Below, in pieces: positions 1 to 61,267 of a DNA stretch of 61,267 nucleotides. The first letter of the stretch is position 1. Each line of letters begins with the position of its first letter. Under the pieces are notes generated by a model. The model made no database searches and had not been told where the DNA came from. It worked only from the letters and a program-made list of their open reading frames with translations. A program made the translations under genes and the position numbers. The stretch is from Elusimicrobiota bacterium (GTDB lineage: Bacteria; Elusimicrobiota; UBA8919), in contig JBFLWK010000010.1 of NCBI GenBank assembly GCA_040757695.1, positions 1 to 61,267 of the forward strand, in the 5' to 3' direction.

Positions 1-122
1 GCATCCCAGCATCAGTTAGTTCGTTGCCTTATTAACTGTGGGATTTGGTGTTGGACTGGTCGCTACCCTTTATCCAGTTCGGACTTCCACCGACAAGAAT
101 TCAAGGAACTTTCTTGGCACAC
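1..122 (-). mobile_element. 5' end of a group II intron (partial, runs off the window)
   Basis: Read on the minus strand from 122, the sequence begins GTGTGCCAAGAAAG, matching the GUGYG start of group II introns. It continues with GGTGGAAGTCCGAAC, then AAATCCCACAGTTAATAAGG and GATGCTGGGATGC, a series that resembles domain I of bacterial group II introns as I remember them. It begins inside the last codons of the sigma factor gene, so it probably inserted there. The reverse transcriptase and the 3' end would lie outside the window, so the class cannot be set. The call is by pattern memory, not by a covariance search. Confidence 0.55.
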
Positions 123-634
123 TCATCAAAATCCTCCAGATATTTTTTTAGGTTTTTTAGTGCCTTAAAAAGATTCGCTTTGACACTGCCTTCAGCGATA
201 CCAAGCGTTTGTGAAATCTCGGTTATTGAAAAATTATTCAGATGTTTCATCACAAAAACCTCTTTTTGACGGAAAGGCAACTTTTTTATCGCTTTATCAA
301 CCGTTTTTTTTAGGACATCCTGCTCGGCATCCTTTTCTGTATTTTGCTTTTCATCTTTAATATCAGCGGTTTTTCCGTCAGCATCATAAAAAAACGACAG
401 AAATTTTCGTTTTCTGAAATACAACTTTGTATTATTCAGCGCAATTCTAACAAGCCAGGTTTCTATTGACGAATTACCGCGAAATTTCTTTAGTCCTCTG
501 AATGCATTCACGAATGTCTGCTGAACAATTTCATCTGTATCTGCTTCATTTCTGACTATTGCAAAAACAACTGCATAAACTTTCTGTTGATGTTTTTTTA
601 TAATCTCGTCAAAATTATCCGCTTCCATTCCCAT
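101..634 (-). CDS. ECF-type RNA polymerase sigma factor, 3' end probably replaced by an intron
   Basis: This is an alternative sigma factor of the sigma-70 ECF family, which directs RNA polymerase to stress or envelope promoters. Region 2 is clear (FDEIIKKHQQKVYAVVFAIV, then DEIVQQTFVNAFRGLKKF and ETWLVRIALN), as is region 4 (LPFRQKEVFVMKHLNNFSI followed by the helix-turn-helix EISQTLGIAEGSVKANLFKAL). The ATG at 634 is chosen over an in-frame TTG at 655; neither has a good ribosome site. The native frame probably ends near LEDFDE; the last residues (CAKKVP) are read from the intron start at 122. An anti-sigma gene, usual downstream, is not seen in the window. Confidence 0.85.
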   Translation of the reverse strand: MGMEADNFDEIIKKHQQKVYAVVFAIVRNEADTDEIVQQTFVNAFRGLKKFRGNSSIETWLVRIALNNTKLYFRKRKFLSFFYDADGKTADIKDEKQNTEKDAEQDVLKKTVDKAIKKLPFRQKEVFVMKHLNNFSITEISQTLGIAEGSVKANLFKALKNLKKYLEDFDECAKKVP

Positions 635-768
635 GTAATTAGACGCTTCAATCAAAAAAAGGTTTACCCGACGTTGACAGATATTGAATACCTGAAAAGT
701 TCCAATTCGTACTTTTTAGGATTTTTAAATTTTCTGCTCATTAACTTGAAAAATTGAGTATTATGAGG

Positions 769-905
769 TTGTTGAAAAACCCCAACAATCTTGATTACGG
801 AGATGAAAACACCGATTACAGCGATAAATTCTTGTCGGTAAATCGCTGACATCGTTGTTCATAATCGCTGTAATCAATACCGTTGAGGACTTTTTCAACG
901 GTATT
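769..905. repeat. Nested palindromic element filling the 656-1014 gap
   Basis: No gene is supported between 656 and 1014. The gap holds a perfect 12-bp inverted repeat, GATTACAGCGAT at 814-825 with its complement at 864-875, and a perfect 11-bp one, AATACCGTTGA at 876-886 with its complement at 895-905. A shorter TTGTTG/CAACAA hairpin lies near 770. The GATTAC-AGCG wording resembles the repeats at 28157 and 32613. Short open frames here are translations of the repeat and are not called. Confidence 0.7.
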
Positions 906-934
906 ATTATATCATAAAATTGGTATTTTGTTAA
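906..934 (-). promoter_or_regulatory. Sigma-70-type promoter upstream of the sigma factor gene
   Basis: On the minus strand TTAACA (934-929) and TATAAT (911-906) are separated by 17 bp. The transcript would have a leader of about 270 bases that starts with the palindromes at 769-905 before the sigma gene start at 634. Confidence 0.55.
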
Positions 935-1014
935 GTGTTTTTTGTATTGAAAAAACAAGAGCTATGCGGAATATAAACGGGGGGATATGGAAATTTTTCA
1001 TATTCCAACTACGG

Positions 1015-1488
1015 TTACAAATTGGTCTTGAATAGGATTTCGGTTTCTTTGATAATTTTTTCTCTGGATTTGCCAGCTGTTTTGATTAAGATTATACCTA
1101 CTATTTGTCCGCCAAGCGATATGATTTTTTCGGCGAGTATTTTTACTGCTTTTCCAAATGTTCCACCAGCAGTTAAGAAAAGAATAATTTTTTTGTTTGT
1201 AAGATTACAATTGTTTATAAATGTTGAAATTGCAGGGGTTGGTTTGAAAGCCCAGACAGGTGTGCCAATATAAATCAAATCATAAAGCGAAAAATTAAAA
1301 CTTTCAGGTTCTGTTTCCGTCGGTTTCTGAAAAGTTGCATCTCTGCCTGCTTTGAGCCATCTAATAATTCCTGAACGGTTTTTTTTGTCTTTTATTTCAA
1401 CGATTTCACAATTCAACTTTTTAGCAATAGTTTCAGCAACAAGTTTTGTTTTACCTGTCCTAGAATAACAAATTATTATTTTTTTCAT
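1015..1488 (-). CDS. Flavodoxin-family protein
   Basis: A 157-residue single-domain flavodoxin-like electron carrier, cytoplasmic. The start MKKIIICYSRTGKTKLVAET holds the first beta strand and the FMN phosphate-binding loop (SRTGKT). IYIGTPVWAFKPTPAISTFI matches the second FMN-contact loop of this family, and ILFLTAGGTFGKAVKIL the third. The length is normal. It starts at the ATG at 1488 after a weak AAGGGA ribosome site and is divergent from the small gene at 1545, sharing a 56-bp intergenic region. The redox partner cannot be told from context. Confidence 0.85.
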   Translation of the reverse strand: MKKIIICYSRTGKTKLVAETIAKKLNCEIVEIKDKKNRSGIIRWLKAGRDATFQKPTETEPESFNFSLYDLIYIGTPVWAFKPTPAISTFINNCNLTNKKIILFLTAGGTFGKAVKILAEKIISLGGQIVGIILIKTAGKSREKIIKETEILFKTNL

Positions 1489-1495
1489 TTTTCCC

Positions 1496-1524
1496 TTGAC
1501 AAATTGTTTTATTTTTGTTATAAT
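1496..1524 (+). promoter_or_regulatory. Perfect-consensus sigma-70 promoter
   Basis: TTGACA at 1496-1501 and TATAAT at 1519-1524 are separated by exactly 17 bp, on the plus strand. It lies 20 bp upstream of the start codon at 1545, with the ribosome site GGGAGG in between, so the leader is very short. Confidence 0.85.
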
Positions 1525-1544
1525 TATTTTTGGGAGGTAATTCT

Positions 1545-1808
1545 ATGCCTAATGTATACGAACAAGTAAAACAAGCATTACAAGATATCGTTGCACCGGA
1601 AATTAGAGAACTGAAGACCGAGATTAAACGGCTGGATGAAAAGATTGATTCCAAGCATAATGAATTACTTTCAGAAATCAAACGATTGGATGAAAAAATT
1701 GATTCAGGTTTAACCCGTCTGGATGAAAAGATAGAACTAACACTTGAATTCCGTGAAAGATTTTCTGCTTTAGAAGTCAAAGTTGCTGCATTAACAGCTT
1801 CACGATAA
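1545..1808 (+). CDS. Small coiled-coil protein
   Basis: This 87-residue protein is the only supported plus-strand gene. It starts at the ATG at 1545, 9 bases after GGGAGG and behind a consensus promoter, so expression is likely strong. The sequence is almost wholly charged coiled coil with the unit EIKRLDEKIDS repeated about three times (residues 25-60) and no membrane segment or signal peptide. It resembles the coiled-coil proteins at 53651 and 59709 in style (xDERxxK / LDEKID repeats), but those have a membrane anchor. The function is not recognised. Confidence 0.8.
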   Translation: MPNVYEQVKQALQDIVAPEIRELKTEIKRLDEKIDSKHNELLSEIKRLDEKIDSGLTRLDEKIELTLEFRERFSALEVKVAALTASR

Positions 1809-1942
1809 TTTTTCATTCGGAAAGCGGTTTTTATTACGTTTCACCTGTTCCCTAAAAGTTGAATCGGCTTCACACCATATAAACAAGCAATATCTTTATC
1901 CAACATTACCTTCTGACCCCGAATATTGTAAATCTTATTGCC
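1803..1942 (-). pseudogene. Remnant of an ORF6N-domain DNA-binding protein, frameshifted
   Basis: The minus-strand frame from 1942 reads NKIYNIRGQKVMLDKDIACL followed by YGVKP, the hallmark start of ORF6N domains (phage/mobile-element associated). After a +1 shift the next frame reads FREQVKRNKNRFPNEK, matching the continuation (xxEQVKRNxxRFP). The whole is about 45 residues, has no start of its own, and overlaps the end of the HsdR-N remnant, so it is a decayed fragment. Confidence 0.7.
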
Positions 1943-2109
1943 TGCGCTGCATAGTCAGGTTTTTGCAGGTTTGCTTTCAAAGGTTTTGCTTCAACAAAGA
2001 ATTTGACAATACCAGAAATTTTGAATGAATAATCTACTCTACCGCTGGAGATATTCGTCTCAAGTCCAACTTCATCTCTGTTTTGTAATTTTGTAGTTTC
2101 TTTATTCAT
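1906..2109 (-). pseudogene. Remnant of a type I restriction R-subunit N-terminal (HSDR_N) domain
   Basis: A 67-residue frame contains EVGLETNISSGRVDYSFKI and then KFFVEAKPLKANL followed by PDYAAQAI. This matches the E...GRVDY...VEAK catalytic core of the HSDR_N nuclease fold (PD-(D/E)xK type) found at the start of HsdR and some type II enzymes. The rest of the gene is missing and the frame runs into the ORF6N remnant. It is a degraded restriction or mobile-element relic, unlikely to be active. Confidence 0.65.
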
Positions 2110-2125
2110 AATAATTATTATGAGA

Positions 2126-2170
2126 CTGTTGAAAAAGCTTTTTACGGTGATTAAAAATCACCGACTACAT
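2126..2170. repeat. Palindromic element (CGGTGA...TCACCG type)
   Basis: CGGTGA TTAAAAA TCACCG at 2145-2163 forms a hairpin. The flanking words TTGAAAAAG and TTTACGGTG recur near 769 and near 53603, so this is a copy of a dispersed element between the restriction remnant and the RND gene. Confidence 0.6.
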
Positions 2171-2215
2171 TTCTCTTTAAACAGCGAATAAATTTTATAT
2201 GTTTTATATGCTATA

Positions 2216-5200
2216 TTATCCTTGAGATTTCACTAAATCATCAAGTATAGAATACACAACAGGAAGGACTAATAAAGTCAACATTGTGCCAACAAAGAGT
2301 CCACCTACAATAGCAGATGCAGCTACTGATCTTGCTTCTGAGCCTTCCGCACGGCTAAATACCATTGGCATCATACCAAGCATTGTAGTAATCGCAGTCA
2401 TTAAGACAGGCCTTAATCGTGTAGTAGCGCCTTCAATAATAGCGGCTATTTTTTCTTTCCCACGCCGTCTTAACTTATTTATGTAATCAATCATTACTAT
2501 ACCATTATTTACGATTATACCTGCTAAAATAAGTATTCCCATACCTGCAGGTAGACATATATTTTTACCCAGCATTACCAGACCTAATACTACACCTATA
2601 ATTGAAAATGGCACAGTAAACATAATTACTAATGGATGAATAAACGATTCAAATTCTGATGCCATAACCATATATATCAAAAGCAGTGCTAACAGAAATA
2701 TGTAGCCCAAGTCAGTAAATGTTTCTCGCATTTGTTCCGCTTCACCTGCATAGTCAATAAAATATCCTTCTGGGAATTGTATCTTTTTAACTACTTTTTT
2801 TATCTCATTTATTATTTTACCTAAATCTTTACCGGTAATGTTAGCAGTGATAGTAACGATTCGTTTCTGATTCTCGCGTTCAAGTCGGATTGGACCATAT
2901 GAAAATACCAATTTTGCTACTTCGCCTAATGGTATTATCAAACCCTGTGGTGTGATGATACTGAGATTCTCTATATCTTTTAACGATTTTCTATCTTCAG
3001 GTCTCAATTTCACACGGATATCTATTTCTTCGCCTGCTTGATGGATACGTGTAGCAATCTTACCTTGCACAGCAGTTTGAACTGTAGATGCAATCTGTTT
3101 TGCGGTTAGTTGTAACCGTGCTGATTTCTCACGGTTAATTTTTATTTGTAACTCCGGTTTGCCTTTTACAAGTGTTGTATCTATATCTTTCATACCTTTT
3201 ATCGTTTTTATTTTGCTGATTATCTGCTCGGCAAGTTGTTCTAATTTATTTATATCCTTACCAAAAAGTTTCAACTGGACTGGTTTCTGGCTTCTACCGC
3301 CACCAGCCATCATTGCTGATGACATATCCATAAATTCAAGTTTCACATTTTGTAGTTGTGGCATTTTATTACGGATACTATTCAGTATCTGTTCTGCAGA
3401 CCGTTTTCGGTCTAATTTATCGTGCAATCTAATGAATAACTGTGCTTCATTCACACCTGCAGAACCTGTGCCCCATGCAACATCCTGTTTCTGTCCTTCC
3501 ATGATACCAACAGAAACAAGCACTGTCTGGACACCATCTTCATTCAGCACGATATTTTCTAATTCCTGTGTTACTCGGTCGGTTTCTTGTAAGGTTGTAC
3601 CGACAGGCATTTTAAGTGAAACTAAAACCATATTGAAATCAACTTTAGGAAAAAACTCTTTACCCATGACAAAAACAGCTAATAGCAAACATATTATCAA
3701 AATACCAAATACTGATAGTATAACTGCACCTTTATTGCCAAGCGTCCATTGTAATAGACGGCTATATTTATCTTTCAGGAAATCTGTCGCTTTTTTTTCC
3801 CAGCTGGTAGCAGTACCCGGCTTGAATATCCTGGAAATAATTATAGGAACAATCGTTAAACTAACAAAAAGTGATGCTAACAAACTGAACGAGACAGCCA
3901 TCGCTAAACTCAAAAATAATTTGCCTGTAATCCCTTTAGCAAATACAAGCGGTAAAAAAACAACTATTGTAGTCAGTGTAGAGGCTGTTATCGCCATACC
4001 AACTTCACTTGCACCTGTTACAGCTGCGGCATCGCTTTCCTCTCCTAAGGCAAAATGCCGAAAAGTATTTTCTATAACCACGATAGCATTATCTACCAGC
4101 ATACCGACACCAAGTGCGATACCTATCATAGTAATAAAATTCAATGTCCGCCCTAAAAAATATAAGGGCACAAAAGTAACTAAAATAGATAGCGGGATAC
4201 TCAACGCAATAGTCAGAGTAGACCGCCAGTCAGATAAAAACAGAAAAAGTATCAATATCGCAAGTATCGCACCACCCATAGCGTTGGAACCTGTTACTTT
4301 TATGATTCGTTTAACCATACGCGATTGGTCAAATACAGTATAGAGTTGTATATCTGCAGGTAGTAGTTTAGTAATATCTTTCATTACTTTTTTGATTTTA
4401 TCGCTAACAATAACTGTATTTGAACCTGATTCTTTATTCACGATTAACATAACAGATTCTTTATTGTTTGTTCTAGATACTGCTCTTACTTCTTTGTAAC
4501 CATCTATAACCTCTGCAATATCTTTAAGATATATCGGTACATTCTGCCTCACTGTTACAGGTAGATTCTCTAACTCTTTTAATGTATTGATTTCGCCAGT
4601 TGTCCTTAACAGATATTCTTTATAGCCATCTTCAACATATCCACCAGGCAGATTGAGATTCTCTGAATGCAGTTTTGCAACAAGTTCACCTAACAGTATT
4701 CTGTAACCATCTAATTTAGTTTTATCTGTCTCTATCAGTATCTCTTTTTGTTTCCCACCAAAAACCATTGCTGACGCAACACCATCAATCTGTTCTAATC
4801 TGTCTTTGATTATATCCTTTGTCAAACTTCTTAAACTTTCCATATCTCTGTTGCCTGTAACACCATATACTATTATTGGCATCATTGATGGGTCAAACTT
4901 GAACACGACTGGTTTTTCTATATCCTCCGGCAAAAAATCTTTTATCATATCTATTCTATCACGGATATCCTGTGCGGCAGAATCAAGATTGGTTCCCCAT
5001 TCTAATTCTACTAATATAGATGCTAATCCTTCCTGTGAAAATGATTTCAATTTTTTCACATTTTTTACTGTTGCAACTATTTCTTCTACTGGTTTCGTAA
5101 GTATGTTTTCTACATCTTCAGACGATACACCCGGATAACCAATAGAAACCGCTAACACAGGATATGTTATATCAGGCATCATATCCAATCCTAACCGAGT

Positions 5201-5287
5201 AAAACATATAATACCTAAAACTACAAGTATCAAAATCAGCATTGTACCAGTAACAGGATGCTTTACAGAAAATTCCGGTATTTTCAT
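2216..5287 (-). CDS. RND-family efflux transporter permease (inner-membrane pump)
   Basis: A full-length (1023 aa) hydrophobe/amphiphile RND pump of the AcrB/MexB type, driven by the proton gradient and working with an adaptor and a TolC channel. It starts MKIPEFSVKHPVTG with the first membrane helix. TM4 holds the proton-relay acidic motif GVGMLVDNAIVVIENTFRH, and the two halves are duplicated (APEFES...IIGVVLGL and GIIVNNGIVMIDYINKLRRR in the second half). The periplasmic porter loops are complete. It is the last gene of the tetR-tolC-adaptor-pump operon, 102 bp after the adaptor start region, and the gap holds palindromes. The substrate cannot be predicted. Confidence 0.95.
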   Translation of the reverse strand: MKIPEFSVKHPVTGTMLILILVVLGIICFTRLGLDMMPDITYPVLAVSIGYPGVSSEDVENILTKPVEEIVATVKNVKKLKSFSQEGLASILVELEWGTNLDSAAQDIRDRIDMIKDFLPEDIEKPVVFKFDPSMMPIIVYGVTGNRDMESLRSLTKDIIKDRLEQIDGVASAMVFGGKQKEILIETDKTKLDGYRILLGELVAKLHSENLNLPGGYVEDGYKEYLLRTTGEINTLKELENLPVTVRQNVPIYLKDIAEVIDGYKEVRAVSRTNNKESVMLIVNKESGSNTVIVSDKIKKVMKDITKLLPADIQLYTVFDQSRMVKRIIKVTGSNAMGGAILAILILFLFLSDWRSTLTIALSIPLSILVTFVPLYFLGRTLNFITMIGIALGVGMLVDNAIVVIENTFRHFALGEESDAAAVTGASEVGMAITASTLTTIVVFLPLVFAKGITGKLFLSLAMAVSFSLLASLFVSLTIVPIIISRIFKPGTATSWEKKATDFLKDKYSRLLQWTLGNKGAVILSVFGILIICLLLAVFVMGKEFFPKVDFNMVLVSLKMPVGTTLQETDRVTQELENIVLNEDGVQTVLVSVGIMEGQKQDVAWGTGSAGVNEAQLFIRLHDKLDRKRSAEQILNSIRNKMPQLQNVKLEFMDMSSAMMAGGGRSQKPVQLKLFGKDINKLEQLAEQIISKIKTIKGMKDIDTTLVKGKPELQIKINREKSARLQLTAKQIASTVQTAVQGKIATRIHQAGEEIDIRVKLRPEDRKSLKDIENLSIITPQGLIIPLGEVAKLVFSYGPIRLERENQKRIVTITANITGKDLGKIINEIKKVVKKIQFPEGYFIDYAGEAEQMRETFTDLGYIFLLALLLIYMVMASEFESFIHPLVIMFTVPFSIIGVVLGLVMLGKNICLPAGMGILILAGIIVNNGIVMIDYINKLRRRGKEKIAAIIEGATTRLRPVLMTAITTMLGMMPMVFSRAEGSEARSVAASAIVGGLFVGTMLTLLVLPVVYSILDDLVKSQG

Positions 5288-5297
5288 TTTTTTTCTT

Positions 5298-5391
5298 CGC
5301 TTCGCTTACCGAGAATGAATTCTCGGCTATATTATGGTTTGATGCTTCAGGCATAACCATCCCGAATAAATTCGGGATATGCCTTCGCATC
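5298..5391. repeat. Double palindrome just before the RND start codon
   Basis: CCGAGAAT-GA-ATTCTCGG (5309-5326) and ATCCCGAAT-AA-ATTCGGGAT (5359-5378) are near-perfect hairpins. The second is nested in TGATGC/GCATCA arms (5340-5345 and 5386-5391). The edge next to the start codon reads TTCGCTTCGCTTACC, a word also found next to the starts at 30417 and 34501. It lies inside the operon, so it may form mRNA hairpins that tune pump expression. Confidence 0.75.
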
Positions 5392-6292
5392 ATTTTTCTT
5401 CTACTTTTGTGCCATCAATTAGCCCGTAATTACCGACAATAATTATTGTATCACCTGCTGAAATATTTTTCGTTATCTCTATTTTTTCATCACTTGCGAT
5501 ACCTGTTACTACAGAAGTCATTTTTGCAAAACCATTTTCTACTTTGAATACCACATTCTTACCATCTCGCACAATAACCGCTTTTTTTGGTACTACTACA
5601 ACTTTTGAATGAACAACAGTTATAACCTCTACCTGTACAAACATACCAGGTTTGAGTTTATGGGCTTGATTATTAACCGCGATTTCTATTTTCAATTTTC
5701 TACTTACCGGACTAACAGACGGGCTTACTTCTGAAACATAACCTAAAAAAATTTCATCTGGATATGCATCCGTATATATTCTTGCCGATTGACTTTTTTT
5801 TACCTTTGGTATATCCTTTTCGCTTATATATACTTCTATTTTTACTTTATCAATATCAGCGATACTTAATACAGGGTCTCGTGGCATCGGTTGTGCAGGA
5901 AATACTGATTCACCTAAATCAACAAAATACTTCATAACAACACCATCTATCGGCGATTTCACTTCTGCTTCTGCGAATTTGAACGCTTCTTCATCACGGT
6001 CAATCAATGCTATAACTTCATCTTTTTTAATATAGTCACCTTCGGTTTTTATCTTCTGGCTTAATTTACCTGATACTTTAGCATATACTTTGACTTCTTT
6101 ATTACCATAAATATCACCAGTAAGCGAAATTGTCTCTTCAATATCACCGATTTTAACGGTGGTTGTTTCAACTACTGGTTTTTGTTCTTGTTCAGTATGC
6201 TTATTTTTTTGACCAATTTTCTTACAACCAACAACTAAACTGATTACACTGTAAACAGATATAAACAACAGCAATCTTTTTTTAAGTAACAT
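5390..6292 (-). CDS. RND efflux periplasmic adaptor (membrane fusion protein), lipoprotein
   Basis: The 300-residue adaptor links the pump at 2216 to the TolC channel. The start is the ATG at 6292, chosen because GGAGGG lies 7 bases upstream; 13 bases separate it from the TolC stop. A lipoprotein signal ends SLVVGC-KK, so it is probably anchored to the inner membrane by a lipidated Cys. The barrel/lipoyl halves are KVYAKVSGKLSQKIKTEGDY and EVKSPIDGVVMKYFVDLGES, joined by a very short linker with almost no coiled-coil hairpin. The beta-barrel and C-terminal domains (KLKPGMFVQVEV; GDTIIIVGNYGLIDGTKV) are normal. Confidence 0.92.
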   Translation of the reverse strand: MLLKKRLLLFISVYSVISLVVGCKKIGQKNKHTEQEQKPVVETTTVKIGDIEETISLTGDIYGNKEVKVYAKVSGKLSQKIKTEGDYIKKDEVIALIDRDEEAFKFAEAEVKSPIDGVVMKYFVDLGESVFPAQPMPRDPVLSIADIDKVKIEVYISEKDIPKVKKSQSARIYTDAYPDEIFLGYVSEVSPSVSPVSRKLKIEIAVNNQAHKLKPGMFVQVEVITVVHSKVVVVPKKAVIVRDGKNVVFKVENGFAKMTSVVTGIASDEKIEITKNISAGDTIIIVGNYGLIDGTKVEEK

Positions 6293-6305
6293 TTTATTCC
6301 CTCCT

Positions 6306-7656
6306 CTATTCCCTCCCCCTCCCAACTGCTTTTTCTATTGCTGCAATTGCTAAGTTGTAATCGTATAATGCTTGGATATAATTTGTCTCTGCCTGAGTTA
6401 AAGCAAGTTGTGCATCTCTTACTTCAATATCAGACATAAGACCGAGTTGAAATCTTTTCTGTGCTGTTTCTAAGTTTTCTTTTGCCGTTTGAACATTTTC
6501 GTTGTTTGCTTCAATTGAGTCTTTTGCCTGTTTGTAGGATAAATAAGCAGCACGAACTTCTAATTTTATTCCCTCTTCAAGCGATTCCGTCAATAATTCA
6601 ACCTGTAGAAGTTGTGATTTCGCTTGTTTTGTTTTCTGATATGTTGAAAACCCGTCAAATAACGGCATAGATAAAACAGCTATTGCTGTCCATGTGTTAT
6701 ACCAGTTGTTTGTCTCAAATTCGGTATTCTGCCAGTCGGCAGATGCGGTAATTGCTATGCTGGGCTTGTTACCAGCAGAAACTAATTTCACAACTGATTT
6801 AGAAATATCTTTCTGTATATTTGTTTGTTTTAATTCAGGTCTATTTGTGAGTGCTTCATTTATTAGTTCATCAAGTTTGTATTCTGCTTTCCCGGGTAGA
6901 TTGTATTCCAACTCGCCGGTGAAATTGACATCTCCTTTTATATTAAGAATATTTATAAGTGATTGCTTTGTGAGTTCTAATCCGTTTTCGGCACGAATGA
7001 GATTGGTTTTTGAATTTGCAACCTGTACTTTTGCTCTTGAAACATCGTATGCGGATGCTCTGCCTTCATTATAAAACTTTTCTGTTGATTTAAGATGCGA
7101 CTCTGTTACATCTAACGCTTCTTTTGAAATAGAAACAATCTGTTGGGCAAGTATGTATTTGTAAAATGCTTCTTTGGTTTTGTAAATAATTTCCTGTTTT
7201 GTTTTACGGTATTCTTCATTGGTGTATTTGTAATTCAATGATGCCTGGCGGTTTGATTGATAAATTTTGCCCCACATAAAAATCGGCTGGGTTAAAGAAA
7301 GTTTGAAGTCATACATCTCATCTGCAAGAAAAAACCTGAATGTAGGCGATGTTGTTGTAAGCATAGAAAGTCCAGACGCACCTTCTGTTTCGTTTCTTTT
7401 AATATAACTTAAACTTCCTGATATGTAAGGCAGATAACCTGCGAATGCTTCTCTTTTTTTTGCTTTTGCAGAGATAGATTTCTGCTCGGCAATTTTTATC
7501 TGCGGGTTTTGTTTCATCGCAATTTCAAGACATTGACTCAAATCAAGCGATTGAGCATAAATAACAGGTAGAAGGTAGAAGGTAGAAGGTAGAAGGTAGA
7601 AGGAAAATCAAAAACCACTTTCTACTCACTATTTTCCATTCCCGAATTGTTTTCAT
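6306..7656 (-). CDS. TolC-family outer-membrane efflux channel, signal peptide out of frame
   Basis: This is the outer-membrane/periplasmic channel of the tripartite pump. The two OEP repeats are clear (LSQCLEIAMKQNPQIKIAEQ and the second half with ETAQKRFQLGLMSDIEVRDA). The natural start is the ATG at 7656, which overlaps the TetR stop as ATGA. From it the frame reads MKTIREWKIVSRKWFLIFLL and then stops, because the heptanucleotide run at 7567-7601 has five copies. With four copies the frame would continue into VIYA-QSLDLSQCL, a proper signal-peptidase site. The only in-frame start for the present sequence is a TTG at 7541, which gives no signal peptide. Either a phase-off allele, a pseudogene, or a sequencing error. 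Confidence 0.85.
7567..7601. repeat. Heptanucleotide repeat, five copies, in the TolC signal peptide
   Basis: Five exact tandem copies of GGTAGAA (minus strand TTCTACC) lie between the TolC start codon and the mature protein. Each copy added or lost shifts the frame by one; four or seven copies would restore it. Confidence 0.95.
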
Positions 7657-8255
7657 TTTCTAATTCCTTCCATAAAAACTTTAAATAAAAATTCAGGCGA
7701 AATATCTATTTTCTGGACTTTATGTTTTTCAATCTCTATTTTTTGATGTGCGATAATAGAAGTTAATGAAAGAAAAACCATAGCAACTGCGATGCAGGGA
7801 TATGATTTTAATTCTTTGGTTTTTATACCTCTTTCAATAATTGCAGATATAACTTTTATCAGTTCGCCGATTTTTTTATGAAACCGGTCATGTAATTTTC
7901 CTTTTAGCGGAGGTTTTGCTTCCTGACGAATGGACAGAAAAAGATATCTGTAGGTACCAATGAAATCAGAAATTCTTTGAAGCAAAAGAAATAACTGTCT
8001 TTTTGCTGACAAATTATTTTTTTGAACATTTTCGGCGATATCTATTGTTTTATCAATCAAGTTTACAAGCACAGAAAAATACAGGTCATCTTTATCCTTA
8101 AAATAAAGATAAACGGTACCCTTGGCAACACCGGCGTTTTTTGCAATTTCATCAATCGGACATTTGTAATACTCTTTTTGATTTAATACCTGAACCGCAG
8201 CACTTAAAATTTTCTGTCTTTTTATTTCCGGATTCCAGCCCCTTATTTTTGCCAT
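7653..8255 (-). CDS. TetR/AcrR-family repressor of the efflux operon
   Basis: A 200-residue TetR-family regulator. The N-terminal helix-turn-helix is intact (KILSAAVQVLNQKEYY, then DEIAKNAGVAKGTVYLYFKD with KDDLYFSVL), followed by the alpha-helical ligand domain. The start at 8255 follows AGGGGTG. Its stop overlaps the TolC start (ATGA), so it is the first gene of the pump operon, and the palindrome at 8285 sits at the expected transcription start, indicating autorepression. The ligand is unknown, probably a pump substrate. Confidence 0.93.
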   Translation of the reverse strand: MAKIRGWNPEIKRQKILSAAVQVLNQKEYYKCPIDEIAKNAGVAKGTVYLYFKDKDDLYFSVLVNLIDKTIDIAENVQKNNLSAKRQLFLLLQRISDFIGTYRYLFLSIRQEAKPPLKGKLHDRFHKKIGELIKVISAIIERGIKTKELKSYPCIAVAMVFLSLTSIIAHQKIEIEKHKVQKIDISPEFLFKVFMEGIRK

Positions 8256-8284
8256 ATTATTTCACCCCTTGTGCATATTTTAAC

Positions 8285-8302
8285 TGACTGACTGGTCAGT
8301 CA
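8285..8302. promoter_or_regulatory. TetR operator
   Basis: TGACTGAC-TG-GTCAGTCA is a perfect 8-bp inverted repeat with a 2-bp centre, typical of TetR/AcrR operators. It lies immediately downstream of the -10 box at 8308-8313, so a bound repressor would block initiation. Confidence 0.85.
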
Positions 8303-8307
8303 ATATA

Positions 8308-8336
8308 ACTATAACATAAAATATGAATTTTGTCAA
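8308..8336 (-). promoter_or_regulatory. Promoter of the tetR-tolC-adaptor-RND operon
   Basis: On the minus strand TTGACA (8336-8331), a 17-bp spacer and TATAGT (8313-8308). The operator at 8285-8302 covers the expected +1 region. Confidence 0.8.
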
Positions 8337-8442
8337 GTACTTTTTTTGTTTTTTAAATTTTTTAGTTTGCGGTAATGGGGGTAAGTAATGATTCCCTATA
8401 GGAAGTCAGTACGCTATAACTAAGAGATAATGCCTAATACCT

Positions 8443-10311
8443 CTATATTAAATCTAATTCCTTCAATTTTTTTTCTGTAGGCTTGCCAGTTTTTTTGTCC
8501 CATCCGCGGTACTGATAATACTGGTCAAGCATCTCGTCAAGTTTTACAACATTGCCTTTCGGAAGTCCTTCAGGCGCAGGTTCTTTTAAGAGCCGTTCAG
8601 GTAGTGTATCATCTTTTCTTGACATGCCTTCACGGATATTAAACAGGCGGTTGATATTTACTATGCGTTCACCAATTTTTTTCAGTTCTTTTTCTGTAAT
8701 TTTCCAACCCATCGTTATATCCATCGCCTCAATTATATCTTCGTAGTAAAGTGCCGGCGGAACCATCGTGCCATATTTGCAAATGCCTAATGATTCAATC
8801 ACAACAGAATAATTTTCATTATGGAAAACCATATAGCCTTTGTTTTTTTCAGAGAGCCGAATGCCTATTTCAGGCAGAAACTTTGTCCCATACCACTGTT
8901 TAATTTCTTTATCAAAAATCGTGCCTTCGTCTAAAACAGGAAACGCATATAAATGGTCAGCGCCCCGTGCAGCAGTCACATCTGCAAGCCCCATTGATTT
9001 CTGTGCTCTCGGTTCCTGCGAAGCCATTTCCTGCCCTTTTACATGCATCACATATTTTTCAGCGCCTTTACCGATTTTTTGGGCAGCACGATAAGAGCCT
9101 TCGGCTAAAAGATTCCCGAACTTGCCTTGGCGATTGGCAATTCTTTCAGTCAGTTCCGCAATTACATCTGGCTCACCCCAGTTTAGTTCTAATCCGTCAG
9201 TATCTTTTTTTGTTAAAATCCCTTTTTCATAACATTCCATTGCCCACGAGATTGTGCCACCTGTCTCAATTGAATCCATTCCGTACTCATCACAAAGATG
9301 ATGGATGAACATTATTGATTCTAAATCGGAATTACCACACCGTGGACCGAGTGCATCAAGGCATTCGTATTCAGGACCTTTACCTGTGGTATTGTATTTA
9401 CCTGATGAGACACAGATAAATCTGCCGCATCGCTGGATACAGGCATAGTCAGCCCGGGGTCTTAAAAGATATTTTCTGTATTCATCACATTTAATTTTAT
9501 CCGCTTCTGAAAAAACGCCACTCTGGAAATTTCTCGTTGGTAATCGGCCTATTGACTGCATCAAATCAACCAGTTCTGTTGTCCCGTATTTTACTCTGCC
9601 TTCAGTATAGGGATGAGCAAGCACTTTATCATACCATTTTTTTACACAGTTGAGATATTTTTCCGGCTTTGTGATATTTATACTGCCTGTACCACGAACG
9701 GCAATCAGTTTCAGTTTTTTTGAACCCATCACACAGCCCATCGCACTTCTGGCAGCGACACGACCATTCCTTGTGATTATTGCTGATTGCCGACAAAGAT
9801 TTTCGCCCGCAGGACCTATTGCAACGGATTCTATTTGTTCATCATTATGTATCTTTTTTATTTCATCCATTGCTTCGTATGTTTTTCTACCCCATAGATT
9901 CTTCGCTTCTCGTATCTCACATCTCTCATCTTCTACATAGATATAAACTGGCTTTTTGGATTTACCACTAATAATTATTCCGTCATAACCGGCAAGTTTT
10001 AATTCAGGACCCCAGAAGCCGCCGGAATGTGCTTCACCCCAACCATCAGTTAACGGATTTTTCGCAGCAACTGTATATCTTGAAGCTTGTGGAAACATTG
10101 TTCCTGTTAAAGGTCCAACTGAAAAAAATAAAACATTTTTTTTAGAAAGCGGGTCAATACCTTTAGGAATCATATCGTAAAGCATTTTTGAAGCAAACCC
10201 TGAGCCGCCTATATACTTTTCTACCAAATTCCACGGAAGCGGTTTTTTCTCAATTTTTCCTTTTGTTAAATCAACATATAACAACTGCCCGGCATATCCG
10301 CCTTTGAACAT
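8443..10311 (-). CDS. Tungsten-dependent aldehyde:ferredoxin oxidoreductase family enzyme
   Basis: A 622-residue AOR-family enzyme, which oxidises aldehydes to acids with ferredoxin, using a bis-pyranopterin tungsten centre and one 4Fe-4S cluster. The N-terminal domain is typical (GYAGQLLYVDLTKGKI; EKYIGGSGFASKMLY; VGPLTGTMFPQASRYTVAAK; EAHSGGFWGPELKLAGYDGI). The cluster-ligand site is unusual: YACIQRCGRFICV has spacing Cx3Cx4C instead of the usual Cx2Cx3C; the fourth Cys is in SLGICKYG. The ATG at 10311 is preferred over a TTG at 10317. It stands alone, with no ferredoxin or cofactor gene beside it. The substrate is unknown. Confidence 0.88.
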   Translation of the reverse strand: MFKGGYAGQLLYVDLTKGKIEKKPLPWNLVEKYIGGSGFASKMLYDMIPKGIDPLSKKNVLFFSVGPLTGTMFPQASRYTVAAKNPLTDGWGEAHSGGFWGPELKLAGYDGIIISGKSKKPVYIYVEDERCEIREAKNLWGRKTYEAMDEIKKIHNDEQIESVAIGPAGENLCRQSAIITRNGRVAARSAMGCVMGSKKLKLIAVRGTGSINITKPEKYLNCVKKWYDKVLAHPYTEGRVKYGTTELVDLMQSIGRLPTRNFQSGVFSEADKIKCDEYRKYLLRPRADYACIQRCGRFICVSSGKYNTTGKGPEYECLDALGPRCGNSDLESIMFIHHLCDEYGMDSIETGGTISWAMECYEKGILTKKDTDGLELNWGEPDVIAELTERIANRQGKFGNLLAEGSYRAAQKIGKGAEKYVMHVKGQEMASQEPRAQKSMGLADVTAARGADHLYAFPVLDEGTIFDKEIKQWYGTKFLPEIGIRLSEKNKGYMVFHNENYSVVIESLGICKYGTMVPPALYYEDIIEAMDITMGWKITEKELKKIGERIVNINRLFNIREGMSRKDDTLPERLLKEPAPEGLPKGNVVKLDEMLDQYYQYRGWDKKTGKPTEKKLKELDLI

Positions 10312-10329
10312 AGTCAAATTCTCATTGTA

Positions 10330-10430
10330 ACACAGAAGTCACTGGATACACAGAGAGACACCAGAGATTAAGATTGAGATTAAGATTCCAAAAACTATTC
10401 AGTGATTTCAGTGTCCTCAGTGGCGTATAA
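10330..10430. repeat. Palindromic repeat (CAGTGA/TCACTG type)
   Basis: Left CACAGAAGTCACTGG and right CAGTGATTTCAGTGTCC are loosely complementary, with a 7-bp-period run GATTAAGATTGAGATTAAG in the centre. It fills the gap before the AOR gene; no promoter was recognised in it. Confidence 0.55.
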
Positions 10431-10452
10431 TTTCCTTGTGATATTTTTGAGT

Positions 10453-11619
10453 TCATTTTACTTTCTGGTAAAACTTTGCGATATCTTTATCGGATGGATC
10501 AAGTTTCAGCGCTTTTTCCCAGGCCAGTTTAGCATCTACCCGTTTTCCGAGCGCATAGTATGCAGAACCGAGCCGTTTCCATACGAGTATGTTGTCGGGT
10601 TCTATTGCGATAACAATCTCGCATTCTAAAATAGCGTGTTCGTATTTACCATCGTAAATATCTTCAAGTATTGTCGCAAGTTTCTGCTCTATAACATTTT
10701 TTCTTCCTTCCATTACTTCCAGTCGGGCGATTGTCGTATATTCTTTTTCCATAAAAATAAGTGTTTTTTCAGTAAGTTTGGCGTTAGGTGCGAGTTGCCA
10801 TGCATATCTGCTTGAGAGCACAGGCAGCCGTTCATCTTTACTGCCAAGAATATAAGCGGTTATACTTTTTCTGATAAGTTCGTTTATCTTACCTGCATCA
10901 GTAAGCGCTGGTGTCAGTGTTGAAACAAGTTTGCCTAATTTCTCAGCATGTTTCTGATATGTCGGATTTGATGGGTCTATTTCCAATAGTTGCTTAACTT
11001 TTTCCAGCGCATATGTATAACTACCTTTTTCTACCTGGAACTGGAATTCGTTAAGCAATGGTTTTACATTTTCTAACATTTTTGAGCGTGCCATTTCTAT
11101 CAGTTTCGGCGGGTTTTTCTGTTTCGGGTCTATTTTTAATATCTCTTCCCATACTGCTATCGCTTTTTTATAATCCTTTTTGTAAAATGATTCCATTGCA
11201 TTTTGGTAGAGCGTAAGGATATCCTGTGCATAAAGGCAGGAAAAAAATAAAAAGTTAAAAGCTAAAATTAAAATAACGGAAGAACGTGTTTTTTTAACAA
11301 TTGATGTAAAGATACTAATTAATTCGTCAGTTTCTTTGAATAAATTATCTACTTCGTTTTTTTGTATCAAACCGGAATTAAGCAATAATCTTAACCAATA
11401 TCTTGTTTCATTCGCTTCTTTTCTTGCGATATTTATACTGTGTGAAAAATCTTTTTTTGTCAGTCCAGAATACGCTTCTTCAGTATTAGCACCAACTGAT
11501 GTTGCAGAACGGGTTATTTGACCACCCAAAATTTTAGAAACTTGATTCAGCGGCAAATTTTGTACCAATTTAATTATCATTAGTGAAAATTTATATGTTC
11601 TTTCTTTCAAACCTAACAT
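10453..11619 (-). CDS. S23-type four-helix-bundle domain fused in frame to an exported TPR protein
   Basis: Residues 1-115 are an S23 (23S rRNA intervening-sequence protein) four-helix-bundle domain (LKERTYKFSLMIIKLVQNLP, then SVGANTEEAYSGLTKKDFSH and RKEANETRYWLRLLL). Residues about 116-131 are a hydrophobic stretch ending FFSCLYA-QD that looks like a signal peptide or membrane anchor. The remainder is a TPR-type helical protein (FYKKDYKKAIAVWEEILKID; ALGKRVDAKLAWEKALKLDP). No ATG, GTG or TTG lies in frame between the parts, so translation should give the fusion. The S23 part sits between inverted AT-rich arms at 11234-11659, as if an element had inserted into an older signal peptide. It is the last gene of the motor cluster. 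Confidence 0.85.
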   Translation of the reverse strand: MLGLKERTYKFSLMIIKLVQNLPLNQVSKILGGQITRSATSVGANTEEAYSGLTKKDFSHSINIARKEANETRYWLRLLLNSGLIQKNEVDNLFKETDELISIFTSIVKKTRSSVILILAFNFLFFSCLYAQDILTLYQNAMESFYKKDYKKAIAVWEEILKIDPKQKNPPKLIEMARSKMLENVKPLLNEFQFQVEKGSYTYALEKVKQLLEIDPSNPTYQKHAEKLGKLVSTLTPALTDAGKINELIRKSITAYILGSKDERLPVLSSRYAWQLAPNAKLTEKTLIFMEKEYTTIARLEVMEGRKNVIEQKLATILEDIYDGKYEHAILECEIVIAIEPDNILVWKRLGSAYYALGKRVDAKLAWEKALKLDPSDKDIAKFYQKVK

Positions 11620-11659
11620 TTTTTATTTTTATTTTAACTTTTATTTTAACTTTTTCTTA
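11234..11659. mobile_element. Hairpin element carrying an S23 four-helix-bundle ORF
   Basis: Left arm 11234-11276 (starts GGCAGGAAAAAAATAAAAAG, continues GTTAAAAGCTAAAATTAAAA) and right arm 11618-11659 (ATTTTTTATTTTTATTTTAA, then CTTTTATTTTAAC) are inverted copies with the S23 reading frame between them. The right arm provides the stop codon of the OmpA gene at 11646; the left end GGCA encodes the CLY of the signal peptide. This is the same architecture as at 51014-51553. Confidence 0.6.
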
Positions 11660-12416
11660 TTATGTTTATTTCAATTCGTCTGTTTTTTGCCTTATTTTCT
11701 TCGGTATCGTTTGGTGCAACAGGTTTATATTCACCGTAGCCGAATGTAGAGAATCTTTCGGGCACTATTTTTTCGGTATTGATAAAATAATTGATTACAC
11801 TGAATGCTCTTGCGGCAGAAAGTTCAAAGTTAGACCGGTATTTTTTTGATGAAATCGGAACATTATCAGTATGTCCTTCAACGATAATCGGGTTTCCCAT
11901 TGAACTGATAAGTTGTGCGATTTCTTTTAATGCAGGTAGCGCGGCATTTTTGAGTTCTGCAGAGCCACTATCAAACAGTATCGGATTGGCAAGCGAGATT
12001 TTTATCCGCTGTGCGTTTGTTTCAACTTTTGCGTATTCAGATAGATTCTTCTCTTTGATAAAATCTTCTATCTGTGTTCCGGCATTTGCCTCTTTTTCAA
12101 GTATTTCTATTCTTTTTAATTGTTCGGCACTACCACCAACACCTTTCTGAACCGCTGCCATCATTTTTTCGTAGCGGGCACCACCACTGTATAAAACTGA
12201 ATAGGCATAAAGTATCATAAAGAAAATCATCAGGATAGTCATAAGATTCGCATATGGTATTACCCAAGCACCTTCAGAAATAAAATGTTCACGAAGGTGA
12301 GGCTCGGTTTTTTCTTCTTCTGGTAAAGATTTTTCCTGCATTCCTAACTCGCCTTCAATCGCAGAAATTATATCCGCATCTTTTTCTTCAAAATAATCTT
12401 TGTCAAACTCGTCCAT
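11646..12416 (-). CDS. MotB/OmpA-type stator protein (second copy)
   Basis: A 256-residue MotB-like protein. A cytoplasmic acidic tail (1-50) is followed by a single membrane helix (VIPYANLMTILMIFFMILYA, about 52-72) and a C-terminal OmpA peptidoglycan-binding domain (PIIVEGHTDNVPISSKKY; ELSAARAFSVINYFI; RNRRIEINIIR). The Pro-Asp of proton-conducting MotB (the PxxD motif) is absent; the helix begins with VIPYANLMT, where N lies at the position usually held by the critical Asp. It is the second of two consecutive MotB-like genes after MotA. Confidence 0.85.
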   Translation of the reverse strand: MDEFDKDYFEEKDADIISAIEGELGMQEKSLPEEEKTEPHLREHFISEGAWVIPYANLMTILMIFFMILYAYSVLYSGGARYEKMMAAVQKGVGGSAEQLKRIEILEKEANAGTQIEDFIKEKNLSEYAKVETNAQRIKISLANPILFDSGSAELKNAALPALKEIAQLISSMGNPIIVEGHTDNVPISSKKYRSNFELSAARAFSVINYFINTEKIVPERFSTFGYGEYKPVAPNDTEENKAKNRRIEINIIRKS

Positions 12417-12449
12417 AATAAAACCTTAACTGCGTAAAACGAGAGACGA

Positions 12450-12515
12450 TAAAAGTAAGACGGTGGACGAAAAATCATTTACCGTTTACCTTCTACCGTC
12501 TACCTTCTTGCGCCT
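12450..12515. repeat. Repeat in the gap between the two MotB-like genes
   Basis: The plus strand reads ACGGTGGACG... then TTTACCGTTTACCTTCTACC and GTCTACCTTC: a 7-bp-type run of TACCTTC/TACCGTT words with partial complementarity to the left part (GACGGTGGACGA). Confidence 0.6.
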
Positions 12516-12525
12516 TTGCCGCTAA

Positions 12526-13182
12526 TTACCGCACCATCACGATTTCTATCCGTCTGTTTCGCGCCCTGCCTTCTTCGGTCTCGTTTGATGCAACTGACTT
12601 AAATTCTCCATAGCCAGCAGCAACAAATCTACTTTCAGGTATCCCAAATACTACCGAGAAGAATTCTATAACACTGTAAGCTCTTGCAACAGACAGTTCC
12701 CAGTTGGTTGCATACTGTCCTCTGGTAATCGGTCTGTTGTCGGTATGTCCTTCTATAATTATAGTGTTGGGTACAGGCTTGATAATTCTTGCAACATCCT
12801 TCATTGCGATTTTTGTTGCAGCAGGCAGTTCGGCACTACCGGGATTAAAAAGGACAGGCGAGTTAAGTATGATTTTGATTTGTTTTTCGGTAACTTCTAC
12901 TGATGTATATTCCAACTTTTCGTTTTGAACAAGTTCGCTAACTTTTGTTGCGGTTTCTTCTTCGGTAAATTTTTTTACTACTTTTTCAGCACGGAATTCG
13001 GCTGATGTAGCACCCCGAAACTTTTTTTCAAGCCCTTTTGTAATATCAGCCCGCATATCCGCTGACATTCGGGTTAAACCGTACAGCATCAGGAAGAACA
13101 GCATCAGGTTTGTAACCATATCTGAATATACCGTTGTCCAGATATTGCCTTCCTGTGAATCGGTTTCTCGTCGGTCAGCCAT
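12526..13182 (-). CDS. MotB/OmpA-type stator protein (first copy)
   Basis: A 218-residue MotB-like protein with one N-terminal helix (NIWTTVYSDMVTNLMLFFLM LYG region, about 13-35) and a C-terminal OmpA domain (NTIIIEGHTDNRPITRGQY; ELSVARAYSVIEFF; RNRRIEIVMVR). The helix starts TVYSDMVTNLM, so an Asp is present at the position of the essential proton-binding residue of MotB. It is therefore the better candidate for the working stator; the neighbour at 11646 lacks it. It lies between MotA and the second MotB-like gene. Confidence 0.87.
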   Translation of the reverse strand: MADRRETDSQEGNIWTTVYSDMVTNLMLFFLMLYGLTRMSADMRADITKGLEKKFRGATSAEFRAEKVVKKFTEEETATKVSELVQNEKLEYTSVEVTEKQIKIILNSPVLFNPGSAELPAATKIAMKDVARIIKPVPNTIIIEGHTDNRPITRGQYATNWELSVARAYSVIEFFSVVFGIPESRFVAAGYGEFKSVASNETEEGRARNRRIEIVMVR

Positions 13183-13189
13183 AATAACA

Positions 13190-13268
13190 CCAGCAAATAG
13201 GAAGTGGGAAGTAAAGTCATTTACTACTAACCACTAACAACTAACCACTTACCACTTACTACTTACTA
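13190..13268. repeat. Heptanucleotide-type repeat between motA and motB
   Basis: The plus strand runs through ACTAACCACTAACAACTAAC and CACTTACTACTTACTACTT, 7-bp units of ACTAACC/CTTACTA type, with GGAAGTGGGAAGTAAAGTC as the partly complementary left arm. It provides the MotA stop region. Confidence 0.75.
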
Positions 13269-14039
13269 CTTTTTTTCGGTTTCTTTTCCGCGGAGTTTAT
13301 ACGCCAGAAACGCTTCAAGTTTCGTCTGAACAACAACCGGCACATCACCTTTCTGGATTGACAACACACCGCGTGCTAAAAGTTCTTTTAATGTGATTTC
13401 ATCTTCGGAATAAATTGTAAGTTTGCCTGCTATCGGTAAAAATATAAAATTTGCGCCAAAAATCCCATAAAATGTCGTGGTGACCGCTATCGCCATCGCC
13501 GCACCCATTGATTGTGCATCTTGCAAATTTCGTAAAACCTGAACAACGCCGATAAGTGTGCCTAACAATCCAAAAATAGGTGCATATGCGCCCATTGAAC
13601 GAAAAATAGATGCAACCTGATGGTGTCGCTGACGGATTAGTGAAAGTTCCTTCTCAAGTTTTTCTTTGATGAGTTCCGTTTCTAAACCATCAACTACCAT
13701 TTGCAGTGCCTCTTTTAAAAATGGCGTTTCTAATTTTGGAATATCTTCCTGTAATTTTTCAATCCCTTCCCGTTTTGATTTCTCAGCAAGTGAAACAATC
13801 GTTTTTATCGCGATATCATTGCCAATTCTTTTAGGCGGAAAAATCATCATTGTTATTGCTTTTGGGATAATTTTTACTATTTTCCAAGGATATGTAAGCA
13901 ATGCCGCACCAAATGTTCCACCGAATACAAGTATCGCAGCATTGATGTCTAAAAGAAGATTAACGATATTACCTTGAACCATAACATAATAGACAGCACC
14001 ACCGCCAACAAGTATCCCACATAAAGTCATTAAGTCCAT
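13266..14039 (-). CDS. motA: MotA-type motor stator protein
   Basis: A 257-residue MotA homologue: two N-terminal helices (MDLMTLCGILVGGGAVYYVM; DINAAILVFGGTFGAALLTY), a cytoplasmic loop and two C-terminal helices. The last pair carries the family signature APIFGLLGTLIGVVQVLRNL and GAAMAIAVTTTFYGIFGANF, with the Pro residues that shape the ion path. MotA with MotB converts ion flow into force on FliG. The start at 14039 has GAGGT 5 bases upstream. The next gene upstream is the FliF-FliG-type fusion, so the pair probably acts on it. This is closer to MotA than to ExbB/TolQ by length and loop. Confidence 0.9.
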   Translation of the reverse strand: MDLMTLCGILVGGGAVYYVMVQGNIVNLLLDINAAILVFGGTFGAALLTYPWKIVKIIPKAITMMIFPPKRIGNDIAIKTIVSLAEKSKREGIEKLQEDIPKLETPFLKEALQMVVDGLETELIKEKLEKELSLIRQRHHQVASIFRSMGAYAPIFGLLGTLIGVVQVLRNLQDAQSMGAAMAIAVTTTFYGIFGANFIFLPIAGKLTIYSEDEITLKELLARGVLSIQKGDVPVVVQTKLEAFLAYKLRGKETEKK

Positions 14040-14046
14040 AGTTACC

Positions 14047-14160
14047 TCACAAAAAACAATTAAAAATGTAAAATGTAAAATTAAAAATTTATGTCAAAGA
14101 TTTTAATAAAACAATCTGCCACAATTTTTAATTTTGAATTTTTAATTTTTAATTGCCTTT
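14047..14160. repeat. AT-rich palindromic element (AATTAAAAAT...ATTTTTAATTGCCTTT)
   Basis: It opens with ACAATTAAAAATGTAAAATG and closes with AATTTTTAATTTTTAATTGC followed by CTTT, so the ends are inverted repeats of 7-bp A/T units. The central CCACAATTTTTAATT matches the signal-peptide cassettes at 45549, 47286, 49761 and 58553. It lies between motA and the FliF/FliG gene. Confidence 0.75.
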
Positions 14161-14161
14161 A

Positions 14162-15610
14162 TTATATCAGTCCTCTATCTTTCAGCCGACGAACAATATC
14201 TATAATCCGCTTTTTTTCTATTTCAAGCCGCTGCGGTGTTAGTGGTTTTCCTAATTCCATCTCCTGTTTCAGCCTGGTGGCAGCACCTGATGGCAAAACA
14301 GAAACTATTTTTTCTTGTTGATTGGCTGGCAGTATTTTTATTACCTGACTGAATACAGCAGTCCCCACCTGCTTGATTACAAGTTGAACCCCTGCAACAT
14401 CCAGCATCGCCAGAATATCCAGCCGGATAATTTGTCGCTCCACTTTCTGTGCAAGTTGCGGGTTTTTTGTCTTGAGTTCATTGATAATTTCTATCTGTGT
14501 TTTTTCGTCTGCATTATTCACAATCTGCTGTATCTTCTCTTCGCCACCAACCAGATAGTCAATCCTTGTTCTTAACTGTCGCTCTATTTTTTCAACATCA
14601 GTTGCATCAAACTCTTCCGTCTTAGAAAGCAGTGTTATCACCTCTTTCTTTTTGTCAACTGCAAGTTCACTCAAAACTTTTGATGATAATTCTGGCGCAA
14701 GATAATTAACAACTGTCGCTATATTTTTGGAGGTCTCATTTTTAATAAGAAAAATAAGTTCTTTAAGATTCTCAGTGCTGATAAACGAAAAAAGCGGCTC
14801 TTTACCTTCGGATGTTAATCCTTTTTTTACTTCTGCTGGCTGAGCAATCTCAGGGATTACAGCGCCGGCGGAAAAACCAGCGGTTGCTTCTGCTGTTTTT
14901 TCCTTAAATGATGATGCGGAACTGACTGCGGCTGAAACAAGGTCTTTTGCAAATTTCTGAAACGGTCCGAACAGAAATAGTGAAACTGTTAGCGTAAAAC
15001 CGACTGCTGCAAGAATACCAAAAATCCAATAGATATTCGGCGGATAAATAAGCGAACCCCACGAAAACACATTCTTCTGAAAACTCATCTGCTGAATATT
15101 CAGTTCATCACCGCGTTCAGGAACAATACCTAAAAGCCCTGTAGAAACTTTTTTTACAATCTCAACTACTGCTGATGAGACAGATTTATCCAGAATGATT
15201 GTTACTGAAAGTTTCTTTATTAGCGTTCGGGTGTCTTCGCCAAGTGCAGACATCATTACTGATTCTACTCTTTTTTCAGCAAGCGTTTCTTTGATTGGCA
15301 CACCTGGTAAAATCATCTCATCTTCTTTTTTAGCAGGTGCTTTCTCTTTTTTCTCGCTGATTAGTTCTACATTGACGATAATAACTATCTTTTCGGTACC
15401 TGTAATCTCGGTAAGCACCTTTTTTAGCCGACTTTCAAGATTCGTCTCAATCGCAATTTTCGTCTCAATCGGACTTTTTACTTCTTTTTGTGAAAACGCA
15501 GATGAACACAGATAAGCAACGCAGATACCCGCAGATAAAACAAACCTTACCAAATTTTTAACCTTCCCCCGATTAAAATCGGGGGCTACATTATCTTTAA
15601 CCTGTTTCAC
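14162..15610 (-). CDS. FliF-FliG-type fusion: periplasmic MS-ring-like domain, membrane helix and cytoplasmic FliG M/C domains
   Basis: The start is the GTG at 15610, chosen for the GGAGG 5 bases upstream. Residues 20-40 form a signal peptide (VRFVLSAGICVAYLCSSAFS). The periplasmic part matches the end of FliF (LESRLKKVLTEITGTEKIVI; LSVTIILDKS...; VPERGDELNIQQMSF), followed by a helix at about 192-215. The cytoplasmic part matches FliG: VVNYLAPELSSKVLSELAV, then LVGGEEKIQQIVNNAD with IEIINELKTKNPQLAQKVE, and C-terminal IVSVLPSGAATRLKQEMELG with RIIDIVRRLKDRGLI. The early FliF ring domains and the FliG N domain are missing. In the torque helix the LDDRS..REVD of flagellar FliG is replaced by LDVAG..IKQVG, so the key charged residues are lost. 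It probably forms a motor scaffold for the adjacent MotA/MotB, not a flagellum. Confidence 0.85.
   Translation of the reverse strand: MKQVKDNVAPDFNRGKVKNLVRFVLSAGICVAYLCSSAFSQKEVKSPIETKIAIETNLESRLKKVLTEITGTEKIVIIVNVELISEKKEKAPAKKEDEMILPGVPIKETLAEKRVESVMMSALGEDTRTLIKKLSVTIILDKSVSSAVVEIVKKVSTGLLGIVPERGDELNIQQMSFQKNVFSWGSLIYPPNIYWIFGILAAVGFTLTVSLFLFGPFQKFAKDLVSAAVSSASSFKEKTAEATAGFSAGAVIPEIAQPAEVKKGLTSEGKEPLFSFISTENLKELIFLIKNETSKNIATVVNYLAPELSSKVLSELAVDKKKEVITLLSKTEEFDATDVEKIERQLRTRIDYLVGGEEKIQQIVNNADEKTQIEIINELKTKNPQLAQKVERQIIRLDILAMLDVAGVQLVIKQVGTAVFSQVIKILPANQQEKIVSVLPSGAATRLKQEMELGKPLTPQRLEIEKKRIIDIVRRLKDRGLI
15495..15575. repeat. Repeat-encoded signal peptide of the FliF/FliG-like protein
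   Basis: Minus-strand ATCTGCGGGTATCTGCG, then TTATCTGTGTTCATCTGCG, belongs to the ATCTGCGGTCATCTGCG family seen at 28157 and 32613; here it encodes SAGICVAYLCSSAF. Just upstream, CCCCCGATTTTAATCGGGGG (15566-15585) is a perfect palindrome within the coding region, encoding APDFNRG. Confidence 0.7.
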
Positions 15611-15631
15611 GTTTTCCTCCAAAATCTTTGT

Positions 15632-15668
15632 TTCGCGTTTTGTTTCGCGTTTTTTTCGCGTCAGTTTG
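15632..15668. repeat. GTTTCGCG-type repeat between the barrel gene and the FliF/FliG gene
   Basis: Three GTTTCGCGT-like words (GTTTCGCGTTTTGTTTCGCG, then TTTTTTTCGCGTC). The same unit is inserted in frame in ispE (18736) and nadB (19986). Here it occupies the 65-bp spacer between stop 15676 and start 15610. Confidence 0.85.
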
Positions 15669-15675
15669 GCGCGTT

Positions 15676-17658
15676 TCAAAAACTCATAGAAAACCGTATG
15701 TTGCCTGAGTTCTCTTTATATGTATTTGTTTCTGTAAATTTATCGCTGTAATCGGTTCGGGTATAGCCAACTGTTGCAGCAAGATTCTGACGAATATTAT
15801 AGGTGAACTCTATGGTCCCGGTCATACTTGAGTTGTCAGTGGATTGTCTGGGTTTATCTGCAGAACCTGTGTAAGAACCCCACATCGCAGCGGACAGTTT
15901 TGATGGGATGATATTCAGCCAGTTGAGGTTTAGCGAATATGATGTAGTTGTCGTATCGGTTGATGTAGCTAAATTATATGTTTTTGAAAATGTGGTGCCT
16001 GTTGCAACTGTTATTTTTTCTTTCAACCGTGTAGAAATTGAGAGATTGCCTGAATCCGTTTTCAGATTACTTGAGATACCTGTTTTATCGTTAAAATTGG
16101 ACCGCTGGGCAGAGATAGAAAGTGTTGTTAATTTTATACTATGTGAAACTGCTACGGATGGTGTTTGGGTCTCATTATTCAGTGCGGCGATTGGGTCGCC
16201 TTTTGCGATATTCATAGAATAACCAAGTGTTAATGTCGGATATTTAGTCCGACAGAATGTCAGTGATACACTACCTATATTCTGGGTTGATGTTTGTTTG
16301 CTCGGGTCTTTATTAATATTATCGTGATAGTTGTTGAAATATAATGATACATTACCAATATCTGTTCGTGAAAAGCCGGTTGATATTTCATATGATTCTT
16401 TATCTTTTGTTGACGATGGTGCACCGAGCGAATTAAAATCTGGCGAGATTCTGGAATATATACTCGTGAATGAAAAGTTTTTGATATTGAGTATTGAGAC
16501 CGTAGATTTCAGTCCGGTATCTTTTACAGCTTGTGACGAAATATCCTGCCAGTATTGTGCTTGTGCATATTCACTTTTTATACTGAGATTCTTAAAAAGT
16601 TCAAAATAACCATCAAGCCCGGCAACATTATTTTTGGTAGGTTTTGTCGTGCCAGGTATATCAATTGAATTTTTGTCATCTAGGCTCGCTATGTATGAAA
16701 CGCCGATACTAGAGTTCAGTATATCCAAGCCCTGACTTGCTCGTCCACCGAATGTGTATCTTTCATAAACGCCATTAGTTTTAGTTGTAGCACTGCCTTC
16801 CTGTTTTTTTTGTGATTCGGCTGCTACAACCGATGTTGAGAACCGCTGTTTCATACCAGCTAAATTTAACCCACGCACACCTGCACCATATAATACTAAC
16901 GAGTTATACGACGGCTGAATATCACCGAACGCAACCTGAACTGATTTTCCGTAATAACTGAACAGAAAATTGTCTAAATCAAAGTGGTTATCTTTAGTAT
17001 AAAGCGCATAAACATTTAACGAGACCGGTGTTTGGTATACGCTGCCAACTAAATTTAGATTCAGCGAGTTTGTATAGTTAACTGACGAGCCGTAGGTTTT
17101 ATATTCTTTTACTGCAAGTTTAGAAGCTAGAATCGCATTCCCGTCAACACTAATTTTAGCCGGCAGTTTTTCTGGTGTAGGCGGTTTGGCAAGTTCAATT
17201 ATTGTGAATGTTAAATACTCTGAAACTATTATTCGCTGCTCTTGCAGTGTCAGCGTAATTTTATAAAAATAATCGCCAGAATATGACGATGGCACATCAA
17301 ACGGGATATACACAAGCACTGTCTCGCCAGTGTTGACATCTTTGCCTTTAACTCTTTCCGTTTTTTTGATATATATCTTCTGTGTATCGTAAATTTCGGC
17401 TTCTAAATAATACTCGTCAGCAGCCCATTTTTCACTGCCGGTATTTAACGCAATTACCTGAAATGTGATTTTTTCACCCGCAGTAGCAGGGTCAGGTGAG
17501 GCAATTGTAAGCTGGATATTGCCCGACGGCGCCGCATAAAGGCAGGGTATAGGGTATAGGGTATAGGCAATAGTAAAAAAAATACAGGCAATAGCAAATG
17601 ACTTTATTCTACACCCTACACACTTCTCCATACACCCTGATTTTAGTTTCATTTTCAT
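15676..17658 (-). CDS. Outer-membrane beta-barrel protein with an N-terminal Ig-like domain
   Basis: The 660-residue protein starts at the ATG at 17658, overlapping the SpoVG stop as ATGA. Its signal peptide (IAYTLYPIPCLYA-AP, ending near 43) is encoded by a 7-bp repeat. Residues about 45-150 look like an Ig/CARDB-like domain (GNIQLTIASPDPATAGEKIT FQV region). The rest alternates hydrophobic and polar residues as in a long beta-barrel and ends with RFSMSF, a C-terminal Phe suitable for BAM recognition. It lies between spoVG and the FliF/FliG-like gene, so it could be the outer-membrane partner of the motor. No family name is recognised. Confidence 0.75.
   Translation of the reverse strand: MKMKLKSGCMEKCVGCRIKSFAIACIFFTIAYTLYPIPCLYAAPSGNIQLTIASPDPATAGEKITFQVIALNTGSEKWAADEYYLEAEIYDTQKIYIKKTERVKGKDVNTGETVLVYIPFDVPSSYSGDYFYKITLTLQEQRIIVSEYLTFTIIELAKPPTPEKLPAKISVDGNAILASKLAVKEYKTYGSSVNYTNSLNLNLVGSVYQTPVSLNVYALYTKDNHFDLDNFLFSYYGKSVQVAFGDIQPSYNSLVLYGAGVRGLNLAGMKQRFSTSVVAAESQKKQEGSATTKTNGVYERYTFGGRASQGLDILNSSIGVSYIASLDDKNSIDIPGTTKPTKNNVAGLDGYFELFKNLSIKSEYAQAQYWQDISSQAVKDTGLKSTVSILNIKNFSFTSIYSRISPDFNSLGAPSSTKDKESYEISTGFSRTDIGNVSLYFNNYHDNINKDPSKQTSTQNIGSVSLTFCRTKYPTLTLGYSMNIAKGDPIAALNNETQTPSVAVSHSIKLTTLSISAQRSNFNDKTGISSNLKTDSGNLSISTRLKEKITVATGTTFSKTYNLATSTDTTTTSYSLNLNWLNIIPSKLSAAMWGSYTGSADKPRQSTDNSSMTGTIEFTYNIRQNLAATVGYTRTDYSDKFTETNTYKENSGNIRFSMSF
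17536..17640. repeat. GGGTATA heptanucleotide palindrome encoding a signal peptide
   Basis: AAAGGCAGGGTATAGGGTAT is followed by further GGGTATA copies; the far end CACCCTGATT with CTACACCCTACAC is the inverted counterpart. On the minus strand it reads as the signal peptide of the barrel protein. A sister copy lies at 48484-48595. Confidence 0.85.
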
Positions 17659-17966
17659 TCTTCTTTTGCTGGAAACTCGCTTTTTGTTTCCCGCAGTCTC
17701 AGCGGATGCGGATTTTTTAGTTCCTTTTCATATGCATCCATAACCGCTTTTTCTATCTTCTGTCTCATTTCGGCATTTATCGGATGCGCTATATCTTTAT
17801 GTGTCCCATCTCTCATTTTCCGTGATGGCATAGATACAATCAGTTTGTCATTGACTTTGACAATTTTCATATTCCTAACTACAAATGCGTTGTCAAAAGT
17901 CACCGTCGCATATGCCCTTAACCGCTCTTCATCCCGCAGAAAAACCCGTACCTCTGTAATCTCCAT
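17655..17966 (-). CDS. spoVG: SpoVG-family RNA/DNA-binding regulator
   Basis: A 103-residue SpoVG: MEITEVRVFLRDEERLRAYA, then VTFDNAFVVRNMKIV, VSMPSRKMRDGTHKDIAHPI and NAEMRQKIEKAVMDAYEKE, all conserved. In Bacillus, Staphylococcus and Borrelia it is a nucleic-acid-binding regulator. The start at 17966 follows GGGGGTG. It is downstream of ispE, a common pairing, and overlaps the barrel gene by 4 bp, so it heads the motor operon or continues from ispE through the repeat at 17986. Confidence 0.95.
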   Translation of the reverse strand: MEITEVRVFLRDEERLRAYATVTFDNAFVVRNMKIVKVNDKLIVSMPSRKMRDGTHKDIAHPINAEMRQKIEKAVMDAYEKELKNPHPLRLRETKSEFPAKEE

Positions 17967-17985
17967 TGTTGCACCCCCAATTAAC

Positions 17986-18070
17986 GACAGGTTAAAATTA
18001 AAGGTATAAATTAAAATAAAATCCAGAATTTTAACCTTTAACCTTTAACCTTTAACCTTTAACTTGCCTT
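17986..18070. repeat. AACCTTT heptanucleotide hairpin element
   Basis: Left arm GACAGGTTAAAATTAAAGG, a central TAAATTAAAATAAAATCCAG, then about four copies of TTTAACC ending TTGCC. The arms pair over about 20 bp. The right end encodes the last residues (GKRQVKG) and the stop of ispE. Sister copies are at 24234, 33560, 35553, 51014, 51421 and 56050. Confidence 0.9.
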
Positions 18071-18909
18071 TTACCTGCCTTTACCGTGTGAACCAGCCAG
18101 ACGGTATAGCCGTCTTTTTTTAGCTGATTTTTTATTTCGTTGCCTTCCTTCTTATTTCTTACAATACCAAAAACACCACTACCACTACCGGACATTAATG
18201 AAAATTCCGCACCGTATTTAATCAATTTTTCTTTAATTTTTTTTATTTCAGGATAATGACGAATTATTACATCTTCTAATCTATTACCCAATTTGTTAAT
18301 TTTACTAATTTTTTGGGATTTTGTCAACAATGAATACGCAGATTTTGTAGAAATATCAAACTGTGGTTTAACCATTACATACCATTCTTTTTTTTTGATT
18401 TTGAGCGGGGTTAATTTATCACCGATACCTTCACCAAAACATCTACCACCAAGAACAAAAAACGGCACATCCGCACCAATTTGTTTCGCAATTTTGATGA
18501 ATTGAGTTTTGGTAAGATTAAGTTCCCATAATCTGTTAAGTCCTTTTAAGACCGCCGCAGCATCCGACGAGCCACCACCTAAACCTGCTCCAACAGGGAT
18601 TCTTTTTTTGATTTTTATCTCAACACCTTTTTTTATATTGAATTGTTTTTTTAGCAACATAGCAGCTTTATACACAAGATTTTTTTTGTCTGTCGGGATT
18701 TCAGGATTATCACAGCAAATTTTTATCATATTGTTGTTTCGTGTCTGTTTCGCGTGTTGTTTCGCGTCTGTTTCGCGTTTTTCTGTAATAAAAATATCAT
18801 CTGCCAATGAAATCTCTTGAAAAACGGTTCTTATATTATGATATCCGTCTTTTCGTTTATTTAACACTTCTAAAAACAGATTTATTTTTGCGTTTGCTTT
18901 AAGTTTCAT
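18052..18909 (-). CDS. ispE: 4-diphosphocytidyl-2-C-methyl-D-erythritol kinase
   Basis: IspE phosphorylates CDP-methylerythritol in the non-mevalonate isoprenoid pathway (GHMP kinase family). The N-terminus KANAKINLFLEVLNKRKDGY carries the substrate/ATP contact residues, and the glycine-rich loop KRIPVGAGLGGGSSDAAAVL is intact. The start is the ATG at 18909. An insertion EKRETDAKQHAKQTRNNN interrupts the region between FIT and MIKICCDNPEIPTDKKNLVY; it is encoded by GTTTCGCG repeats at 18736-18782, and normal proteins have only a few residues here. The C-terminal residues and stop come from the AACCTTT element. It is 5 bp from nadB. Confidence 0.95.
   Translation of the reverse strand: MKLKANAKINLFLEVLNKRKDGYHNIRTVFQEISLADDIFITEKRETDAKQHAKQTRNNNMIKICCDNPEIPTDKKNLVYKAAMLLKKQFNIKKGVEIKIKKRIPVGAGLGGGSSDAAAVLKGLNRLWELNLTKTQFIKIAKQIGADVPFFVLGGRCFGEGIGDKLTPLKIKKKEWYVMVKPQFDISTKSAYSLLTKSQKISKINKLGNRLEDVIIRHYPEIKKIKEKLIKYGAEFSLMSGSGSGVFGIVRNKKEGNEIKNQLKKDGYTVWLVHTVKAGKRQVKG
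18736..18782. repeat. GTTTCGCG repeat inserted in frame in ispE
   Basis: Tandem words GTTTCGTGTCTGTTTCGCGT followed by GTTGTTTCGCGTCTGTTTCG, with about 11-bp spacing, encode KRETDAKQHAKQTR. The same peptide occurs in nadB. Confidence 0.9.
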
Positions 18910-18913
18910 TTTC

Positions 18914-20488
18914 TTATAAAATTGTATTTTTCGGTTCTGGAAGTTTTTCAGGATAGTCAATATTGTAATGAAGCCCGCGTGATTCTTTGCGAGTGATTGC
19001 TGATTTTATTATCAGTTCTGCAACGGTAGCTATATTACGCAGTTCAATCAAATCCTGTGTAATGATAAAATCCCAATAGTACTGGTTGATTTCTTTTTTG
19101 AGATTTTTTATTCTTGACAGCGCTCTCTCCAATCGTTTATTAGACCGAACAATCCCAACATAGTTCCACATTAGCCGTCTGATTTCATCCCAGTTATGCG
19201 AAATGACTATCGCTTCATCAGGATGTGTTGCATAACCTGTTTTCCAGGTAGCGACTTTCGGCAATTTTTCTTTTTTCTGGTTGATAATTTTCTGCGCAGA
19301 TAGGTAAGAAAACACAAGCCCTTCTAAAAGCGAATTAGACGCAAGCCGATTCGCACCATGAAAACCACTACAGGCAACCTCGCCAATCGCGTAAAGATTA
19401 CGAATATTTGTTCGGCCGTAGATATCCGTCATCACACCGCCACAGATATAATGTGCAGCAGGCACCACAGGTATCGGCTTTTTTGTAATATCAATCCCAA
19501 AAGCGCGGCATTTTTTATAAATTGTTGGGAATCTGGTTTTAAGAAAACTTGATTGCTTGAATGAAATATCAAGATACACACAGTCATCACCTGATTTTTT
19601 TAACTCCGAATCAATCGCTCTGGCAACAATATCTCGCGGCGCTAACTCCTTTTTAGGATGATATTTTTTCATAAACCTTCTGTATTTTGAATCTACCAGA
19701 ACTGCACCTTCACCACGGAGCGCCTCCGAGATTAAAAACGATTTCGCTTCCGGATGATAAAGACAGGTCGGATGAAATTGCATAAACTCTAAATTGGCAA
19801 CACGACAGCCAGCACGATAAGCCATCGCAATTCCATCACCAGTCGCTACATCTGGATTTGATGTATAAAGATAAACCTTACCAGCACCACCTGTTGCTAA
19901 AATCGTTGTCTGCGCCAGAAATGTTTTTACTACACCTGCCCTCTTGTCCAAAACATACGCACCCCAACATCTATCAAACTTTTTCTTTCGCGTTTGTTTC
20001 GCGTTTTCTTTCGCGTCTGTTTCGCGTTTTTTTATCAGATTAACTGCAACAAAGTTCTCAAAAATTTTTATATTCGGCATTCTTTTAACCTGTCTGACAA
20101 GCACTGTCTCTATTGCTTTTCCTGTGTTATCTGTTGAATGTAAAACCCGTCTTCTTGAATGCCCACCCTCAAGCCCGATTGTTTTATCAAACTTCACACC
20201 CCATTCTTCAAGTTCGGCTAGCCGCTGCGGTGCCTGTTTTACAACAAGTTCTACAACCTCTTTTTTACATAGCCCTGCACCTGCAATAATTGTATCGTTA
20301 ATATGTTGTTCAAAAGAATCAGCCTGCTGACAAACACAGGCAATCCCACCCTGTGCTTCAGTTGTATTAGTATCAAAAATGCCTCTTTTCGTTATAACAA
20401 AAACAGAGCCGTATTTGTAAAGCCGAAGTGCTAAAGAAAGCCCTGCAATACCAGACCCAATAATCAAAAAATCAGATTTATATTCCAT
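18914..20488 (-). CDS. nadB: L-aspartate oxidase (NAD biosynthesis)
   Basis: NadB oxidises aspartate to iminoaspartate with FAD. The FAD motif is DFLIIGSGIAGLSLALRLYK; the catalytic part has ATGGAGKVYLYTSNPDVATG, FMQFHPTCLY and PVVPAAHYICGGVMTDIYGR with YAIGEVACSGFHGANRLAS. The helical C-terminal domain is complete. A 15-20 residue insertion (KRETDAKENAKQTRKKK) interrupts the surface region between LIK and CWGAYVLDK, encoded by GTTTCGCG repeats; it lies before GVVKTFLAQTTILATGGAG and should be outside the core. nadA and nadC are not in the window. The preceding gene is lepA. Confidence 0.94.
   Translation of the reverse strand: MEYKSDFLIIGSGIAGLSLALRLYKYGSVFVITKRGIFDTNTTEAQGGIACVCQQADSFEQHINDTIIAGAGLCKKEVVELVVKQAPQRLAELEEWGVKFDKTIGLEGGHSRRRVLHSTDNTGKAIETVLVRQVKRMPNIKIFENFVAVNLIKKRETDAKENAKQTRKKKFDRCWGAYVLDKRAGVVKTFLAQTTILATGGAGKVYLYTSNPDVATGDGIAMAYRAGCRVANLEFMQFHPTCLYHPEAKSFLISEALRGEGAVLVDSKYRRFMKKYHPKKELAPRDIVARAIDSELKKSGDDCVYLDISFKQSSFLKTRFPTIYKKCRAFGIDITKKPIPVVPAAHYICGGVMTDIYGRTNIRNLYAIGEVACSGFHGANRLASNSLLEGLVFSYLSAQKIINQKKEKLPKVATWKTGYATHPDEAIVISHNWDEIRRLMWNYVGIVRSNKRLERALSRIKNLKKEINQYYWDFIITQDLIELRNIATVAELIIKSAITRKESRGLHYNIDYPEKLPEPKNTIL
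19986..20036. repeat. GTTTCGCG repeat inserted in frame in nadB
   Basis: TTTCGCGTTTGTTTCGCG, then TTTTCTTTCGCGTCTGTTTC: four GTTTCGCG/CTTTCGCG words. On the minus strand it reads KRETDAKENAKQTRKK, nearly the same peptide as in ispE. Confidence 0.9.
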
Positions 20489-20504
20489 TATGATTGATTA
20501 TACA

Positions 20505-20600
20505 AAAAATGAAAAATTAAAAATTAAAAATGAACTTAATCCCCACTTTAGTGGGCTGACTGAAGTCAGATATAATAAACATCTTCCATCTCTGTATCTC
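20505..20600. repeat. Mixed repeat in the lepA-nadB gap
   Basis: An A/T run (AAAAATGAAAAATTAAAAAT) is followed by two small hairpins, CCCACT-TT-AGTGGG and CTGACT-GA-AGTCAG, about 20540-20570, and TCTGTATCTCTGCGG. No gene or promoter is seen in this gap. Confidence 0.7.
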
Positions 20601-20616
20601 TGCGGTTTATTTTTTC

Positions 20617-22479
20617 TTATTTTCCTCCGTCTCCATCAAGTTTGAGGACGGCGAGGAATGCATCTTGCGGGATTGAGACATTACCGAACTGTTTCATTTT
20701 TTTCTTGCCTTCTTTCTGTTTTTCAAGCAGTTTTCGTTTTCGGGTAATATCGCCACCGTAACATTTGGCAATCACATCCTTTCTTAACGAACGCACATTT
20801 TCGCGGGTAATAATTCTGCCTGAAATTGACGCCTGTATTGGCACCTCAAATAACTGTCTGGGTATCAGTTGTTTCAATTTTTCAGTTATTTTTCGGGCAT
20901 AAAATTCTGCTTTCTGCCGGTGTATAATAAACGACAATGCGTCAATTGGTTCATCGTGCACGAGAATATCTACTTTAACCAGTTCAGATTCTTTATATTC
21001 GGCAAGTTCGTAATCAAACGAGCCATAGCCGCTAGATACAGATTTAAGTTTATCATAAAAATCTACAATCACCTCAGCAAGTGGCATCTTATAAACCAGT
21101 TTGACTTTATCTTCGGTGATATATGTCATATCCAAGAAATCAGCACGCCGATTTTCACAGAGTGCCATCACATTCCCAACGAATTGTTGAGGCAGGATAA
21201 TCGTTGCAAGAATATACGGCTCATAAATTTTTTCTATAAACTGTTTTTCAGGAAATTTTGATGGATTATCAATTTCTATTATTGAGGCTGTTTTTCCCAA
21301 AAAGTCGTCGGTGGCTTGCAATGACGGACGAGATTCTATTGTCTTTATTCTGTATTTGACATTCGGTGCGGTTATGATAAGATTGAGATTGAACTCTCGC
21401 TGTAGCCGTTCTTTTACTATATCCATATGCAGAAGCCCCAGGAAGCCGCATCTATAGCCGAAACCAAGCGCAACGGATGTTTCCGGCTGATAAAAAAAAG
21501 ACGAGTCCTCTAAATGCAGTTTCCCCATTGCTTTTGTGAGTGCATCATAATCACCGGGTTGAACCGGAAAAAGTCCGCAGAATACAAACGGCTTTAACTC
21601 TTTGAAACCCGGATGTGGCTGTTGTGTTGGCTTTTCAGATTCCGTAATAGTATCGCCGATTTTTATTTTATGTATATCTTTGATACCTAAAATTACATAA
21701 CCAACCTCGCCAGTAGAAAGTTTATCTGTAATTTTTCGGGCTGCAGGGCTTGATGGGTTTTGGAGTTGAAAAAAACCGACTTCTTCTACATCAAATTTTT
21801 CGCTGTTTGAAAACAGCATCACTTTTTTATTAGCAAAAATCTCGCCATCAAAAACGCGAATATAAATGATTACGCCTCTGAATAAATCATAGTGTGAATC
21901 AAACACCAACGCTTTAAGTGGCTTTTTGGCTTCATTAACCGGTGCAGGTATTGTATGAATTATTGCATCTACAACTTCGGTTATACCGATATTTTGTTTG
22001 GCAGAAACAAGAATCGGTTTTTCGGTTATTTTTAGTACCTTTTCTATCTGTTTCTGTGTATTCACAACATCCGCTTGCTTTAAGTCAATTTTATTAATTA
22101 CAGTGACAATTTTTAAGTTATGTTGTCGGGCAAGTTCGTAATTAGATAGCGTTTGTGCTTCAACACCTTGCGAGGCGTCAACCACCAACAGACAGCCCTC
22201 ACAGGCAGCGAGTGCGCGGGAAACCTCATATGTAAAATCAACATGACCTGGTGTATCTATAAGATTTAGTTGCCATAACTGCCCGTCGGTAGCGGTATAG
22301 TTTAAGCGGACTGCTTTTGCTTTTATTGTGATACCGCGTTCTCGTTCTAAATCCATCGCATCTAAAACCTGTTCTTTATGTGAGATAGGAATTGCAGATG
22401 TGAACTCTAAAATTCGGTCGGCAAGTGTAGATTTACCATGGTCAATATGTGCAATAATAGAAAAATTGCGGATGTTCAT
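20617..22479 (-). CDS. lepA: Elongation factor 4 (LepA) GTPase
   Basis: LepA is a ribosome-binding GTPase that promotes back-translocation or initiation fidelity. The G1 motif AHIDHGKSTLADRIL, the G2 RERGITIKAKAVRL, G3 LIDTPGHVDFTYEVSRALAA and G4 VINKIDLKQAD are intact, and the family-specific C-terminal domain is present (KREKKILEKQKEGKKKMK-like run, then FGNVSIPQDAFLAVLK). The length is 620 aa, slightly longer than usual (about 600). The start codon overlaps the ptsI stop (TAATG), so it is translationally coupled. Confidence 0.97.
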   Translation of the reverse strand: MNIRNFSIIAHIDHGKSTLADRILEFTSAIPISHKEQVLDAMDLERERGITIKAKAVRLNYTATDGQLWQLNLIDTPGHVDFTYEVSRALAACEGCLLVVDASQGVEAQTLSNYELARQHNLKIVTVINKIDLKQADVVNTQKQIEKVLKITEKPILVSAKQNIGITEVVDAIIHTIPAPVNEAKKPLKALVFDSHYDLFRGVIIYIRVFDGEIFANKKVMLFSNSEKFDVEEVGFFQLQNPSSPAARKITDKLSTGEVGYVILGIKDIHKIKIGDTITESEKPTQQPHPGFKELKPFVFCGLFPVQPGDYDALTKAMGKLHLEDSSFFYQPETSVALGFGYRCGFLGLLHMDIVKERLQREFNLNLIITAPNVKYRIKTIESRPSLQATDDFLGKTASIIEIDNPSKFPEKQFIEKIYEPYILATIILPQQFVGNVMALCENRRADFLDMTYITEDKVKLVYKMPLAEVIVDFYDKLKSVSSGYGSFDYELAEYKESELVKVDILVHDEPIDALSFIIHRQKAEFYARKITEKLKQLIPRQLFEVPIQASISGRIITRENVRSLRKDVIAKCYGGDITRKRKLLEKQKEGKKKMKQFGNVSIPQDAFLAVLKLDGDGGK

Positions 22480-24218
22480 TAATGTTGTTTTTTTTGTTTC
22501 ACTTTTTTGATAAGCAGTTCGCGGCTGGCTTCAGTTAGAATCTTGTCAATTATTTTTTGGGCTTCTGAAAAATTGGTATGTCGTATCTCTTTTTTTATCT
22601 TTAAAACCGATGTAGATGCTACGCTGAAATGTTCAAGCCCTAAACCTAAAAGTATCTCGGTATACAATGAATCTGCTGCCATCTCGCCACACATAGAAAC
22701 CCATTTTCCTGCTTTTTTACCAGCGTCTATTATATTTTTTAACAGTCGTAAAACAGACAGATGCAGTGGTTCGTAAAGATGTGTTACATGCTCATTAACT
22801 CTATCCACCGCAAGTGTGTATTGAATTAAATCATTTGTACCAATTGACAAGAAATCTGCTTCTTTTGCAAGCAGGTCTACCGTTAATGCCGCAGATGGTA
22901 TCTCAATCATAATACCAACTTCCATATTCTCATCAAATGGGGGAGATTGAAGGGGAGATTGCATAGATTTATTTCTCAACTCCTGTTTTACTTCGTTTAG
23001 TATAACATTTGCAGCGCGGAGTTCATCAATCCCTGAAATCATCGGATACATCATTTTCACATTCCCGTATACAGATGCTCTTAAAATTGCTCTTAATTGT
23101 ATCTTAAAAATCTCCGGATGTTTCAGACAGAACCGTATTGCCCGCAAACCCAGAAACGGATTCCGTTCTTCTGATACCTGAAGCTGCGGTAATAGTTTAT
23201 CACCACCTAAATCTATTGTTCTAATAATCACAGGATTCGGGAATACTTTCTCTACAACAGTTCTGTAAGATGCTAATTGCTCTTCTTCTGATGGCAGTTC
23301 GTCCCGATTAATATACAGATATTCCGTTCTAAAAAGCCCGATACCTTCCGCACCGTGTGTAATTACTGACCTTATTTCTTCCGGGATTTCAATATTTGCG
23401 GCAACAACAATTTTTTTATCGTCTAAAGTGACAGCCGGCAGGTTCACAAACTGCGCTAATTCTTTTATTTCGGTATTATAGATCTCCTGCCTTCTTCTGT
23501 AATTAACAAGCGTATCTTTGTCAGGCTCAAGAATAACAACACCTTCTATGCCATCAACAATTACGATATTACCGTCTCTAACATAATGTGTAATATCTTT
23601 CATTCCGACAACTGCTGGGATTTCCATTGCTTGCGCCATAATCGCAGTATGCGAAGTTTTACCGCCAATATTTGTTGCAAACCCGATTACATTTTCTGCT
23701 TTGATTGCTATAGTGTCTGTTGGTGTCAGATTATTTGCAAAGACAATAGAGTTTTTATCAATCTCGCTGATAGTTTTTCGGTGAGTACCTGTTAAATGTT
23801 TCATAATTCGTCTGCCAACTTCAAAAATATCTTTACCACGTTCTCTGAAATACTCATCTTTTACCTGTTCAAAAACTTTTGAATACTTTTCTAAAATAAC
23901 CTGCAGTGCATACTCGGCATTGACTTTTTGGGTGCTAATTTCAGCAACAACCTCTTCTTTAATAAGCGGGTCGTCTGCAATAAACAGGTATGCATCAAAC
24001 AGTTTGATATGTTTTTTGCCGAGATGTTTTACCGCTTCGTGTTTCGTTTTCTCTATATCTGCTTTGGTATCAGTGATTGCTTTTTTGAACCTATCAACCT
24101 CTTTTTTTATATCCTCTTTGGCAACTGTCCGTTTAACTGCGTATAACACATCCTCACTAATAAGAACCGCTTTGCCAATCGCAATCCCCGGCGATGCTGC
24201 AATCCCTTTGTATAACAT
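22479..24218 (-). CDS. ptsI: PTS enzyme I (phosphoenolpyruvate-protein phosphotransferase)
   Basis: Enzyme I takes phosphate from PEP and passes it to HPr. The start is the ATG at 24218 after AAGGAG; the protein is 579 aa. The phosphohistidine site is GGKTSHTAIMAQAMEIPAVV (His at about 190), the PEP-binding signature is AEGIGLFRTEYLYI, and the C-terminal domain has FLSIGTNDLIQYTLAVDR and the active Cys in WVSMCGEMAAD. The insertion SMQSPLQSPPFDENMEV is a little longer than usual. It sits right downstream of HPr after the AACCTTT element, and overlaps lepA by 1 bp. Confidence 0.96.
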   Translation of the reverse strand: MLYKGIAASPGIAIGKAVLISEDVLYAVKRTVAKEDIKKEVDRFKKAITDTKADIEKTKHEAVKHLGKKHIKLFDAYLFIADDPLIKEEVVAEISTQKVNAEYALQVILEKYSKVFEQVKDEYFRERGKDIFEVGRRIMKHLTGTHRKTISEIDKNSIVFANNLTPTDTIAIKAENVIGFATNIGGKTSHTAIMAQAMEIPAVVGMKDITHYVRDGNIVIVDGIEGVVILEPDKDTLVNYRRRQEIYNTEIKELAQFVNLPAVTLDDKKIVVAANIEIPEEIRSVITHGAEGIGLFRTEYLYINRDELPSEEEQLASYRTVVEKVFPNPVIIRTIDLGGDKLLPQLQVSEERNPFLGLRAIRFCLKHPEIFKIQLRAILRASVYGNVKMMYPMISGIDELRAANVILNEVKQELRNKSMQSPLQSPPFDENMEVGIMIEIPSAALTVDLLAKEADFLSIGTNDLIQYTLAVDRVNEHVTHLYEPLHLSVLRLLKNIIDAGKKAGKWVSMCGEMAADSLYTEILLGLGLEHFSVASTSVLKIKKEIRHTNFSEAQKIIDKILTEASRELLIKKVKQKKQH

Positions 24219-24233
24219 AGAATCTCCTTCAGA

Positions 24234-24347
24234 GAGGTTAAAATTAAAGGTGTAAATTAAAATAAAAATAAAATCCAAAAATTTTAACCTTTAACCTTTT
24301 ACCTTTAACCTTTTACCTTTAACCTTTTACCTTTAACCTGCCTTTTT
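24234..24347. repeat. AACCTTT heptanucleotide hairpin element (long copy)
   Basis: Left arm GAGGTTAAAATTAAAGG, centre TAAATTAAAATAAAAATAAA, then many TTTAACC/TTTTACC copies (24284-24339) ending CTGCC. It lies between HPr and ptsI. Confidence 0.9.
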
Positions 24348-24613
24348 TATTCTTCATCAAATTTTCGGTCTATCAATTGTTCAAGTGCAGTTATTAACTC
24401 TGATTCGTCAGCCCCGTCTGCTAAAATATGGAGTTCAGAACCGAGCCCAGCTGCAAGCATCATCAAGCCCATGATAGATTTCCCGTCAATCTCCTGACCG
24501 TCTTTGATAACTTTTACAGTTGCGTTAAATCTTGCTGTTGTCTGGACAAACAGTGATGCAGGTCGCGCATGCAGTCCAAGTTTATTTTTTATTTTTAGCG
24601 TTTTATCTATCAT
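24347..24613 (-). CDS. ptsH: HPr phosphocarrier of the PTS
   Basis: An 88-residue HPr. Active His15 lies in NKLGLHARPAS; the regulatory Ser46 is in EIDGKSIMGLMMLAAG, the target of HPr kinase, which is encoded at 34609. The start is the ATG at 24613, which overlaps the EIID stop as ATGA. In this layout HPr serves both EI/EII transport and Ser46-dependent regulation. Confidence 0.97.
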   Translation of the reverse strand: MIDKTLKIKNKLGLHARPASLFVQTTARFNATVKVIKDGQEIDGKSIMGLMMLAAGLGSELHILADGADESELITALEQLIDRKFDEE

Positions 24614-25374
24614 AAAAATTGGCAATAAGCCAGAATTATACTTACAATAACCAACCCACAGAAAACTTTGGTTACAGAAATATTATTTCTTATCAAAATA
24701 AATGTAATACCAAATACAGTCAACCCTAACAAGTACTCTTCAGTCAGCATAAGATACCTGAGCAAAACAAAAACTCCTATAACAAGCCCGATAATCTGCA
24801 AAACTTTTGAGACTTTGTCGAACTTAAAACTACTAATAATTTTAACAAGTCCTGTTTTGTATTTTAATCCTATCCAGAACCCGAAAGTTCTGAAAAAAAT
24901 ATGCAGGATATTGTATAACACAAGAAAAATAACTGCCGGTATACAGGGGGGGAATGGGGTGGCAAAGTTAGTAAGCGATTCATCTTTACCAAAAAAACAG
25001 GCAATCGCTATTAGTGCACACAGCGGTCTGACTCGTGCCCAGAACAGTGTATCACCAACTGCGGCAAGTGGGCCGCCTAAATGTAGTTTTAGCGATTTGA
25101 TATGTTGGGATTTTAGATTATCATCTATATTTTTTTCGTTTTCTAACGAAATTATAATAGCCATAATTGTATTCGCGATATACGGGTGTGTATTAAAAAA
25201 CTCAAAATGTCTTAATACCGAATTTTTAAGCTGGTTCTTATCGGCTTTATAGATATCTTTCAGACACGGTAAAATTGAATACAGAAACCCGACATTTTGC
25301 ATTCGTTCAAAATTCCAAACTGCCTGTAACAGCAGTGACCGAAAGAAAGTTTTTATAACACTACATTTTTTCAT
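24610..25374 (-). CDS. PTS mannose/sorbose-family EIID membrane component
   Basis: A 254-residue EIID (mannose family). Family features include FRSLLLQAVWNFERMQNVGF near the start, the segment LHLGGPLAAVGDTLFWARVR with the conserved GPLAGIGDS-like GPLAAVGDT motif, and two or three C-terminal membrane helices. It pairs with EIIC, whose stop overlaps its start (ATGA). The sugar is not predictable. EIID is slightly shorter than in Enterobacteria. Confidence 0.92.
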   Translation of the reverse strand: MKKCSVIKTFFRSLLLQAVWNFERMQNVGFLYSILPCLKDIYKADKNQLKNSVLRHFEFFNTHPYIANTIMAIIISLENEKNIDDNLKSQHIKSLKLHLGGPLAAVGDTLFWARVRPLCALIAIACFFGKDESLTNFATPFPPCIPAVIFLVLYNILHIFFRTFGFWIGLKYKTGLVKIISSFKFDKVSKVLQIIGLVIGVFVLLRYLMLTEEYLLGLTVFGITFILIRNNISVTKVFCGLVIVSIILAYCQFL

Positions 25375-25985
25375 TTAACAAAACCTGCTAAAAACGAACT
25401 CAATCCTAACACAGGCAGCAGTAGCAAAAATATTTTTAATCCTGAAACGATTTCTATCTGTGAAATAACAACTGGCAGTATATAATTCAGAACAATCTGT
25501 AACAACAAAATTGAAATAATTAACGATAAAAAACCTTTTACAAAAGTAAAAAAAATACTCAACCATATAACCACAGTTAATAAATAATACTTTTCGTGAT
25601 AAAGCCCGTTTTCTACAACAGGCAGGAAAACCCTGTTATATTTTCTATGCATAATATCCAGCCGTTTGAAAATTATCCCAAGCGGGACTGCCAGAATTAT
25701 CGCTAATGCTAATTCTGTATCTGTTTTATTACACGAAAGCGCAGTTGCTACAATTGAGACAATAGTTGAATCCGGCGGGACGCCAACACCAACTGGCACT
25801 ACGCCTATCCATAAAAGTTCTATTAAGACACCAACAAGCAGACCTGTTTTAATATCACCACAGAACCAGCCTATAACAGGTCCAGCAACTATCGGACGAG
25901 AAACCATAAACTGCCCGATGACAGTCGCATCTAAACTTAGTAATGAGCCAACAGCAGCAATTTTGAGAATCGGTATAAAATCCAT
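25371..25985 (-). CDS. PTS mannose/sorbose-family EIIC membrane component
   Basis: A 204-residue EIIC, at the short end for the family (usually 230-270 aa). It carries GSLLSLDATVIGQFMVSRPI then VAGPVIGWFCGDIKTGLLVG, VLIELLWIGVVPVGVGVPPD and STIVSIVATALS, the conserved N-terminal helices and the conserved GxPPD loop. It starts after the GH57 gene with a 7-bp-type spacer. With EIIA and EIIB further upstream, the transporter is complete but split by GH57 genes. Confidence 0.92.
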   Translation of the reverse strand: MDFIPILKIAAVGSLLSLDATVIGQFMVSRPIVAGPVIGWFCGDIKTGLLVGVLIELLWIGVVPVGVGVPPDSTIVSIVATALSCNKTDTELALAIILAVPLGIIFKRLDIMHRKYNRVFLPVVENGLYHEKYYLLTVVIWLSIFFTFVKGFLSLIISILLLQIVLNYILPVVISQIEIVSGLKIFLLLLPVLGLSSFLAGFVK

Positions 25986-25999
25986 TTCAATACTGCAAG

Positions 26000-26035
26000 T
26001 TAAAGGTTAAAGGTCAAAGGTTAAAATTTGAGACT
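26000..26035. repeat. GTTAAAGGTTAAAGGTCAAAGG repeat between GH57 and EIIC
   Basis: A short AACCTTT-type run of four units (7 bp each). It supplies the stop codon of the GH57 gene at 26014. Confidence 0.8.
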
Positions 26036-28146
26036 GTAAGTTTGAAACTGGTCTGCAAGGTTGTTTTTGGCAACAGTGTAAATTTCCAATTTGGGAATAT
26101 TGCAGTTTGCTGATACATTTTTTCAAACCCTGCTTCAGACAATGAGACGGTATAAACTGGGAAAGACCATATTTCACATTCGTCTGAAAATTCAAACAAA
26201 AGCATAAAATTATAGCCGTTATCTTTTACAACAAACTTTTTTGAGGGGGGGGATGGGGTGGATGGGGAAACTAAATTCTCTACTTCAGGTTCTGAGAATG
26301 AGATATTGAACTCCGAGCCAAACCAGAGCGATATGCTTTCATCAGCCAGATTTTTTATTTTATAATCAACCGATATAGTATTTTTTATAGATGGTTTTAT
26401 TGTTTTTACAACACGAACAGGATATTTTTTGTTGTTACACCAGACACTACCGTTTCTTTCAAGTATTACAGCCACACCCCCCTTTTTTTTGAGTTCAAAC
26501 TTATACGGCTCTATTATGAAATCGCCCTGCTCACCATATTCACATTTAGAAAACGCTTCAAGTGTGGTATCAGGATGCAGAAAATGGTCTAATAACGAAT
26601 ATCTATTGTACCAATCGTATTTCAGATAATTTTTCAAGCCCTCTTCTTTTGCAAAAACCATATCAGGCAATGGTATTGCATCCGTTTCACTATCTCCCAC
26701 TTCCTCCACTTTTTTTACGACTGCGAGGTCTATTTTTTTATGATACGCTTCATATCGTCTTGTGAGTATATTGGTAAGATTTATAGGGGAGTTATGCAAC
26801 GGCTTAAAATCTAACTCAAAAACTGCACCACCATATGAAGGTTTTACATAGATATTAAAATTTTTGGATGACATAATTATTTCATCATAACTATCCTTAT
26901 CAAAATCAACAATTTCCACTTCTGACTTCTGACTTCTGACTTCTGACTTCTGTTCTGCTTCTATCAGGTTTTTGTAGACGGCGTAACGCAGATGTGGAAG
27001 ATATAATCCACCGAAAATACCATGCCAGTATGCGCAGTTACACTGTGCTTTATACAGATGATTGAGCGGTTGAGCGGTTGAGCGGTTAAGCGAACTGCTG
27101 TTTTTATTACTTACCTGCTTATCCGCTATCCTGCTTATCTGCCGAATCTTTTCACTCACATACAGCATTTTTTTATGCATATTATTTGATTCCGGATATT
27201 TTGTTAAAAAGTTACGCCAGATACCGCCTTTTAGGAATCGTTTTAAGTTATTATCTGCATTTTTTGCTAACGCTTGAAAATCAACCTGCGATTTCGCTGG
27301 TAGCGACCATTCAGACATTTCAAAATAGGATGCGGTTGGCAGATAGATTCTATCTGCTGCTGGGAATTGATTTAGATATTCAGAGAAAGTCGTTGTTGTG
27401 AGCCAGTCAGCATTTTGTTCTAACATTGTAAAAAATTTTTCAAGCCATTTTTTTTCATAACAGGTTTTGTAGGTATCAGGCCAGAGCCCGAATTTTTCGC
27501 CATCATCTGCCATCACCAGCAGTGTTGAAGGGTCGTCAGTTATCTCATTTTGCAGATACTTTATTGACTCTTCAGGTAATGCGAATGGTGTCAGGTATCT
27601 TAATTTCTGATTGATTGGAAAGATTTTGAGTTGAACACCTTGTTCTTCGGTAACAAAATAGCCACGCAACTTTTTTTCGTCAATCCCACTTGCTAAAAAA
27701 TGTGCATCATCCAGCACAACAAATTCAACACCTGCCTCGTTCAATATCTTTGCAAGTGATGGTTCCCAAACCCGTTCTGCCAGCCACAGTCCTTTGGGTG
27801 TAAATGCGAATTTATTTTTTATATAATCTGTAAGTTTTGCTATCTGCCCGAGTTTATCTCTATCAGGAATTACTGGTAGTATTGGTTCGTAGTAGCCACC
27901 AGTCAATATTTCTGCCTGTTTGTTTTCAATAAGTTTTTGTAATCGGACAAGAATTTCTGGTTTATGTTCTTCAAGCCAATCAATAAGGCAGCCGGTATAA
28001 TGAAACACGATTTTTATTGTCGGATGTTTTTCTATAACATCCAGAAACGGCTGATATGCCTGTTTCACCGCATGTTCAAACACATTATCAAAATTCCCAA
28101 TTGGCTGGTGATTGTGGACACCAAAAATAAAATTTATTTTTTTCAT
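26014..28146 (-). CDS. GH57 alpha-amylase / 4-alpha-glucanotransferase
   Basis: A GH57 retaining enzyme acting on alpha-glucans (4-alpha-glucanotransferase type with DUF1925/DUF1926 C-terminal domains). The start is the ATG at 28146 (MKKINFIFGVHNHQPIGNFD). The GH57 motifs are visible: HNHQP, the catalytic Glu in GLWLAERVWEPSLAKIL, the catalytic Asp in VMADDGEKFGLWPDTYKTCY. Two short runs inside the coding sequence are made of tandem repeats: SSSLNRSTAQPLNH (27064-27092) and QKSEVRSQKSEVEIV (26918-26952). The last residues (NFNL) and the stop also come from a TTAAAGG repeat. It precedes EIIC. Confidence 0.92.
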   Translation of the reverse strand: MKKINFIFGVHNHQPIGNFDNVFEHAVKQAYQPFLDVIEKHPTIKIVFHYTGCLIDWLEEHKPEILVRLQKLIENKQAEILTGGYYEPILPVIPDRDKLGQIAKLTDYIKNKFAFTPKGLWLAERVWEPSLAKILNEAGVEFVVLDDAHFLASGIDEKKLRGYFVTEEQGVQLKIFPINQKLRYLTPFALPEESIKYLQNEITDDPSTLLVMADDGEKFGLWPDTYKTCYEKKWLEKFFTMLEQNADWLTTTTFSEYLNQFPAADRIYLPTASYFEMSEWSLPAKSQVDFQALAKNADNNLKRFLKGGIWRNFLTKYPESNNMHKKMLYVSEKIRQISRIADKQVSNKNSSSLNRSTAQPLNHLYKAQCNCAYWHGIFGGLYLPHLRYAVYKNLIEAEQKSEVRSQKSEVEIVDFDKDSYDEIIMSSKNFNIYVKPSYGGAVFELDFKPLHNSPINLTNILTRRYEAYHKKIDLAVVKKVEEVGDSETDAIPLPDMVFAKEEGLKNYLKYDWYNRYSLLDHFLHPDTTLEAFSKCEYGEQGDFIIEPYKFELKKKGGVAVILERNGSVWCNNKKYPVRVVKTIKPSIKNTISVDYKIKNLADESISLWFGSEFNISFSEPEVENLVSPSTPSPPSKKFVVKDNGYNFMLLFEFSDECEIWSFPVYTVSLSEAGFEKMYQQTAIFPNWKFTLLPKTTLQTSFKLTVSNFNL
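26918..26952. repeat. Five exact ACTTCTG heptanucleotide copies inside the GH57 coding sequence
   Basis: ACTTCTG is repeated five times exactly; the minus-strand translation gives EQKSEVRSQKSEVE. It lies in a linker between the TIM-barrel domain and DUF1926, so it is tolerated, but a copy-number change would shift the frame. Confidence 0.95.
27064..27092. repeat. GAGCGGTT tandem repeat inside the GH57 coding sequence
   Basis: Three copies of the 8-bp unit GAGCGGTT plus AAGCG. It encodes a Ser/Asn-rich loop (NRSTAQPLNH). Confidence 0.9.
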
Positions 28147-28156
28147 TTTTTGAGAA

Positions 28157-28217
28157 CGCTGATTACCGCTGATTTTATCTGCGGTCATCTGCGTTTCTAT
28201 CTGTGATCATCTGCGTC
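28157..28217. repeat. CTGATTACCGCTGATT / ATCTGCGGTCATCTGCG palindromic element
   Basis: The words CGCTGATTACCGCTGATTTT and ATCTGCGGTCATCTGCG are inverted-repeat like, in the GH57-GH57 gap. The second GH57 gene stops within it. Copies: 32613-32688 and, as a signal peptide, 15495-15575. Confidence 0.75.
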
Positions 28218-29922
28218 TTGCCGGTGGTTCACGACGAGCAAATTTTCTGTAATCAATTTCTGTGAATACACTATCTATTTCTTCAATCTCAGTTAAAAAC
28301 CCGAGAAATTCTGCAGATTCAGTTCTACCCCCCATCCCTCCCCCTTCTTTCAAGCCAGAGACAAGTCGGCAGAACCGATTATAGTGTTGAAGGAACCGTT
28401 CTGCTGCGTATTCTTTTGCCTGTTTTGTAGTAATAAGAAACGGCCAGTCAGACGATTGTAACAGTAGCAACTCGCGTGCTGATTGATTGAGTGCTCGGGT
28501 TGTATTTGTTGAAACATCACCGTGTATAAATTTTTGGACTATATCTTCCATTTGAACTTCTGCATCGTGAATATAAGGCCACATCCATTTTGTCTCATCG
28601 TTAAACCATACATAATGCCCACCGCCATCACCCCATGAAGATTCCGGCAGTTCAGCAACCAATTTTGGTGGATATTTTTGGAGATATTCTGATGGTGTCA
28701 TCAACGAGATTGTTGGATTTTTAGATGTCTTAATAAGTACCTGTTTCAGCCATTCTATCCCTTCAAACCACCAGTGCCCGAACAGTTCAGTATCATATGG
28801 TGAAATAACCATTCCAAACTCATTAGTAGATTTGTTGTAATCTGCAAGGATTCGTTCAACCACAGTATTAAAATGGTCTGCATTTTCGTTAATTCTGCAA
28901 ACCGTATTTTGATACTGATAAATTTCTTTTAATCCTAAATCTATTTTTGTAGAGGTTATTTTCCAGTACTGTAACCCGGAATCATAATCCTTTTTATGAA
29001 ACTCACGATAGTTGCCATCACCTGGATAACCGTATTCACCAGACCATACTAACAGCCCTGTTTCTCTGTTTCGGCCGAATGCGACAACACCTGATTTTGT
29101 AAGATACGGGATAGCTGTATTCCGGCCTGTTTTTTTAGTATAGTCAACTGCAGGTGCTTTTATCTCGCCATAAATCCCGCTTCGTTTCCCGCCCCAATAC
29201 GCTTCACCACCTTCTATCGCATGACTATCCACAATAAAATATTCAATACCGAGTGAAGCGAGCAATTCGTCTATAGATGGTCTGTAATACGACTCGTTTT
29301 TTGTGATATGAACAATTTGCCCACCTCGGTAGGCGCATTCTGGTAGCCAGATTCCTTTTGGTTTTCTGCCAAAATGTTTTCGGTATGTATCAATCCCGAT
29401 TTTTAACTGTGCATATACTGATGAATTTCTTGACAGAAGTGGCAGATAGCCGTGTGTGGCAGCTGATGTTATAATTTCTATATTGCCATCATCCTGCAGT
29501 TTCTTAAACGCTGTAATGATATTTCTATTATATTTATTATGAAAATTATCCAGTATTTTTACAAAATTATTTTTATAAAATTCTGATAGTTGCCTGTACT
29601 CAGGTTGATGTCTTGCTGAAAATTTGTCAATATCAAACGATGCACGCTGTATTTTAGCAGACATAAATTCTTCAAACCGTTTCAAGAAATATTCATCTGC
29701 TAACTGCTCCGCTAACACCGGTGTTATACCGATAACTATCCTGTATGGTATTTTTTGTTCTTTCAGTTCGTATAAAATATCTAAAAGCGGGATATATGTC
29801 TCCAGCATCCCTTCTAATAGCCACTCTTCACCAAACGGCCATACACCTGCTTTCTTAACAAAAGGCAAGTGGCTATGTAGCACAAAACAGAAACTTCCAG
29901 AACAGGCAATATTTTTGTTCAT
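28207..29922 (-). CDS. GH57 family DUF1957 protein (1,4-alpha-glucan branching enzyme type)
   Basis: A 571-residue GH57 enzyme of the DUF1957/branching-enzyme group. Motifs: VLHSHLPFVKKAGVWPFGEE, the catalytic Glu in GIWLPECAYRGGQ, the catalytic Asp in VISPYDTELFGHWWFEG, and the C-terminal helical domain with NQSARELLLLQSSDWPFLIT. Characterised relatives transfer alpha-1,4 chains to make alpha-1,6 branches in glycogen. Its start directly abuts the EIIB stop (29923). A very similar paralogue lies at 31016. Confidence 0.92.
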   Translation of the reverse strand: MNKNIACSGSFCFVLHSHLPFVKKAGVWPFGEEWLLEGMLETYIPLLDILYELKEQKIPYRIVIGITPVLAEQLADEYFLKRFEEFMSAKIQRASFDIDKFSARHQPEYRQLSEFYKNNFVKILDNFHNKYNRNIITAFKKLQDDGNIEIITSAATHGYLPLLSRNSSVYAQLKIGIDTYRKHFGRKPKGIWLPECAYRGGQIVHITKNESYYRPSIDELLASLGIEYFIVDSHAIEGGEAYWGGKRSGIYGEIKAPAVDYTKKTGRNTAIPYLTKSGVVAFGRNRETGLLVWSGEYGYPGDGNYREFHKKDYDSGLQYWKITSTKIDLGLKEIYQYQNTVCRINENADHFNTVVERILADYNKSTNEFGMVISPYDTELFGHWWFEGIEWLKQVLIKTSKNPTISLMTPSEYLQKYPPKLVAELPESSWGDGGGHYVWFNDETKWMWPYIHDAEVQMEDIVQKFIHGDVSTNTTRALNQSARELLLLQSSDWPFLITTKQAKEYAAERFLQHYNRFCRLVSGLKEGGGMGGRTESAEFLGFLTEIEEIDSVFTEIDYRKFARREPPARRR

Positions 29923-30417
29923 TTATTTTTTGCCGGATTGTTCTTCTATCAACTTTAATATATCTATCCGGTCGTCCATTGGCAATGCGCGAGCTTCTAT
30001 TTCAATCCCTTTTTTTTTTATTTCTTCTAAATGCCCGATATCCTGTTCGTCAAGCGAGACCGATTTCAGATACTGCTTTTTACCTTCAGACCAATGAAGT
30101 CCGCCAAGATTCACAGATTCTATATCCACATTTTGTTCTGCCATTCTTAATACACTCTGAATATCTGGCACAAGCACAAGTATTCGTTCTTTTGTACTAT
30201 GTCCATCATTGATAATTTTTACTGAATCATCAATCCCTGTAATTGTCAGTTTTACATCTTCCGGGATTGCAATTGCCATAAGTTGTTTCTGCAGCTCATC
30301 TTTAGCAACCTCATCGCTTGCTACAAGTATTCTATCCACACGAATCGTTTTAAGCCAGCCTTCTATCACCTGACCGTGTATGAGTCGGTCATCAATTCTA
30401 ATAAGGACTATTGACAT
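29923..30417 (-). CDS. PTS mannose-family EIIB
   Basis: A 164-residue EIIB; the phosphorylated His14 is in LIRIDDRLIHGQVIEGWLKT, and the rest (RILVASDEVAKDELQKQLMA) fits the mannose/sorbose EIIB fold. It transfers phosphate from EIIA (30499) to sugar through EIIC/EIID. The start at 30417 lies 0-1 bp from the CGCTTCGCT end of a palindromic element. Confidence 0.94.
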   Translation of the reverse strand: MSIVLIRIDDRLIHGQVIEGWLKTIRVDRILVASDEVAKDELQKQLMAIAIPEDVKLTITGIDDSVKIINDGHSTKERILVLVPDIQSVLRMAEQNVDIESVNLGGLHWSEGKKQYLKSVSLDEQDIGHLEEIKKKGIEIEARALPMDDRIDILKLIEEQSGKK

Positions 30418-30530
30418 TGTCCGCTTCGCTTACTACCCAAATTAAAACCGAATGATACCGAATACAACCGAATAATTTGGTATAGTTATTCGGTGTCTCT
30501 ATTCGGTGCACTTATTCGGGTGTAGTTTAA
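30418..30530. repeat. ACCGAAT / ATTCGGT palindromic element
   Basis: Three ACCGAAT words about 10 bp apart are followed, after a loop, by three ATTCGGT words (TTATTCGGTGTCTCTATTCG, then GTGCACTTATTCGG); outer edge CCGCTTCGCTTAC. The end of EIIA at 30499 falls in the right arm. A sister copy, with AAATGTTTACC words, is at 34502. Confidence 0.85.
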
Positions 30531-30927
30531 GAAACTTCTCTTTTACATCCATTATTGATGCCTGTGCATCTTCTATAACTTTGTTTTTGAGTTCAGTCAG
30601 GTTCAGCATTTCACGATGTGTGAATACGGATAGCAGCATATACATATTCACACCACTTATGACTGCCAATTTATCCTTTAATTTTTCAACAAATGTCATA
30701 CATACATTACAAGGTGTCCCGCCAACCATATCAGTCAAGACAAGCCAGCCATCAGCAAGATTTGATGACATAAGTTGTTTCTCAAGTTTTTCTTTAACAA
30801 CTGCAGGGCTTTCAGCATATGAGATTGATATTGCAGCCACAAGCCGTTGCGTGCCTATTATATTCTGTGCAGATTCAAGCAATTTCTCGCCAAAATCGCC
30901 ATGCGTGATAATAATTACGCCAACCAT
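30499..30927 (-). CDS. PTS mannose-family EIIA
   Basis: A 142-residue EIIA (mannose family). The active His9 is in MVGVIIITHGDFGEKLLESA, followed by NIIGTQRLVAAISISYAESP and LTDMVGGTPCNVCMTFVEK. The start is the ATG at 30927, chosen to give the family-typical N-terminus. It is phosphorylated by HPr and passes phosphate to EIIB. It precedes EIIB, and a repeat separates them. Confidence 0.93.
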   Translation of the reverse strand: MVGVIIITHGDFGEKLLESAQNIIGTQRLVAAISISYAESPAVVKEKLEKQLMSSNLADGWLVLTDMVGGTPCNVCMTFVEKLKDKLAVISGVNMYMLLSVFTHREMLNLTELKNKVIEDAQASIMDVKEKFLKLHPNKCTE

Positions 30928-30934
30928 AATAGAA

Positions 30935-31018
30935 TCAATTAAAAATGTAAAATGCAAAATGTAAAATTGTGGTAGAAAGCATTTTTAATTTTTAATTTTT
31001 AATTTTTAATTGCCTTTA
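30935..31018. repeat. AT-rich palindromic element ending TTGCCTTTAC
   Basis: CAATTAAAAATGTAAAATGC at the left and TTTTTAATTTTTAATTTTTA then ATTGCCTTTAC at the right are inverted repeats of 7-bp units; a GTGG loop is central. It supplies the stop of the GH57 gene at 31016. Confidence 0.85.
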
Positions 31019-32614
31019 CAGATATGCTTTGTAATCTATATTCGGGAATATATTGTTTTTATTCTCAAGCCAGACTAAAAACTGTTCATCAATTTGGTTC
31101 TTTTTTATCTGCTCATATAATTTTGTGAAGTTATATATATGGTCTTTTGTTCGTTTAAGCGCATATGGAATCATTGTGCCGGTAGTCATAATAAACGCCC
31201 AGTCAGAAGATTGCGCAAGCACAAGTTCTCTTGCTGATTGGTTCAATGCCCGTTTTGTTAAGCCCGTAGCAGCCGGATTCGCTTGAGCAAGTTCAATCAT
31301 TCTTTCGGCTGCTTTATGCAGATGCCGGTAAATCCAGTCATTTGAGCCATTGAGCCAGACTTCGTTGTAGCCCTTATCACCCCAACTGGACATAGAAGGT
31401 TGAATCACTTGATTATCTGGATAGCGTTTCAGGTATTCTGACGGTGTGATTGTTTTTATTGTTTTCTGGTCGTAATAGATTTTCTTGAACAAAAATTCAA
31501 GAAACTCCGGACCTTCATACCACCAGTGTCCGAACAGCTCGGCATCATACATAGAAACAACAATCGGTTTCCTTTTGATTATGTCAATCAAATACTCAAC
31601 CTGTTTTTCGCGGTTAAACATAAAATTGCCCGCATGGGTTGCTGCGGCTTCTTTTGCATCATCATAACTATACGGCTGTTTATTTGAGAGTGGCACATTC
31701 CCGGTGATTTTGTAATACTTGATACCGATATTTCGTCTGATACCGTCGGAATGTAGATACGGGCTAATATAATCGTAGTTAAGGTCATAGCCGATATCTC
31801 TATAAAACTCGCGATACCGGTAATCGCCTGGATAGCCAATTTCAGCAGACCAGACCTGATGTGCTGATTCCATATCTCGTGCAAATGCGGCAACACCTGA
31901 CGGGCAGTAAACCGGTGCAAACACACCGCAGCGTGGTCTCGGTGTGCCAAACAGTACACCGTGTGTTTCTACAAAAAAATAGCGGATACCGTTTTCTTTT
32001 AAGATTTTATCATCACCAGGATAGTAGGCGCATTCTGCAAGCCATATCCCATTCGGTTTCTTTTTGAACTTTTCTGTATAGTCGCTGACTGCGATTTTTA
32101 TCTGTGCGCTTTTAGATTTCCAACCACTGTCATCGCCCATCAGTGGTAAGAAGCCGTGAGTAGCACAGCAGGTGATGATTTCCAGTTTGCCAGCATCTTG
32201 TATTTTCTTGAAACCTGAAAGCAGATTTTTTTTATATCTGCTGAAAACTTCACGACATTTTTTAAATTTTCGGTTATACATCAATGCCGTGTTGTAAAAT
32301 ATCCGATGGTGGTTCCGGCATCTTGATAATTCGCGTTCTGAAAGTTCAACAAGTTTATCCAAATGTTTAAGGTATCTGTTCTGTAAAAGTTCGTCTGCAA
32401 ACATCCCGCATAATGTAGGTGTTAATGACATTGTGATTCGGAAATCAACACCATCTAAAATCAGCCGTTCAAACATATCCAAAAGCGGAATATATGTTTC
32501 TGTGAGCGCCTCAAACAGCCAGTCCTCTTCTAAAAAATCGTCATATTCCGGATGCCGAATATACGGCAGGTGTGCATGTAACACCAAACAAAGATACCCT
32601 TTTTCCATAAACAT
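31016..32614 (-). CDS. GH57 family DUF1957 protein (branching enzyme type, second copy)
   Basis: A 532-residue paralogue of the protein at 28207: VLHAHLPYIRHPEYDDFLEE, the catalytic Glu in GIWLAECAYYPGDDKILKEN, the catalytic Asp in VSMYDAELFGHWWYEGPEFL, C-terminal NQSARELVLAQSSDWAFIMT. ATG at 32614 or 32608; neither has a clear ribosome site. It is followed by EIIA and preceded by DUF4912, a pairing often seen with DUF1957 GH57 genes. Glycogen branching or a related transglycosylation is inferred. Confidence 0.9.
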   Translation of the reverse strand: MFMEKGYLCLVLHAHLPYIRHPEYDDFLEEDWLFEALTETYIPLLDMFERLILDGVDFRITMSLTPTLCGMFADELLQNRYLKHLDKLVELSERELSRCRNHHRIFYNTALMYNRKFKKCREVFSRYKKNLLSGFKKIQDAGKLEIITCCATHGFLPLMGDDSGWKSKSAQIKIAVSDYTEKFKKKPNGIWLAECAYYPGDDKILKENGIRYFFVETHGVLFGTPRPRCGVFAPVYCPSGVAAFARDMESAHQVWSAEIGYPGDYRYREFYRDIGYDLNYDYISPYLHSDGIRRNIGIKYYKITGNVPLSNKQPYSYDDAKEAAATHAGNFMFNREKQVEYLIDIIKRKPIVVSMYDAELFGHWWYEGPEFLEFLFKKIYYDQKTIKTITPSEYLKRYPDNQVIQPSMSSWGDKGYNEVWLNGSNDWIYRHLHKAAERMIELAQANPAATGLTKRALNQSARELVLAQSSDWAFIMTTGTMIPYALKRTKDHIYNFTKLYEQIKKNQIDEQFLVWLENKNNIFPNIDYKAYL

Positions 32615-32688
32615 TGATTACCGCTGATTCTTAAACGCTGATTACCGCTGATAACATCTGCGGTCATCTGCGTTTTCTATCTGCGTTC
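32613..32688. repeat. GATTACCGCTGATT / ATCTGCGGTCATCTGCG element
   Basis: Two GATTACCGCTGAT words, then AACATCTGCGGTCATCTGCG and CTATCTGCG, complementary in part. It lies between the DUF4912 stop (32690) and the GH57 start. Confidence 0.8.
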
Positions 32689-32689
32689 C

Positions 32690-33547
32690 TTATTTTGTCT
32701 TTCGGTCTGCGGTGATTGTAATTTTTTTCGTATCTATTTTATCAGCAGAAACCGCTTTTATTACAAACTCTTTTTTACCATCAGGAAAATCAACCCGTAT
32801 AGAAAATGTTCCATCTGGATTGAGTTTTATCGGCTTGTTATTCACGGATATATTCGCAGTTGGCTCTGTCGCACCGTAAACAATCAACTCGGCATCTGCA
32901 AGAAGCCAAAATTTTCGTAAACCAACCTGTGGAATTTTGAAACCACGTGATGAGATACCTGAAAACGCACCGGATGAAACCATCCCTAAAAATTCCCAGC
33001 GTTTTGCTAAAAACTTCGCCATCTCTAACGAGCCGATACCTATTCTATCAACACCTGAAAGTTTTAGCAGTTTCTCAAAATCTTCACGGATAAGCATCCA
33101 CTGCTCATCTGTGATATCGGAAACTCTGCCAACGGGTAGCGAGATGGTATTTGATCTCAACAGCATAATATATTTCCCATCTTTTGTTTTTAAGCCGAGT
33201 TCAACATACCAGCTTTTACCCGGAGAATCCACTTTGATATACCAGTTCCGAGTATCAACTGCTGCAGGAATATCTTTGCTGATAACCGATTTTTGTCCCA
33301 AAACTTCATACACACGCAAAACCGTTTGGGATTGTCCAAAAATATCCCGCCCGTATTTTTTTCTGACTTTTGCTTTTGTCTTATCTGCTATATCCCAATA
33401 AGCAAACATCCAGTACGGGTCTCTTGGTAAAACCACAAGCCGGTCCTCATCATATCTTTCCGGTATTGCATAGCCGGTATCAATATACAACTGCCCTGTT
33501 CCCTCTTCTTTTTTTCTGCCCATCGGTGATGATGGATTTTTTGCCAT
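32690..33547 (-). CDS. DUF4912 protein
   Basis: A 285-residue cytoplasmic protein. The centre RLVVLPRDPYWMFAYWDIAD is the DUF4912 signature (PRDPxxxFAYWxI), followed by YIKVDSPGKSWYVELGLKTK and NTISLPVGRVSDITDEQWML. A short Ig-like C-terminal domain (LIVYGATEPTANISVNNKPI...) follows. The function is unknown. It has no signal peptide; the start at 33547 follows AGGGGG. Its place between rapZ and the GH57 gene, as in many genomes with GH57-DUF1957, suggests a role in glycogen-like glucan handling. Confidence 0.88.
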   Translation of the reverse strand: MAKNPSSPMGRKKEEGTGQLYIDTGYAIPERYDEDRLVVLPRDPYWMFAYWDIADKTKAKVRKKYGRDIFGQSQTVLRVYEVLGQKSVISKDIPAAVDTRNWYIKVDSPGKSWYVELGLKTKDGKYIMLLRSNTISLPVGRVSDITDEQWMLIREDFEKLLKLSGVDRIGIGSLEMAKFLAKRWEFLGMVSSGAFSGISSRGFKIPQVGLRKFWLLADAELIVYGATEPTANISVNNKPIKLNPDGTFSIRVDFPDGKKEFVIKAVSADKIDTKKITITADRKTK

Positions 33548-33559
33548 AAAACCCCCTAT

Positions 33560-33662
33560 GAAGGCAGGTAAAAAGTATAAATAAAAGGTTAAAATTAAAG
33601 GTATAAATTAAAATAAAATCCAGAAATTTTACCCTTTACCCTTTAACCTTTAACCTGTCTTT
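33560..33662. repeat. AACCTTT heptanucleotide hairpin element
   Basis: Left GGCAGGTAAAAAGTATAA and AGGTTAAAATTAAAGG, centre TAAATTAAAATAAAATCCAG, right TTTACCC/TTTAACC copies ending CTGTC. It supplies the last residues and stop of rapZ. Confidence 0.9.
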
Positions 33663-34501
33663 TCAATGTCTCTGTGTTTTAATATCACAGCGAACTTTTT
33701 TTTCACAAGATATTCTTTGAGTTGGTTTGCTATTACTACTGAACGATGCCGCCCTCCTGTACAGCCAATCGCGATTGTAAGATATGATTTTCCTTCTTTG
33801 ATATATTTCGGGATAATTTCTGAAATCATACTAAAAAATTGTTTGATAAACTTCTTGGTATCGCTAAAATGCAGCAGATAGTTTCTTACTTTATTCTCGT
33901 TCCCTGTCCGATTCTTCAGTTCTGCCACATAATTTGGATTTGCTAAAAACCGCACATCCATAACTATATCTGCATCTGACGGGATGCCATACTTGTATCC
34001 AAACGAAATCACAGTAAGTCGCATCTCTTCTTTTTGTGAAATTTTTAACAACCCTGCGATTGTTTCTTTCAACCCTTGAAGTGTCAACTCCGTAGTATCT
34101 ATTACCTTTGACGCCTGTGCTTTTATATTTGATAGTATCGCCCGTTCTGTTTTTATCGCTTCTGCCACCAGTCGGCCAAGTGGATGTTTTCTACGGGTTT
34201 CACTGAACCGCCTTAAAATCGTCTCATTTGATGCATCAATAAATACGATTTGAGGTCTTATCGCAAGGTCTGAAATAATTCTCGGGAAATCAGCAAGATT
34301 TTCACCTTCTCTAATATCTATTCCAAGTGCAATTTTTTTATATCTTGTTTCTTTTGAGGCAACAGTAAGTGATACAAACTTTTCAAGTAAAAATAGTGGT
34401 AGATTATCCACACAAAAAAAGCCTAAATCTTCAAAACATTTGATTGCCTGGCTTTTTCCAGCACCTGAGATGCCTGTGATTATAAAAAATTGTGTCTTCA
34501 T
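33650..34501 (-). CDS. rapZ: RNase adapter RapZ / YvcJ-type nucleotide-binding protein
   Basis: RapZ-family P-loop protein. Walker A: FFIITGISGAGKSQAIKCFE; then DLGFFCVDNLPLFLLEKFV, LIRPQIVFIDAS-like QIVFIDASNETILRRFSETR RKHPL, and the C-terminal IGCTGGRHRSVVIANQLKEY, the ligand-binding site of RapZ. In E. coli it controls GlmZ/GlmY; elsewhere it binds UDP-GlcNAc. The start is the ATG at 34501, immediately downstream of the CGCTTCGCT repeat edge. It lies beside hprK, ptsN and hpf, a common conserved cluster. Confidence 0.94.
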   Translation of the reverse strand: MKTQFFIITGISGAGKSQAIKCFEDLGFFCVDNLPLFLLEKFVSLTVASKETRYKKIALGIDIREGENLADFPRIISDLAIRPQIVFIDASNETILRRFSETRRKHPLGRLVAEAIKTERAILSNIKAQASKVIDTTELTLQGLKETIAGLLKISQKEEMRLTVISFGYKYGIPSDADIVMDVRFLANPNYVAELKNRTGNENKVRNYLLHFSDTKKFIKQFFSMISEIIPKYIKEGKSYLTIAIGCTGGRHRSVVIANQLKEYLVKKKFAVILKHRDIEKTG

Positions 34502-34615
34502 TTTCGCTTCGCTCACTCCCAAATGTTTAGCAAATGTTTACCGAATGTTTACCAAATGTGACCGAATATTTATTATGGTTTATTCGGTGTTCCTATTCGG
34601 TGCCGTTATTAGGGA
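34502..34615. repeat. AATGTTTACC / ATTCGGTG palindromic element at the rapZ start
   Basis: CGCTTCGCTCACTCCCAAATG, then four repeats of AATGTTTA(C/G)C, a TTTATTATGG loop and ATTCGGTGTTCCTATTCGGT. The right part carries the hprK stop (34609). Confidence 0.8.
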
Positions 34616-35550
34616 TTATTTTTTTCTTTCATTGTCTCTATAAGCCGCTTGTTTAATTCCTGTGCTGCATGATAACCTCTGAGTTTTAACCGCTGATTCA
34701 TCGCAGCAATCTCTATCAGTGCAGCAAGATTCCGTCCGGGTTTGACAGGTATTGTTATCTCAGGCACACGAACACCTAAAATATCTGTGAACTTGTCTTC
34801 TAACCCTAACCGTTCGTATTCTTTCTCACCTTTCCAGTGTTCAAGTTGAACCACTAAATCAATCTGTATAGAGTCCATAACTGCAAAAATACCAAACAGA
34901 TTCCGTATATCAATAATTCCAATACCTCTTATTTCCATATGATGTCTGATAAGCTCTTCTCCGCAACCGATGAGAATATCGCCAGGCCGCCTTTTAATTT
35001 CTACAACATCATCTGCAACAAGCACATGGCCTCTTTTTATAAGTTCCAGTGCGCATTCTGATTTCCCAATTGATGAGTCGCCAAAAATCAGAACACCCAT
35101 ACCTGAAACACTGATAAGCACGCCGTGTTTCACAACTGACGGCGCAAGCACATCTTCAAGAAACAAAGTTAGTTCTGTTATAAACCGCCCGGTTTCTAAC
35201 GCACTTTTCAGTAATGGAATATTATGTTCTTTTGAGAGCCGGATAAACTCATTTGGTACATCTAAATTTCTCGTTATCACTATTGCTGGAATCTCATATG
35301 AAAAAATCCTGTCAAAAACCTGTTTAGAAATTTCGTGTGATTTCAAATATGTCATCTCACTCAACCCCAGAACCTGAATACGCTGATATGGAAAATAATC
35401 AAAAAAACCGGTTAATACAAGTCCCATCCGATTCATATCAGCAACGGTAATTTTTTTATGAAAACCGTCTGCACCGGCAACGATTTCAAGCAAAAATTCT
35501 GTTTCTTTCTTTTCAAATAGTTCCTTGATAGTGATACTTTTGTCCATCAT
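34609..35550 (-). CDS. hprK: HPr kinase/phosphorylase
   Basis: HprK phosphorylates and dephosphorylates HPr on Ser46. Walker A MGVLIFGDSSIGKSECALEL; the family signature HMEIRGIGIIDIRNLFGIFA; C-terminal PVKPGRNLAALIEIAAMNQR. The N-terminal domain (EILLEIVAGADGFHKKITVA region) is also present. At 313 aa it is normal. With HPr, EI and EII genes in the same cluster, the organism can link PTS flux to regulation, presumably of the interspersed GH57 genes. Confidence 0.97.
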   Translation of the reverse strand: MMDKSITIKELFEKKETEFLLEIVAGADGFHKKITVADMNRMGLVLTGFFDYFPYQRIQVLGLSEMTYLKSHEISKQVFDRIFSYEIPAIVITRNLDVPNEFIRLSKEHNIPLLKSALETGRFITELTLFLEDVLAPSVVKHGVLISVSGMGVLIFGDSSIGKSECALELIKRGHVLVADDVVEIKRRPGDILIGCGEELIRHHMEIRGIGIIDIRNLFGIFAVMDSIQIDLVVQLEHWKGEKEYERLGLEDKFTDILGVRVPEITIPVKPGRNLAALIEIAAMNQRLKLRGYHAAQELNKRLIETMKEKNNP

Positions 35551-35552
35551 AA

Positions 35553-35634
35553 AATCAGGTTAAAATTAAAGGTATAAATTAAAATAATATCCAGAAATTT
35601 TACCCTTTAACCTTTGCCCTTTAACTTGCCTTTA
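35553..35634. repeat. AACCTTT heptanucleotide hairpin element
   Basis: Left TCAGGTTAAAATTAAAGG, centre AAATTAAAATAATATCCAG, right TTTACCCTTTAACCTTTGCC then TTTAACTTGCC. It lies between ptsN and hprK and abuts the ptsN stop. Confidence 0.9.
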
Positions 35635-36090
35635 TAGTTCATCCTCTTCTTTTATTATCTTGATTACTTCCTGTGGTGTTTGAGCATCTCTGAGTGATTG
35701 TCGGAAAAATTTATCTTTCAACAGACGCGAAATTTTTGCAATTGCCTGAAGATGCTCACTGATAGATTCCGGCGGGGCAACCATCAGAAATATTATATAT
35801 ACAGGTTCGCCATCAAGCGAATCAAAATCAATTCCTGTTTTAGACAGCCCAAGTGAAGCAACTATTTTTGTAATGTCCTCGCTTTTTGCATGTGGTATTG
35901 CGACACCCTGTCCTATACCAGTAGAGCCGGTACTCTCGCGTTTCATAATCGCTTCTACTGTTTTATCAATGTTTTTTACCAGTTTCTTCTTTGCAAGTAT
36001 CTCTACGAGTTCAGTTACTACCTCTTTTTTTGTTTTCCCTGTTAACTCCGTTATCACGCAACTTTCAGACAGAAAATCTAAAATTTTCAT
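35632..36090 (-). CDS. ptsN: PTS EIIA, fructose/nitrogen (PtsN) type
   Basis: A 152-residue EIIA of the PtsN/fructose class with phosphohistidine in GQGVAIPHAKSEDITKIVAS and the neighbouring SLGLSKTGIDFDSLDGEPVY, C-terminal HLQAIAKISRLLKDKF. Start at ATG 36090 after GGAGG. It is probably regulatory, as in the rpoN-hpf-ptsN-rapZ clusters; rpoN is absent here. It is 5 bp from hpf. Confidence 0.93.
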   Translation of the reverse strand: MKILDFLSESCVITELTGKTKKEVVTELVEILAKKKLVKNIDKTVEAIMKRESTGSTGIGQGVAIPHAKSEDITKIVASLGLSKTGIDFDSLDGEPVYIIFLMVAPPESISEHLQAIAKISRLLKDKFFRQSLRDAQTPQEVIKIIKEEDEL

Positions 36091-36095
36091 ACTGC

Positions 36096-36620
36096 TCAAC
36101 CTCCTATAATTTCTATCAATTCGTAATTAGAATCCGATTTTTTATATATTACGGATAGTTTTTTGGTATCTTTATTTACAAAAACCCAGCATGTATAATA
36201 GTTGTTGCTTTCCAGAATTTCTATCGCCTCGTCAACACTTGAACTGCTTGGCTTAATTTTTCTTTTATTCAAGTCAATCGAGATTTGTTCTGATTGAAGA
36301 TACTTATTGTCTGCTAAAAAGTTGGCAGATTGCCTATGTGATTTCATTTTTTCTTTTTCTTTTTTAACCCGTTGTTCAATTTTATCAGATATTATATCGG
36401 CTGCTGAATAGAAATCAGCTGCCTGTTGTTTTATTTTTATTGTCCGTCCTGTAATACTAATGATTACTTCCATTGTATACAGGTATCTCTGTTTACTCAA
36501 AAAAACTTCTACTTTATTTATTCCTGAAAAGTATTTCTCAGATTTTGATATTTTTGTTTTGATATAGTCAGCCAGTACTGCGGAAACTTTCAGTTTTTTT
36601 GCTCTGATGTTAACCAGCAT
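36096..36620 (-). CDS. hpf: Ribosome hibernation promoting factor, long form
   Basis: A long-form HPF (174 aa): the N-terminal S30AE domain (NIRAKKLKVSAVLADYIKTK; VEVFLSKQRYLYTMEVIISI; ADFYSAADIISDKIEQRVKK) and a C-terminal dimerisation domain (EAIEILESNNYYTCWVFVN KDTKKLSVIYKK). It makes 100S ribosome dimers in stationary phase. The start at 36620 has CGGAGGA upstream. Confidence 0.95.
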   Translation of the reverse strand: MLVNIRAKKLKVSAVLADYIKTKISKSEKYFSGINKVEVFLSKQRYLYTMEVIISITGRTIKIKQQAADFYSAADIISDKIEQRVKKEKEKMKSHRQSANFLADNKYLQSEQISIDLNKRKIKPSSSSVDEAIEILESNNYYTCWVFVNKDTKKLSVIYKKSDSNYELIEIIGG

Positions 36621-36634
36621 TTGTCCTCCGAAAT

Positions 36635-37354
36635 TTACATTCTGAATTTTTCGCCAAGATATATTTTTCGTGCTTCTTCACTTTCTAAAAGTTGCTGTGA
36701 TGTTCCTTCTATTAAAATTTTACCATCGTAAATTATGTATGCTCTATCAATAATTTCTAATGCCTCACGAACATTGTGGTCAGTTAAGACAATCCCTATC
36801 CCTGATTTTTTAAGTTCTTTTATTATATTCTGGATATCAGTAACTGTAATAGGGTCAATACCGACAAATGGTTCGTCAAGCAATATAAATTTTGGATTTA
36901 TCGCTAATGCTCGTGCGATTTCAGTTCGCCGTCGTTCACCGCCCGAAAGCGTATGTGGATATCTATCTTTCAAATGATATATGCTGAGCTGGTTTAGCAA
37001 TGTTTCACAGCGGTCTTGGCGTTCCTCGTCAGTTAAATCAAACATTTCAAGTACTGATAGAATATTCCCTTGAACTGTTAAACCTCTGAAAACTGACGAT
37101 TCTTGCGCTAGATAGACAAGCCCCCGACGGGCACGCTGATGAACTGCGAGATTAGTAATATTCTCAGAATTAAAAAAAATATCGCCTGAATCCGCTTTTA
37201 TTAAACCGACAATGATATGAAATGTGGTAGTTTTACCAGCACCATTAGGACCCAACAGACCGACGATTTCAGCGTTATGCATATTTAACGAGAGCCCGTT
37301 TATGACTCTATGCCGACCATATGATTTTTCAATATTTTCAATAGTTATTTGCAT
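36635..37354 (-). CDS. lptB: LPS export ABC transporter ATP-binding protein LptB
   Basis: LptB drives lipopolysaccharide transport with LptFG. The 239-residue protein has Walker A LLGPNGAGKTTTFHIIVGLI, the ABC signature HTLSGGERRRTEIARALAIN, Walker B PKFILLDEPFVGIDPITVTD and the H-loop LTDHNVREAL. LptB-hpf-ptsN is a conserved gene order. It is the first gene of the operon, 171 bp downstream of the promoter at 37525, with a hairpin in the leader. Its presence indicates an outer membrane. Confidence 0.95.
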   Translation of the reverse strand: MQITIENIEKSYGRHRVINGLSLNMHNAEIVGLLGPNGAGKTTTFHIIVGLIKADSGDIFFNSENITNLAVHQRARRGLVYLAQESSVFRGLTVQGNILSVLEMFDLTDEERQDRCETLLNQLSIYHLKDRYPHTLSGGERRRTEIARALAINPKFILLDEPFVGIDPITVTDIQNIIKELKKSGIGIVLTDHNVREALEIIDRAYIIYDGKILIEGTSQQLLESEEARKIYLGEKFRM

Positions 37355-37361
37355 GTGTGCC

Positions 37362-37424
37362 TTTGACAGGATTAACAGGATTTTTGATTCTTTTATCCTG
37401 TGAATCCTGTCAGAATCTTTTTTT
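37362..37424. repeat. ACAGGATT palindromic element
   Basis: TGACAGGATTAACAGGATTT pairs with ATCCTGTGAATCCTGTCAG across a TTGATTCTT loop. It could act as a leader hairpin of lptB. Related half-sites lie at 38106 and 38240. Confidence 0.85.
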
Positions 37425-37524
37425 TGCCGACTGTCATGCCACAGGCGTATCCGTCTCCGGCGGAAAGTCGGGTATAAAGTTCACGCCTACAAATTTCAGC
37501 AAAACTTACCTATTACCATAATAG

Positions 37525-37552
37525 ATTATATTTAAAAATTAAGGATTGTCAA
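37525..37552 (-). promoter_or_regulatory. Perfect-consensus promoter for the lptB operon
   Basis: On the minus strand TTGACA (37552-37547), a 16-bp spacer and TATAAT (37530-37525). It overlaps the end of the pilin remnant (stop 37541-37539). The leader to the lptB start at 37354 is about 165 bases with a hairpin. This is the only strong promoter seen for the 19-kb gene run below it. Confidence 0.85.
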
Positions 37553-38099
37553 GTTGTTGTTCTGTTCCTTCTACTCCACTTTCAATTTGTTTTTGTCTTT
37601 CTTGGGCTTCAGTGTTAAACTCATTTATCTGCTGTTGTACATCTTTTATCATCCCTGGATAACTGCTGGTACTTATATTCTGTTCTGTCAGTGTTTGTTC
37701 CGCCTGTTTATCAAGTGACGGCTTTTTGAACTAAATCCTGGAAACAAAATAGTATAAAACTACCACAATAACTGCGGCTAATAGTATTTCCAGCAGTGCA
37801 AACCCGTCTACTCGTTTTCCAATTCTTAAAACTTTAAATCTTTCTGCTATATTACTCATTTGTGTAATATTACACATTTGCTCTATATTACCGACAACCT
37901 GATGACCTAAAACAATCGGGAATTTAAGTGGCGGTGTTCTGCCTTCAATCTCATCTAATTCTGTATGACAAACCCCACATACTGAAACCTTTACTAAAAT
38001 TTCATTCTCTTTAGGAACAGGTTTTGGCAATTTCATTAGTTCCAGTGGTTTCTTGTTTTTGTTGAGATCACAGCATTGTTTTAATACCATCGCTTTCAT
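37539..38099 (-). pseudogene. Composite locus: alcohol dehydrogenase N-terminus, then a prepilin-like protein broken by TAG
   Basis: From ATG 38099 the frame first matches the N-terminal GroES-like part of zinc alcohol dehydrogenases (ILVKVSVCGVCHTELDEIEG; KFPIVLGHQVVG, Cys and His ligands present), for about 75 residues. It then changes into DGFALLEILLAAVIVVVLYY F, a type IV pilin-type methylation segment (G-FxxxE), reaches a TAG at 37733-37731, and continues in the same frame with FKKPSLDKQAEQTLTEQN... to a TAA at 37541. The part after TAG looks like the pilin remainder. The upstream dehydrogenase is truncated and the pilin has no own start. Recombination debris, an amber read-through, or a sequencing error are the options. 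Confidence 0.65.
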
Positions 38100-38105
38100 A
38101 GTATT

Positions 38106-38255
38106 TTTTTAAAAGACTCTGACAGGATTTACAGGATAAAAAGACAGCCACAGAAATACACAGAATAACACTGAAAGCAAAAAACTTAATAGAATACTCT
38201 GTGAGTTTCTGTGAAATTCAGTGCAAAAAATAAAATCCTGTTAATCCCGTCAAAA
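38106..38255. repeat. Repeat cluster (ACAGGATT / CACAGAAATACACAG / CTGTGAGTTTCTGTG)
   Basis: GACAGGATTTACAGGAT at 38112 pairs with ATCCTGTTAATCCCGTC at 38233; within it, CCACAGAAATACACAG pairs with CTCTGTGAGTTTCTGTG. It is a nested palindrome before the dehydrogenase/pilin composite. No gene is seen. Confidence 0.8.
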
Positions 38256-38261
38256 GAAAGT

Positions 38262-38768
38262 TCAATGATTTTCCTCCGGCCCCATTTTTTTCAGGAACTG
38301 GCGAACTTTGGTAACTAAACTGTTTGCTATTTTGCCGGAATTATCTATCTGCTTTCCTACACTGTCACCGCCGCCACCACTACCCTTCCAGTAGTCATTC
38401 CCAACTGCATTAAGCAGTATAATTTTTTTTTGTTCCTGCTGACTCAAAAATACTTTTACTCGCCGGCTTTTCTGTTTTGGTTTCACTTCATTAACTAAAA
38501 TTACAGCACCGAATTCCTGGGTTTTAGCATCAGTAAGTTTTTTGGTGTTACTTAATAGAATATAGCAACCGTCTTTCAGCAGCATACCTATAACTTTGGA
38601 AATCACCGGGTCGCTAAACCGGCTTTTCTCAGATACAATAAGTACTCGTTTTGAAGATGTTTTATTGCCGAATTCATTGTTTTGCGGGAAAATGCAAGAT
38701 AACGAATTAGAAAAGATAAAAATTAATAACAGCAAGTATCGTATTTTTTTCAAAATTTTTTTTACCAT
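38262..38768 (-). CDS. Exported protein of unknown function (lipoprotein candidate)
   Basis: A 168-residue protein with a positively charged start and a hydrophobic segment (RYLLLLIFIFSNSLSC, Cys at about 25), so it is a probable lipoprotein. The remainder has a beta-alpha pattern (VLIVSEKSRFSDPVISKVIG MLLKDGCYILL; EFGAVILVNEV; KIILLNAVGNDYWKGSGGGG). That pattern hints at a Rossmann or flavodoxin-like fold, but there is no recognised motif. It lies 9 bp downstream of clpB, so it may be in the same transcript as clpB and comEC. Confidence 0.7.
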   Translation of the reverse strand: MVKKILKKIRYLLLLIFIFSNSLSCIFPQNNEFGNKTSSKRVLIVSEKSRFSDPVISKVIGMLLKDGCYILLSNTKKLTDAKTQEFGAVILVNEVKPKQKSRRVKVFLSQQEQKKIILLNAVGNDYWKGSGGGGDSVGKQIDNSGKIANSLVTKVRQFLKKMGPEENH

Positions 38769-38777
38769 TACTTTTTT

Positions 38778-41372
38778 TTATTTTACTTTGAATTCAACTC
38801 TCTCAGATTTCGCAGGTTTATCAACGACTATTTTACTGTCTTCTTTTATCTCGTTAGATAACACTTTCTGGCTCAATATATCAACTATCTCTCGCTGTAT
38901 GGTTCTTTTTAACGGACGGGCACCATACACAGGGTCAAACCCGATACTCGCTAAAAACTCTTTCGCTTTGTTGGTGAGTTCAACTGTAATTTTTTTATCA
39001 GCAAGCCGTTTATTCACGAGTTCTATCTGCAAGTCAACAATTTTTTTGATATGCTCAATTGTAAGATAATGAAATATAATAACTTCATCTATCCGGTTCA
39101 AAAACTCAGGCCGAAAGTATTGTTTCAAAACAGCGAGTAGTTTCTCTTTGATTTCTTTTTCCATAAACTCCAGAACCTGTGAGACTGTTTTTTGATAAAA
39201 CTCTGTGCCTAAATTAGATGTCATAATAATTACAGTATTTCTGAAGTCAACGGTTCTACCATGACCATCTGTAAGCCGACCATCTTCAAGTATCTGTAAT
39301 AGCAGATTGAACACATCAGGGTGTGCTTTCTCTATCTCGTCAAAAAGTATCACTGAATACGGTTTCCGCCGGATTGTTTCTGTTAACTGCCCGCCTTCTT
39401 CATAGCCGACATATCCTGGTGGCGCACCAACAAGCCGCGCAACCGTATGCTTTTCCATATATTCAGACATATCAATACGAACCATATTTTTTTCGTCGTT
39501 GAATAGGAATTCGGCAAGTGCACGAGCGAGTTCCGTTTTGCCTACACCTGTAGGACCTAAAAATATAAACGAGCCGATTGGTCTATTTGGCTCTGAAAGA
39601 CCGCTTCTTGAACGTCTGATTGCGTTTGAAATAGCAACAATCGCATCGTCCTGTCCGATAACCCGTCTCTTGAGCGCTTCTTCCATTCTTAAAAGTTTCT
39701 GTGTTTCTGTTTCAAGCATTTTTGAGACGGGGATACCGGTCCACTTTGAAACAACCTCTGCGATATCTTCTTCGTCAACTTCTTCTTTTAGCAGTTTTTG
39801 ATTTTTCTGGATTTCTTGCAGTTTTTTGTTTTCATCATCTAACTGTTTCTGTAATTCGCGTATCTTACCATACCGCAATTCCGCCACCTTCCCTAAATCG
39901 CCAACTCGTTCTGCTTGTTGTTCTTCTATTTTTGTTTTTTCTATTCCCTGCTTGAGTTCACGAATTTTTGTGATTACTTCTTTTTCTTTCTGCCATTGTT
40001 TAGAAAATTGGTCTCGTTCTTCTTTTAATTCGTCAAGTTTTTTATTTACCACACCTACTTCTTCCGTCTTTGATTTTTCTTTCAGAAGCCCCTGCCGTTC
40101 AATTTCTAACTGCCTGATTTTTCGTTCTAAATCGTCAAGTTCCGACGGCATTGAATCAATTTCAATCCGCAACCGCGAGGATGCTTCATCCATCAAGTCA
40201 ATCGCTTTGTCTGGTAAGAATCTATCTGAAACATATCTGTTTGATAAGACCGCTGCGGAAACAAGTGCAGCGTCCTTGATTTTAACACCATGATGGACCT
40301 CATATCTTTCCTTGAGCCCTCTTAAAATCGCAATTGTATCATCTACCGTTGGTGGCTGAACTATTATTGGTTGAAATCTTCGTTCTAATGCTGCGTCTTT
40401 TTCAATATGTTTTCTGTATTCGTCTAATGTTGTCACACCAATACAACGGAGTTCGCCTCTGGCAAGAAGCGGCTTCATAATATTCGCAGCATCAATTGCG
40501 CCTTCAGCCGCACCGGCACCTACAAGCGTATGAATTTCGTCAATAAAAAGCACTATCTCGCCTTCTCGGGCAACAATTTCTTTTAGTACCGCTTTAAGCC
40601 GGTCTTCAAACTCGCCACGAAATTTAGCACCTGCAATTAATGCACCCATATCTAACGCAAGCACTCGCCTGTTTTTTAACATCTCAGGCACATCGCTTGC
40701 AACAATCCGACGAGCAAGCCCTTCTGCAATCGCGGTTTTGCCAACACCGGGCTCACCAATTAAAACAGGATTGTTTTTTGTCCTGCGTGATAAAACCTGC
40801 ATTACCCGACGGATTTCGTCATCCCTGCCTATTACAGGGTCAAGTTTCTCTTTTCTCGCCAGTTCAGTCAAATTTCTTGTGTACTTTTCTAACGCTTGAT
40901 ATTTATCTTCCGGATTCTGGTCAGTAACTTTCATATTTCCTCTCATTTCAGCAAGTGTTTTAAGTATCTTTTCTTTTGTTATGCCGTATCTGAAAATTAT
41001 CTCTTTTGATTTCGTATTTGATTCTGAAATCGCAAGAAAAAGATGCTCGGTTGATATGAACTCGTCTTTTAATGCATCTGCTTCTAATTTTGCTTCAGAA
41101 ATTATTCTGGCAAGTTCATTAGACAAATAATAATTCTGACCGCAGCCATTTACTCTTGCCAGTTTTTCAATTTCTTTTTCAACCTCTTTTTTTAGATGCA
41201 AAATGTCAACTGAAAGTTTTTGTAAAATTTCTGGAACTATTCCGTCGCTTTGTTCAATCAATGCAAAAAGTAGATGCAAATCAGTAAGTTGCTGGTTGTG
41301 ATGTTCCTCTGCAACCGCCTGCGCTTCTGCAAGTGCTTCCTGTGATTTAACTGTGAATTTATTAAGGTTCAC
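38778..41372 (-). CDS. clpB: ATP-dependent chaperone ClpB (disaggregase)
   Basis: ClpB rescues aggregated proteins with DnaK. The 864-residue sequence has the N domain ([20 protein letters not shown]), NBD1 Walker [21 protein letters not shown] and [17 protein letters not shown], the coiled-coil M domain (about 400-530) and NBD2 Walker [21 protein letters not shown] and sensor motifs. The C-terminus lacks any ClpP-binding loop. The start is GTG at 41372. It lies 8 bp downstream of comEC, an unusual pairing; no heat-shock promoter or CIRCE was seen. Confidence 0.97.
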
Positions 41373-41380
41373 ATTTTAAT

Positions 41381-44284
41381 TTATTGGAGTTCTATGTTCA
41401 AACTTTCACCATTACTTGTTTCACTTTCTATAGATGCGACACCGAAACCAGTAATACCGAGTTTAGTTGTAAAATTATATTTTTCACCATCAGTAATAGC
41501 AACCACGCTACCTGATGTATCCGTCCGACAGAAATTACTGCTACTGATACAAACTGCGTATCGTTTGAGTGTTGGGGTTAGTTCAGATTCATAGAAACTG
41601 CTGCCTTTCAGATAGCCGAACTGCAATATCACAAGTTCAGGCGAGACCGCTCTTATGAACTCATTTGTTGATGCGTATTTATCACCGTGTGAAGGCACCA
41701 GCAAAACTGTTGATTTTAATGTATCGGATGCGGCATCAATCAAAGCCCATTCTGCATCCCGTTTTATATTTGATGTGAACAGAAACGAGATTTTGCCGTA
41801 TACAAGTCGTAGCACAACTGAATTGTTACTAGTAATATCATCTGCTGATTGAAATCCAGTAGCAGGTGGCCATAATGCAAAAAGTTTTAGGTTTTGTTCC
41901 TGATAGATTATTTTACCAGCGGAAGCATGAAAATGTTTTTGTGGCAGGTTTTTGTTTGAATTTTTACAAATTGTTTTTAAGAACTCGTAATAATCTGTGT
42001 AGAACTGGCTGGTTTTTTTATTAAATGGTGCAAGTTGCAGTTTCCAATCACCGACTGCTGATAAAAATTCCGAATATGTGTTTTCAAGTGAACTTTTTTG
42101 GGGGTCTAATACACTCCAGATTTCAGCTATCGGTGTTTTTTCAATAACTGCGGGGAGCCCGCCGATATGGCCGGTTTCAAGCGATGTCAGAATCAATCGG
42201 TCAAGTTTTCTGATTTTATATTTAGAAAAAGTAGGCAGAATTGTTGAAGTGCCAAAATTCCAGTTACCACCACCTGTGCCACCATCAATCAGTATATTTT
42301 TGCCTTGTGGTGTCTGAATAATCACAGATGAGCCGAATGTAGCATCAAAGAATGTAACCTGTAATTTTTCAATTAGTCCAATTGGACTAATTGAAAAATT
42401 AAAATATATTACCAGCCCGATAACAGCAGATACAACAAGCCCGTAACATATTTTTTTTCTTAATTCTGGTACAGAAAGGATATCTTTTAGTTGATAATAC
42501 GCACCTTCTAACAGATAAAAAACCGGCTTATACATCACAAAAATCAAGACAGCGATATAATACAAAACAAGTTCTATTGGTGTTGGTATTTCAACAAACG
42601 GGTATGGGAATCGGACGGCAAAAAAATGCGCCATATCCATAAACAGTTTAGAACAAAGGTAGTTTGTAGAGTTTATCAAGAATGCTATTTTTAAGCCGAG
42701 CGCTGATAGCCCAACTGCTGAAAATACGAGTTCAAACAAATCGGCAATCAGTCCTAACTGAACTATGTAGCCAATTAATGGTATAGCGATATAATTTGCA
42801 TAGACACCTGCGATTGGGAACTGTTTAAAATATACAGCTGAAAGCGGCCACATCATCCCAATCTGTATAGCAATTTGAGAATATGTGAATACAACAAACG
42901 GTTTCGGCAGAGATTGGAAATCAAAATTTTTGAGTGGATATTTGTTGTTCAAAATTTTTGTTCCGACTACTGATAAACCTAATAGAATCAGGAATCCTGA
43001 CAGAAAATTTTTATTCACAAAAATATCCGGGTTGGTTACTGCGAGCCCTGTAGAGAGCAAAATCCACAACAGTATTACCAGAAACGACCAGCCACGCATT
43101 AAAAATCTGCATACATCTTCTACAGGACGAGATATATGTGCCAGAGACCATACAGCCATAAATGACAACACAAACGAGCCATCAGGCAGCATCAGCGGGT
43201 CAAAAAACAAAATGATAAATGCAGCGACTGGTATTGTAATCACGGTTGACATTCGCATTCCGAACCCGCCGAAAGTATACGCGAACTGACCTATTGATGA
43301 CATCAATGCGGCACGGCGTGTTGCGGGTGATGCGCCGGTAATTATTGTAAAAATTAACAATCCGAAAACGACTACAAACCAGGTAGGTTTTTTAGGCACC
43401 TTAAAAACCCGGCATAGCATCAACAGCAAAATATGGACGAACCCAACATGGAGTCCGCTAACTGCGAGCACATGTGCGACGCCAGTTGCGCGGAATTCGT
43501 ATTTTACTTTATCAGGCACACCACCACGGGAACCGAGCGAAACACCACCTAAAAATGCCGAGTAAGGATACGGCATTGTTTTTCTTATAGTTAATAGGAA
43601 TCTTCGTTTCAATTTTAGCGCAAATTGGGTTAGCCAGCCGCTTTCACCTTTACCAAGATATTGAATATATTCTGGATTTTTGACATACATCACTGCATAA
43701 ACATTTCTGGCTTTAAGATATCTTCCGTAATCAAACCCAGCTGGATTTTTTAATACTGATGGCGGTAGCAACGCAGCATCTACTTTTATTCTGTCGCCAT
43801 ATTCAACATTATAATAGAAGTCACCAACTGCAGGATAGATGGATACAAGCACATAACCGGTTTTACCTGTGAATGTGGTGCTACTTTTTATAATGCCCCA
43901 GCCGGATTTAGATGGTTTTTCAATCAGTTCCGGCTTTACTGTAAGTTTAGTATGAAAATCGCGTGCATCCGGTTCTCTGACAACTGTGCCGGTTAAAATG
44001 GTTCGGTCAAAAAAATTGGTATCAACAAACTGTGAAATATGGTTTCTACCTGAGATATCTATTTTTTTGTAGTAATTGGCAGCGGCAAAAAATGCAGGTG
44101 TTAGAATCAAAAATAGAGTAGTATATTTTGTTTTCTTGAAAAGTATGTAAAGTACACCGCAAACACCTGAAAATGTCCAGAGTATCGTTTGGGTTGTTAT
44201 TGGAATCGTTGCTGGATGAAGTATCATCGCTGCGGCAACACCTGCTACAAAAGCATAACAAAAAATAGTGAGTTTTTTGGTCAT
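41381..44284 (-). CDS. comEC: ComEC/Rec2-family DNA uptake channel with a degenerate MBL domain
   Basis: A 967-residue ComEC: an N-terminal DUF4131/OB region (ARDFHTKLTVKPELIEKPSK), the competence-domain membrane helices (GVAHVLAVSGLHVGFVHILL; ATRRAALMSSIGQFAYTF), and a C-terminal metallo-beta-lactamase-like domain (IIQTPQGKNILIDGGTGGGN; LVPSHGDKYASTNEF). In usual ComEC the metal-binding HxHxDH is present; here it reads LTSLETGHIGGLPAV, so most metal ligands are lost and the nuclease part is probably inactive. It overlaps the small gene upstream (ATGA). Import of single-stranded DNA is inferred from the family. Confidence 0.9.
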   Translation of the reverse strand: MTKKLTIFCYAFVAGVAAAMILHPATIPITTQTILWTFSGVCGVLYILFKKTKYTTLFLILTPAFFAAANYYKKIDISGRNHISQFVDTNFFDRTILTGTVVREPDARDFHTKLTVKPELIEKPSKSGWGIIKSSTTFTGKTGYVLVSIYPAVGDFYYNVEYGDRIKVDAALLPPSVLKNPAGFDYGRYLKARNVYAVMYVKNPEYIQYLGKGESGWLTQFALKLKRRFLLTIRKTMPYPYSAFLGGVSLGSRGGVPDKVKYEFRATGVAHVLAVSGLHVGFVHILLLMLCRVFKVPKKPTWFVVVFGLLIFTIITGASPATRRAALMSSIGQFAYTFGGFGMRMSTVITIPVAAFIILFFDPLMLPDGSFVLSFMAVWSLAHISRPVEDVCRFLMRGWSFLVILLWILLSTGLAVTNPDIFVNKNFLSGFLILLGLSVVGTKILNNKYPLKNFDFQSLPKPFVVFTYSQIAIQIGMMWPLSAVYFKQFPIAGVYANYIAIPLIGYIVQLGLIADLFELVFSAVGLSALGLKIAFLINSTNYLCSKLFMDMAHFFAVRFPYPFVEIPTPIELVLYYIAVLIFVMYKPVFYLLEGAYYQLKDILSVPELRKKICYGLVVSAVIGLVIYFNFSISPIGLIEKLQVTFFDATFGSSVIIQTPQGKNILIDGGTGGGNWNFGTSTILPTFSKYKIRKLDRLILTSLETGHIGGLPAVIEKTPIAEIWSVLDPQKSSLENTYSEFLSAVGDWKLQLAPFNKKTSQFYTDYYEFLKTICKNSNKNLPQKHFHASAGKIIYQEQNLKLFALWPPATGFQSADDITSNNSVVLRLVYGKISFLFTSNIKRDAEWALIDAASDTLKSTVLLVPSHGDKYASTNEFIRAVSPELVILQFGYLKGSSFYESELTPTLKRYAVCISSSNFCRTDTSGSVVAITDGEKYNFTTKLGITGFGVASIESETSNGESLNIELQ

Positions 44285-44472
44285 TGGTTGGTAATTATTT
44301 TAGGTTTTTGCGGTTTTTTTAGAACTGTCTCGTCGGTAATATGTGGATAGTATCGCGCATTTGATTTATAGACCGTCTCAAGATTATGCTGTGTTTTGAA
44401 CTTTATAACCAACGCACCTATAATCAGCGCCAGCAGAATCATAAAAATAAACAGTTTAGAAGTAGCATCCAT
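44281..44472 (-). CDS. Small single-span membrane protein next to comEC
   Basis: The 63-residue protein has one N-terminal helix (LFIFMILLALIIGALVIKF, about 7-25) and a short basic tail. Its stop overlaps the comEC start as ATGA, which supports it being real and coupled. There is no recognised family. It might support ComEC folding or assembly; that is a guess based on position only. Confidence 0.65.
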   Translation of the reverse strand: MDATSKLFIFMILLALIIGALVIKFKTQHNLETVYKSNARYYPHITDETVLKKPQKPKIITNQ

Positions 44473-44482
44473 AGATAAAAAT

Positions 44483-44564
44483 CAAATTCCAAATTCCAAA
44501 TCCCAAAAATTCCGAACCCGCATTGGAATACTTCAGTAGACTACCCCTTAAGGGGTAGTCTACT
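44483..44564. repeat. AAATTCC heptanucleotide run and a perfect 30-bp palindrome
   Basis: AAATTCC/AAATCCC words at 44483-44513 are followed by a palindrome at 44535-44564 with arms AGTAGACTACCCCTT and its complement. The stop codon TAG of the PorV gene (44562-44560) is inside the palindrome. It may act as the terminator for the 44560-53584 gene run. The same core occurs at 53627-53654 and at 59577. Confidence 0.9.
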
Positions 44565-45654
44565 CTGTTTCGGGTTTTTTATCTGCATCTATTAATTCTT
44601 TTGGTAATTTTTCTTCCTGTGGCTGTTCTTTTGCTTCTTTTTCTTCTTCCTCTGGTATTTCGGGTTTTATTTTATGTTTAGGCAGTGGTAGTGATTTACC
44701 AAATCGTAGCCCTGTTGTTATATAATGCGAGACACCTAAATCAGAATGCGGGACAAACGCATAATCCAGATAGAACCTATTTATTCGCAGACCGAACCCG
44801 CTTGTAAACCCTGTGTAATCGGCAAACTTCCGTTGGTTAATTTTCCAGCCGAACCTTAGCCACAACGGTTCTGTTAAATGGTATTCTACTGCGAGCCGCT
44901 GTTTTAATCCGCTATCGTTGGGCTGAATAACTTCAACAAGCAAAGTTGCTCTATGTGAGAAACCCCACGAGCCACCGAGTTTTAATGTAAGTGTTAGCGG
45001 GTCGTTTTCTTTATCAAACTTGATATTATTACCGATATTAACGACTGCAGCACCGAGTGAAATGCGTTGTTTAGGTTGAGCAATAAAGATACCGATATTA
45101 ACTGCGAAACCATCGGCTGATTTATCGTTCAATTTTTCTGCGATATTTCGGACACCTAACCCAACTGAAAACTCATTAGTAATTTTGTAGGCGCCACTCA
45201 AAAGAACCGACCAATCAATTATGTCAAAACTACCTTTATCATTCCCGTAAATATCCCGTTCTGTATCTTTACTATTCAGATATTTTCCATTCAGCCCGAC
45301 TACATATTTCTTTAACGGCTTTACAAAAGTTAGCGATTGCACCGATGTCTGTTCAAAATATGCCAGATACGATAGATATATTTCGTTATTATAGATATTA
45401 CCAACCCCTGCGGGATTATATTCAATAATCCCGGCATCTTTTGCATAGCCGGTATACGCTTCTGCGAGTGATGAAGCCCGTGCAGCGACAGGGATATTCA
45501 GGAACTGCCCTGATGTTGTCCCGTTGGTATAGGTAAAGATAGCGGAATAAAGGCAATGAAAAATGAAAAATGAAAAATGAAAAATGAAAGTCAAAAACAA
45601 TCCACAATTTTTAATTTTTAATTGATAATTTTTAATTGCTTTTAGAATTGTCAT
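44560..45654 (-). CDS. PorV/UPF0164-family outer-membrane beta-barrel protein
   Basis: A PorV-like barrel (PorV/PorQ family, the type IX secretion shuttle group) of 364 residues. The signal peptide (KNYQLKIKNCGLFLTFIFHF to CLYS) is the repeat cassette 45549-45643. The mature part begins AIFTYTNGTTSGQFLNIPVA and ARASSLAEAYTGYAKDAGII, with YNPAGVGNIYNNEIYLSYLA, the conserved N-terminal motif of this family. The C-terminal tail (KPEIPEEEEKEAKEQPQ) is a charged extension. It overlaps the protease gene by 4 bp, suggesting the barrel helps its export. Confidence 0.85.
   Translation of the reverse strand: MTILKAIKNYQLKIKNCGLFLTFIFHFSFFIFHCLYSAIFTYTNGTTSGQFLNIPVAARASSLAEAYTGYAKDAGIIEYNPAGVGNIYNNEIYLSYLAYFEQTSVQSLTFVKPLKKYVVGLNGKYLNSKDTERDIYGNDKGSFDIIDWSVLLSGAYKITNEFSVGLGVRNIAEKLNDKSADGFAVNIGIFIAQPKQRISLGAAVVNIGNNIKFDKENDPLTLTLKLGGSWGFSHRATLLVEVIQPNDSGLKQRLAVEYHLTEPLWLRFGWKINQRKFADYTGFTSGFGLRINRFYLDYAFVPHSDLGVSHYITTGLRFGKSLPLPKHKIKPEIPEEEEKEAKEQPQEEKLPKELIDADKKPETE
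45549..45643. repeat. Signal-peptide cassette, copy 1 (95-bp hairpin element)
   Basis: The plus strand starts AAAGGCAATG, then four ATGAAAA units, AGTCAAAAACAATCCACAAT and ends TTTTTAATTGCTTTT; its ends are inverted repeats. On the minus strand it encodes the PorV signal peptide. Confidence 0.95.
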
Positions 45655-47390
45655 TTTATCAATGTTATTTTTCCACGAACTTTTTTGCTACCGATATCAA
45701 CTACATAATAGTAAAGCCCTGAGGCAACCAAATCGCCGTTATCATTTTTACCATCCCAGACCGCGAGACCATTATCAACTGATATTTCGTTTGTGATATG
45801 TTTCAAGTATCTTACTGGCATTGCGGCTAGATTGTAAATTGTTACATTGAACTCACTGCCTCTGTATTTTTCAGGTAATCGTATAGTAACAAACTCATGT
45901 TTTCGTGGATAGAACGGGTTGGGATAATTTTTTACTTTTAGCGGTGCAGTCCATGCAGTAGCCAGATTGCCACTTAATGCCTTATAGACATTTAGCCGAC
46001 CCCAGCCGGTATATTTATCCCAGCCGGGCACATCAAGGTTATCACAGGACGCTTCTAATATTTTTTTTATATCTGCTGGTGTCCGTGCAGGATTTTGCGA
46101 AATCAACAGCCCACAAACTCCGGCAACATATGGTGATGCCATAGAAGTGCCGTCCTCAAACTCATAATAAGATGAATTCCGTTTCCAGTCATTCTCCGAA
46201 TCAGACCAACTATATTCTGCATATGTACTGTAAACAGATGCACCCGGTGCTAACAGGTCAAGTTTTATCCCATAATTTGAGCCCCACGAATAGCCATTGA
46301 CTTCAGAAACTCTTTCATCATAAATATCAGACGCACCGACTGAAATCACACCATCATAACCCGCAGGATAACTGATAGAATTTATACCATCATTCCCAGC
46401 CGACGCAACAATAACGACATTTTTGTCTACTGTATAATCAACCGCATCTTTTACAAACCTTGATTGAATATAACCGCCTAAAGACAGATTTAGAACATCC
46501 GCACCATTATCAACAGCATATTTTATCCCCGCTGCGATATTTGATGCAGTAGCACCTGTACGGAAAGCATTAGCATCAAAAATCTTTACAATCATTATCT
46601 TTGATGTCCAGGAAACACCGGCAATACCGGTTGAATTATTCACAACTGCGGCGGCAATCCCTGCAACATGCGTTCCATGCCCGACAGTATCAATCGGCCG
46701 CGGGTCGCCATATTCTTCTTCCAGATTTGAATTGGGAGCATCCTGTCCATAAAGGATATTCACACCATAATAGTCCTCAATATAGCCGTTGTTATCATCG
46801 TCAATTTTATTACCATATGTATCTTTTGTATTGAGATAGATATTGGCTTCCAAATCCGGATGCCGCCAATCAACCCCGCTATCAATCACTGCGATAATAG
46901 AGGTTGTTACACCTTTAGAAAAAAGTGTGTTACTGCTTGTCCAGGCATCATACCAGTCAAGATATTTATCATCTGGTAACGCCCACTGTGCTGAATAAGA
47001 AGAATCATTGACCTGATAAGCCTTCATCAAATAATTCGGCTCTGCGTAAACAACATCAGGGTCGGCTGATAACATGGATACCATATCCTGAATACTGCTT
47101 CCATCAGGTATAGATACACGGAATACATTATTGAACTTCATATCCTGTATTGTTTTTGTATCGTATTTCGTGTTTATTATATTGATATCTACACTTTCTT
47201 TTACACGAACAATTATCTCACCACCTGCGACATCCACAGATTTAGAAATTGACGGAATGAATATGGATGCTTTTTGATAGCAGTAGAGGCAATGAAAAAT
47301 GAAAAATGAAAAATGAAAAATGAAAGTCAAAAACAATCCACAATTTTTAATTTTTAATTTATAATTTTTAATTGCTTTTAGAATTACCAT
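45651..47390 (-). CDS. Subtilisin-like serine protease (S8) with a type IX-like C-terminal tail
   Basis: A 579-residue secreted protease. The signal peptide is cassette copy 2 (CLYC-YQ). The propeptide (EIIVRVKESVDINIINTKYD; VVYAEPNYL) is followed by the S8 catalytic triad: Asp in VIDSGVDWRHPD (about 170), His in VGHGTHVAGIAAAVVNN (about 238) and Ser in DGTSMASPYVAGVCGL. The C-terminal 90 residues (LKVKNYPNPFYPRKHEFVTI; VRYLKHI; NGLAVWDGKNDNGDLVASGL YYYVV) match the NYPNPF-type sorting/FlgD-like Ig domain used by type IX secretion. Its start overlaps the preceding PorV-like gene. Export through PorV-like barrels is inferred. Confidence 0.93.
   Translation of the reverse strand: MVILKAIKNYKLKIKNCGLFLTFIFHFSFFIFHCLYCYQKASIFIPSISKSVDVAGGEIIVRVKESVDINIINTKYDTKTIQDMKFNNVFRVSIPDGSSIQDMVSMLSADPDVVYAEPNYLMKAYQVNDSSYSAQWALPDDKYLDWYDAWTSSNTLFSKGVTTSIIAVIDSGVDWRHPDLEANIYLNTKDTYGNKIDDDNNGYIEDYYGVNILYGQDAPNSNLEEEYGDPRPIDTVGHGTHVAGIAAAVVNNSTGIAGVSWTSKIMIVKIFDANAFRTGATASNIAAGIKYAVDNGADVLNLSLGGYIQSRFVKDAVDYTVDKNVVIVASAGNDGINSISYPAGYDGVISVGASDIYDERVSEVNGYSWGSNYGIKLDLLAPGASVYSTYAEYSWSDSENDWKRNSSYYEFEDGTSMASPYVAGVCGLLISQNPARTPADIKKILEASCDNLDVPGWDKYTGWGRLNVYKALSGNLATAWTAPLKVKNYPNPFYPRKHEFVTIRLPEKYRGSEFNVTIYNLAAMPVRYLKHITNEISVDNGLAVWDGKNDNGDLVASGLYYYVVDIGSKKVRGKITLIK
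47286..47379. repeat. Signal-peptide cassette, copy 2
   Basis: The plus strand starts GAGGCAATGAAAAATG, four ATGAAAA units, AAACAATCCACAATTTTTAA and TTTAATTGCTTTT. It encodes the protease signal peptide; it is nearly identical to copies at 45549, 49761 and 58553. Confidence 0.95.
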
Positions 47391-48601
47391 CTATACCTCG
47401 CGGTTATAATTATTCGCTGTATTGTTTCATCAACTCTGCGGTCATCAACACTTTTAATAGACCCGTCAGTTTTATAATTAACATTTACATTTTCTGCAGA
47501 TGACCTTTTTCCGAATTCATAGCCAAAATCTAAATCAAACAGTGGTAACTTAAAACCACTCCCAACAGTAAATGTATAGAATCGCGGTATAATTTTTTGT
47601 TGTTCAAATCCGCCGTGTTCCCAGTTTTTTTCATATTTATCCCAAGTATAATAAAAACTGCTGGTATAGAAACCATATCGGATTGCGAGGTAATCATAAA
47701 GCCATTGCTCAAAACCAACTCTGTAATCGGTTGTGTTGTAAAGTTTCACATTTTTCCAATTCATGCGATTAGTCTCAACTGTAAAAAGCGGTGCAAGTTT
47801 CCCTCGGAATTGATATGAAAAACCAAACCCAAATCCTTCTGGGATTTTAATTGTTTCGGTTGACTTCTGCAAATTGAGTGTCGCTTTTGCTCTGTAATAT
47901 CCGCCGAATTTTAACTGCCCGGTTTCGTAAAGGTATCCGACCAGAATTGAATTACCGTCAATAGATATTTTTTCATTACTGGATTCCCTTTCGCCGTTTA
48001 ACATATTGTAAGTAAGTCCAACCGAAAAACGGTCTGTCGCTTTCCAACCAATCGCAGCTGAATTAGTCCACAGGTCCCCTGATGAGTCAATTTTATTTTC
48101 GTATTCCAGCGTAGTTCTATCATAAATTGTTTCTGAATACCTGTATGAATAATTTACAACAGGCGCTCTCCCACCAGCAATATAAAAACCTAACGGCAGT
48201 TTGGCAGAAATAGAGCCTTCGTTAAACTGGTAATATGCTGGATTATTTTTTACCGTTGGCAGTCCGTAATTATTTGTGTATCTATCTGAAACAAGCACTG
48301 CGGCATTTGAAACTGATACTTGACAGTATTTCATTGAAGTAGCGGTAAGTGCAGCAGGGTTTGTAAAAATTGCAGAACTATCGTTAGAAACAGTGATAGA
48401 ATTACAGCCCATAGCGAGCGAGCGGGCAGAATAGCCACAGACAACATCACCGAGATAGTTATAGCCAAGCGAAGTGTAGCCGTAGAGGCAGGGTGTAGGC
48501 AGTAGGGTATAGGCAGTAGTGAAAAGAAAAAGATAGCCAATAGCCAAAATGATTTTGCTACACCCTACATCCTTCACCCTATACCCTGCTTTTTTTACCA
48601 T
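47384..48601 (-). CDS. PorV/UPF0164-family outer-membrane beta-barrel protein
   Basis: A 405-residue barrel. The signal peptide (GYLFLFTTAYTLLPTPCLYG) is encoded by the CCCTATA-type palindrome at 48484-48595. The mature start YTSLGYNYLGDVVCGYSARS LAMG has the family motif, followed by NSITVSNDSSAIFTNPAALT, and the protein ends ITARYRW, a C-terminal aromatic. It overlaps both neighbours by 7 bp. Members of this gene set may act as redundant shuttle barrels. Confidence 0.83.
   Translation of the reverse strand: MVKKAGYRVKDVGCSKIILAIGYLFLFTTAYTLLPTPCLYGYTSLGYNYLGDVVCGYSARSLAMGCNSITVSNDSSAIFTNPAALTATSMKYCQVSVSNAAVLVSDRYTNNYGLPTVKNNPAYYQFNEGSISAKLPLGFYIAGGRAPVVNYSYRYSETIYDRTTLEYENKIDSSGDLWTNSAAIGWKATDRFSVGLTYNMLNGERESSNEKISIDGNSILVGYLYETGQLKFGGYYRAKATLNLQKSTETIKIPEGFGFGFSYQFRGKLAPLFTVETNRMNWKNVKLYNTTDYRVGFEQWLYDYLAIRYGFYTSSFYYTWDKYEKNWEHGGFEQQKIIPRFYTFTVGSGFKLPLFDLDFGYEFGKRSSAENVNVNYKTDGSIKSVDDRRVDETIQRIIITARYRW
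48484..48595. repeat. GTAGGGTA/CCCTATA palindrome encoding a signal peptide
   Basis: AGAGGCAGGGTGTAGGCAGT and AGGGTATAGGCAGTAG on the left, CTACACCCTACATCC and CACCCTATACCCTGCTTTT on the right are inverted repeats. It encodes the signal peptide of the barrel at 47384; sister of 17536-17640. Confidence 0.9.
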
Positions 48602-49866
48602 TTTACTGTTCCTGTTAGTGTTAGCCGTTTTGTATAGTCGTCAACAGTTTCTAAATTGATTAACGGGTATGCGGCGTTTTCTTCAACTGGGAACAGCCGT
48701 GTTTCGGATGTTATTCGTCTCATAAAATACTGGAGTGCTATATCCCACTGAATAATCCATAATTTTAACCCACTACCGATAGAGACCACTGATGTTTGTA
48801 CACCTTTTCGTGTCTGGTCTTGAACAACCGCCAAGCCGTATCTGAATGGAATATCGTGTTTAAGCCAGTGTTCTGCACCGAAATGCCATGAAAGTGTATT
48901 ACAGTATCCGATATCAGTCCATTTACTATTGGCAACTTTTTGCTCGGCACTACCCCACCAAGTATAATCAAGTTGTATAAGAAATGTTGGTCTTGTGATA
49001 CCTCGGAATTTGAATGCGAACCCTGCCGAAAGTGTAGCCGGAAATCTATATTCATATCTGGACATTTGTCCATTTATAGAATAATCATTTTTAACTGACA
49101 ACAGATTATTCAACGCTATACCGAGTTTAAGTTCTTCTGATTGTAAAACGGTACCTATTCTGAACCCGCTGCCTGAAAACGAGTTATTAACAATACTGGT
49201 TGTTCGGCTGGTTTCTGAGCCCGTTTGAGGACTGAATAAAATTTCTGTAATTTTTCGGTCTGGTTTGCCGGTGATTAAAAAACCAGCTACACCTAATTTT
49301 AGCCATTCAACTGGGATATAACTTGCACCACCGCCGTAGATATAGATTTCGCCGTCAGCTGAGATACTATTCTTTTCAACTACTCGGATTTCACCATATA
49401 CATTTTCGGTATAATGGTAATTAGAATCCAAAATTTTGATTGCGCCTATTGCTACAGCCAGTTTCTGTTTTATCGGGCAGACTGAAACTGCGCCCGAGGT
49501 TGGCAAAAGATACAGATTAGAGTTTGATATAGTTGTCTGTTCTGCATCATTATGGAGTCGGCGTTCATATCCATTTATAAGTTCGTTAGTTTGAGATATA
49601 CTAACGCGGCTGTCTACTGAAAGTTCTGACGGATTAGCGAAGATTGATGTCGGCTCACCGCCTGACAGAACAGACACCTCGCCAACTGCGGCATTTCGGG
49701 CTGTGAACCCACCAACAGAGTCGCCCAAACCCAGCACCGCACCGCGGTAGGTGTAGCCGTAAAGGCAATGAAAAATGAAAAATGAAAAATGAAAAATGAA
49801 AGTCAAAAACAATCCACAATTTTTAATTTTTAATTTATAATTTTTAATTGCTTTTAGAATCACCAT
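48595..49866 (-). CDS. PorV/UPF0164-family outer-membrane beta-barrel protein
   Basis: A 423-residue barrel, signal peptide from cassette copy 3 (FHFSFFIFHCLYG). The mature start YTYRGAVLGLGDSVGGFTAR NAAVGEVSVLSGGEPTSIFA NPSELS is typical for the family, and it ends TLTGTVKW. It is a neighbour of two similar barrels and overlaps the gene after it by 7 bp. No specific substrate known. Confidence 0.83.
   Translation of the reverse strand: MVILKAIKNYKLKIKNCGLFLTFIFHFSFFIFHCLYGYTYRGAVLGLGDSVGGFTARNAAVGEVSVLSGGEPTSIFANPSELSVDSRVSISQTNELINGYERRLHNDAEQTTISNSNLYLLPTSGAVSVCPIKQKLAVAIGAIKILDSNYHYTENVYGEIRVVEKNSISADGEIYIYGGGASYIPVEWLKLGVAGFLITGKPDRKITEILFSPQTGSETSRTTSIVNNSFSGSGFRIGTVLQSEELKLGIALNNLLSVKNDYSINGQMSRYEYRFPATLSAGFAFKFRGITRPTFLIQLDYTWWGSAEQKVANSKWTDIGYCNTLSWHFGAEHWLKHDIPFRYGLAVVQDQTRKGVQTSVVSIGSGLKLWIIQWDIALQYFMRRITSETRLFPVEENAAYPLINLETVDDYTKRLTLTGTVKW
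49761..49855. repeat. Signal-peptide cassette, copy 3
   Basis: AAAGGCAATG, ATGAAAA units, AATCCACAATTTTTAATT, end TTTAATTGCTTTTAG; encodes the signal peptide of the barrel at 48595. Confidence 0.95.
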
Positions 49867-51419
49867 CTATACCTCACTGTTGTAATAAGCCGCGTGGTTG
49901 TATCATACACGGTATCACGCTGGTCTGAAAAAAACAATCTTTCCTGGGTTGATTCCTGCCAGGCATAACTTCCTGCTATATCTATTTCAACCAGCAGTGT
50001 TGGGATAGCGAACCCGCAACCAATAGAGAGTGCTGAATTTACACCACCATTTTTTATATATGATGGCAGATATGAAAACCCGTATCTTACTGTCATCCCT
50101 TCAAGTGGCAGATGCTCAAACCCGAGCGAGAATGCTAATACATCGCGGAATAACGGGTTTGTGGTTGACCAGTCAGCGAAACTCGCATCTATAAAAACAG
50201 CACAGTTGTTTTTATCTCTAAAATTATACTTTATACCAGCGGAAATTGAATTCGGATATTTATATTCTATTGTATAAGTTGAACTTGAGTTTAAGATATT
50301 GCCGGTTGTATCTATTTGTTTGACTTCTCGTTTAATTTCAGCCGAGTACTTATAAGCCAATCCGAGAGACATAATATCTTCAACCGAACACAACACTCCG
50401 ATATTGAATCCGTTTCCTGACAATTTAGATATTTCGTTGATTTTCCTGATGATATCAGGTGCGCCAGAAGTACCGAAAGTATTCAATTCCTGTTCTGATT
50501 TTATATCACCGTTTTTCAGCAACCCAGCAACACCTAAATTGAGCGATGTAAGTAACTGGTAGTTCACTGCAAGCCCGTAATCAAACAGATTCCCATGCTG
50601 GTCAATTGTATCCTGCCCGTTAGAATTCCCGTAGCCTCTATCCCGGACAGATTTTTCTTGAAACACATAATTAAAGTCAATTGCTTGTGCAGCACCAAGC
50701 CCGAATACAAACTCGCGAATTGACGACCACAGCATCCCTATAGATGTCGGCTGAAAAAAAATGTTCCGATTAGTTGTATACGATGTTGCTATATAAGAAT
50801 GGTTTCGTTTATCAGAAGTCCATACAACTGCGGGTGAGAAACTGAATACACCGTGATTATCACTACCAAGTTCCATACAAGCTGGATTAGTAAAAACGGC
50901 TGCGACATCCTGAGATACTGTAGTTGATACGCTACCGAGCCCGACGGATTCTGCGGATAGCCCGCGTGTGATACCTCCGATTCCGTAGTAGGACTCAAGT
51001 GAAGTATAGCTGTAAAGACAGGTTAAAGGGATAAATGACAGGTTAAAATTAAAGGTTAAAATTAAAATTAAAATTAAGGTAGAACGAACTTTTTTGACGG
51101 TTGAAGTAAAAATTTTTATGAGTTCATCACATTCTTTAAATAGATTTGCTACCTCTTCTTTTTTAACTAATTCAGCACCAAGTAATAATCTGAGCCAGTA
51201 TCTTGTTTCTAATGTCTCTTTCCGAGAAATATTTATACTATGGGAGAAATCCTTTTTTGTTAACCCTGCATATGCTTCCTCAGTATTAGCACCAACTGAT
51301 GTCCCAGAGCGCAACATCTGTTCTGCAATAATTCGGGCTATTTGGTTTTGGGGTAATTTCTGTACCAGTTTGATTATTTGCAAGGCAAATTTATATGTTC
51401 GTTCTTTTAGGTCCTGCAT
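49860..51419 (-). CDS. S23-type four-helix-bundle domain fused in frame to a PorV-like outer-membrane barrel
   Basis: Residues 1-115 are an S23 domain (LKERTYKFALQIIKLVQKLP; TSVGANTEEAYAGLTKKDFS; RKETLETRYWLRLLLGAELV), nearly identical to that at 10453. Residues 116-138 (STLILILILTFNFNLSF...) form a hydrophobic stretch that ends TCLYS and is made from TTAAAAT repeats. The remainder is a PorV/UPF0164 barrel (YTSLESYYGIGGITRGLSAE SVGLGS; TVSQDVAAVFTNPACMEL; C-terminal TTVRYRW). There is no ATG/GTG/TTG between S23 and the signal peptide. If translated whole, an S23 domain would precede the signal peptide, and export would need it as a cytoplasmic head. It fits insertion of an S23 element into the signal peptide codons. 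Confidence 0.85.
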   Translation of the reverse strand: MQDLKERTYKFALQIIKLVQKLPQNQIARIIAEQMLRSGTSVGANTEEAYAGLTKKDFSHSINISRKETLETRYWLRLLLGAELVKKEEVANLFKECDELIKIFTSTVKKVRSTLILILILTFNFNLSFIPLTCLYSYTSLESYYGIGGITRGLSAESVGLGSVSTTVSQDVAAVFTNPACMELGSDNHGVFSFSPAVVWTSDKRNHSYIATSYTTNRNIFFQPTSIGMLWSSIREFVFGLGAAQAIDFNYVFQEKSVRDRGYGNSNGQDTIDQHGNLFDYGLAVNYQLLTSLNLGVAGLLKNGDIKSEQELNTFGTSGAPDIIRKINEISKLSGNGFNIGVLCSVEDIMSLGLAYKYSAEIKREVKQIDTTGNILNSSSTYTIEYKYPNSISAGIKYNFRDKNNCAVFIDASFADWSTTNPLFRDVLAFSLGFEHLPLEGMTVRYGFSYLPSYIKNGGVNSALSIGCGFAIPTLLVEIDIAGSYAWQESTQERLFFSDQRDTVYDTTTRLITTVRYRW

Positions 51420-51553
51420 ATTTTAACCATAAAGTCAGGTTAAAGGTTTAAATGACAGGTTAAAATTAAAATAAAATCCAGAATTTTACCCTTTAACCTT
51501 AAACCTTTAACCTCTTATTTATACCTTTTATTTTTACCTTTAACCTGCCTTTT
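51014..51553. mobile_element. Hairpin element carrying an S23 four-helix-bundle ORF (second copy)
   Basis: Left arm 51014-51081 (starts AAAGACAGGTTAAAGGGATA, then AAATGACAGGTTAAAATTAA and repeated TTAAAAT) and right arm 51421-51553 (TTTTAACCATAAAGTCAGGT, AACCTTT copies, end CTGCC) enclose the S23 ORF. The arms belong to the AACCTTT family. The architecture equals 11234-11659, but the arm sequence differs, so only the organisation is shared. Confidence 0.65.
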
Positions 51554-53584
51554 TTACCATTTATACTCCAGACGGGCTTCCCAGGAATTGGCATAGCCGG
51601 GCTCTGTATACGAGAACACATCTTCGCCTTCGTATTCTTCAGACGACCACGCGTATTTATTGTTATATCGGATACGGAATTTTGTATTTTTGGATAATTT
51701 ATCTTCAAGTTGTAGCCAGTATGAGCGTGATTCTTTACCGCTTTTTCGTAAATCAGTATCTGAAAACTTTAACTCGCCTGATAGTTTTAAGTTGCCTGAA
51801 AGCTGGTATCCAGTTCTTGTAGAGATTGAGTCCTTTGGTGTATATTTTGATGGTGTATCGTAATAGTCCTGCGTATAGGTATATTTTAGCACGAAATCGG
51901 TTCGTTTTGATGGTTTAAATTTTAGTTGGGCATTTGTTTTGACACTCATTTTTTCGCTATAATCGTCATTTTGATAGATATCTTTATCAGCCCATTTCCT
52001 ATCCAGTTGAAACTTGACACCTCGTGGTAGGTTCCAGTTATATCTGAAGTACATTGTTCTGTCGGTAGTTGGTGTTTCCCAGACGGTATAGTATTCGCCG
52101 GTAATATCATCTTTTTCGGTTTTGGCAGAATGTTTGAACTGGTCTATATAAAATTTGATTTTCATTGATTTTATCGGTTTGTAGTCCAGTTCAGAATAAT
52201 AGCCCTGTTCATCGCGGCATGGGAACTTTGATGAATCGCTATGTTTTGAGTATGCGTTTGCGTACGGGTTATAGTGCTCCTTATCATAATTCCGGTATGA
52301 GACAATCACATCTAATGCACCCATTTTTTTGGCTGTTTTTACAAACAGCCCGTCACCCCAGTTAATCACGTGTGAAAGTTCACCAACTACCAGAAACCCT
52401 TTAATACCGGTCTTAAAATCGCAACCATACCCGGAGAATGCCTCTTCAGGCGGATACCCGTCTATATTTATAAACCCACCGAGCCGTTTTTCTCGTTTTG
52501 AGGTATAAAAAGTAGTACCGAAATACGAGGTCTCAAAAATATCTGTTCTATTAAAAAGTTTATAATTCAAGTTGCCACCAAGCAGTTCTTCTTCATACAT
52601 ATTTTCAAGTGTCCATTGTCTGACTTCACCATCAGGATGACGGATACATACTCGGAGTGGTTTTTTGGCTTTAGAATAGAAGCCGGAAATATCAAACGGA
52701 TTATTAGTTCCACCTTTTATTTTCATACCGAACCCTTTCAGTTTTACAGAAGTGGTTGCGTGTGGATATTTTGACTTAATTTTAGAAGTCCAGTAATAAG
52801 TGATAGTGCTTTGTGATGATGCGGTATCGTTTGGATAGAAACCGTTTGGTGACGATTTACCGGAAGTATCAAAAGTGAGACGCTGACCGAACCCTGCGCG
52901 GAAATCGCCGAGATATGCGGTATCAACTATTGGTCCATTCTCATAGCCGATATACGACCTGTTCAGTCGGTATGCTCTTGAAAAATTACTGCCTGTAATA
53001 CTGCCCATCTGGTCTACAAAATAGTCCTCGTATCTGGTATCACCTTCTACAATCGCACCGAATCTCAAGTATTTACCGAATTTAGCCAATTTGAACCGAA
53101 CCAGTTCTGTCGTTTGTGCTTCCTCTGTAGTATCTTGTTCAATATTTGATTTTGTTTTGAACAGGATATCGCCTTTTGTTCTGACTTTTTCAGGCAGTAT
53201 TGCAGTAATAAAAATTTTGATTCTATCAAAAGTAGGCTCATCCAGTATTTCAGGATTGATCAGTTCGTTGATATTTTTGTAATAGCCGTGCTGGAGTCGG
53301 TAGTTGATGATTCGGCTAGCATGAAGTTGGGAGATACCTGGCAGTGTCTGGAGTAGAAAAATATCCGCAGTATTGATATCTATTTTATCTTCATAAATAG
53401 CAAGGAGTTGCTCGTAGGTATTATAATCAATCTCATTATTCTGGTATGCCTGCTCAATATCCGCATCAGTTTCCCAGAGGTCTGTGCCTTCTATATCGCT
53501 ACTTTCGTCGGCATAAAGAAAGTGTGAAGTGTAAGGTGTAAAGTGTAAGGTAAAAACCAAAATAAGAAATACAATTTTTTTCAT
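51554..53584 (-). CDS. Outer-membrane barrel protein with an N-terminal ComEA-like helix-hairpin-helix domain
   Basis: A 676-residue protein starting at ATG 53584. The signal peptide (IVFLILVFTLHFTPYTSHFL YA) is encoded by a GTGTAA repeat. Residues about 55-130 hold a helix-hairpin-helix motif (DIDINTADIFLLQTLPGISQ LHASRIINYR; GYYKNINELINPEILDEPTF). This resembles the HhH DNA-binding modules of ComEA. Residues 150-676 form a long beta-barrel ending EARLEYKW. Secreted HhH plus barrel suggests binding of DNA at the outer membrane, with comEC further downstream. This is an inference, not proven. Confidence 0.75.
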   Translation of the reverse strand: MKKIVFLILVFTLHFTPYTSHFLYADESSDIEGTDLWETDADIEQAYQNNEIDYNTYEQLLAIYEDKIDINTADIFLLQTLPGISQLHASRIINYRLQHGYYKNINELINPEILDEPTFDRIKIFITAILPEKVRTKGDILFKTKSNIEQDTTEEAQTTELVRFKLAKFGKYLRFGAIVEGDTRYEDYFVDQMGSITGSNFSRAYRLNRSYIGYENGPIVDTAYLGDFRAGFGQRLTFDTSGKSSPNGFYPNDTASSQSTITYYWTSKIKSKYPHATTSVKLKGFGMKIKGGTNNPFDISGFYSKAKKPLRVCIRHPDGEVRQWTLENMYEEELLGGNLNYKLFNRTDIFETSYFGTTFYTSKREKRLGGFINIDGYPPEEAFSGYGCDFKTGIKGFLVVGELSHVINWGDGLFVKTAKKMGALDVIVSYRNYDKEHYNPYANAYSKHSDSSKFPCRDEQGYYSELDYKPIKSMKIKFYIDQFKHSAKTEKDDITGEYYTVWETPTTDRTMYFRYNWNLPRGVKFQLDRKWADKDIYQNDDYSEKMSVKTNAQLKFKPSKRTDFVLKYTYTQDYYDTPSKYTPKDSISTRTGYQLSGNLKLSGELKFSDTDLRKSGKESRSYWLQLEDKLSKNTKFRIRYNNKYAWSSEEYEGEDVFSYTEPGYANSWEARLEYKW
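53513..53550. repeat. GTGTAA(A/G) heptanucleotide-type repeat encoding a signal peptide
   Basis: AAAGAAAGTGTGAAGTGTAA, then GGTGTAAAGTGTAAGG. It encodes TLHFTPYTSHFLYA. Confidence 0.85.
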
Positions 53585-53602
53585 CAGACATCTTTTAAGT
53601 TT

Positions 53603-53654
53603 ACGGTGCTTAAAAATCACCGGCTTGTAGGCTACCCCTTAAGGGGTAGCCTAC
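53603..53654. repeat. Palindrome pair upstream of the HhH-barrel gene
   Basis: CGGTGCTTAAAAATCACCGG at about 53604-53623 is the counterpart of 2145-2163. GTAGGCTACCCCTT and its complement at 53627-53654 form a 28-bp perfect palindrome that provides the stop codon of the gene at 53651. Confidence 0.9.
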
Positions 53655-54097
53655 TTTCCAGTTTTATATTCTTCTTTTTTATCACGAATATATGCGGTTT
53701 CTTTATCTCGGGAACTCACCTGAATCAATTCAGCAATTTTGGCTGTTCGTTGGTCTATTAGTTCCCAAATCCTGGCTGCTCGTTCATCTATTTTAGCTGT
53801 TTGTTGACGTGTTTTAGCTATTTCATCATCTATTTTAGCTATTCGTTCATCTATCTTAGCTATTCGTTCATCTATCTTAGCTGTTCGTTCATCCATCTTA
53901 GCTGTTCGTTCATCCATCTTAGCTGTTCGTTCATCCATCTTAGCGAGCAACTCATTGGTTTCTCGCCTGCCTTCTTCTATCATTCTCTTTGCACGTTCAT
54001 CTTCTTTTTCTATCATTTTGTTTGTTTGCCGAGAAAGAATAGAATTTTGGAGTAGCGCAAATAAGCCTAAAATTAAGCCAAAAGCTATTATCTCCAT
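53651..54097 (-). CDS. Membrane-anchored coiled-coil protein with MDERTAK heptad repeats
   Basis: A 148-residue protein with an N-terminal helix (IIAFGLILGLFALLQN, about 3-18) followed by a long charged coiled coil. Seven or more copies of MDERTAK / IDERIAK (21-bp DNA units) lie at about residues 55-110. The start at 54097 has GGGGGG upstream. The stop lies in the palindrome at 53627. The heptads are stretched like those at 59709 (KMDERAEQRHQE) and at 1545. The function is not known; a scaffold or tether is possible. Confidence 0.8.
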   Translation of the reverse strand: MEIIAFGLILGLFALLQNSILSRQTNKMIEKEDERAKRMIEEGRRETNELLAKMDERTAKMDERTAKMDERTAKIDERIAKIDERIAKIDDEIAKTRQQTAKIDERAARIWELIDQRTAKIAELIQVSSRDKETAYIRDKKEEYKTGK

Positions 54098-54177
54098 ACA
54101 GCCCCCCTGTTTGTATTATTACAGTGCTTTATTAAGATTATCCGAACAAGTTCGGGACTCCATCTATAATCGTGAAC

Positions 54178-55401
54178 TTACGGCTTTACTTCACCTACGG
54201 TTATCAGTGCTTCTATTTTTAGATATATTCGTCTTGACATTCTAGGTACATTCTGTAAATCTTCTATAGTTTTGAATAGCCCTTTTTCGCTACGGTAGTC
54301 CACAATACGTTTTGCCATAATACTGCCTATACCTGGTAATGTGGTCAGTTCTTCTTCAGATGCAGTATTGATATTGATTTTAGGCGGTAGAGCCGGTTTA
54401 AGCGGTTGAGCCGGTTGAACCGGTTGAGCCGGTTGAGCCGGTTCTTTTCGTTTCCTGGAAACACGTGGTTTTTTTGCTTTTTTCTCTTTGGGCTTGTATT
54501 CAATTACTGCTTCTTTTTCTAACGATGTCTTGATAGAGAGCGAGAATATATGGTCTGCAGCGAGTGTTGGATGAGTAAAATACGCATAATCAATATAAAC
54601 TGCCCGGCGGTTAAATCCACAGCCAAACGAGAACCTGTTCGGGTTGGTTTGTATTCCGCTTCTGAAACAGAGAAACTGGAATACTCTGAATTCAGTCCCG
54701 AAATGGAGCGAGATGGTTTGGTCTTGTATTTTTTCTATATCCCAGCCGAAACTGACGCCTTTAAGCGGTCTTAAAAACAAGCCAGCAGAAAACGATTCCG
54801 GTATTTTATCAACGCCTATTTTAGGCTCGTTAACATTTTTGGCAGCCGAGCCGATTGCAAAATTTTCAGAAACTCGTGCTAACAAGCCTAAATCCAATCC
54901 GATTGAACTATCACTACCGTAATCGGCTATTTTTAACATGTTACCTTTCAAGTTGTAGCCAAACATCAGCCCTTCTGATAATGCGAATGCATTTGATACA
55001 ACAAGTGTTTGTTCTTTGAATTCAGACGGCCCGAATTGTGCAAACGAGAGCCCTGCAATACCGAATTTTCTGACTGGCATAACGGCTGAAAAAACATTGT
55101 ATTGCAGACCTTCAACTGCAAAGAGTTGGTTATATGTAGTTGAGAACTCAAATGCTGAAACAAGCCGTAACCCAGCAGGGTTATAGAATACCGCATTAGT
55201 ATCGTTTGCAAGCCCAACAAACGCAGCAGACATACCAAGCGGTCTGGCACCAGGCGGTCGGGATTCAAATGCGCCATAGAGGCGAGTGGTTAAGTGAATA
55301 AGTGAATAAGTGATTAGTAAAAATCTACATAGCCACATAGCCACATAGCCACTTAGCCACTTAATCACTGTTTTTAATATCTGGTTAAGTATTTTAACCA
55401 T
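54178..55401 (-). CDS. PorV-like barrel fused to a C-terminal ComEA-like helix-hairpin-helix domain
   Basis: A 407-residue protein. The signal peptide lies within the first 50 residues and is encoded by the repeat at 55277-55371 (LIHLTTRLYG-AF). Residues 50-290 are a PorV/UPF0164 barrel (RPPGARPLGMSAAFVGLAND TNAVFYNPAGLRL). A Pro/Ala/Gln linker (AQPAQPVQPAQPLKP, made of 9-bp repeats) leads to the HhH domain (ININTASEEELTTLPGIGSI MAKRIVDYRSEKGLF; IEDLQNVPRM). The HhH module is the ComEA type that binds double-stranded DNA. The barrel and HhH order is reversed compared with 51554. Confidence 0.82.
   Translation of the reverse strand: MVKILNQILKTVIKWLSGYVAMWLCRFLLITYSLIHLTTRLYGAFESRPPGARPLGMSAAFVGLANDTNAVFYNPAGLRLVSAFEFSTTYNQLFAVEGLQYNVFSAVMPVRKFGIAGLSFAQFGPSEFKEQTLVVSNAFALSEGLMFGYNLKGNMLKIADYGSDSSIGLDLGLLARVSENFAIGSAAKNVNEPKIGVDKIPESFSAGLFLRPLKGVSFGWDIEKIQDQTISLHFGTEFRVFQFLCFRSGIQTNPNRFSFGCGFNRRAVYIDYAYFTHPTLAADHIFSLSIKTSLEKEAVIEYKPKEKKAKKPRVSRKRKEPAQPAQPVQPAQPLKPALPPKININTASEEELTTLPGIGSIMAKRIVDYRSEKGLFKTIEDLQNVPRMSRRIYLKIEALITVGEVKP
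55277..55371. repeat. Palindromic repeat encoding the signal peptide of the PorV-HhH protein
   Basis: GAGGCGAGTGGTTAAGTGAA, AAGTGAATAAGTGATTAG on the left; CATAGCCACATAGCCACATA, GCCACTTAGCCACTTAATCA on the right. Units are 7-9 bp. It encodes LITYSLIHLTTRLYG and the flanking residues. Confidence 0.85.
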
Positions 55402-55448
55402 TTTTTTACTTAATCTTTTAATTTTTAATTTTTAATTTTTAATTGCCG
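55402..55448. repeat. A/T palindrome half at the HAMP gene end
   Basis: TTTAATTTTTAATTTTTAAT units (7 bp) end with TTGCCGTTATC. Only the right half of the AATTAAAAAT element is seen, downstream of the HAMP gene (ends 55452). Confidence 0.75.
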
Positions 55449-55451
55449 TTA

Positions 55452-56036
55452 TCATACCTTCAGTGGTTTCTCAGGCAGTATCAATTTATCAATCTCTTTA
55501 TAGATGAACTCAATTTTCTGGCAATCTTCGGCATTCAGGTTTTTTGTATCTATAGAGTTCAGTATTTCTTTTATTTCCTGAACGGTTTCAGCACGCAGTT
55601 CATCGTATTTAGCAATCCTGTTTCTTAAGTCAGCAACAAAATTATTCAAGGCTACTGCCATATCAGTTAGTTCATCACCTTTTCTTAATCGGAAATGTCC
55701 TGTTAAATCGCCACCTTGTATTATATTTTTTATTTCTTTCTGGAATTTGTAGATGGGTCCTGCGATTTTATGTGAAACAAAAACCGATATCACACAGACA
55801 GCTGCAAGATAGAGCAGCCCGTTGACAACCAGCCAGAAATGGATTGTTTTTAATAGTTTGCCAACTGTCGCAGACAGAATATTCGGCAGGATGGATTTGA
55901 TAGTCAGATATGTATGAAATTCTATCAAAACCAGCATTACAACCAACACAATTGCAATCATTACTGCAAATTTTAGTTGCAGTTTTTTATTAATCAGATA
56001 CTGTTTCCTTGTCGGTATTGTTTCTTTTTTATCCAT
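55452..56036 (-). CDS. HAMP-domain membrane protein
   Basis: A 194-residue protein with two helices (FAVMIAIVLVVMLVLIEFHT, about 23-43, and FWLVVNGLLYLAAVCVISVF, about 68-88) followed by a HAMP domain (SHKIAGPIYKFQKEIKNIIQ GGDL...RKGDELTDMAVALNN). No kinase, GGDEF or methyl-accepting domain follows. The C-terminus is a short coiled coil. The start at 56036 has AAGGAGCG. Similar small HAMP proteins (DUF-like) occur in deltaproteobacteria; the function is not known, and it may sense envelope changes for the neighbouring genes. Confidence 0.82.
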   Translation of the reverse strand: MDKKETIPTRKQYLINKKLQLKFAVMIAIVLVVMLVLIEFHTYLTIKSILPNILSATVGKLLKTIHFWLVVNGLLYLAAVCVISVFVSHKIAGPIYKFQKEIKNIIQGGDLTGHFRLRKGDELTDMAVALNNFVADLRNRIAKYDELRAETVQEIKEILNSIDTKNLNAEDCQKIEFIYKEIDKLILPEKPLKV

Positions 56037-56049
56037 TTTTTCGCTCCTT

Positions 56050-56097
56050 ATCTATTTTAACCTTTAACCTTTGACCTTTTACCTGTCTTTTGTCAGG
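56050..56097. repeat. AACCTTT repeat (partial hairpin)
   Basis: TTTTAACCTTTAACCTTTGA followed by CCTTTTACCTGTCTTTTG. It provides the last residues of the TPR protein at 56079. Confidence 0.85.
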
Positions 56098-57005
56098 TTT
56101 GCTAATCTCGTTTTGGCTTCTGTATCATACTCGGTACCTAATAATTCCTGCCATTGCTGAACCGCTTTTTGTTTGTAATTTACTATTGAGAATATACCGG
56201 TAGATTTAGCCATTTTCTCATAACAGATAGCCAGTTTCCGTTTAATCGCGGCTGATACTGTATTTTTTTCGGTATATGCTAAATATACATCTAATTCCAG
56301 CCCAGGCTGGTTCAGTGCAGAATACAAAGTTGCTAATGTCTCATAAAGTTCAAGATGATTCGTGAATTTTTTTATGCCATCTTGTAAGAGTTGGACCGCA
56401 TCATAATCAAATCTTTCCTGTGAACTCAACTCTGCAAGTGTTATGTAATCGTTAACATTTTTTAGTAGCGCTATTTTAGAAAGTTGTTCCCAATCCTGCT
56501 CAATACAGAGATAGTTCTGTGATGAGATTTGGACTGCTGCAAACCCTTTTTTTATTAACTCCCAGTTATGGCATCTGATTTTATTCTCAATATCTTTGTA
56601 AAATACAAGCCCGTATTTTCCTCCGTCCCCATTTTCATAGACCAAAGCGACATCTCTGCCTTCAAGCCGTTGGGCGGTATACTTTTTTGCGTCGTCAGTA
56701 GTAGTTTTTACACCAAGCAACTTGATTTGCTCACCAGTTGAGGCAAGCACAATATCACCGCTATACACATAACTGATATGAAACTCTTCTGTTTTATGCG
56801 GGATATTCCAATCAACATACAAAAAATTATCCGGGTTGATTTCTATAGAGGCAGCGAATAGCAAATAGCAAATAGCAAATAGCAAATAGCAAATAGCAGT
56901 GAGCAGGCGAATAGGCGAGCAGGCGAAATGGCGAATAGAAAACCAACCTCTAACTTCTCTACGCTCTACGCTATTTCTTAATCGCTTAATCACTGACTTG
57001 CTCAT
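56079..57005 (-). CDS. Exported protein with nuclease-like (SNase) fold and a TPR tail
   Basis: A 308-residue protein. The signal peptide (LTAICYLLFAICYLLFAAS) is encoded by the AAATAGC repeat. Residues about 75-160 resemble a staphylococcal nuclease OB-fold (YSGDIVLASTGEQIKLLGVK TTTDDAKKYTAQRLEGRDVA; YGLVFYKDI; ELIKKGFAAV). Catalytic Arg/Glu residues of SNase are not obvious, so it may be inactive. Residues 190-308 are TPR-like (LYETLATLYSALNQPGLELD). The start overlaps the stop of the lamin-tail gene (ATGA). Confidence 0.72.
   Translation of the reverse strand: MSKSVIKRLRNSVERREVRGWFSIRHFACSPIRLLTAICYLLFAICYLLFAASIEINPDNFLYVDWNIPHKTEEFHISYVYSGDIVLASTGEQIKLLGVKTTTDDAKKYTAQRLEGRDVALVYENGDGGKYGLVFYKDIENKIRCHNWELIKKGFAAVQISSQNYLCIEQDWEQLSKIALLKNVNDYITLAELSSQERFDYDAVQLLQDGIKKFTNHLELYETLATLYSALNQPGLELDVYLAYTEKNTVSAAIKRKLAICYEKMAKSTGIFSIVNYKQKAVQQWQELLGTEYDTEAKTRLANLTKDR
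56856..56898. repeat. AAATAGC heptanucleotide repeat, six units, encoding a signal peptide
   Basis: Six tandem copies of (G/A)AATAGC. It encodes AICYLLFAICYLLFA on the minus strand. The following GGCGAATAGGCGAGCAGGC is a similar run with 7-8 bp period. Confidence 0.95.
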
Positions 57006-58654
57006 ATTTTTCGTGCGACTACAACTCGTTTTGCGGCAGTTTTTATATTGCCTGTTTTTTTGTTCTGAACTTCTATATGGACGATATACACACCAATAGA
57101 TACTGTAGCGCCGTCTTCATCTTTACCATCCCAGTTGACTGTATTTGCGCCGCCTGCAGGCACATCTATTTGGTCAAGCAAAATTTTTACCAGCCGACCG
57201 TTAGTATCAAACACTCGGACTGTTACCTGGCTATTTGCCTCTACATTGTACGCAATCACACAATACGAGTACTTACCATCTCTTGCAGGTGAGAATGGCG
57301 ACTGGAATACTTCCAAAATTTTTGTAGTTTCTTTCGCAGCAGTCCCGTAAGGTCCCTGCCCTTTTGTCGCACTGCCTTCATACCAATCGGTTTTGGTATT
57401 CGTATCTAACGGCTGACCTGTTTGAGATGACGGGTCTATTTTTCGGGTAATTGAGCCGGTAGTAGATTCAGACCAACTGACTGAGCCATGAATATAATAG
57501 TCCTCCGTTCCAACTGCATCTGTTACATCAGAAGGATGAGCCCACTGACCGGTTGAAACTGCGGTATCATACACAGATTGTTCGCCGGTATAAGACGAAC
57601 TATCTTCTGCAAAACTGACAAAGTCAACCATAGTCCCGTCGGCATTTTTGAGTGTAAGATTATTATCAGTCCCTGTCAGCCCCGGTGTTGATTCGTCTGA
57701 ATATAAATCAATATAGCCGTTTCCGTTTGTATCAGTTGTTTCATCAGTTCCCGCTTGTGAGCAATGCACAACCAGATACATCTTTGCAGCAGTATTCAGG
57801 TTCGGTAATGTTTTGATAACTGTTTTACCCTCATACAATTTTGCACCTGTGATATTAGAGCCGTTTGTTATGTAAATCTCTACAAAATCGCCGCCTGAAA
57901 TACCTGGTGCGACTTCGGTTATTTTACCATAGATATTGCCGGCACCTGCGGGAGGAGTCACCGGGAATGCCGGGTTTTTACGTCCTTCTGTACGGTCTGA
58001 AGTCGCCTGCCAGTCGGTTTTTGCGACATCTTCAGCATCCGTATCGGTTGACTTATCATCGCGTGCAAGCGATTTAGATGCAGACGAGCCAAGTTCTGCA
58101 GCGCTACCTTCGTCAACCGCGCCAGTCCATTGATTAGCCGAAATCGCATCTGAAAATAACGAATCGCCAGCAGTCCATTTATCATCACCATTACAGAACA
58201 CCACAGCATCTACAATATCACTGAGCGAGTTTCTTAAAACAATCACATTATCCGTGCCGGTTAGCCCTGTAATTCCTACACCGGTATAAAACTCCTTATA
58301 GCCATCGCCATCATCAGCAGTAATTTCATCCGCAGTTGAATCATTAAACTTTAACACAAAATAAGCACCGGATGAGATTGTGACTGCTGGGAATGTTTTA
58401 CACGGATTAGCGCCACCGGATAGTTTTGCAGCTTCTACAGACCACTGGTCAAGATTGATATCGCCACTGGAACAGTTATAGAACTCTATCCAGTCCTTGC
58501 CACCTGAGATATTCGCAGTAAGTTCGTTGATACGAACTGGTGAAGCAGCATAGAGGCAATGAAAAATGAAAAATGAAAAATGAAAAATAAAAGTCAAAAA
58601 CAATCCACAATTTTTAATTTTTAATTTATAATTTTTAATTGATGTTTTTATCAT
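57002..58654 (-). CDS. Secreted protein with lamin-tail domains and a FlgD-like C-terminal domain
   Basis: A 550-residue protein starting at ATG 58654. The signal peptide is cassette copy 4 (KNYKLKIKNCGLFLTF to CLYA). Two lamin-tail (LTD) domains follow: VRINELTANISGGKDWIEFY NCSSGDINLDQWS and GKITEVAPGISGGDFVEIYI. A C-terminal FlgD-like Ig domain (QVTVRVFDTNGRLVKILLDQ; VNWDGKDEDGATVSIGVYIV) is a type IX-like tail. The function is probably surface adhesion or matrix; it overlaps the next gene by 4 bp. Confidence 0.85.
   Translation of the reverse strand: MIKTSIKNYKLKIKNCGLFLTFIFHFSFFIFHCLYAASPVRINELTANISGGKDWIEFYNCSSGDINLDQWSVEAAKLSGGANPCKTFPAVTISSGAYFVLKFNDSTADEITADDGDGYKEFYTGVGITGLTGTDNVIVLRNSLSDIVDAVVFCNGDDKWTAGDSLFSDAISANQWTGAVDEGSAAELGSSASKSLARDDKSTDTDAEDVAKTDWQATSDRTEGRKNPAFPVTPPAGAGNIYGKITEVAPGISGGDFVEIYITNGSNITGAKLYEGKTVIKTLPNLNTAAKMYLVVHCSQAGTDETTDTNGNGYIDLYSDESTPGLTGTDNNLTLKNADGTMVDFVSFAEDSSSYTGEQSVYDTAVSTGQWAHPSDVTDAVGTEDYYIHGSVSWSESTTGSITRKIDPSSQTGQPLDTNTKTDWYEGSATKGQGPYGTAAKETTKILEVFQSPFSPARDGKYSYCVIAYNVEANSQVTVRVFDTNGRLVKILLDQIDVPAGGANTVNWDGKDEDGATVSIGVYIVHIEVQNKKTGNIKTAAKRVVVARKI
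58553..58650. repeat. Signal-peptide cassette, copy 4
   Basis: GAGGCAATGAAAAATG, three more ATGAAAA/ATAAAA units, AATCCACAATTTTTAATT and TTTAATTGATG at the right. The right edge (TTGATGTTTTTATC) differs from copies 1-3 (TTGCTTTTAG), so it has a drifted terminus. Confidence 0.9.
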
Positions 58655-58667
58655 ATTTTTATTTTGC

Positions 58668-58706
58668 AATGAACTACCCTGTGGCAGAGCCACAGGGTAG
58701 TTCATT
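58668..58706. repeat. Perfect inverted repeat with 18-bp arms
   Basis: Arms AATGAACTACCCTGTGGC and its complement flank AGA. It lies between the lamin-tail gene and the truncated nucleotidyltransferase. A terminator or an element end is possible. Confidence 0.9.
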
Positions 58707-58725
58707 ATTATCAATCATTCGCTTT

Positions 58726-58887
58726 TCAGTTTTTACATCTGGAATTGATTTTGTCAAGAATTATATCTATATCTTTTGTCGCACTGACAAATCCGTGCAA
58801 AAAAACTGCTACACCACCAGCAATTGCATATTTTACTTTGTGTTTATTTAAAGTCATAAGTATATCAATAATCTCCAGCCGTTTGCT
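58726..58887 (-). pseudogene. Truncated nucleotidyltransferase-like protein
   Basis: The frame from ATG 58887 reads MSKRLEIIDILMTLNKHKVK YAIAGGVAVFLHGFVSATKD IDIILDKINS and ends after 53 residues, near the palindrome at 58668. It has the GGVAVFLHG...TKDIDIILD pattern of minimal/AbiEii-type nucleotidyltransferases, but only the first strand and the first acidic residues. The rest is missing, presumably lost at the repeat. Confidence 0.65.
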
Positions 58888-58894
58888 CATTTTA

Positions 58895-59560
58895 TTATTC
58901 GTCTTCGCTACTTTCTTCACTACCGGCTGTTCTGTACTTATCAAGTAGCGATTTTTCAACCACATCTTTTACCTTTTTATTGATAATCAGAACCTGTTTT
59001 TTCCATTTGCCGGTTTCTTCATCTTTTCGGCTAGGCCATGAAATCCAGGGACCGCGTTTGCCTTCCATCACACCGCAGGAAACCCGTACCGCATTGTTAA
59101 AATCAACAGATGCATTGACCTTTCGTGATGACTGGCTTCTTAACGGCGAGAAATTAGTGATTTTGAATGAAATAGATTTAGATGTTTTTTTAGATGGCTT
59201 CCCACTCTTGATTGCCTTTTCTATCTCATCACTCGCCTGTTTTGTGAGTGTCTCAAACTGCGGGTATTCCTTGCCTCGTTTTGATACATACACCGGATAT
59301 TTCAGTGTGGTCTTGCCTTCCAGTTTTATTACCTGTATCTCTTTTACCTTGATACAGTCGTTTAAGACAATTGTTGCCATCTCTTTTACCGCACCTTCAT
59401 CAACCGGTATTTTCTCTACACTGGTTACATAAATCTCACCAGTTTTTGCACTACCCCCACCCTTATCAGTTTCTTCATCTGCTGTATACAGTGAACTGTA
59501 GAGAAAAACCAATACACTACCAACAACTGCTAATCCCAACCCACCAAACATCTTACGCAT
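58895..59560 (-). CDS. Exported protein with a SpoVG-like C-terminal domain
   Basis: A 221-residue protein. The N-terminal helix is GLGLAVVGSVLVFLYSSLYT (about 7-26), a signal peptide or anchor. The C-terminal part (FKITNFSPLRSQSSRKVNAS VDFNNAVRV; GPWISWPSRKDEETGKWKKQ; VLIINKKVKDVVEKSLLDKY) resembles SpoVG in the order VxxDNAxxV ... MPSRK ... INxxxxxxIxxxxxxxY. The start at 59560 has GGAGG 7 bases upstream. It is unusual, because SpoVG is a cytoplasmic nucleic-acid binding protein. It could instead be a SpoVG-fold with a different role. Confidence 0.68.
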   Translation of the reverse strand: MRKMFGGLGLAVVGSVLVFLYSSLYTADEETDKGGGSAKTGEIYVTSVEKIPVDEGAVKEMATIVLNDCIKVKEIQVIKLEGKTTLKYPVYVSKRGKEYPQFETLTKQASDEIEKAIKSGKPSKKTSKSISFKITNFSPLRSQSSRKVNASVDFNNAVRVSCGVMEGKRGPWISWPSRKDEETGKWKKQVLIINKKVKDVVEKSLLDKYRTAGSEESSEDE

Positions 59561-59576
59561 TTTTGCCTCCTCTCTT

Positions 59577-59692
59577 GTAGGCTACCCCTTAAGGGGTATA
59601 GAGTAGACGGCAATTAATTGCCGTCTACCAGCTTCGCGTTTTATTGTAGTTGCAAGGTCCCCTCGCTATATTTAGGCAGGGAGACCCTGCTA
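59577..59692. repeat. Three consecutive palindromes between two genes
   Basis: The first has GTAGGCTACCCCTTAAGGGG (59577-59598), the core of 44535 and 53627. The second has GTAGACGGCAATT and its complement (59603-59628), perfect and 26 bp. The third pairs GTAG-TTGCAAGGTCC with GAGACCCTGC-TACTAC loosely (59646-59692). They separate the genes at 59709 and 58895. Confidence 0.9.
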
Positions 59693-59708
59693 CTACTTCT
59701 ACAATAGA

Positions 59709-60029
59709 TTACGAAGTATGAATCAGTGTCCCAAAGCCCTTATCTAACGCAAACATAATTTCCTGATGACGTTTTTCTGCTATTTCCATAACTTCCCGAT
59801 GCCTTTTTTCTGCTCGTTCATCCATTTTAATAAATTGTGATACAACTTCCTGATGTCTTTGTTCTGCCCTTTCATCCATTTTTCTAAATCCTTCATCCAT
59901 CTTACGAATTGATTCTTCTATCTTATTGAACACTCTTCCGTTTTGTTTTAATACTCTGGACAAAACAACTGATAGATATGCCCCAAGTCCTGCAAAATAA
60001 ATACTCAATAAAATCTGCCATAAACCCAT
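59709..60029 (-). CDS. Membrane-anchored coiled-coil protein
   Basis: A 106-residue protein. The N-terminal helix (WQILLSIYFAGLGAYLSVVL, about 4-23) is followed by a basic coiled coil with KMDERAEQRHQEVVSQFI and KMDERAEKRHREVMEIAEKR HQE repeats. The start at 60029 has GAGGTG upstream. It resembles the protein at 53651 in design (anchor plus MDERx repeats) and probably shares its role. No family recognised. Confidence 0.75.
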   Translation of the reverse strand: MGLWQILLSIYFAGLGAYLSVVLSRVLKQNGRVFNKIEESIRKMDEGFRKMDERAEQRHQEVVSQFIKMDERAEKRHREVMEIAEKRHQEIMFALDKGFGTLIHTS

Positions 60030-60044
60030 ACTTCACCTCAATTA

Positions 60045-60105
60045 ATTTCAAATTCCAAATTCCAAATCCAAGTTGACGATTTAAGATTAAGATTAAAGAT
60101 ACAAT
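60045..60105. repeat. AAATTCC and AAGATTA heptanucleotide-type repeats
   Basis: TTTCAAATTCCAAATTCCAA ATCC then AAGATTAAGATTAAAG. Two short 7-bp runs in the gap between 60029 and 60135; the units match 44483 and 10360. No gene is seen here. Confidence 0.85.
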
Positions 60106-60134
60106 CACGCCAAGTGCGTGAAACTACTTTTACT

Positions 60135-61267
60135 TTATCTGGTTTTTTTCTGTTTTTCGTCAAGTTTCTGTTTGGCTAATTCTATTTTCCTTTTTGCTTC
60201 TTCGTGATTCGGGTCAAGTTTTAGTACCTCTTGCCAGCCGGCAATTGCAAGTTCATATTCACCTTTCTGGAAATGCTTGTATGCAGATTCATAATGCAGT
60301 TTCATTAGCGCTTGCCGTCGTTCCGGCGTTAATTCAGGTGCTTCCGCCGGTGTTTCTTCAACAGCAGTTGGTTGTGGAGCAGGTGGTGGCGGTGGTAGAA
60401 TTTCAGCCGGTTTTTCTTCTTTTGGTTTTTCTCTTTTTCCCTTTTCCCTTTTCACTTTAACCTGCTTTTCTGCCGGTTCCCCCCCTTGCCTGAATGTTAA
60501 CGATAGCCGATGACTGCCTGAAGTATCCGCAAGTTGTAAAGGCCACAAAAACGCATAATCCAGTTGGATACCGATATTTAGTATTACTTTATTGAAGGAG
60601 AACCCGGCGGTAATTTCACGGTCGCTTCCACCCAACCGTGCTGAATATGTATGTTTACTAAACCATGTTTCTAACCCGCCAGCAATTTTTATATCCACAA
60701 CATTATTTTCCGGTTTTCTGTATGAGAAATCTACTGTAGATACAATATCTTCAACAAATTTCCATTTCTCAATTTTGTAAGCGAGCCCTGCACGGTATTC
60801 CTGTGGTACAAAATCTTTGTGATACAAGCCGACATCTGCTTTCACAAGATTTTTTACTGCTAACCCGATAGCGAGCCGTTCTGAAAAAGGCAACAGCAGA
60901 ATCCCGATATCAGTTGTGAATGCGCCTGCAGATGTCCCGTTTGCGAACACAGGGTCTTTTAGCGATTTTGTTCGTTCATCCAAAATATATTTATGTAGCA
61001 GATATTTTATTGAGAACCCGCCAAGTATTGGGAAAGGTGGCTCTTTGTCCCAGAAAAATGGTGCAGTATCGTTCGCATAGCCGAGTGCAAAGGTATCCTC
61101 GCGATAAAGTGCCGAAAGATAAGTATCGTTGATATTCAATCCGAACGAACCGCTATTATCAGTTGGATAAACAAAACCTGTATGCATCTGCCCGAGATTG
61201 ATATTATCAAGCCCTAAAAATAATTTGTTATACATAAATGTACCTTCAAGCGATTGGACATGTGCAA
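60135..61267 (-). CDS. PorV/UPF0164-like outer-membrane barrel with a C-terminal TPR (partial)
   Basis: The frame is open to the window edge (AHVQSLEGTFMYNKLFLGLD before the first ATG at 61235), so the N-terminus and signal peptide lie outside. The barrel part (VYPTDNSGSFGLNINDTYLS; GLAVKNLVKADVGLYHKDFV; PQEYRAGLAYKIEKWKF) resembles the PorV set. A Pro/Glu-rich linker (PPPPPAPQPTAVEETPAEAP) leads to a TPR unit (YESAYKHFQKGEYELAIAGW QEVLKLDPNHEEAKRK). TPR on a PorV-like barrel is unusual; the TPR would face the periplasm. Confidence 0.8.
   Translation of the reverse strand, partial: AHVQSLEGTFMYNKLFLGLDNINLGQMHTGFVYPTDNSGSFGLNINDTYLSALYREDTFALGYANDTAPFFWDKEPPFPILGGFSIKYLLHKYILDERTKSLKDPVFANGTSAGAFTTDIGILLLPFSERLAIGLAVKNLVKADVGLYHKDFVPQEYRAGLAYKIEKWKFVEDIVSTVDFSYRKPENNVVDIKIAGGLETWFSKHTYSARLGGSDREITAGFSFNKVILNIGIQLDYAFLWPLQLADTSGSHRLSLTFRQGGEPAEKQVKVKREKGKREKPKEEKPAEILPPPPPAPQPTAVEETPAEAPELTPERRQALMKLHYESAYKHFQKGEYELAIAGWQEVLKLDPNHEEAKRKIELAKQKLDEKQKKTR

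Follow-up and report, generated by a model that had tools for sequence, protein, structure and literature searches.

Heptamer-repeat hairpins, with and without S23 genes, at the starts of exported-protein genes in an Elusimicrobiota bacterium

The window, i.e., the whole analysed stretch of 61,267 nucleotides (contig JBFLWK010000010.1), contains a reading frame in which an S23 domain, a signal peptide and a TPR protein are fused, and we interpret this feature as a copy of a mobile hairpin element with S23 in its loop, whose product is processed away and of which short cassettes elsewhere in the genome are derivatives (probability about three in four). At the level of sequence, the architecture of the element, its dispersal, the turnover at one and the same site and a deletion derivative are demonstrated, and mobile hairpins are on this level inserted here and at many sites of the genome into genes of exported proteins. 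The elements are built of inverted arrays of ~7-nt repeats, A/G-rich upstream and T/C-rich downstream, with the S23 ORF in the loop; together with shorter hairpins of like build that lack S23 they are dispersed over the 23S rRNA gene, intergenic regions and the 5' ends of exported-protein genes. The main points of a preliminary description, which had read the feature as an S23 hairpin insertion, are supported, and their reach is wider than was claimed. The S23-hairpin observation was confirmed decisively because of comparative evidence, namely relatives at the same site, further S23 matches in the genome and near-identical copies elsewhere.

The product of the first fused ORF (Table 1) belongs to the S23 / 23S_rRNA_IVP protein family, with matches to PF05635 at aa 6-103 (78.4 bits; cut-off 33.8) and to TIGR02436, 'four helix bundle protein', at aa 5-111 (96.6 bits; cut-off 24), and the S23 alignment profile matches PDB 2gsc and 2rld; these family and structure matches establish the fold. 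Its domains are ordered S23, hydrophobic stretch TRSSVILILAFNFLFFSCLYA and TPRs. The in-frame joining of S23 to the TPR protein is borne out by a single 388-aa ORF in which no in-frame ATG, GTG or TTG lies between S23 and the signal peptide, and separate starts for the two parts, the objection that the preliminary description had anticipated, thus find no start codon. Strictly, such a start-codon-free stretch is confined to the two fused ORFs of the window and that of genome G213, and most other fusions contain at least one GTG or TTG.

The inverted AT-rich arms that had been described around the S23 frame were recovered at 11245-11274 and 11618-11647 (30 nt, 73% complementary), and the 5' flank of this S23 aligned with its own 3' flank at a local score of 20.0, compared to a mean of 9.5 against the 3' flanks of other loci, where a score as high was reached in 1 of 40 cases. 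Of the proposed arm-pairing structure one part stood: the arms are paired in the predicted RNA fold of element 1, but the fold of this AT-rich element is no more stable than those of shuffled sequences (z -0.14). The arms of element 2 are 47 nt long and 81% complementary and its fold is better than that of element 1 (z -3.35 versus shuffles). A hairpin around the S23 ORF, as in the intervening sequences (IVS) of 23S rRNA, is therefore present, with a stability above chance for element 2 only; element 1 is sited in a protein gene and not in a 23S rRNA gene. The Rfam search of the window returned no RNA family, and no target-site duplication was seen by eye at the elements, the relatives being too distant for empty sites at the nucleotide level.

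Table 1. Elements, fused ORFs and short hairpins in the window.
Feature	Position	Strand	Remarks
Fused ORF: S23 domain, signal peptide, TPR protein	10453-11619	-	388 aa
S23 hairpin element no. 1	11230-11655	-	
Element 1, A/G-rich 5' arm	11620-11655	-	
Element 1, S23 ORF	11297-11619	-	
Element 1, T/C-rich 3' arm	11234-11276	-	terminates in TGCCTTTA
Signal-peptide stretch TRSSVILILAFNFLFFSCLYA	11227-11289	-	aa 111-131; encoded by 3' arm and end of element 1
Mature TPR protein	10453-11226	-	orthologues in G001-G006 (family), G008 (order) and farther relatives
motB-like gene (OmpA domain), upstream	11646-12416	-	end abuts 5' arm of element 1; neighbour kept in relatives
Intergenic short hairpin, S23-less cassette type	14052-14160	-	38-nt arms, 84% complementary
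Heptamer segment (GGTATAG)n	17537-17584	-	N-terminal region of ORF 15676-17658
Short hairpin, S23-less cassette type	30936-31018	-	32-nt arms, 81% complementary
Cassette, 99% identical	45548-45648	-	signal peptide of OMPP1/UPF0164-type protein
Cassette, 99% identical	47283-47384	-	signal peptide of subtilase (Peptidase_S8)
Short S23-less cassette	49757-49862	-	signal peptide of ORF 48595-49866 (outer-membrane-type, no Pfam family)
Second fused ORF: S23, signal peptide VRSTLILILILTFNFNLSFIPLTCLYS, outer-membrane barrel protein	49860-51419	-	519 aa
S23 hairpin element no. 2	51009-51552	-	left end AAAGGCAGG; right arm terminates in CCTGTCTTTA
Element 2, S23 ORF	51097-51419	-	
Element 2, nested short hairpin	51431-51552	-	
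Heptamer segment (AGTGTAA)n	53515-53563	-	signal-peptide region of ORF 51554-53620
Hairpin with 8-nt repeats	55277-55375	-	signal-peptide region of ORF 54178-55401
Heptamer segment (AATAGCA)n	56845-56936	-	signal-peptide region of ORF 56079-57005
Cassette, 98% identical	58551-58641	-	signal peptide of LTD/FlgD_ig protein

The TPR gene adjoins the same motB-like gene in relatives, and the occupancy of the site between them turns over: S23 is present in the genome of the window (G000) and in G003, S23-less hairpins in G001, G004 and G006 (units GTCCAAT/CGGACAT, GGACTTC and CGTATTAC), S23-less AT-rich hairpins in G005 and G002, and signal-peptide N-termini in which a hairpin is not evident in G008, G040 and G056. 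This turnover supports the insertion of S23 as a hairpin element into a protein-coding gene. The orthologues without S23 but with other hairpins come from the same family and even from the same genus as G003. The two S23 copies of G003, one at the motB site and the other at the TPR site, have a DNA identity of 85% and an amino-acid identity of 81%, the latter compared to 60-70% with the copies of G000. S23 is demonstrably under purifying selection at the codon level (dN/dS 0.12-0.30 where computable). The intact frame, the lack of an internal start, a dN/dS of ~0.2 and the S23 at the TPR site of G003 would also suit a lasting domain fusion, in which S23 would function in the cytoplasm as an N-terminal domain of the TPR protein, with the hairpin being incidental. 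We consider such a fusion highly improbable given the other hairpins in S23-less orthologues of the family, the closer kinship of the G003 copies to each other than to those of G000, the joining of S23 in the same manner to unrelated proteins and an internally deleted copy on contig C7. A stable ancestral fusion without hairpins, which the preliminary description had named as the contrary outcome, was rejected on the variation at the TPR site and on the kinship of the G003 copies.

Fusions of S23, a signal peptide and an exported-type protein were also found in G003, G027, G205, G082, G213, G281, G229 and G282; in all of these but G003 the partners resemble PQQ-type propellers or PorV-like barrels, and the arm sequences vary. 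Upstream of the fused S23 of G082 (L080) lies a very long heptamer array of the GATGAGG type.

The preliminary description had proposed a search for other S23 hairpins in the genome, and these were found: there are 13 S23 matches in G000, and nearly all of the genes are enclosed by inverted arms made of ~7-nt tandem repeats; the unit varies by element, and the arms are complementary inside one element and different from element to element. At four loci (L005, L007, L012, L013) the downstream arm extends into the following gene, whose signal peptide it encodes. The 3' arms of L003 and L006 look as if they encoded prepilin-like leaders (..SNG/VTLVELM and ..SKG/LTFIELM), another cleaved region, and the downstream arm of L004 looks like an N-terminal extension of a glutamyl-tRNA synthetase-like protein.

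For the arm test each S23 5' flank was paired with the 3' flank of its own locus and with those of other loci (swapped), and far flanks were scored likewise. The median scores (own, swapped, far) were 17.5, 8.9 and 8.5 for 41 loci of the phylum, and 17.0, 8.6 and 8.5 for 78 loci of many phyla across bacteria. An own-arm score of at least 13 was reached in 58 of the 78 bacterial loci and by none of the far flanks; in slightly reduced sets the counts were 34/39 (phylum) and 56/75 (across bacteria). The upstream arm is purine-rich (median 0.74 in the phylum set, 0.66 in the bacteria-wide set), and S23 flanks have a lag-7 autocorrelation of 0.38-0.39 versus ~0.26, with peaks at lags 7 and 14. Judged by these flanks, inverted heptamer arms generally accompany S23 genes. 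The elements are mostly sense-oriented and stand ahead of co-directional genes; in the bacteria-wide set a co-directional ORF starts within 160 nt after S23 in 64 of 80 cases, and a long fused S23 frame occurs once only, in a record with Elusimicrobia in its title. An end motif resembling GGCA...TGCC was present in 7/23 S23 5' flanks of the family versus 2/67 background windows; universal element ends were rejected, the motif being clear in some elements of the family only. At L074 (G003) the left end AGAGGCAAGTTAAAATTAAAAG is repeated upstream of S23 at intervals of about 50 bp, which looks like a serial addition of copies. Two heptamer hairpins are present at L211 in G018, in whose genome S23 was not found.

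One cassette of 92-106 bp without S23 is present in six copies that are 96-99% identical, each opening a different exported protein, four of them within the window. With unrelated flanks and sharp borders, these dispersed near-identical copies have the marks of a mobile element. The cassette product, (A)IKNYKLKIKNCGLFLTFIFHFSFFIFHCLY, precedes a subtilase, outer-membrane-type proteins, an LTD/FlgD_ig protein and others, and its basic n-region derives from the upstream arm, its hydrophobic core from the downstream arm and its cleavage region from the end of the element. The preliminary description had linked the S23 element to short elements encoding signal peptides, and two observations speak for this link. 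Firstly, the 3' arm of the S23 locus L012 is 87% identical to that of the cassette. Secondly, a copy of element 2 at C7:42588-42904, 98% identical over 242 nt counted from the left end GGCAGGTTAAAGG, is without most of S23 (query 258-474 missing) and retains the right arm (88%); its flanks are unrelated to those of element 2, and it stands in frame with another, unrelated long exported-type protein, of which it forms the N-terminus. This deleted copy shows that the S23 element has moved in the history of the genome and that a route leads from S23 elements to the short ones, linking the two size classes.

Tandem 6-9-mer segments number 36 per 100 kb in G000, 19 in relatives with S23 and 4 in relatives without it. 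In sampled stretches of G000 totalling 461 kb, where signal peptides were called by a crude criterion, 36 of 109 signal-peptide ORFs versus 13 of 228 others had a heptamer segment close to their start (p 1.7e-10); in the sampled relatives with S23 the enrichment was not significant (5/95 versus 8/264, p 0.34). The enrichment in G000 could be partly circular, as T/C-rich arms themselves encode hydrophobic residues, but a wholly circular origin is disfavoured because of the named exported hosts (subtilase, outer-membrane barrels). That the units differ among elements and that a long array such as L080 exists would also agree with an origin without any transposition, by which slippage would lengthen repeats at gene starts and these would be retained since T/C-rich arrays make good signal peptides. 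Slippage, however, makes neither complementary arms around S23 nor 96-99% identical cassettes in six genes, nor does it explain hairpins in 23S rRNA, and we regard it as extremely improbable. Two perfect, terminator-like palindromes were also noted in the window, at 42362-42401 (20 nt without loop) and 58668-58706 (18 nt with a 3-nt loop).

The 23S rRNA gene of G000 (L273:1625-4843, minus strand) spans 3,619 nt versus a model of 2,925 positions. Six heptamer hairpins, each roughly 75-120 nt long, are inserted in it and are absent from the aligned relatives (eight relatives, with the G029 and G008 slices off-register and of partial coverage). Their ends read TAACGGCAGGG...CCCTGCCGTTA or ATAAAGACAGGG...CCCTGTCTTTAT, the motif AAAGTCA occurs in several of their loops and also in the signal-peptide cassette, and 28 of 460 of their 12-mers recur in other short elements (0.25 expected). 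S23 was found in none of the six. The link to 23S rRNA inserts drawn in the preliminary description hence holds within the same genome, through short heptamer hairpins with similar ends and a common loop motif. The 23S rRNA of G000 is probably fragmented.

No catalytic activity is known for S23. DNA hairpins are substrates of HUH transposases. The heptamer hairpins might be non-autonomous elements of MITE or REP type that are moved by a transposase in trans, e.g., Y1/RAYT, with S23 as a passenger or hairpin-binding factor. There are 6 Y1 matches in G000, and Y1_Tnp tracks S23 among 45 genomes (both in 17, S23 only in 2, Y1 only in 3, neither in 23; p 2e-7), a correlation that is confounded by kinship and genome size. 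Yet S23 occurs without Y1 in G016 and G024, heptamer arms flank S23 across many phyla, and most Y1 genes examined sit between palindromes of their own (GGGGACGG...CCGTCCCC or GTAGACGGCA) instead of heptamer arms. We consider this explanation unlikely, and Y1/RAYT as a part of the element was rejected on account of these palindromes. RAYT/REP systems resemble the S23 system in that short hairpins are dispersed and have a partner that bears a gene between similar palindromes, but the S23 element is without an HUH nuclease, and the RAYT-like genes of these genomes have palindromes other than the heptamer arms. The RAYT-sized Y1 genes at L302, L304, L306, L308, L309, L314, L316 and L319, with palindromes of their own (GGGGACGG.., GTAGACGGCA..), form a separate REP-like system.

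Avd of diversity-generating retroelements (DGR) is, like S23, a small four-helix-bundle protein. S23 could act in retro-mobility, like Avd, with a reverse transcriptase (RT) copying the hairpin RNA. The prevailing sense orientation before co-directional genes and weak, Avd-like matches of the S23 model beside RT genes in G034 and G044 would fit such a process, but an RT above the cut-off was found neither in G000, where the search yielded only a sub-threshold fragment of 57 aa at a contig end, nor in G002-G007, all of which bear S23; RT is missing from all S23-bearing members of the family except one. Retro-mobility is thus very doubtful. The weak matches in G034 (G034:C20:47019-48685) and G044 (G044:C17:45666-48012) are probably DGR Avd proteins.

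According to our preferred reading, a mobile hairpin element with S23 in its loop would land, or survive, at places where processing removes its product. In genes of exported proteins the T/C-rich arm, read in frame, would supply the hydrophobic core and the end of the element the cleavage region (CLYA); a hydrophobic core and an LYA-type end are present in the TPR fusion of the window, and its orthologues have signal peptides. The cut by signal peptidase would leave S23 and the signal peptide behind and the mature protein unaltered, and equivalent removal may be performed by prepilin peptidase in prepilin genes and by RNase III in 23S rRNA. An insertion is probably nearly harmless because the hairpin arm is read as a signal peptide and cut off at export. 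As each unit of a heptamer array shifts the frame, the same seven residues would be encoded in any frame, and the T/C-rich strand, being poor in stops, would allow the arm to be read through in any of them. The S23 protein may bind the heptamer arms of its own hairpin and assist its movement, and the short cassettes would be non-autonomous derivatives.

Small mobile repeats that make up signal or membrane segments include the palindromic elements of Rickettsia, which occur in protein genes. Part of a signal peptide can also be contributed by enterobacterial RU elements (PMC2759123). Both are, like the cassettes, short inverted-repeat elements translated in frame, but they have neither S23 nor heptamer arms, whereas here many genes are involved and a larger, S23-coding relative exists. 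The S23 IVS of Coxiella burnetii, in which tandem heptamers (GACAGAT) precede the S23 start and which is excised by RNase III (PMC4990558), resembles the window elements as a hairpin with an S23-family ORF and tandem heptamers; in contrast, the S23 elements of the window stand at the 5' ends of protein genes, some fused to an exported protein, and the hairpins in the 23S gene of G000 are without S23. In the available text of the respective papers, no mechanism of spread is given for the heptamer repeats GGGAATC/GGGGAYT, which are known from Xanthomonas and Nostoc and in the former often form convergent inverted pairs (PMC4692102), and for the TAACTGA heptamers of Beggiatoaceae, Cyanobacteria and Bacteroidetes, often located just upstream of starts, horizontal spread is suspected by a mechanism that was not evident (PMC4679880). 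Both share 7-nt tandem units with the window elements, but that text states no link to S23 or signal peptides, and here the units are many and the arms match pairwise. A literature search, mostly of journals accessible without subscription, found no link of S23 to heptamer arms or signal peptides.

We tentatively propose, at somewhat less than even odds, that S23 genes across bacteria belong to one unrecognised mobile class, the heptamer-arm hairpin. In this class the S23 protein would attach to the arms and cause S23-coding as well as S23-less copies to spread, and in this lineage the hairpins would serve as portable signal-peptide cassettes, tolerated since signal peptidase, prepilin peptidase or RNase III cuts the inserted product away. 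If true, this class would account for both the intervening sequences of 23S rRNA and the long-noticed heptamer repeats. The present analysis connects the role of S23 and the origins of these two within one genome and, by way of the S23 flanks, across bacteria. It also reveals a mobile element by which signal peptides are encoded and which may be concealed in the discarded portion of a protein, a protein-level analogue of the removal of inserts from RNA.

Follow-up and report, generated by a model that had tools for sequence, protein, structure and literature searches.

The locus described here raises the question of why a gene for a FadL/PorV-like barrel carries an S23 domain enclosed by a hairpin, and whether gene and hairpin travel together. 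In the window (the whole stretch of 61,267 nucleotides that was analysed), a profile search of ORF 49860-51419 on the minus strand returned PF05635 (S23) at residues 6-105 (E 5.9e-21); the same domain matched TIGR02436 (E 1.8e-27) and PDB 2rld (E 1.1e-16). The barrel part behind it matched PF03349 (OMPP1/FadL/TodX, Toluene_X; E 8.6e-10, 38.1 bits against a cut-off of 29.7). This order, with S23 placed between complementary arms, bears out the original prediction of an S23 hairpin in a PorV-like barrel gene. The arms are a low-complexity inverted pair of 47 nt (51014-51060/51506-51552; 81% complementary), and a further inverted pair lies nearby (51431-51466/51517-51552). A 41-nt direct repeat (51013-51053/51430-51470, 93% identity) implies two copies of the 3' arm with S23 between them, and the layout at 51014-51553 is 5' arm, loop, 3' arm, S23 and 3' arm again:

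49860-51419, minus strand: fused ORF of S23, signal peptide and FadL/PorV-like barrel (ORF and profile matches)
51078-51419, minus strand: S23 / 23S_rRNA_IVP (four helix bundle) domain (PF05635, TIGR02436, PDB 2rld)
51506-51552, minus strand: 5' arm (S23 sense), AAAGGCAGGTTAAAGG..., outer end AAAGGCA (inverted pair with 51014-51060)
51431-51466, minus strand: 3' arm, copy 1, closing a hairpin of the S23-less type upstream of the S23 ATG (same family as the dispersed hairpins)
51014-51060, minus strand: 3' arm, copy 2, 3' of S23, coding for the hydrophobic h-region and ending CLYS (inverted and direct repeat)

S23 is the only gene between these arms, and no transposase was found there. A scan of the whole window at Rfam gathering thresholds gave 0 matches, and the insert does not lie in a 23S rRNA gene. 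The arm ends AAAGGCA/TGCCTTT recur in the genome from which the window comes (the source genome), with totals in the window near chance (7 seen against 4.0 expected for one of the two 7-mers and 14 against 11.1 for the other).

A second S23 copy is encoded in ORF 10453-11619, with a TPR protein behind it:

11278-11619, minus strand: S23 domain fused to a signal peptide and TPR protein (PF05635, E 5.5e-22)
11618-11647, minus strand: 5' arm, A/T-rich (inverted pair)
11245-11274, minus strand: 3' arm, ending CLYA (inverted pair)

The two S23 domains had been described as nearly the same; they are homologous, but at 73% protein identity this wording is too strong. Their arms belong, as proposed, to different families, those at 10453 being A/T-rich. 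The hydrophobic stretches end as originally read, with CLYA in the TPR gene and CLYS in the barrel gene, where the stretch between S23 and barrel ends LSFIPLTCLYS. Both endings are read from the repeat end ...TGCCTTTATGC or a variant, and the same end closes hairpins that contain no S23. Two unrelated genes therefore each have an S23 hairpin at their signal peptide. Copying of the whole locus, which the original prediction had named as the contrary outcome, would make both loci copies of one larger locus and would fit the identity between the S23 domains. However, the flanking proteins (TPR and FadL) are unrelated, the arms differ and synonymous sites between the two domains are saturated (pS 0.78), so that we give plain duplication practically no credence.

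Chance had been considered an unlikely source of two such cases, and a comparison of 192 S23 copies with two control sets and with mismatched pairs supports this. In the source genome (2.89 Mb, 264 contigs), PF05635 had 15 matches at E <= 1. When 220 nt per side were read, inverted low-complexity tandem repeats were seen at nearly all S23 copies, built of a unit that changes from copy to copy (GCTTCTT, CACTTAAC, AAGAACTC, ACACATA, ACACCCT, CTATCTG and others). One copy (G000:C22:25177-25492), with AGGGTAT/AAACCCT arms, is split over two reading frames and is probably decaying. For the wider test, loci were drawn from the source genome, its phylum, 80 named genome contigs of many phyla (two of them archaeal, Methanophagales) and 32 viral contigs. 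The named-genome contigs are the best 80 of 587, ranked by similarity to 7 S23 proteins of this phylum, and therefore represent S23s close to the query. A search with an S23 profile found 227 hits across 194 loci; 192 of the hits were kept after removal of hits with <60 profile positions, <150 nt on one side or duplicate sequence. For the arm score, the 250 nt preceding S23 were aligned locally to the reverse complement of the 250 nt that follow; the cut-off of 34 was fixed at the first run, a second one of 27 was added later, and control ORFs were chosen mechanically.

Strong arms (score >=34) were present at 109 of the 192 S23 copies: 7/10 in the source genome, 37/68 in the phylum, 45/88 in named genomes and 20/26 in viral contigs. 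The same score was reached by 0.6% of 823 small control ORFs (80-150 aa), 1.9% of 359 longer ones (>=150 aa) and 0.37% of 3814 mismatched S23 flank pairs. At >=27 the figures were 159/192 against 1.8% (small ORFs), 2.8% (longer ORFs) and 1.2% (mismatched pairs), and the S23 and control scores differed strongly (Mann-Whitney 2e-90 and 3e-70). The low values for mismatched pairs mean that each arm matches its own partner and not S23 arms in general. Scores below 27 were found for 33 of the 192 copies, a few of which have no visible arms. Among ten extra plasmid S23 loci, 6/6 scored 42-63, L274, L276 and L277 scored 38-55 and L275 scored 20; phage records gave no S23 match. A hairpin-arm setting is common to S23 genes in most bacterial groups sampled. 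Two of the extra loci have conspicuous surroundings. At 1980-2348 of Anabaena sp. 90 pANA02 (L277, arm score 55), S23 separates cas6 from cas4 in an operon of a type I-D CRISPR system. In the Riemerella anatipestifer record NZ_CP081930 (L274), which is labelled a plasmid, S23 lies between suf genes near lepA; these neighbours look chromosomal, and the record may be mislabelled or misassembled.

The arms have a characteristic period. In the 150 nt next to S23, self-similarity peaks at lags 7, 14 and 21, with an excess over shuffles of 0.084, 0.059 and 0.050; control flanks lack the signal at lag 7 (0.007-0.008) and lag 14 (0.001-0.004). The dominant period, determined at 159 loci, is 7 in 81, 14 in 27, 8 in 27 and 9 in 12. 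The repeat unit differs from locus to locus, and no end sequence appears to be conserved across loci. Among the 109 S23 copies with strong arms, 100 have more G than C in the 5' arm.

This G-rich, C-poor composition would suit a model in which the arms fold the transcript for excision by RNase III, making the insertion harmless, with mobility secondary. RNase III excision of 23S rRNA IVSs is reported (PMC4990558), and the S23 stretch at 51014-51553 folds slightly better on the S23 strand (z -3.66) than on the opposite strand (z -2.75). In both window copies, however, S23 and the host protein share one reading frame, and cutting would break the message. In addition, a wobble test on 159 loci showed no excess of G.U over A.C mismatches (262 vs 287, p 0.31), which favours a DNA-level cause of complementarity, e.g. 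slippage and copying between arms, and it showed no strand preference, which leaves an RNA-hairpin step without support from this test. We regard the RNA model as improbable.

Hairpins of the same kind occur without S23. Four window genes (44560, 45651, 48595 and 57002) have as their signal peptide a 92-bp hairpin that is 96-99% identical among them. The 60 nt on either side are 19-40% identical (72% in one upstream pair), and the proteins after CLY are unrelated except for a weak match between two (E 8e-4). Other S23-less hairpins in the window belong to the AGGTTAAA family, which is that of the 51014-51553 arms:

49761-49852, minus strand: 92-bp hairpin (AATGAAA/AATTTTT), signal peptide of ORF 48595-49866
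47285-47376, minus strand: 92-bp hairpin (AATGAAA/AATTTTT), signal peptide of ORF 45651-47390
45549-45640, minus strand: 92-bp hairpin (AATGAAA/AATTTTT), signal peptide of ORF 44560-45654
58552-58643, minus strand: 92-bp hairpin (AATGAAA/AATTTTT), signal peptide of ORF 57002-58705
24218-24345, minus strand: AGGTTAAA hairpin
17986-18076, minus strand: AGGTTAAA hairpin
33586-33656, minus strand: AGGTTAAA hairpin
35557-35634, minus strand: AGGTTAAA hairpin

Searches of the source genome gave 56 hits for the AATGAAA hairpin, six of which match most of the query length at 97-100% identity, and 49 hits for the AGGTTAAA hairpin. Each family occupies ~40 places, some of which were hit on both strands. 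One member of the AGGTTAAA family (51440-51552) is the hairpin that adjoins the barrel-gene S23, and one of the AATGAAA family (C7:47344-47410) lies next to an S23 fragment (C7:47147-47320), so that each of the two large S23-less families has a relative with S23 in this genome.

TPR-protein orthologues were matched in 15 of 41 relative genomes, and their gene starts were compared by eye. G008 and G040 have no visible array at this position and G003, from another genus, carries an S23 insert at the same signal peptide. S23-less arrays are clear and built of other units in G001, G004 and G006, and A/T-rich and less clear in G005 and G002. Such arrays in several relatives would fit a model in which STRR-like low-complexity hairpins are independent and S23 merely lands or survives in their loops. 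The far greater number of S23-less than of S23 hairpins in the source genome and the complete hairpin that adjoins the S23 gene in the window element point in the same direction.

Filled and empty versions of a site were compared on near-identical plasmids and on viral contigs. S23 was found on 30 plasmid records, mostly cyanobacterial, and seven comparisons were obtained, six cyanobacterial plasmid and one viral:

Comparison 1: Trichormus/Scytonema filled, Aulosira, N. linckia and Microchaete empty; exact 5-bp duplication GTAAT
Comparison 2: Calothrix filled, three empty; clean duplication absent
Comparison 3: Nostoc ATCC 53789 pNsp_c; TAATG/TTATG
Comparison 4: Nostoc ATCC 53789 pNsp_a; TTCTA with a one-base gap allowed
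Comparison 5: Aulosira; junctions not clean
Comparison 6: Calothrix PCC 7716; junctions not clean
Comparison 7: viral contigs L170-172 filled, L278 empty (located with an empty-site pattern); TCCTT common to both, neighbouring bases changed

The empty allele of comparison 1 reads AAAAAGTAATTAACAAAT, and the filled allele reads AAAAAGTAAT, then the insert (AAATCAGAATTCAG...S23...GAGTTCTTCTTT), then GTAATTAACAAAT. Across the seven, the target duplication was exact in one, approximate in three and not visible in three. Four other viral empty-site patterns gave no match, and plasmid neighbour searches for L259 and L275 did not find an empty site. In all seven comparisons the empty records lack both S23 and the arrays, which means that arms and gene behave as one insert. 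Moreover, the arm family is retained among related plasmid S23 genes that occupy different sites. Both results argue against the passenger model, which we consider unlikely, though less so than RNA-level excision. They also bear on the original proposal that the S23 ORF is reused with different arms: the arms do differ, but they are not independent of S23, being absent together with it. The original interpretation is thus partly supported: the arms travel with the S23 gene, as this joint absence and the shared arm family indicate, while the unit of which they are built evolves rapidly.

Comparison of S23 genes between different plasmid sites gave dN/dS of 0.10-0.14; the near-identical pair L254/L264 gave 0.86, with very few changes. 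These ratios indicate that S23 is under purifying selection. At the comparison-1 site, Nostoc sp. C052 pC052_E (L263) has a truncated S23 remnant with a 5' arm (~2105-2237); in related plasmids this site is filled in two and empty in three. In Trichormus variabilis ATCC 29413 plasmid C (L254), a TnpB gene (1-796) that most of the related plasmids listed do not have lies ~2.2 kb away from the S23 insert.

Taken together, we think it probable that S23 and the inverted arms on its two sides make up one small (~0.45-0.55 kb) mobile element that has no known transposase. Four findings go beyond the original prediction: the arms are a general feature of S23 genes, they repeat with a period of 7 nt, the 3' arm is duplicated, and S23-less hairpins that encode signal peptides are dispersed in the genome. 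In the mechanism that we propose, S23 would bind the hairpin in its folded state, either in DNA or in RNA, and would serve as the element's own mobility or maintenance factor, with a host or other enzyme cutting and joining, perhaps through a short staggered cut (~5 nt). Recognition of the arms would depend on their shape and the register of their repeats, not on sequence, and slippage with copying of one arm from the other could keep complementarity while the unit drifts. S23-less hairpins would have arisen by deletion or would be close relatives mobilised in trans. Signal peptides may be favoured landing sites in the source genome because translation of the T-rich arm gives a hydrophobic stretch (with CLYA, CLYS or CLYG at its end) that replaces the lost signal peptide; in the window element, S23 would be read through into the arm-coded signal peptide.

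The distribution of S23 in the phylum was compared with that of possible partner genes. Y1_Tnp was found in 31/48 genomes with S23 and in 47/150 without (p 7e-5; p 0.003 without the family of the source genome), a stronger co-occurrence than that of reverse transcriptase (12/48 vs 24/150, p 0.20) or the control transposase DDE_Tnp_1 (12/48 vs 23/150, p 0.13). Y1 (REP-associated tyrosine) transposases, which recognise hairpins, could in principle move S23 elements in trans. However, 17/48 genomes with S23 have no Y1 match, many Y1 genes have GGGGACRG-type arms of their own, and a 7-nt array lies near only 1/19 of them. IS200/605-type Y1 elements are not known to make a target duplication, a further point against this model, which we judge highly improbable. 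The Y1 transposase was rejected as mobiliser since its flanks, despite the co-occurrence, are unlike S23 arms. Inverted arms of the GGGGACRG type flank many of the Y1_Tnp genes of the phylum (L279-L298), and 12/19 score >=27.

Period-7 arrays are commoner in genomes of the phylum that have S23: 25 were found in 10/20 stretches of 20 kb from S23-positive genomes and 5 in 2/20 stretches (370 kb in all, two of them short) from S23-negative genomes, four of these in one genome (p 0.004, uncorrected for kinship). For period 8 there were 8 in 7 stretches against 0 (p 0.002, likewise uncorrected), whereas for periods 5, 6, 9, 11 and 13 the S23-positive and S23-negative stretches were alike. Arrays of this type are known as the short tandemly repeated repetitive (STRR) sequences of cyanobacteria, which are 7-nt intergenic tandem arrays, and 7-nt tandem intergenic arrays are present here too, with 27 arrays in the window. 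The Beggiatoaceae TAACTGA repeats are likewise 7-nt intergenic tandem arrays with one dominant unit (PMC4679880). Unlike the arms of S23, both are described as direct repeats, with no link to S23 or to inverted partners.

Other known systems share single features with the S23 element. REP/BIME with RAYT (Y1) and MITEs are also multi-copy hairpin elements with small non-autonomous copies, but the S23 element has no Y1 gene in or beside it, and its arms are built of repeat units. Rickettsia palindromic elements are small in-gene, in-frame palindromes; like the RU repeats, they resemble the S23-less hairpins in this respect. Neither contains S23 or is built of heptamers, whereas here near-identical hairpins serve four genes. 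In enterobacteria, RU-2 supplies a portion of one predicted signal peptide (PMC2759123) and is a precedent for a small mobile repeat within a signal peptide. S23 itself has solved relatives in 2gsc and 2rld, with five chains each. Avd of diversity-generating retroelements is needed for retrohoming and is a related four-helix-bundle pentamer; the Avd model NF033474 matched one S23 at E 3e-6. The source genome (G000), unlike such a retroelement, has no reverse transcriptase (RVT_1) match at E <= 1e-8. A resemblance of PF05635 to Avd has been noted (PMC10053308).

The closest parallel is the 23S rRNA IVS, in which an S23 ORF also lies inside a stem of terminal inverted repeats. IVSs with an S23 ORF occur in the 23S rRNA of Leptospira, Xanthomonas and Brucella in addition to that of Coxiella. 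The Coxiella IVS has a 28-bp stem, an S23 ORF and, directly before it, tandem heptamers (GACAGAT) whose number varies between strains; the same source describes the Xanthomonas S23 protein as a homopentamer toroid, recalls that IVSs were earlier proposed as mobile or selfish and leaves their origin open (PMC4990558). The inserts described here differ in lying in protein genes and intergenic regions of chromosomes, plasmids and viral contigs, and in having low-complexity arms with a locus-specific unit. An exact search of the collected S23 loci for three 23S motifs, a weak test, gave no match. 23S rRNA IVSs look like the rRNA-borne form of the S23 element and could be the same element landed in rRNA. 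Among the papers listed by searches of an open-licence library, none describes heptamer arms as a general feature of S23 genes in its title or opening abstract.

Very many genomes have an annotated S23 gene ('four helix bundle protein') to which no function is assigned. Together with heptamer hairpins and filled and empty sites, S23 as part of a mobile hairpin offers one testable answer both for its role and for the origin of IVSs, as well as a source for heptamer repeats. Within one genome, the small hairpins spread near-identical signal peptides among different exported proteins. A broader reading, which we put forward tentatively and with somewhat less than even confidence, is that S23 genes may be the single protein of a bacteria-wide mobile class whose ends are defined by shape and 7-nt register, not sequence. 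S23 would then be the mobility factor, much of the STRR-like heptamer load would be S23-less debris, signal-peptide landings would act as portable export signals and 23S rRNA IVSs would be a special case.

The window also contains repeats of other periods. Three arrays (15627-15661, 18732-18778 and 19981-20033) have an 11-nt unit ending TTTCGCG, and a 21-nt tandem repeat at 53775-53944, present in 8 copies, codes for a repeated 7-residue stretch.
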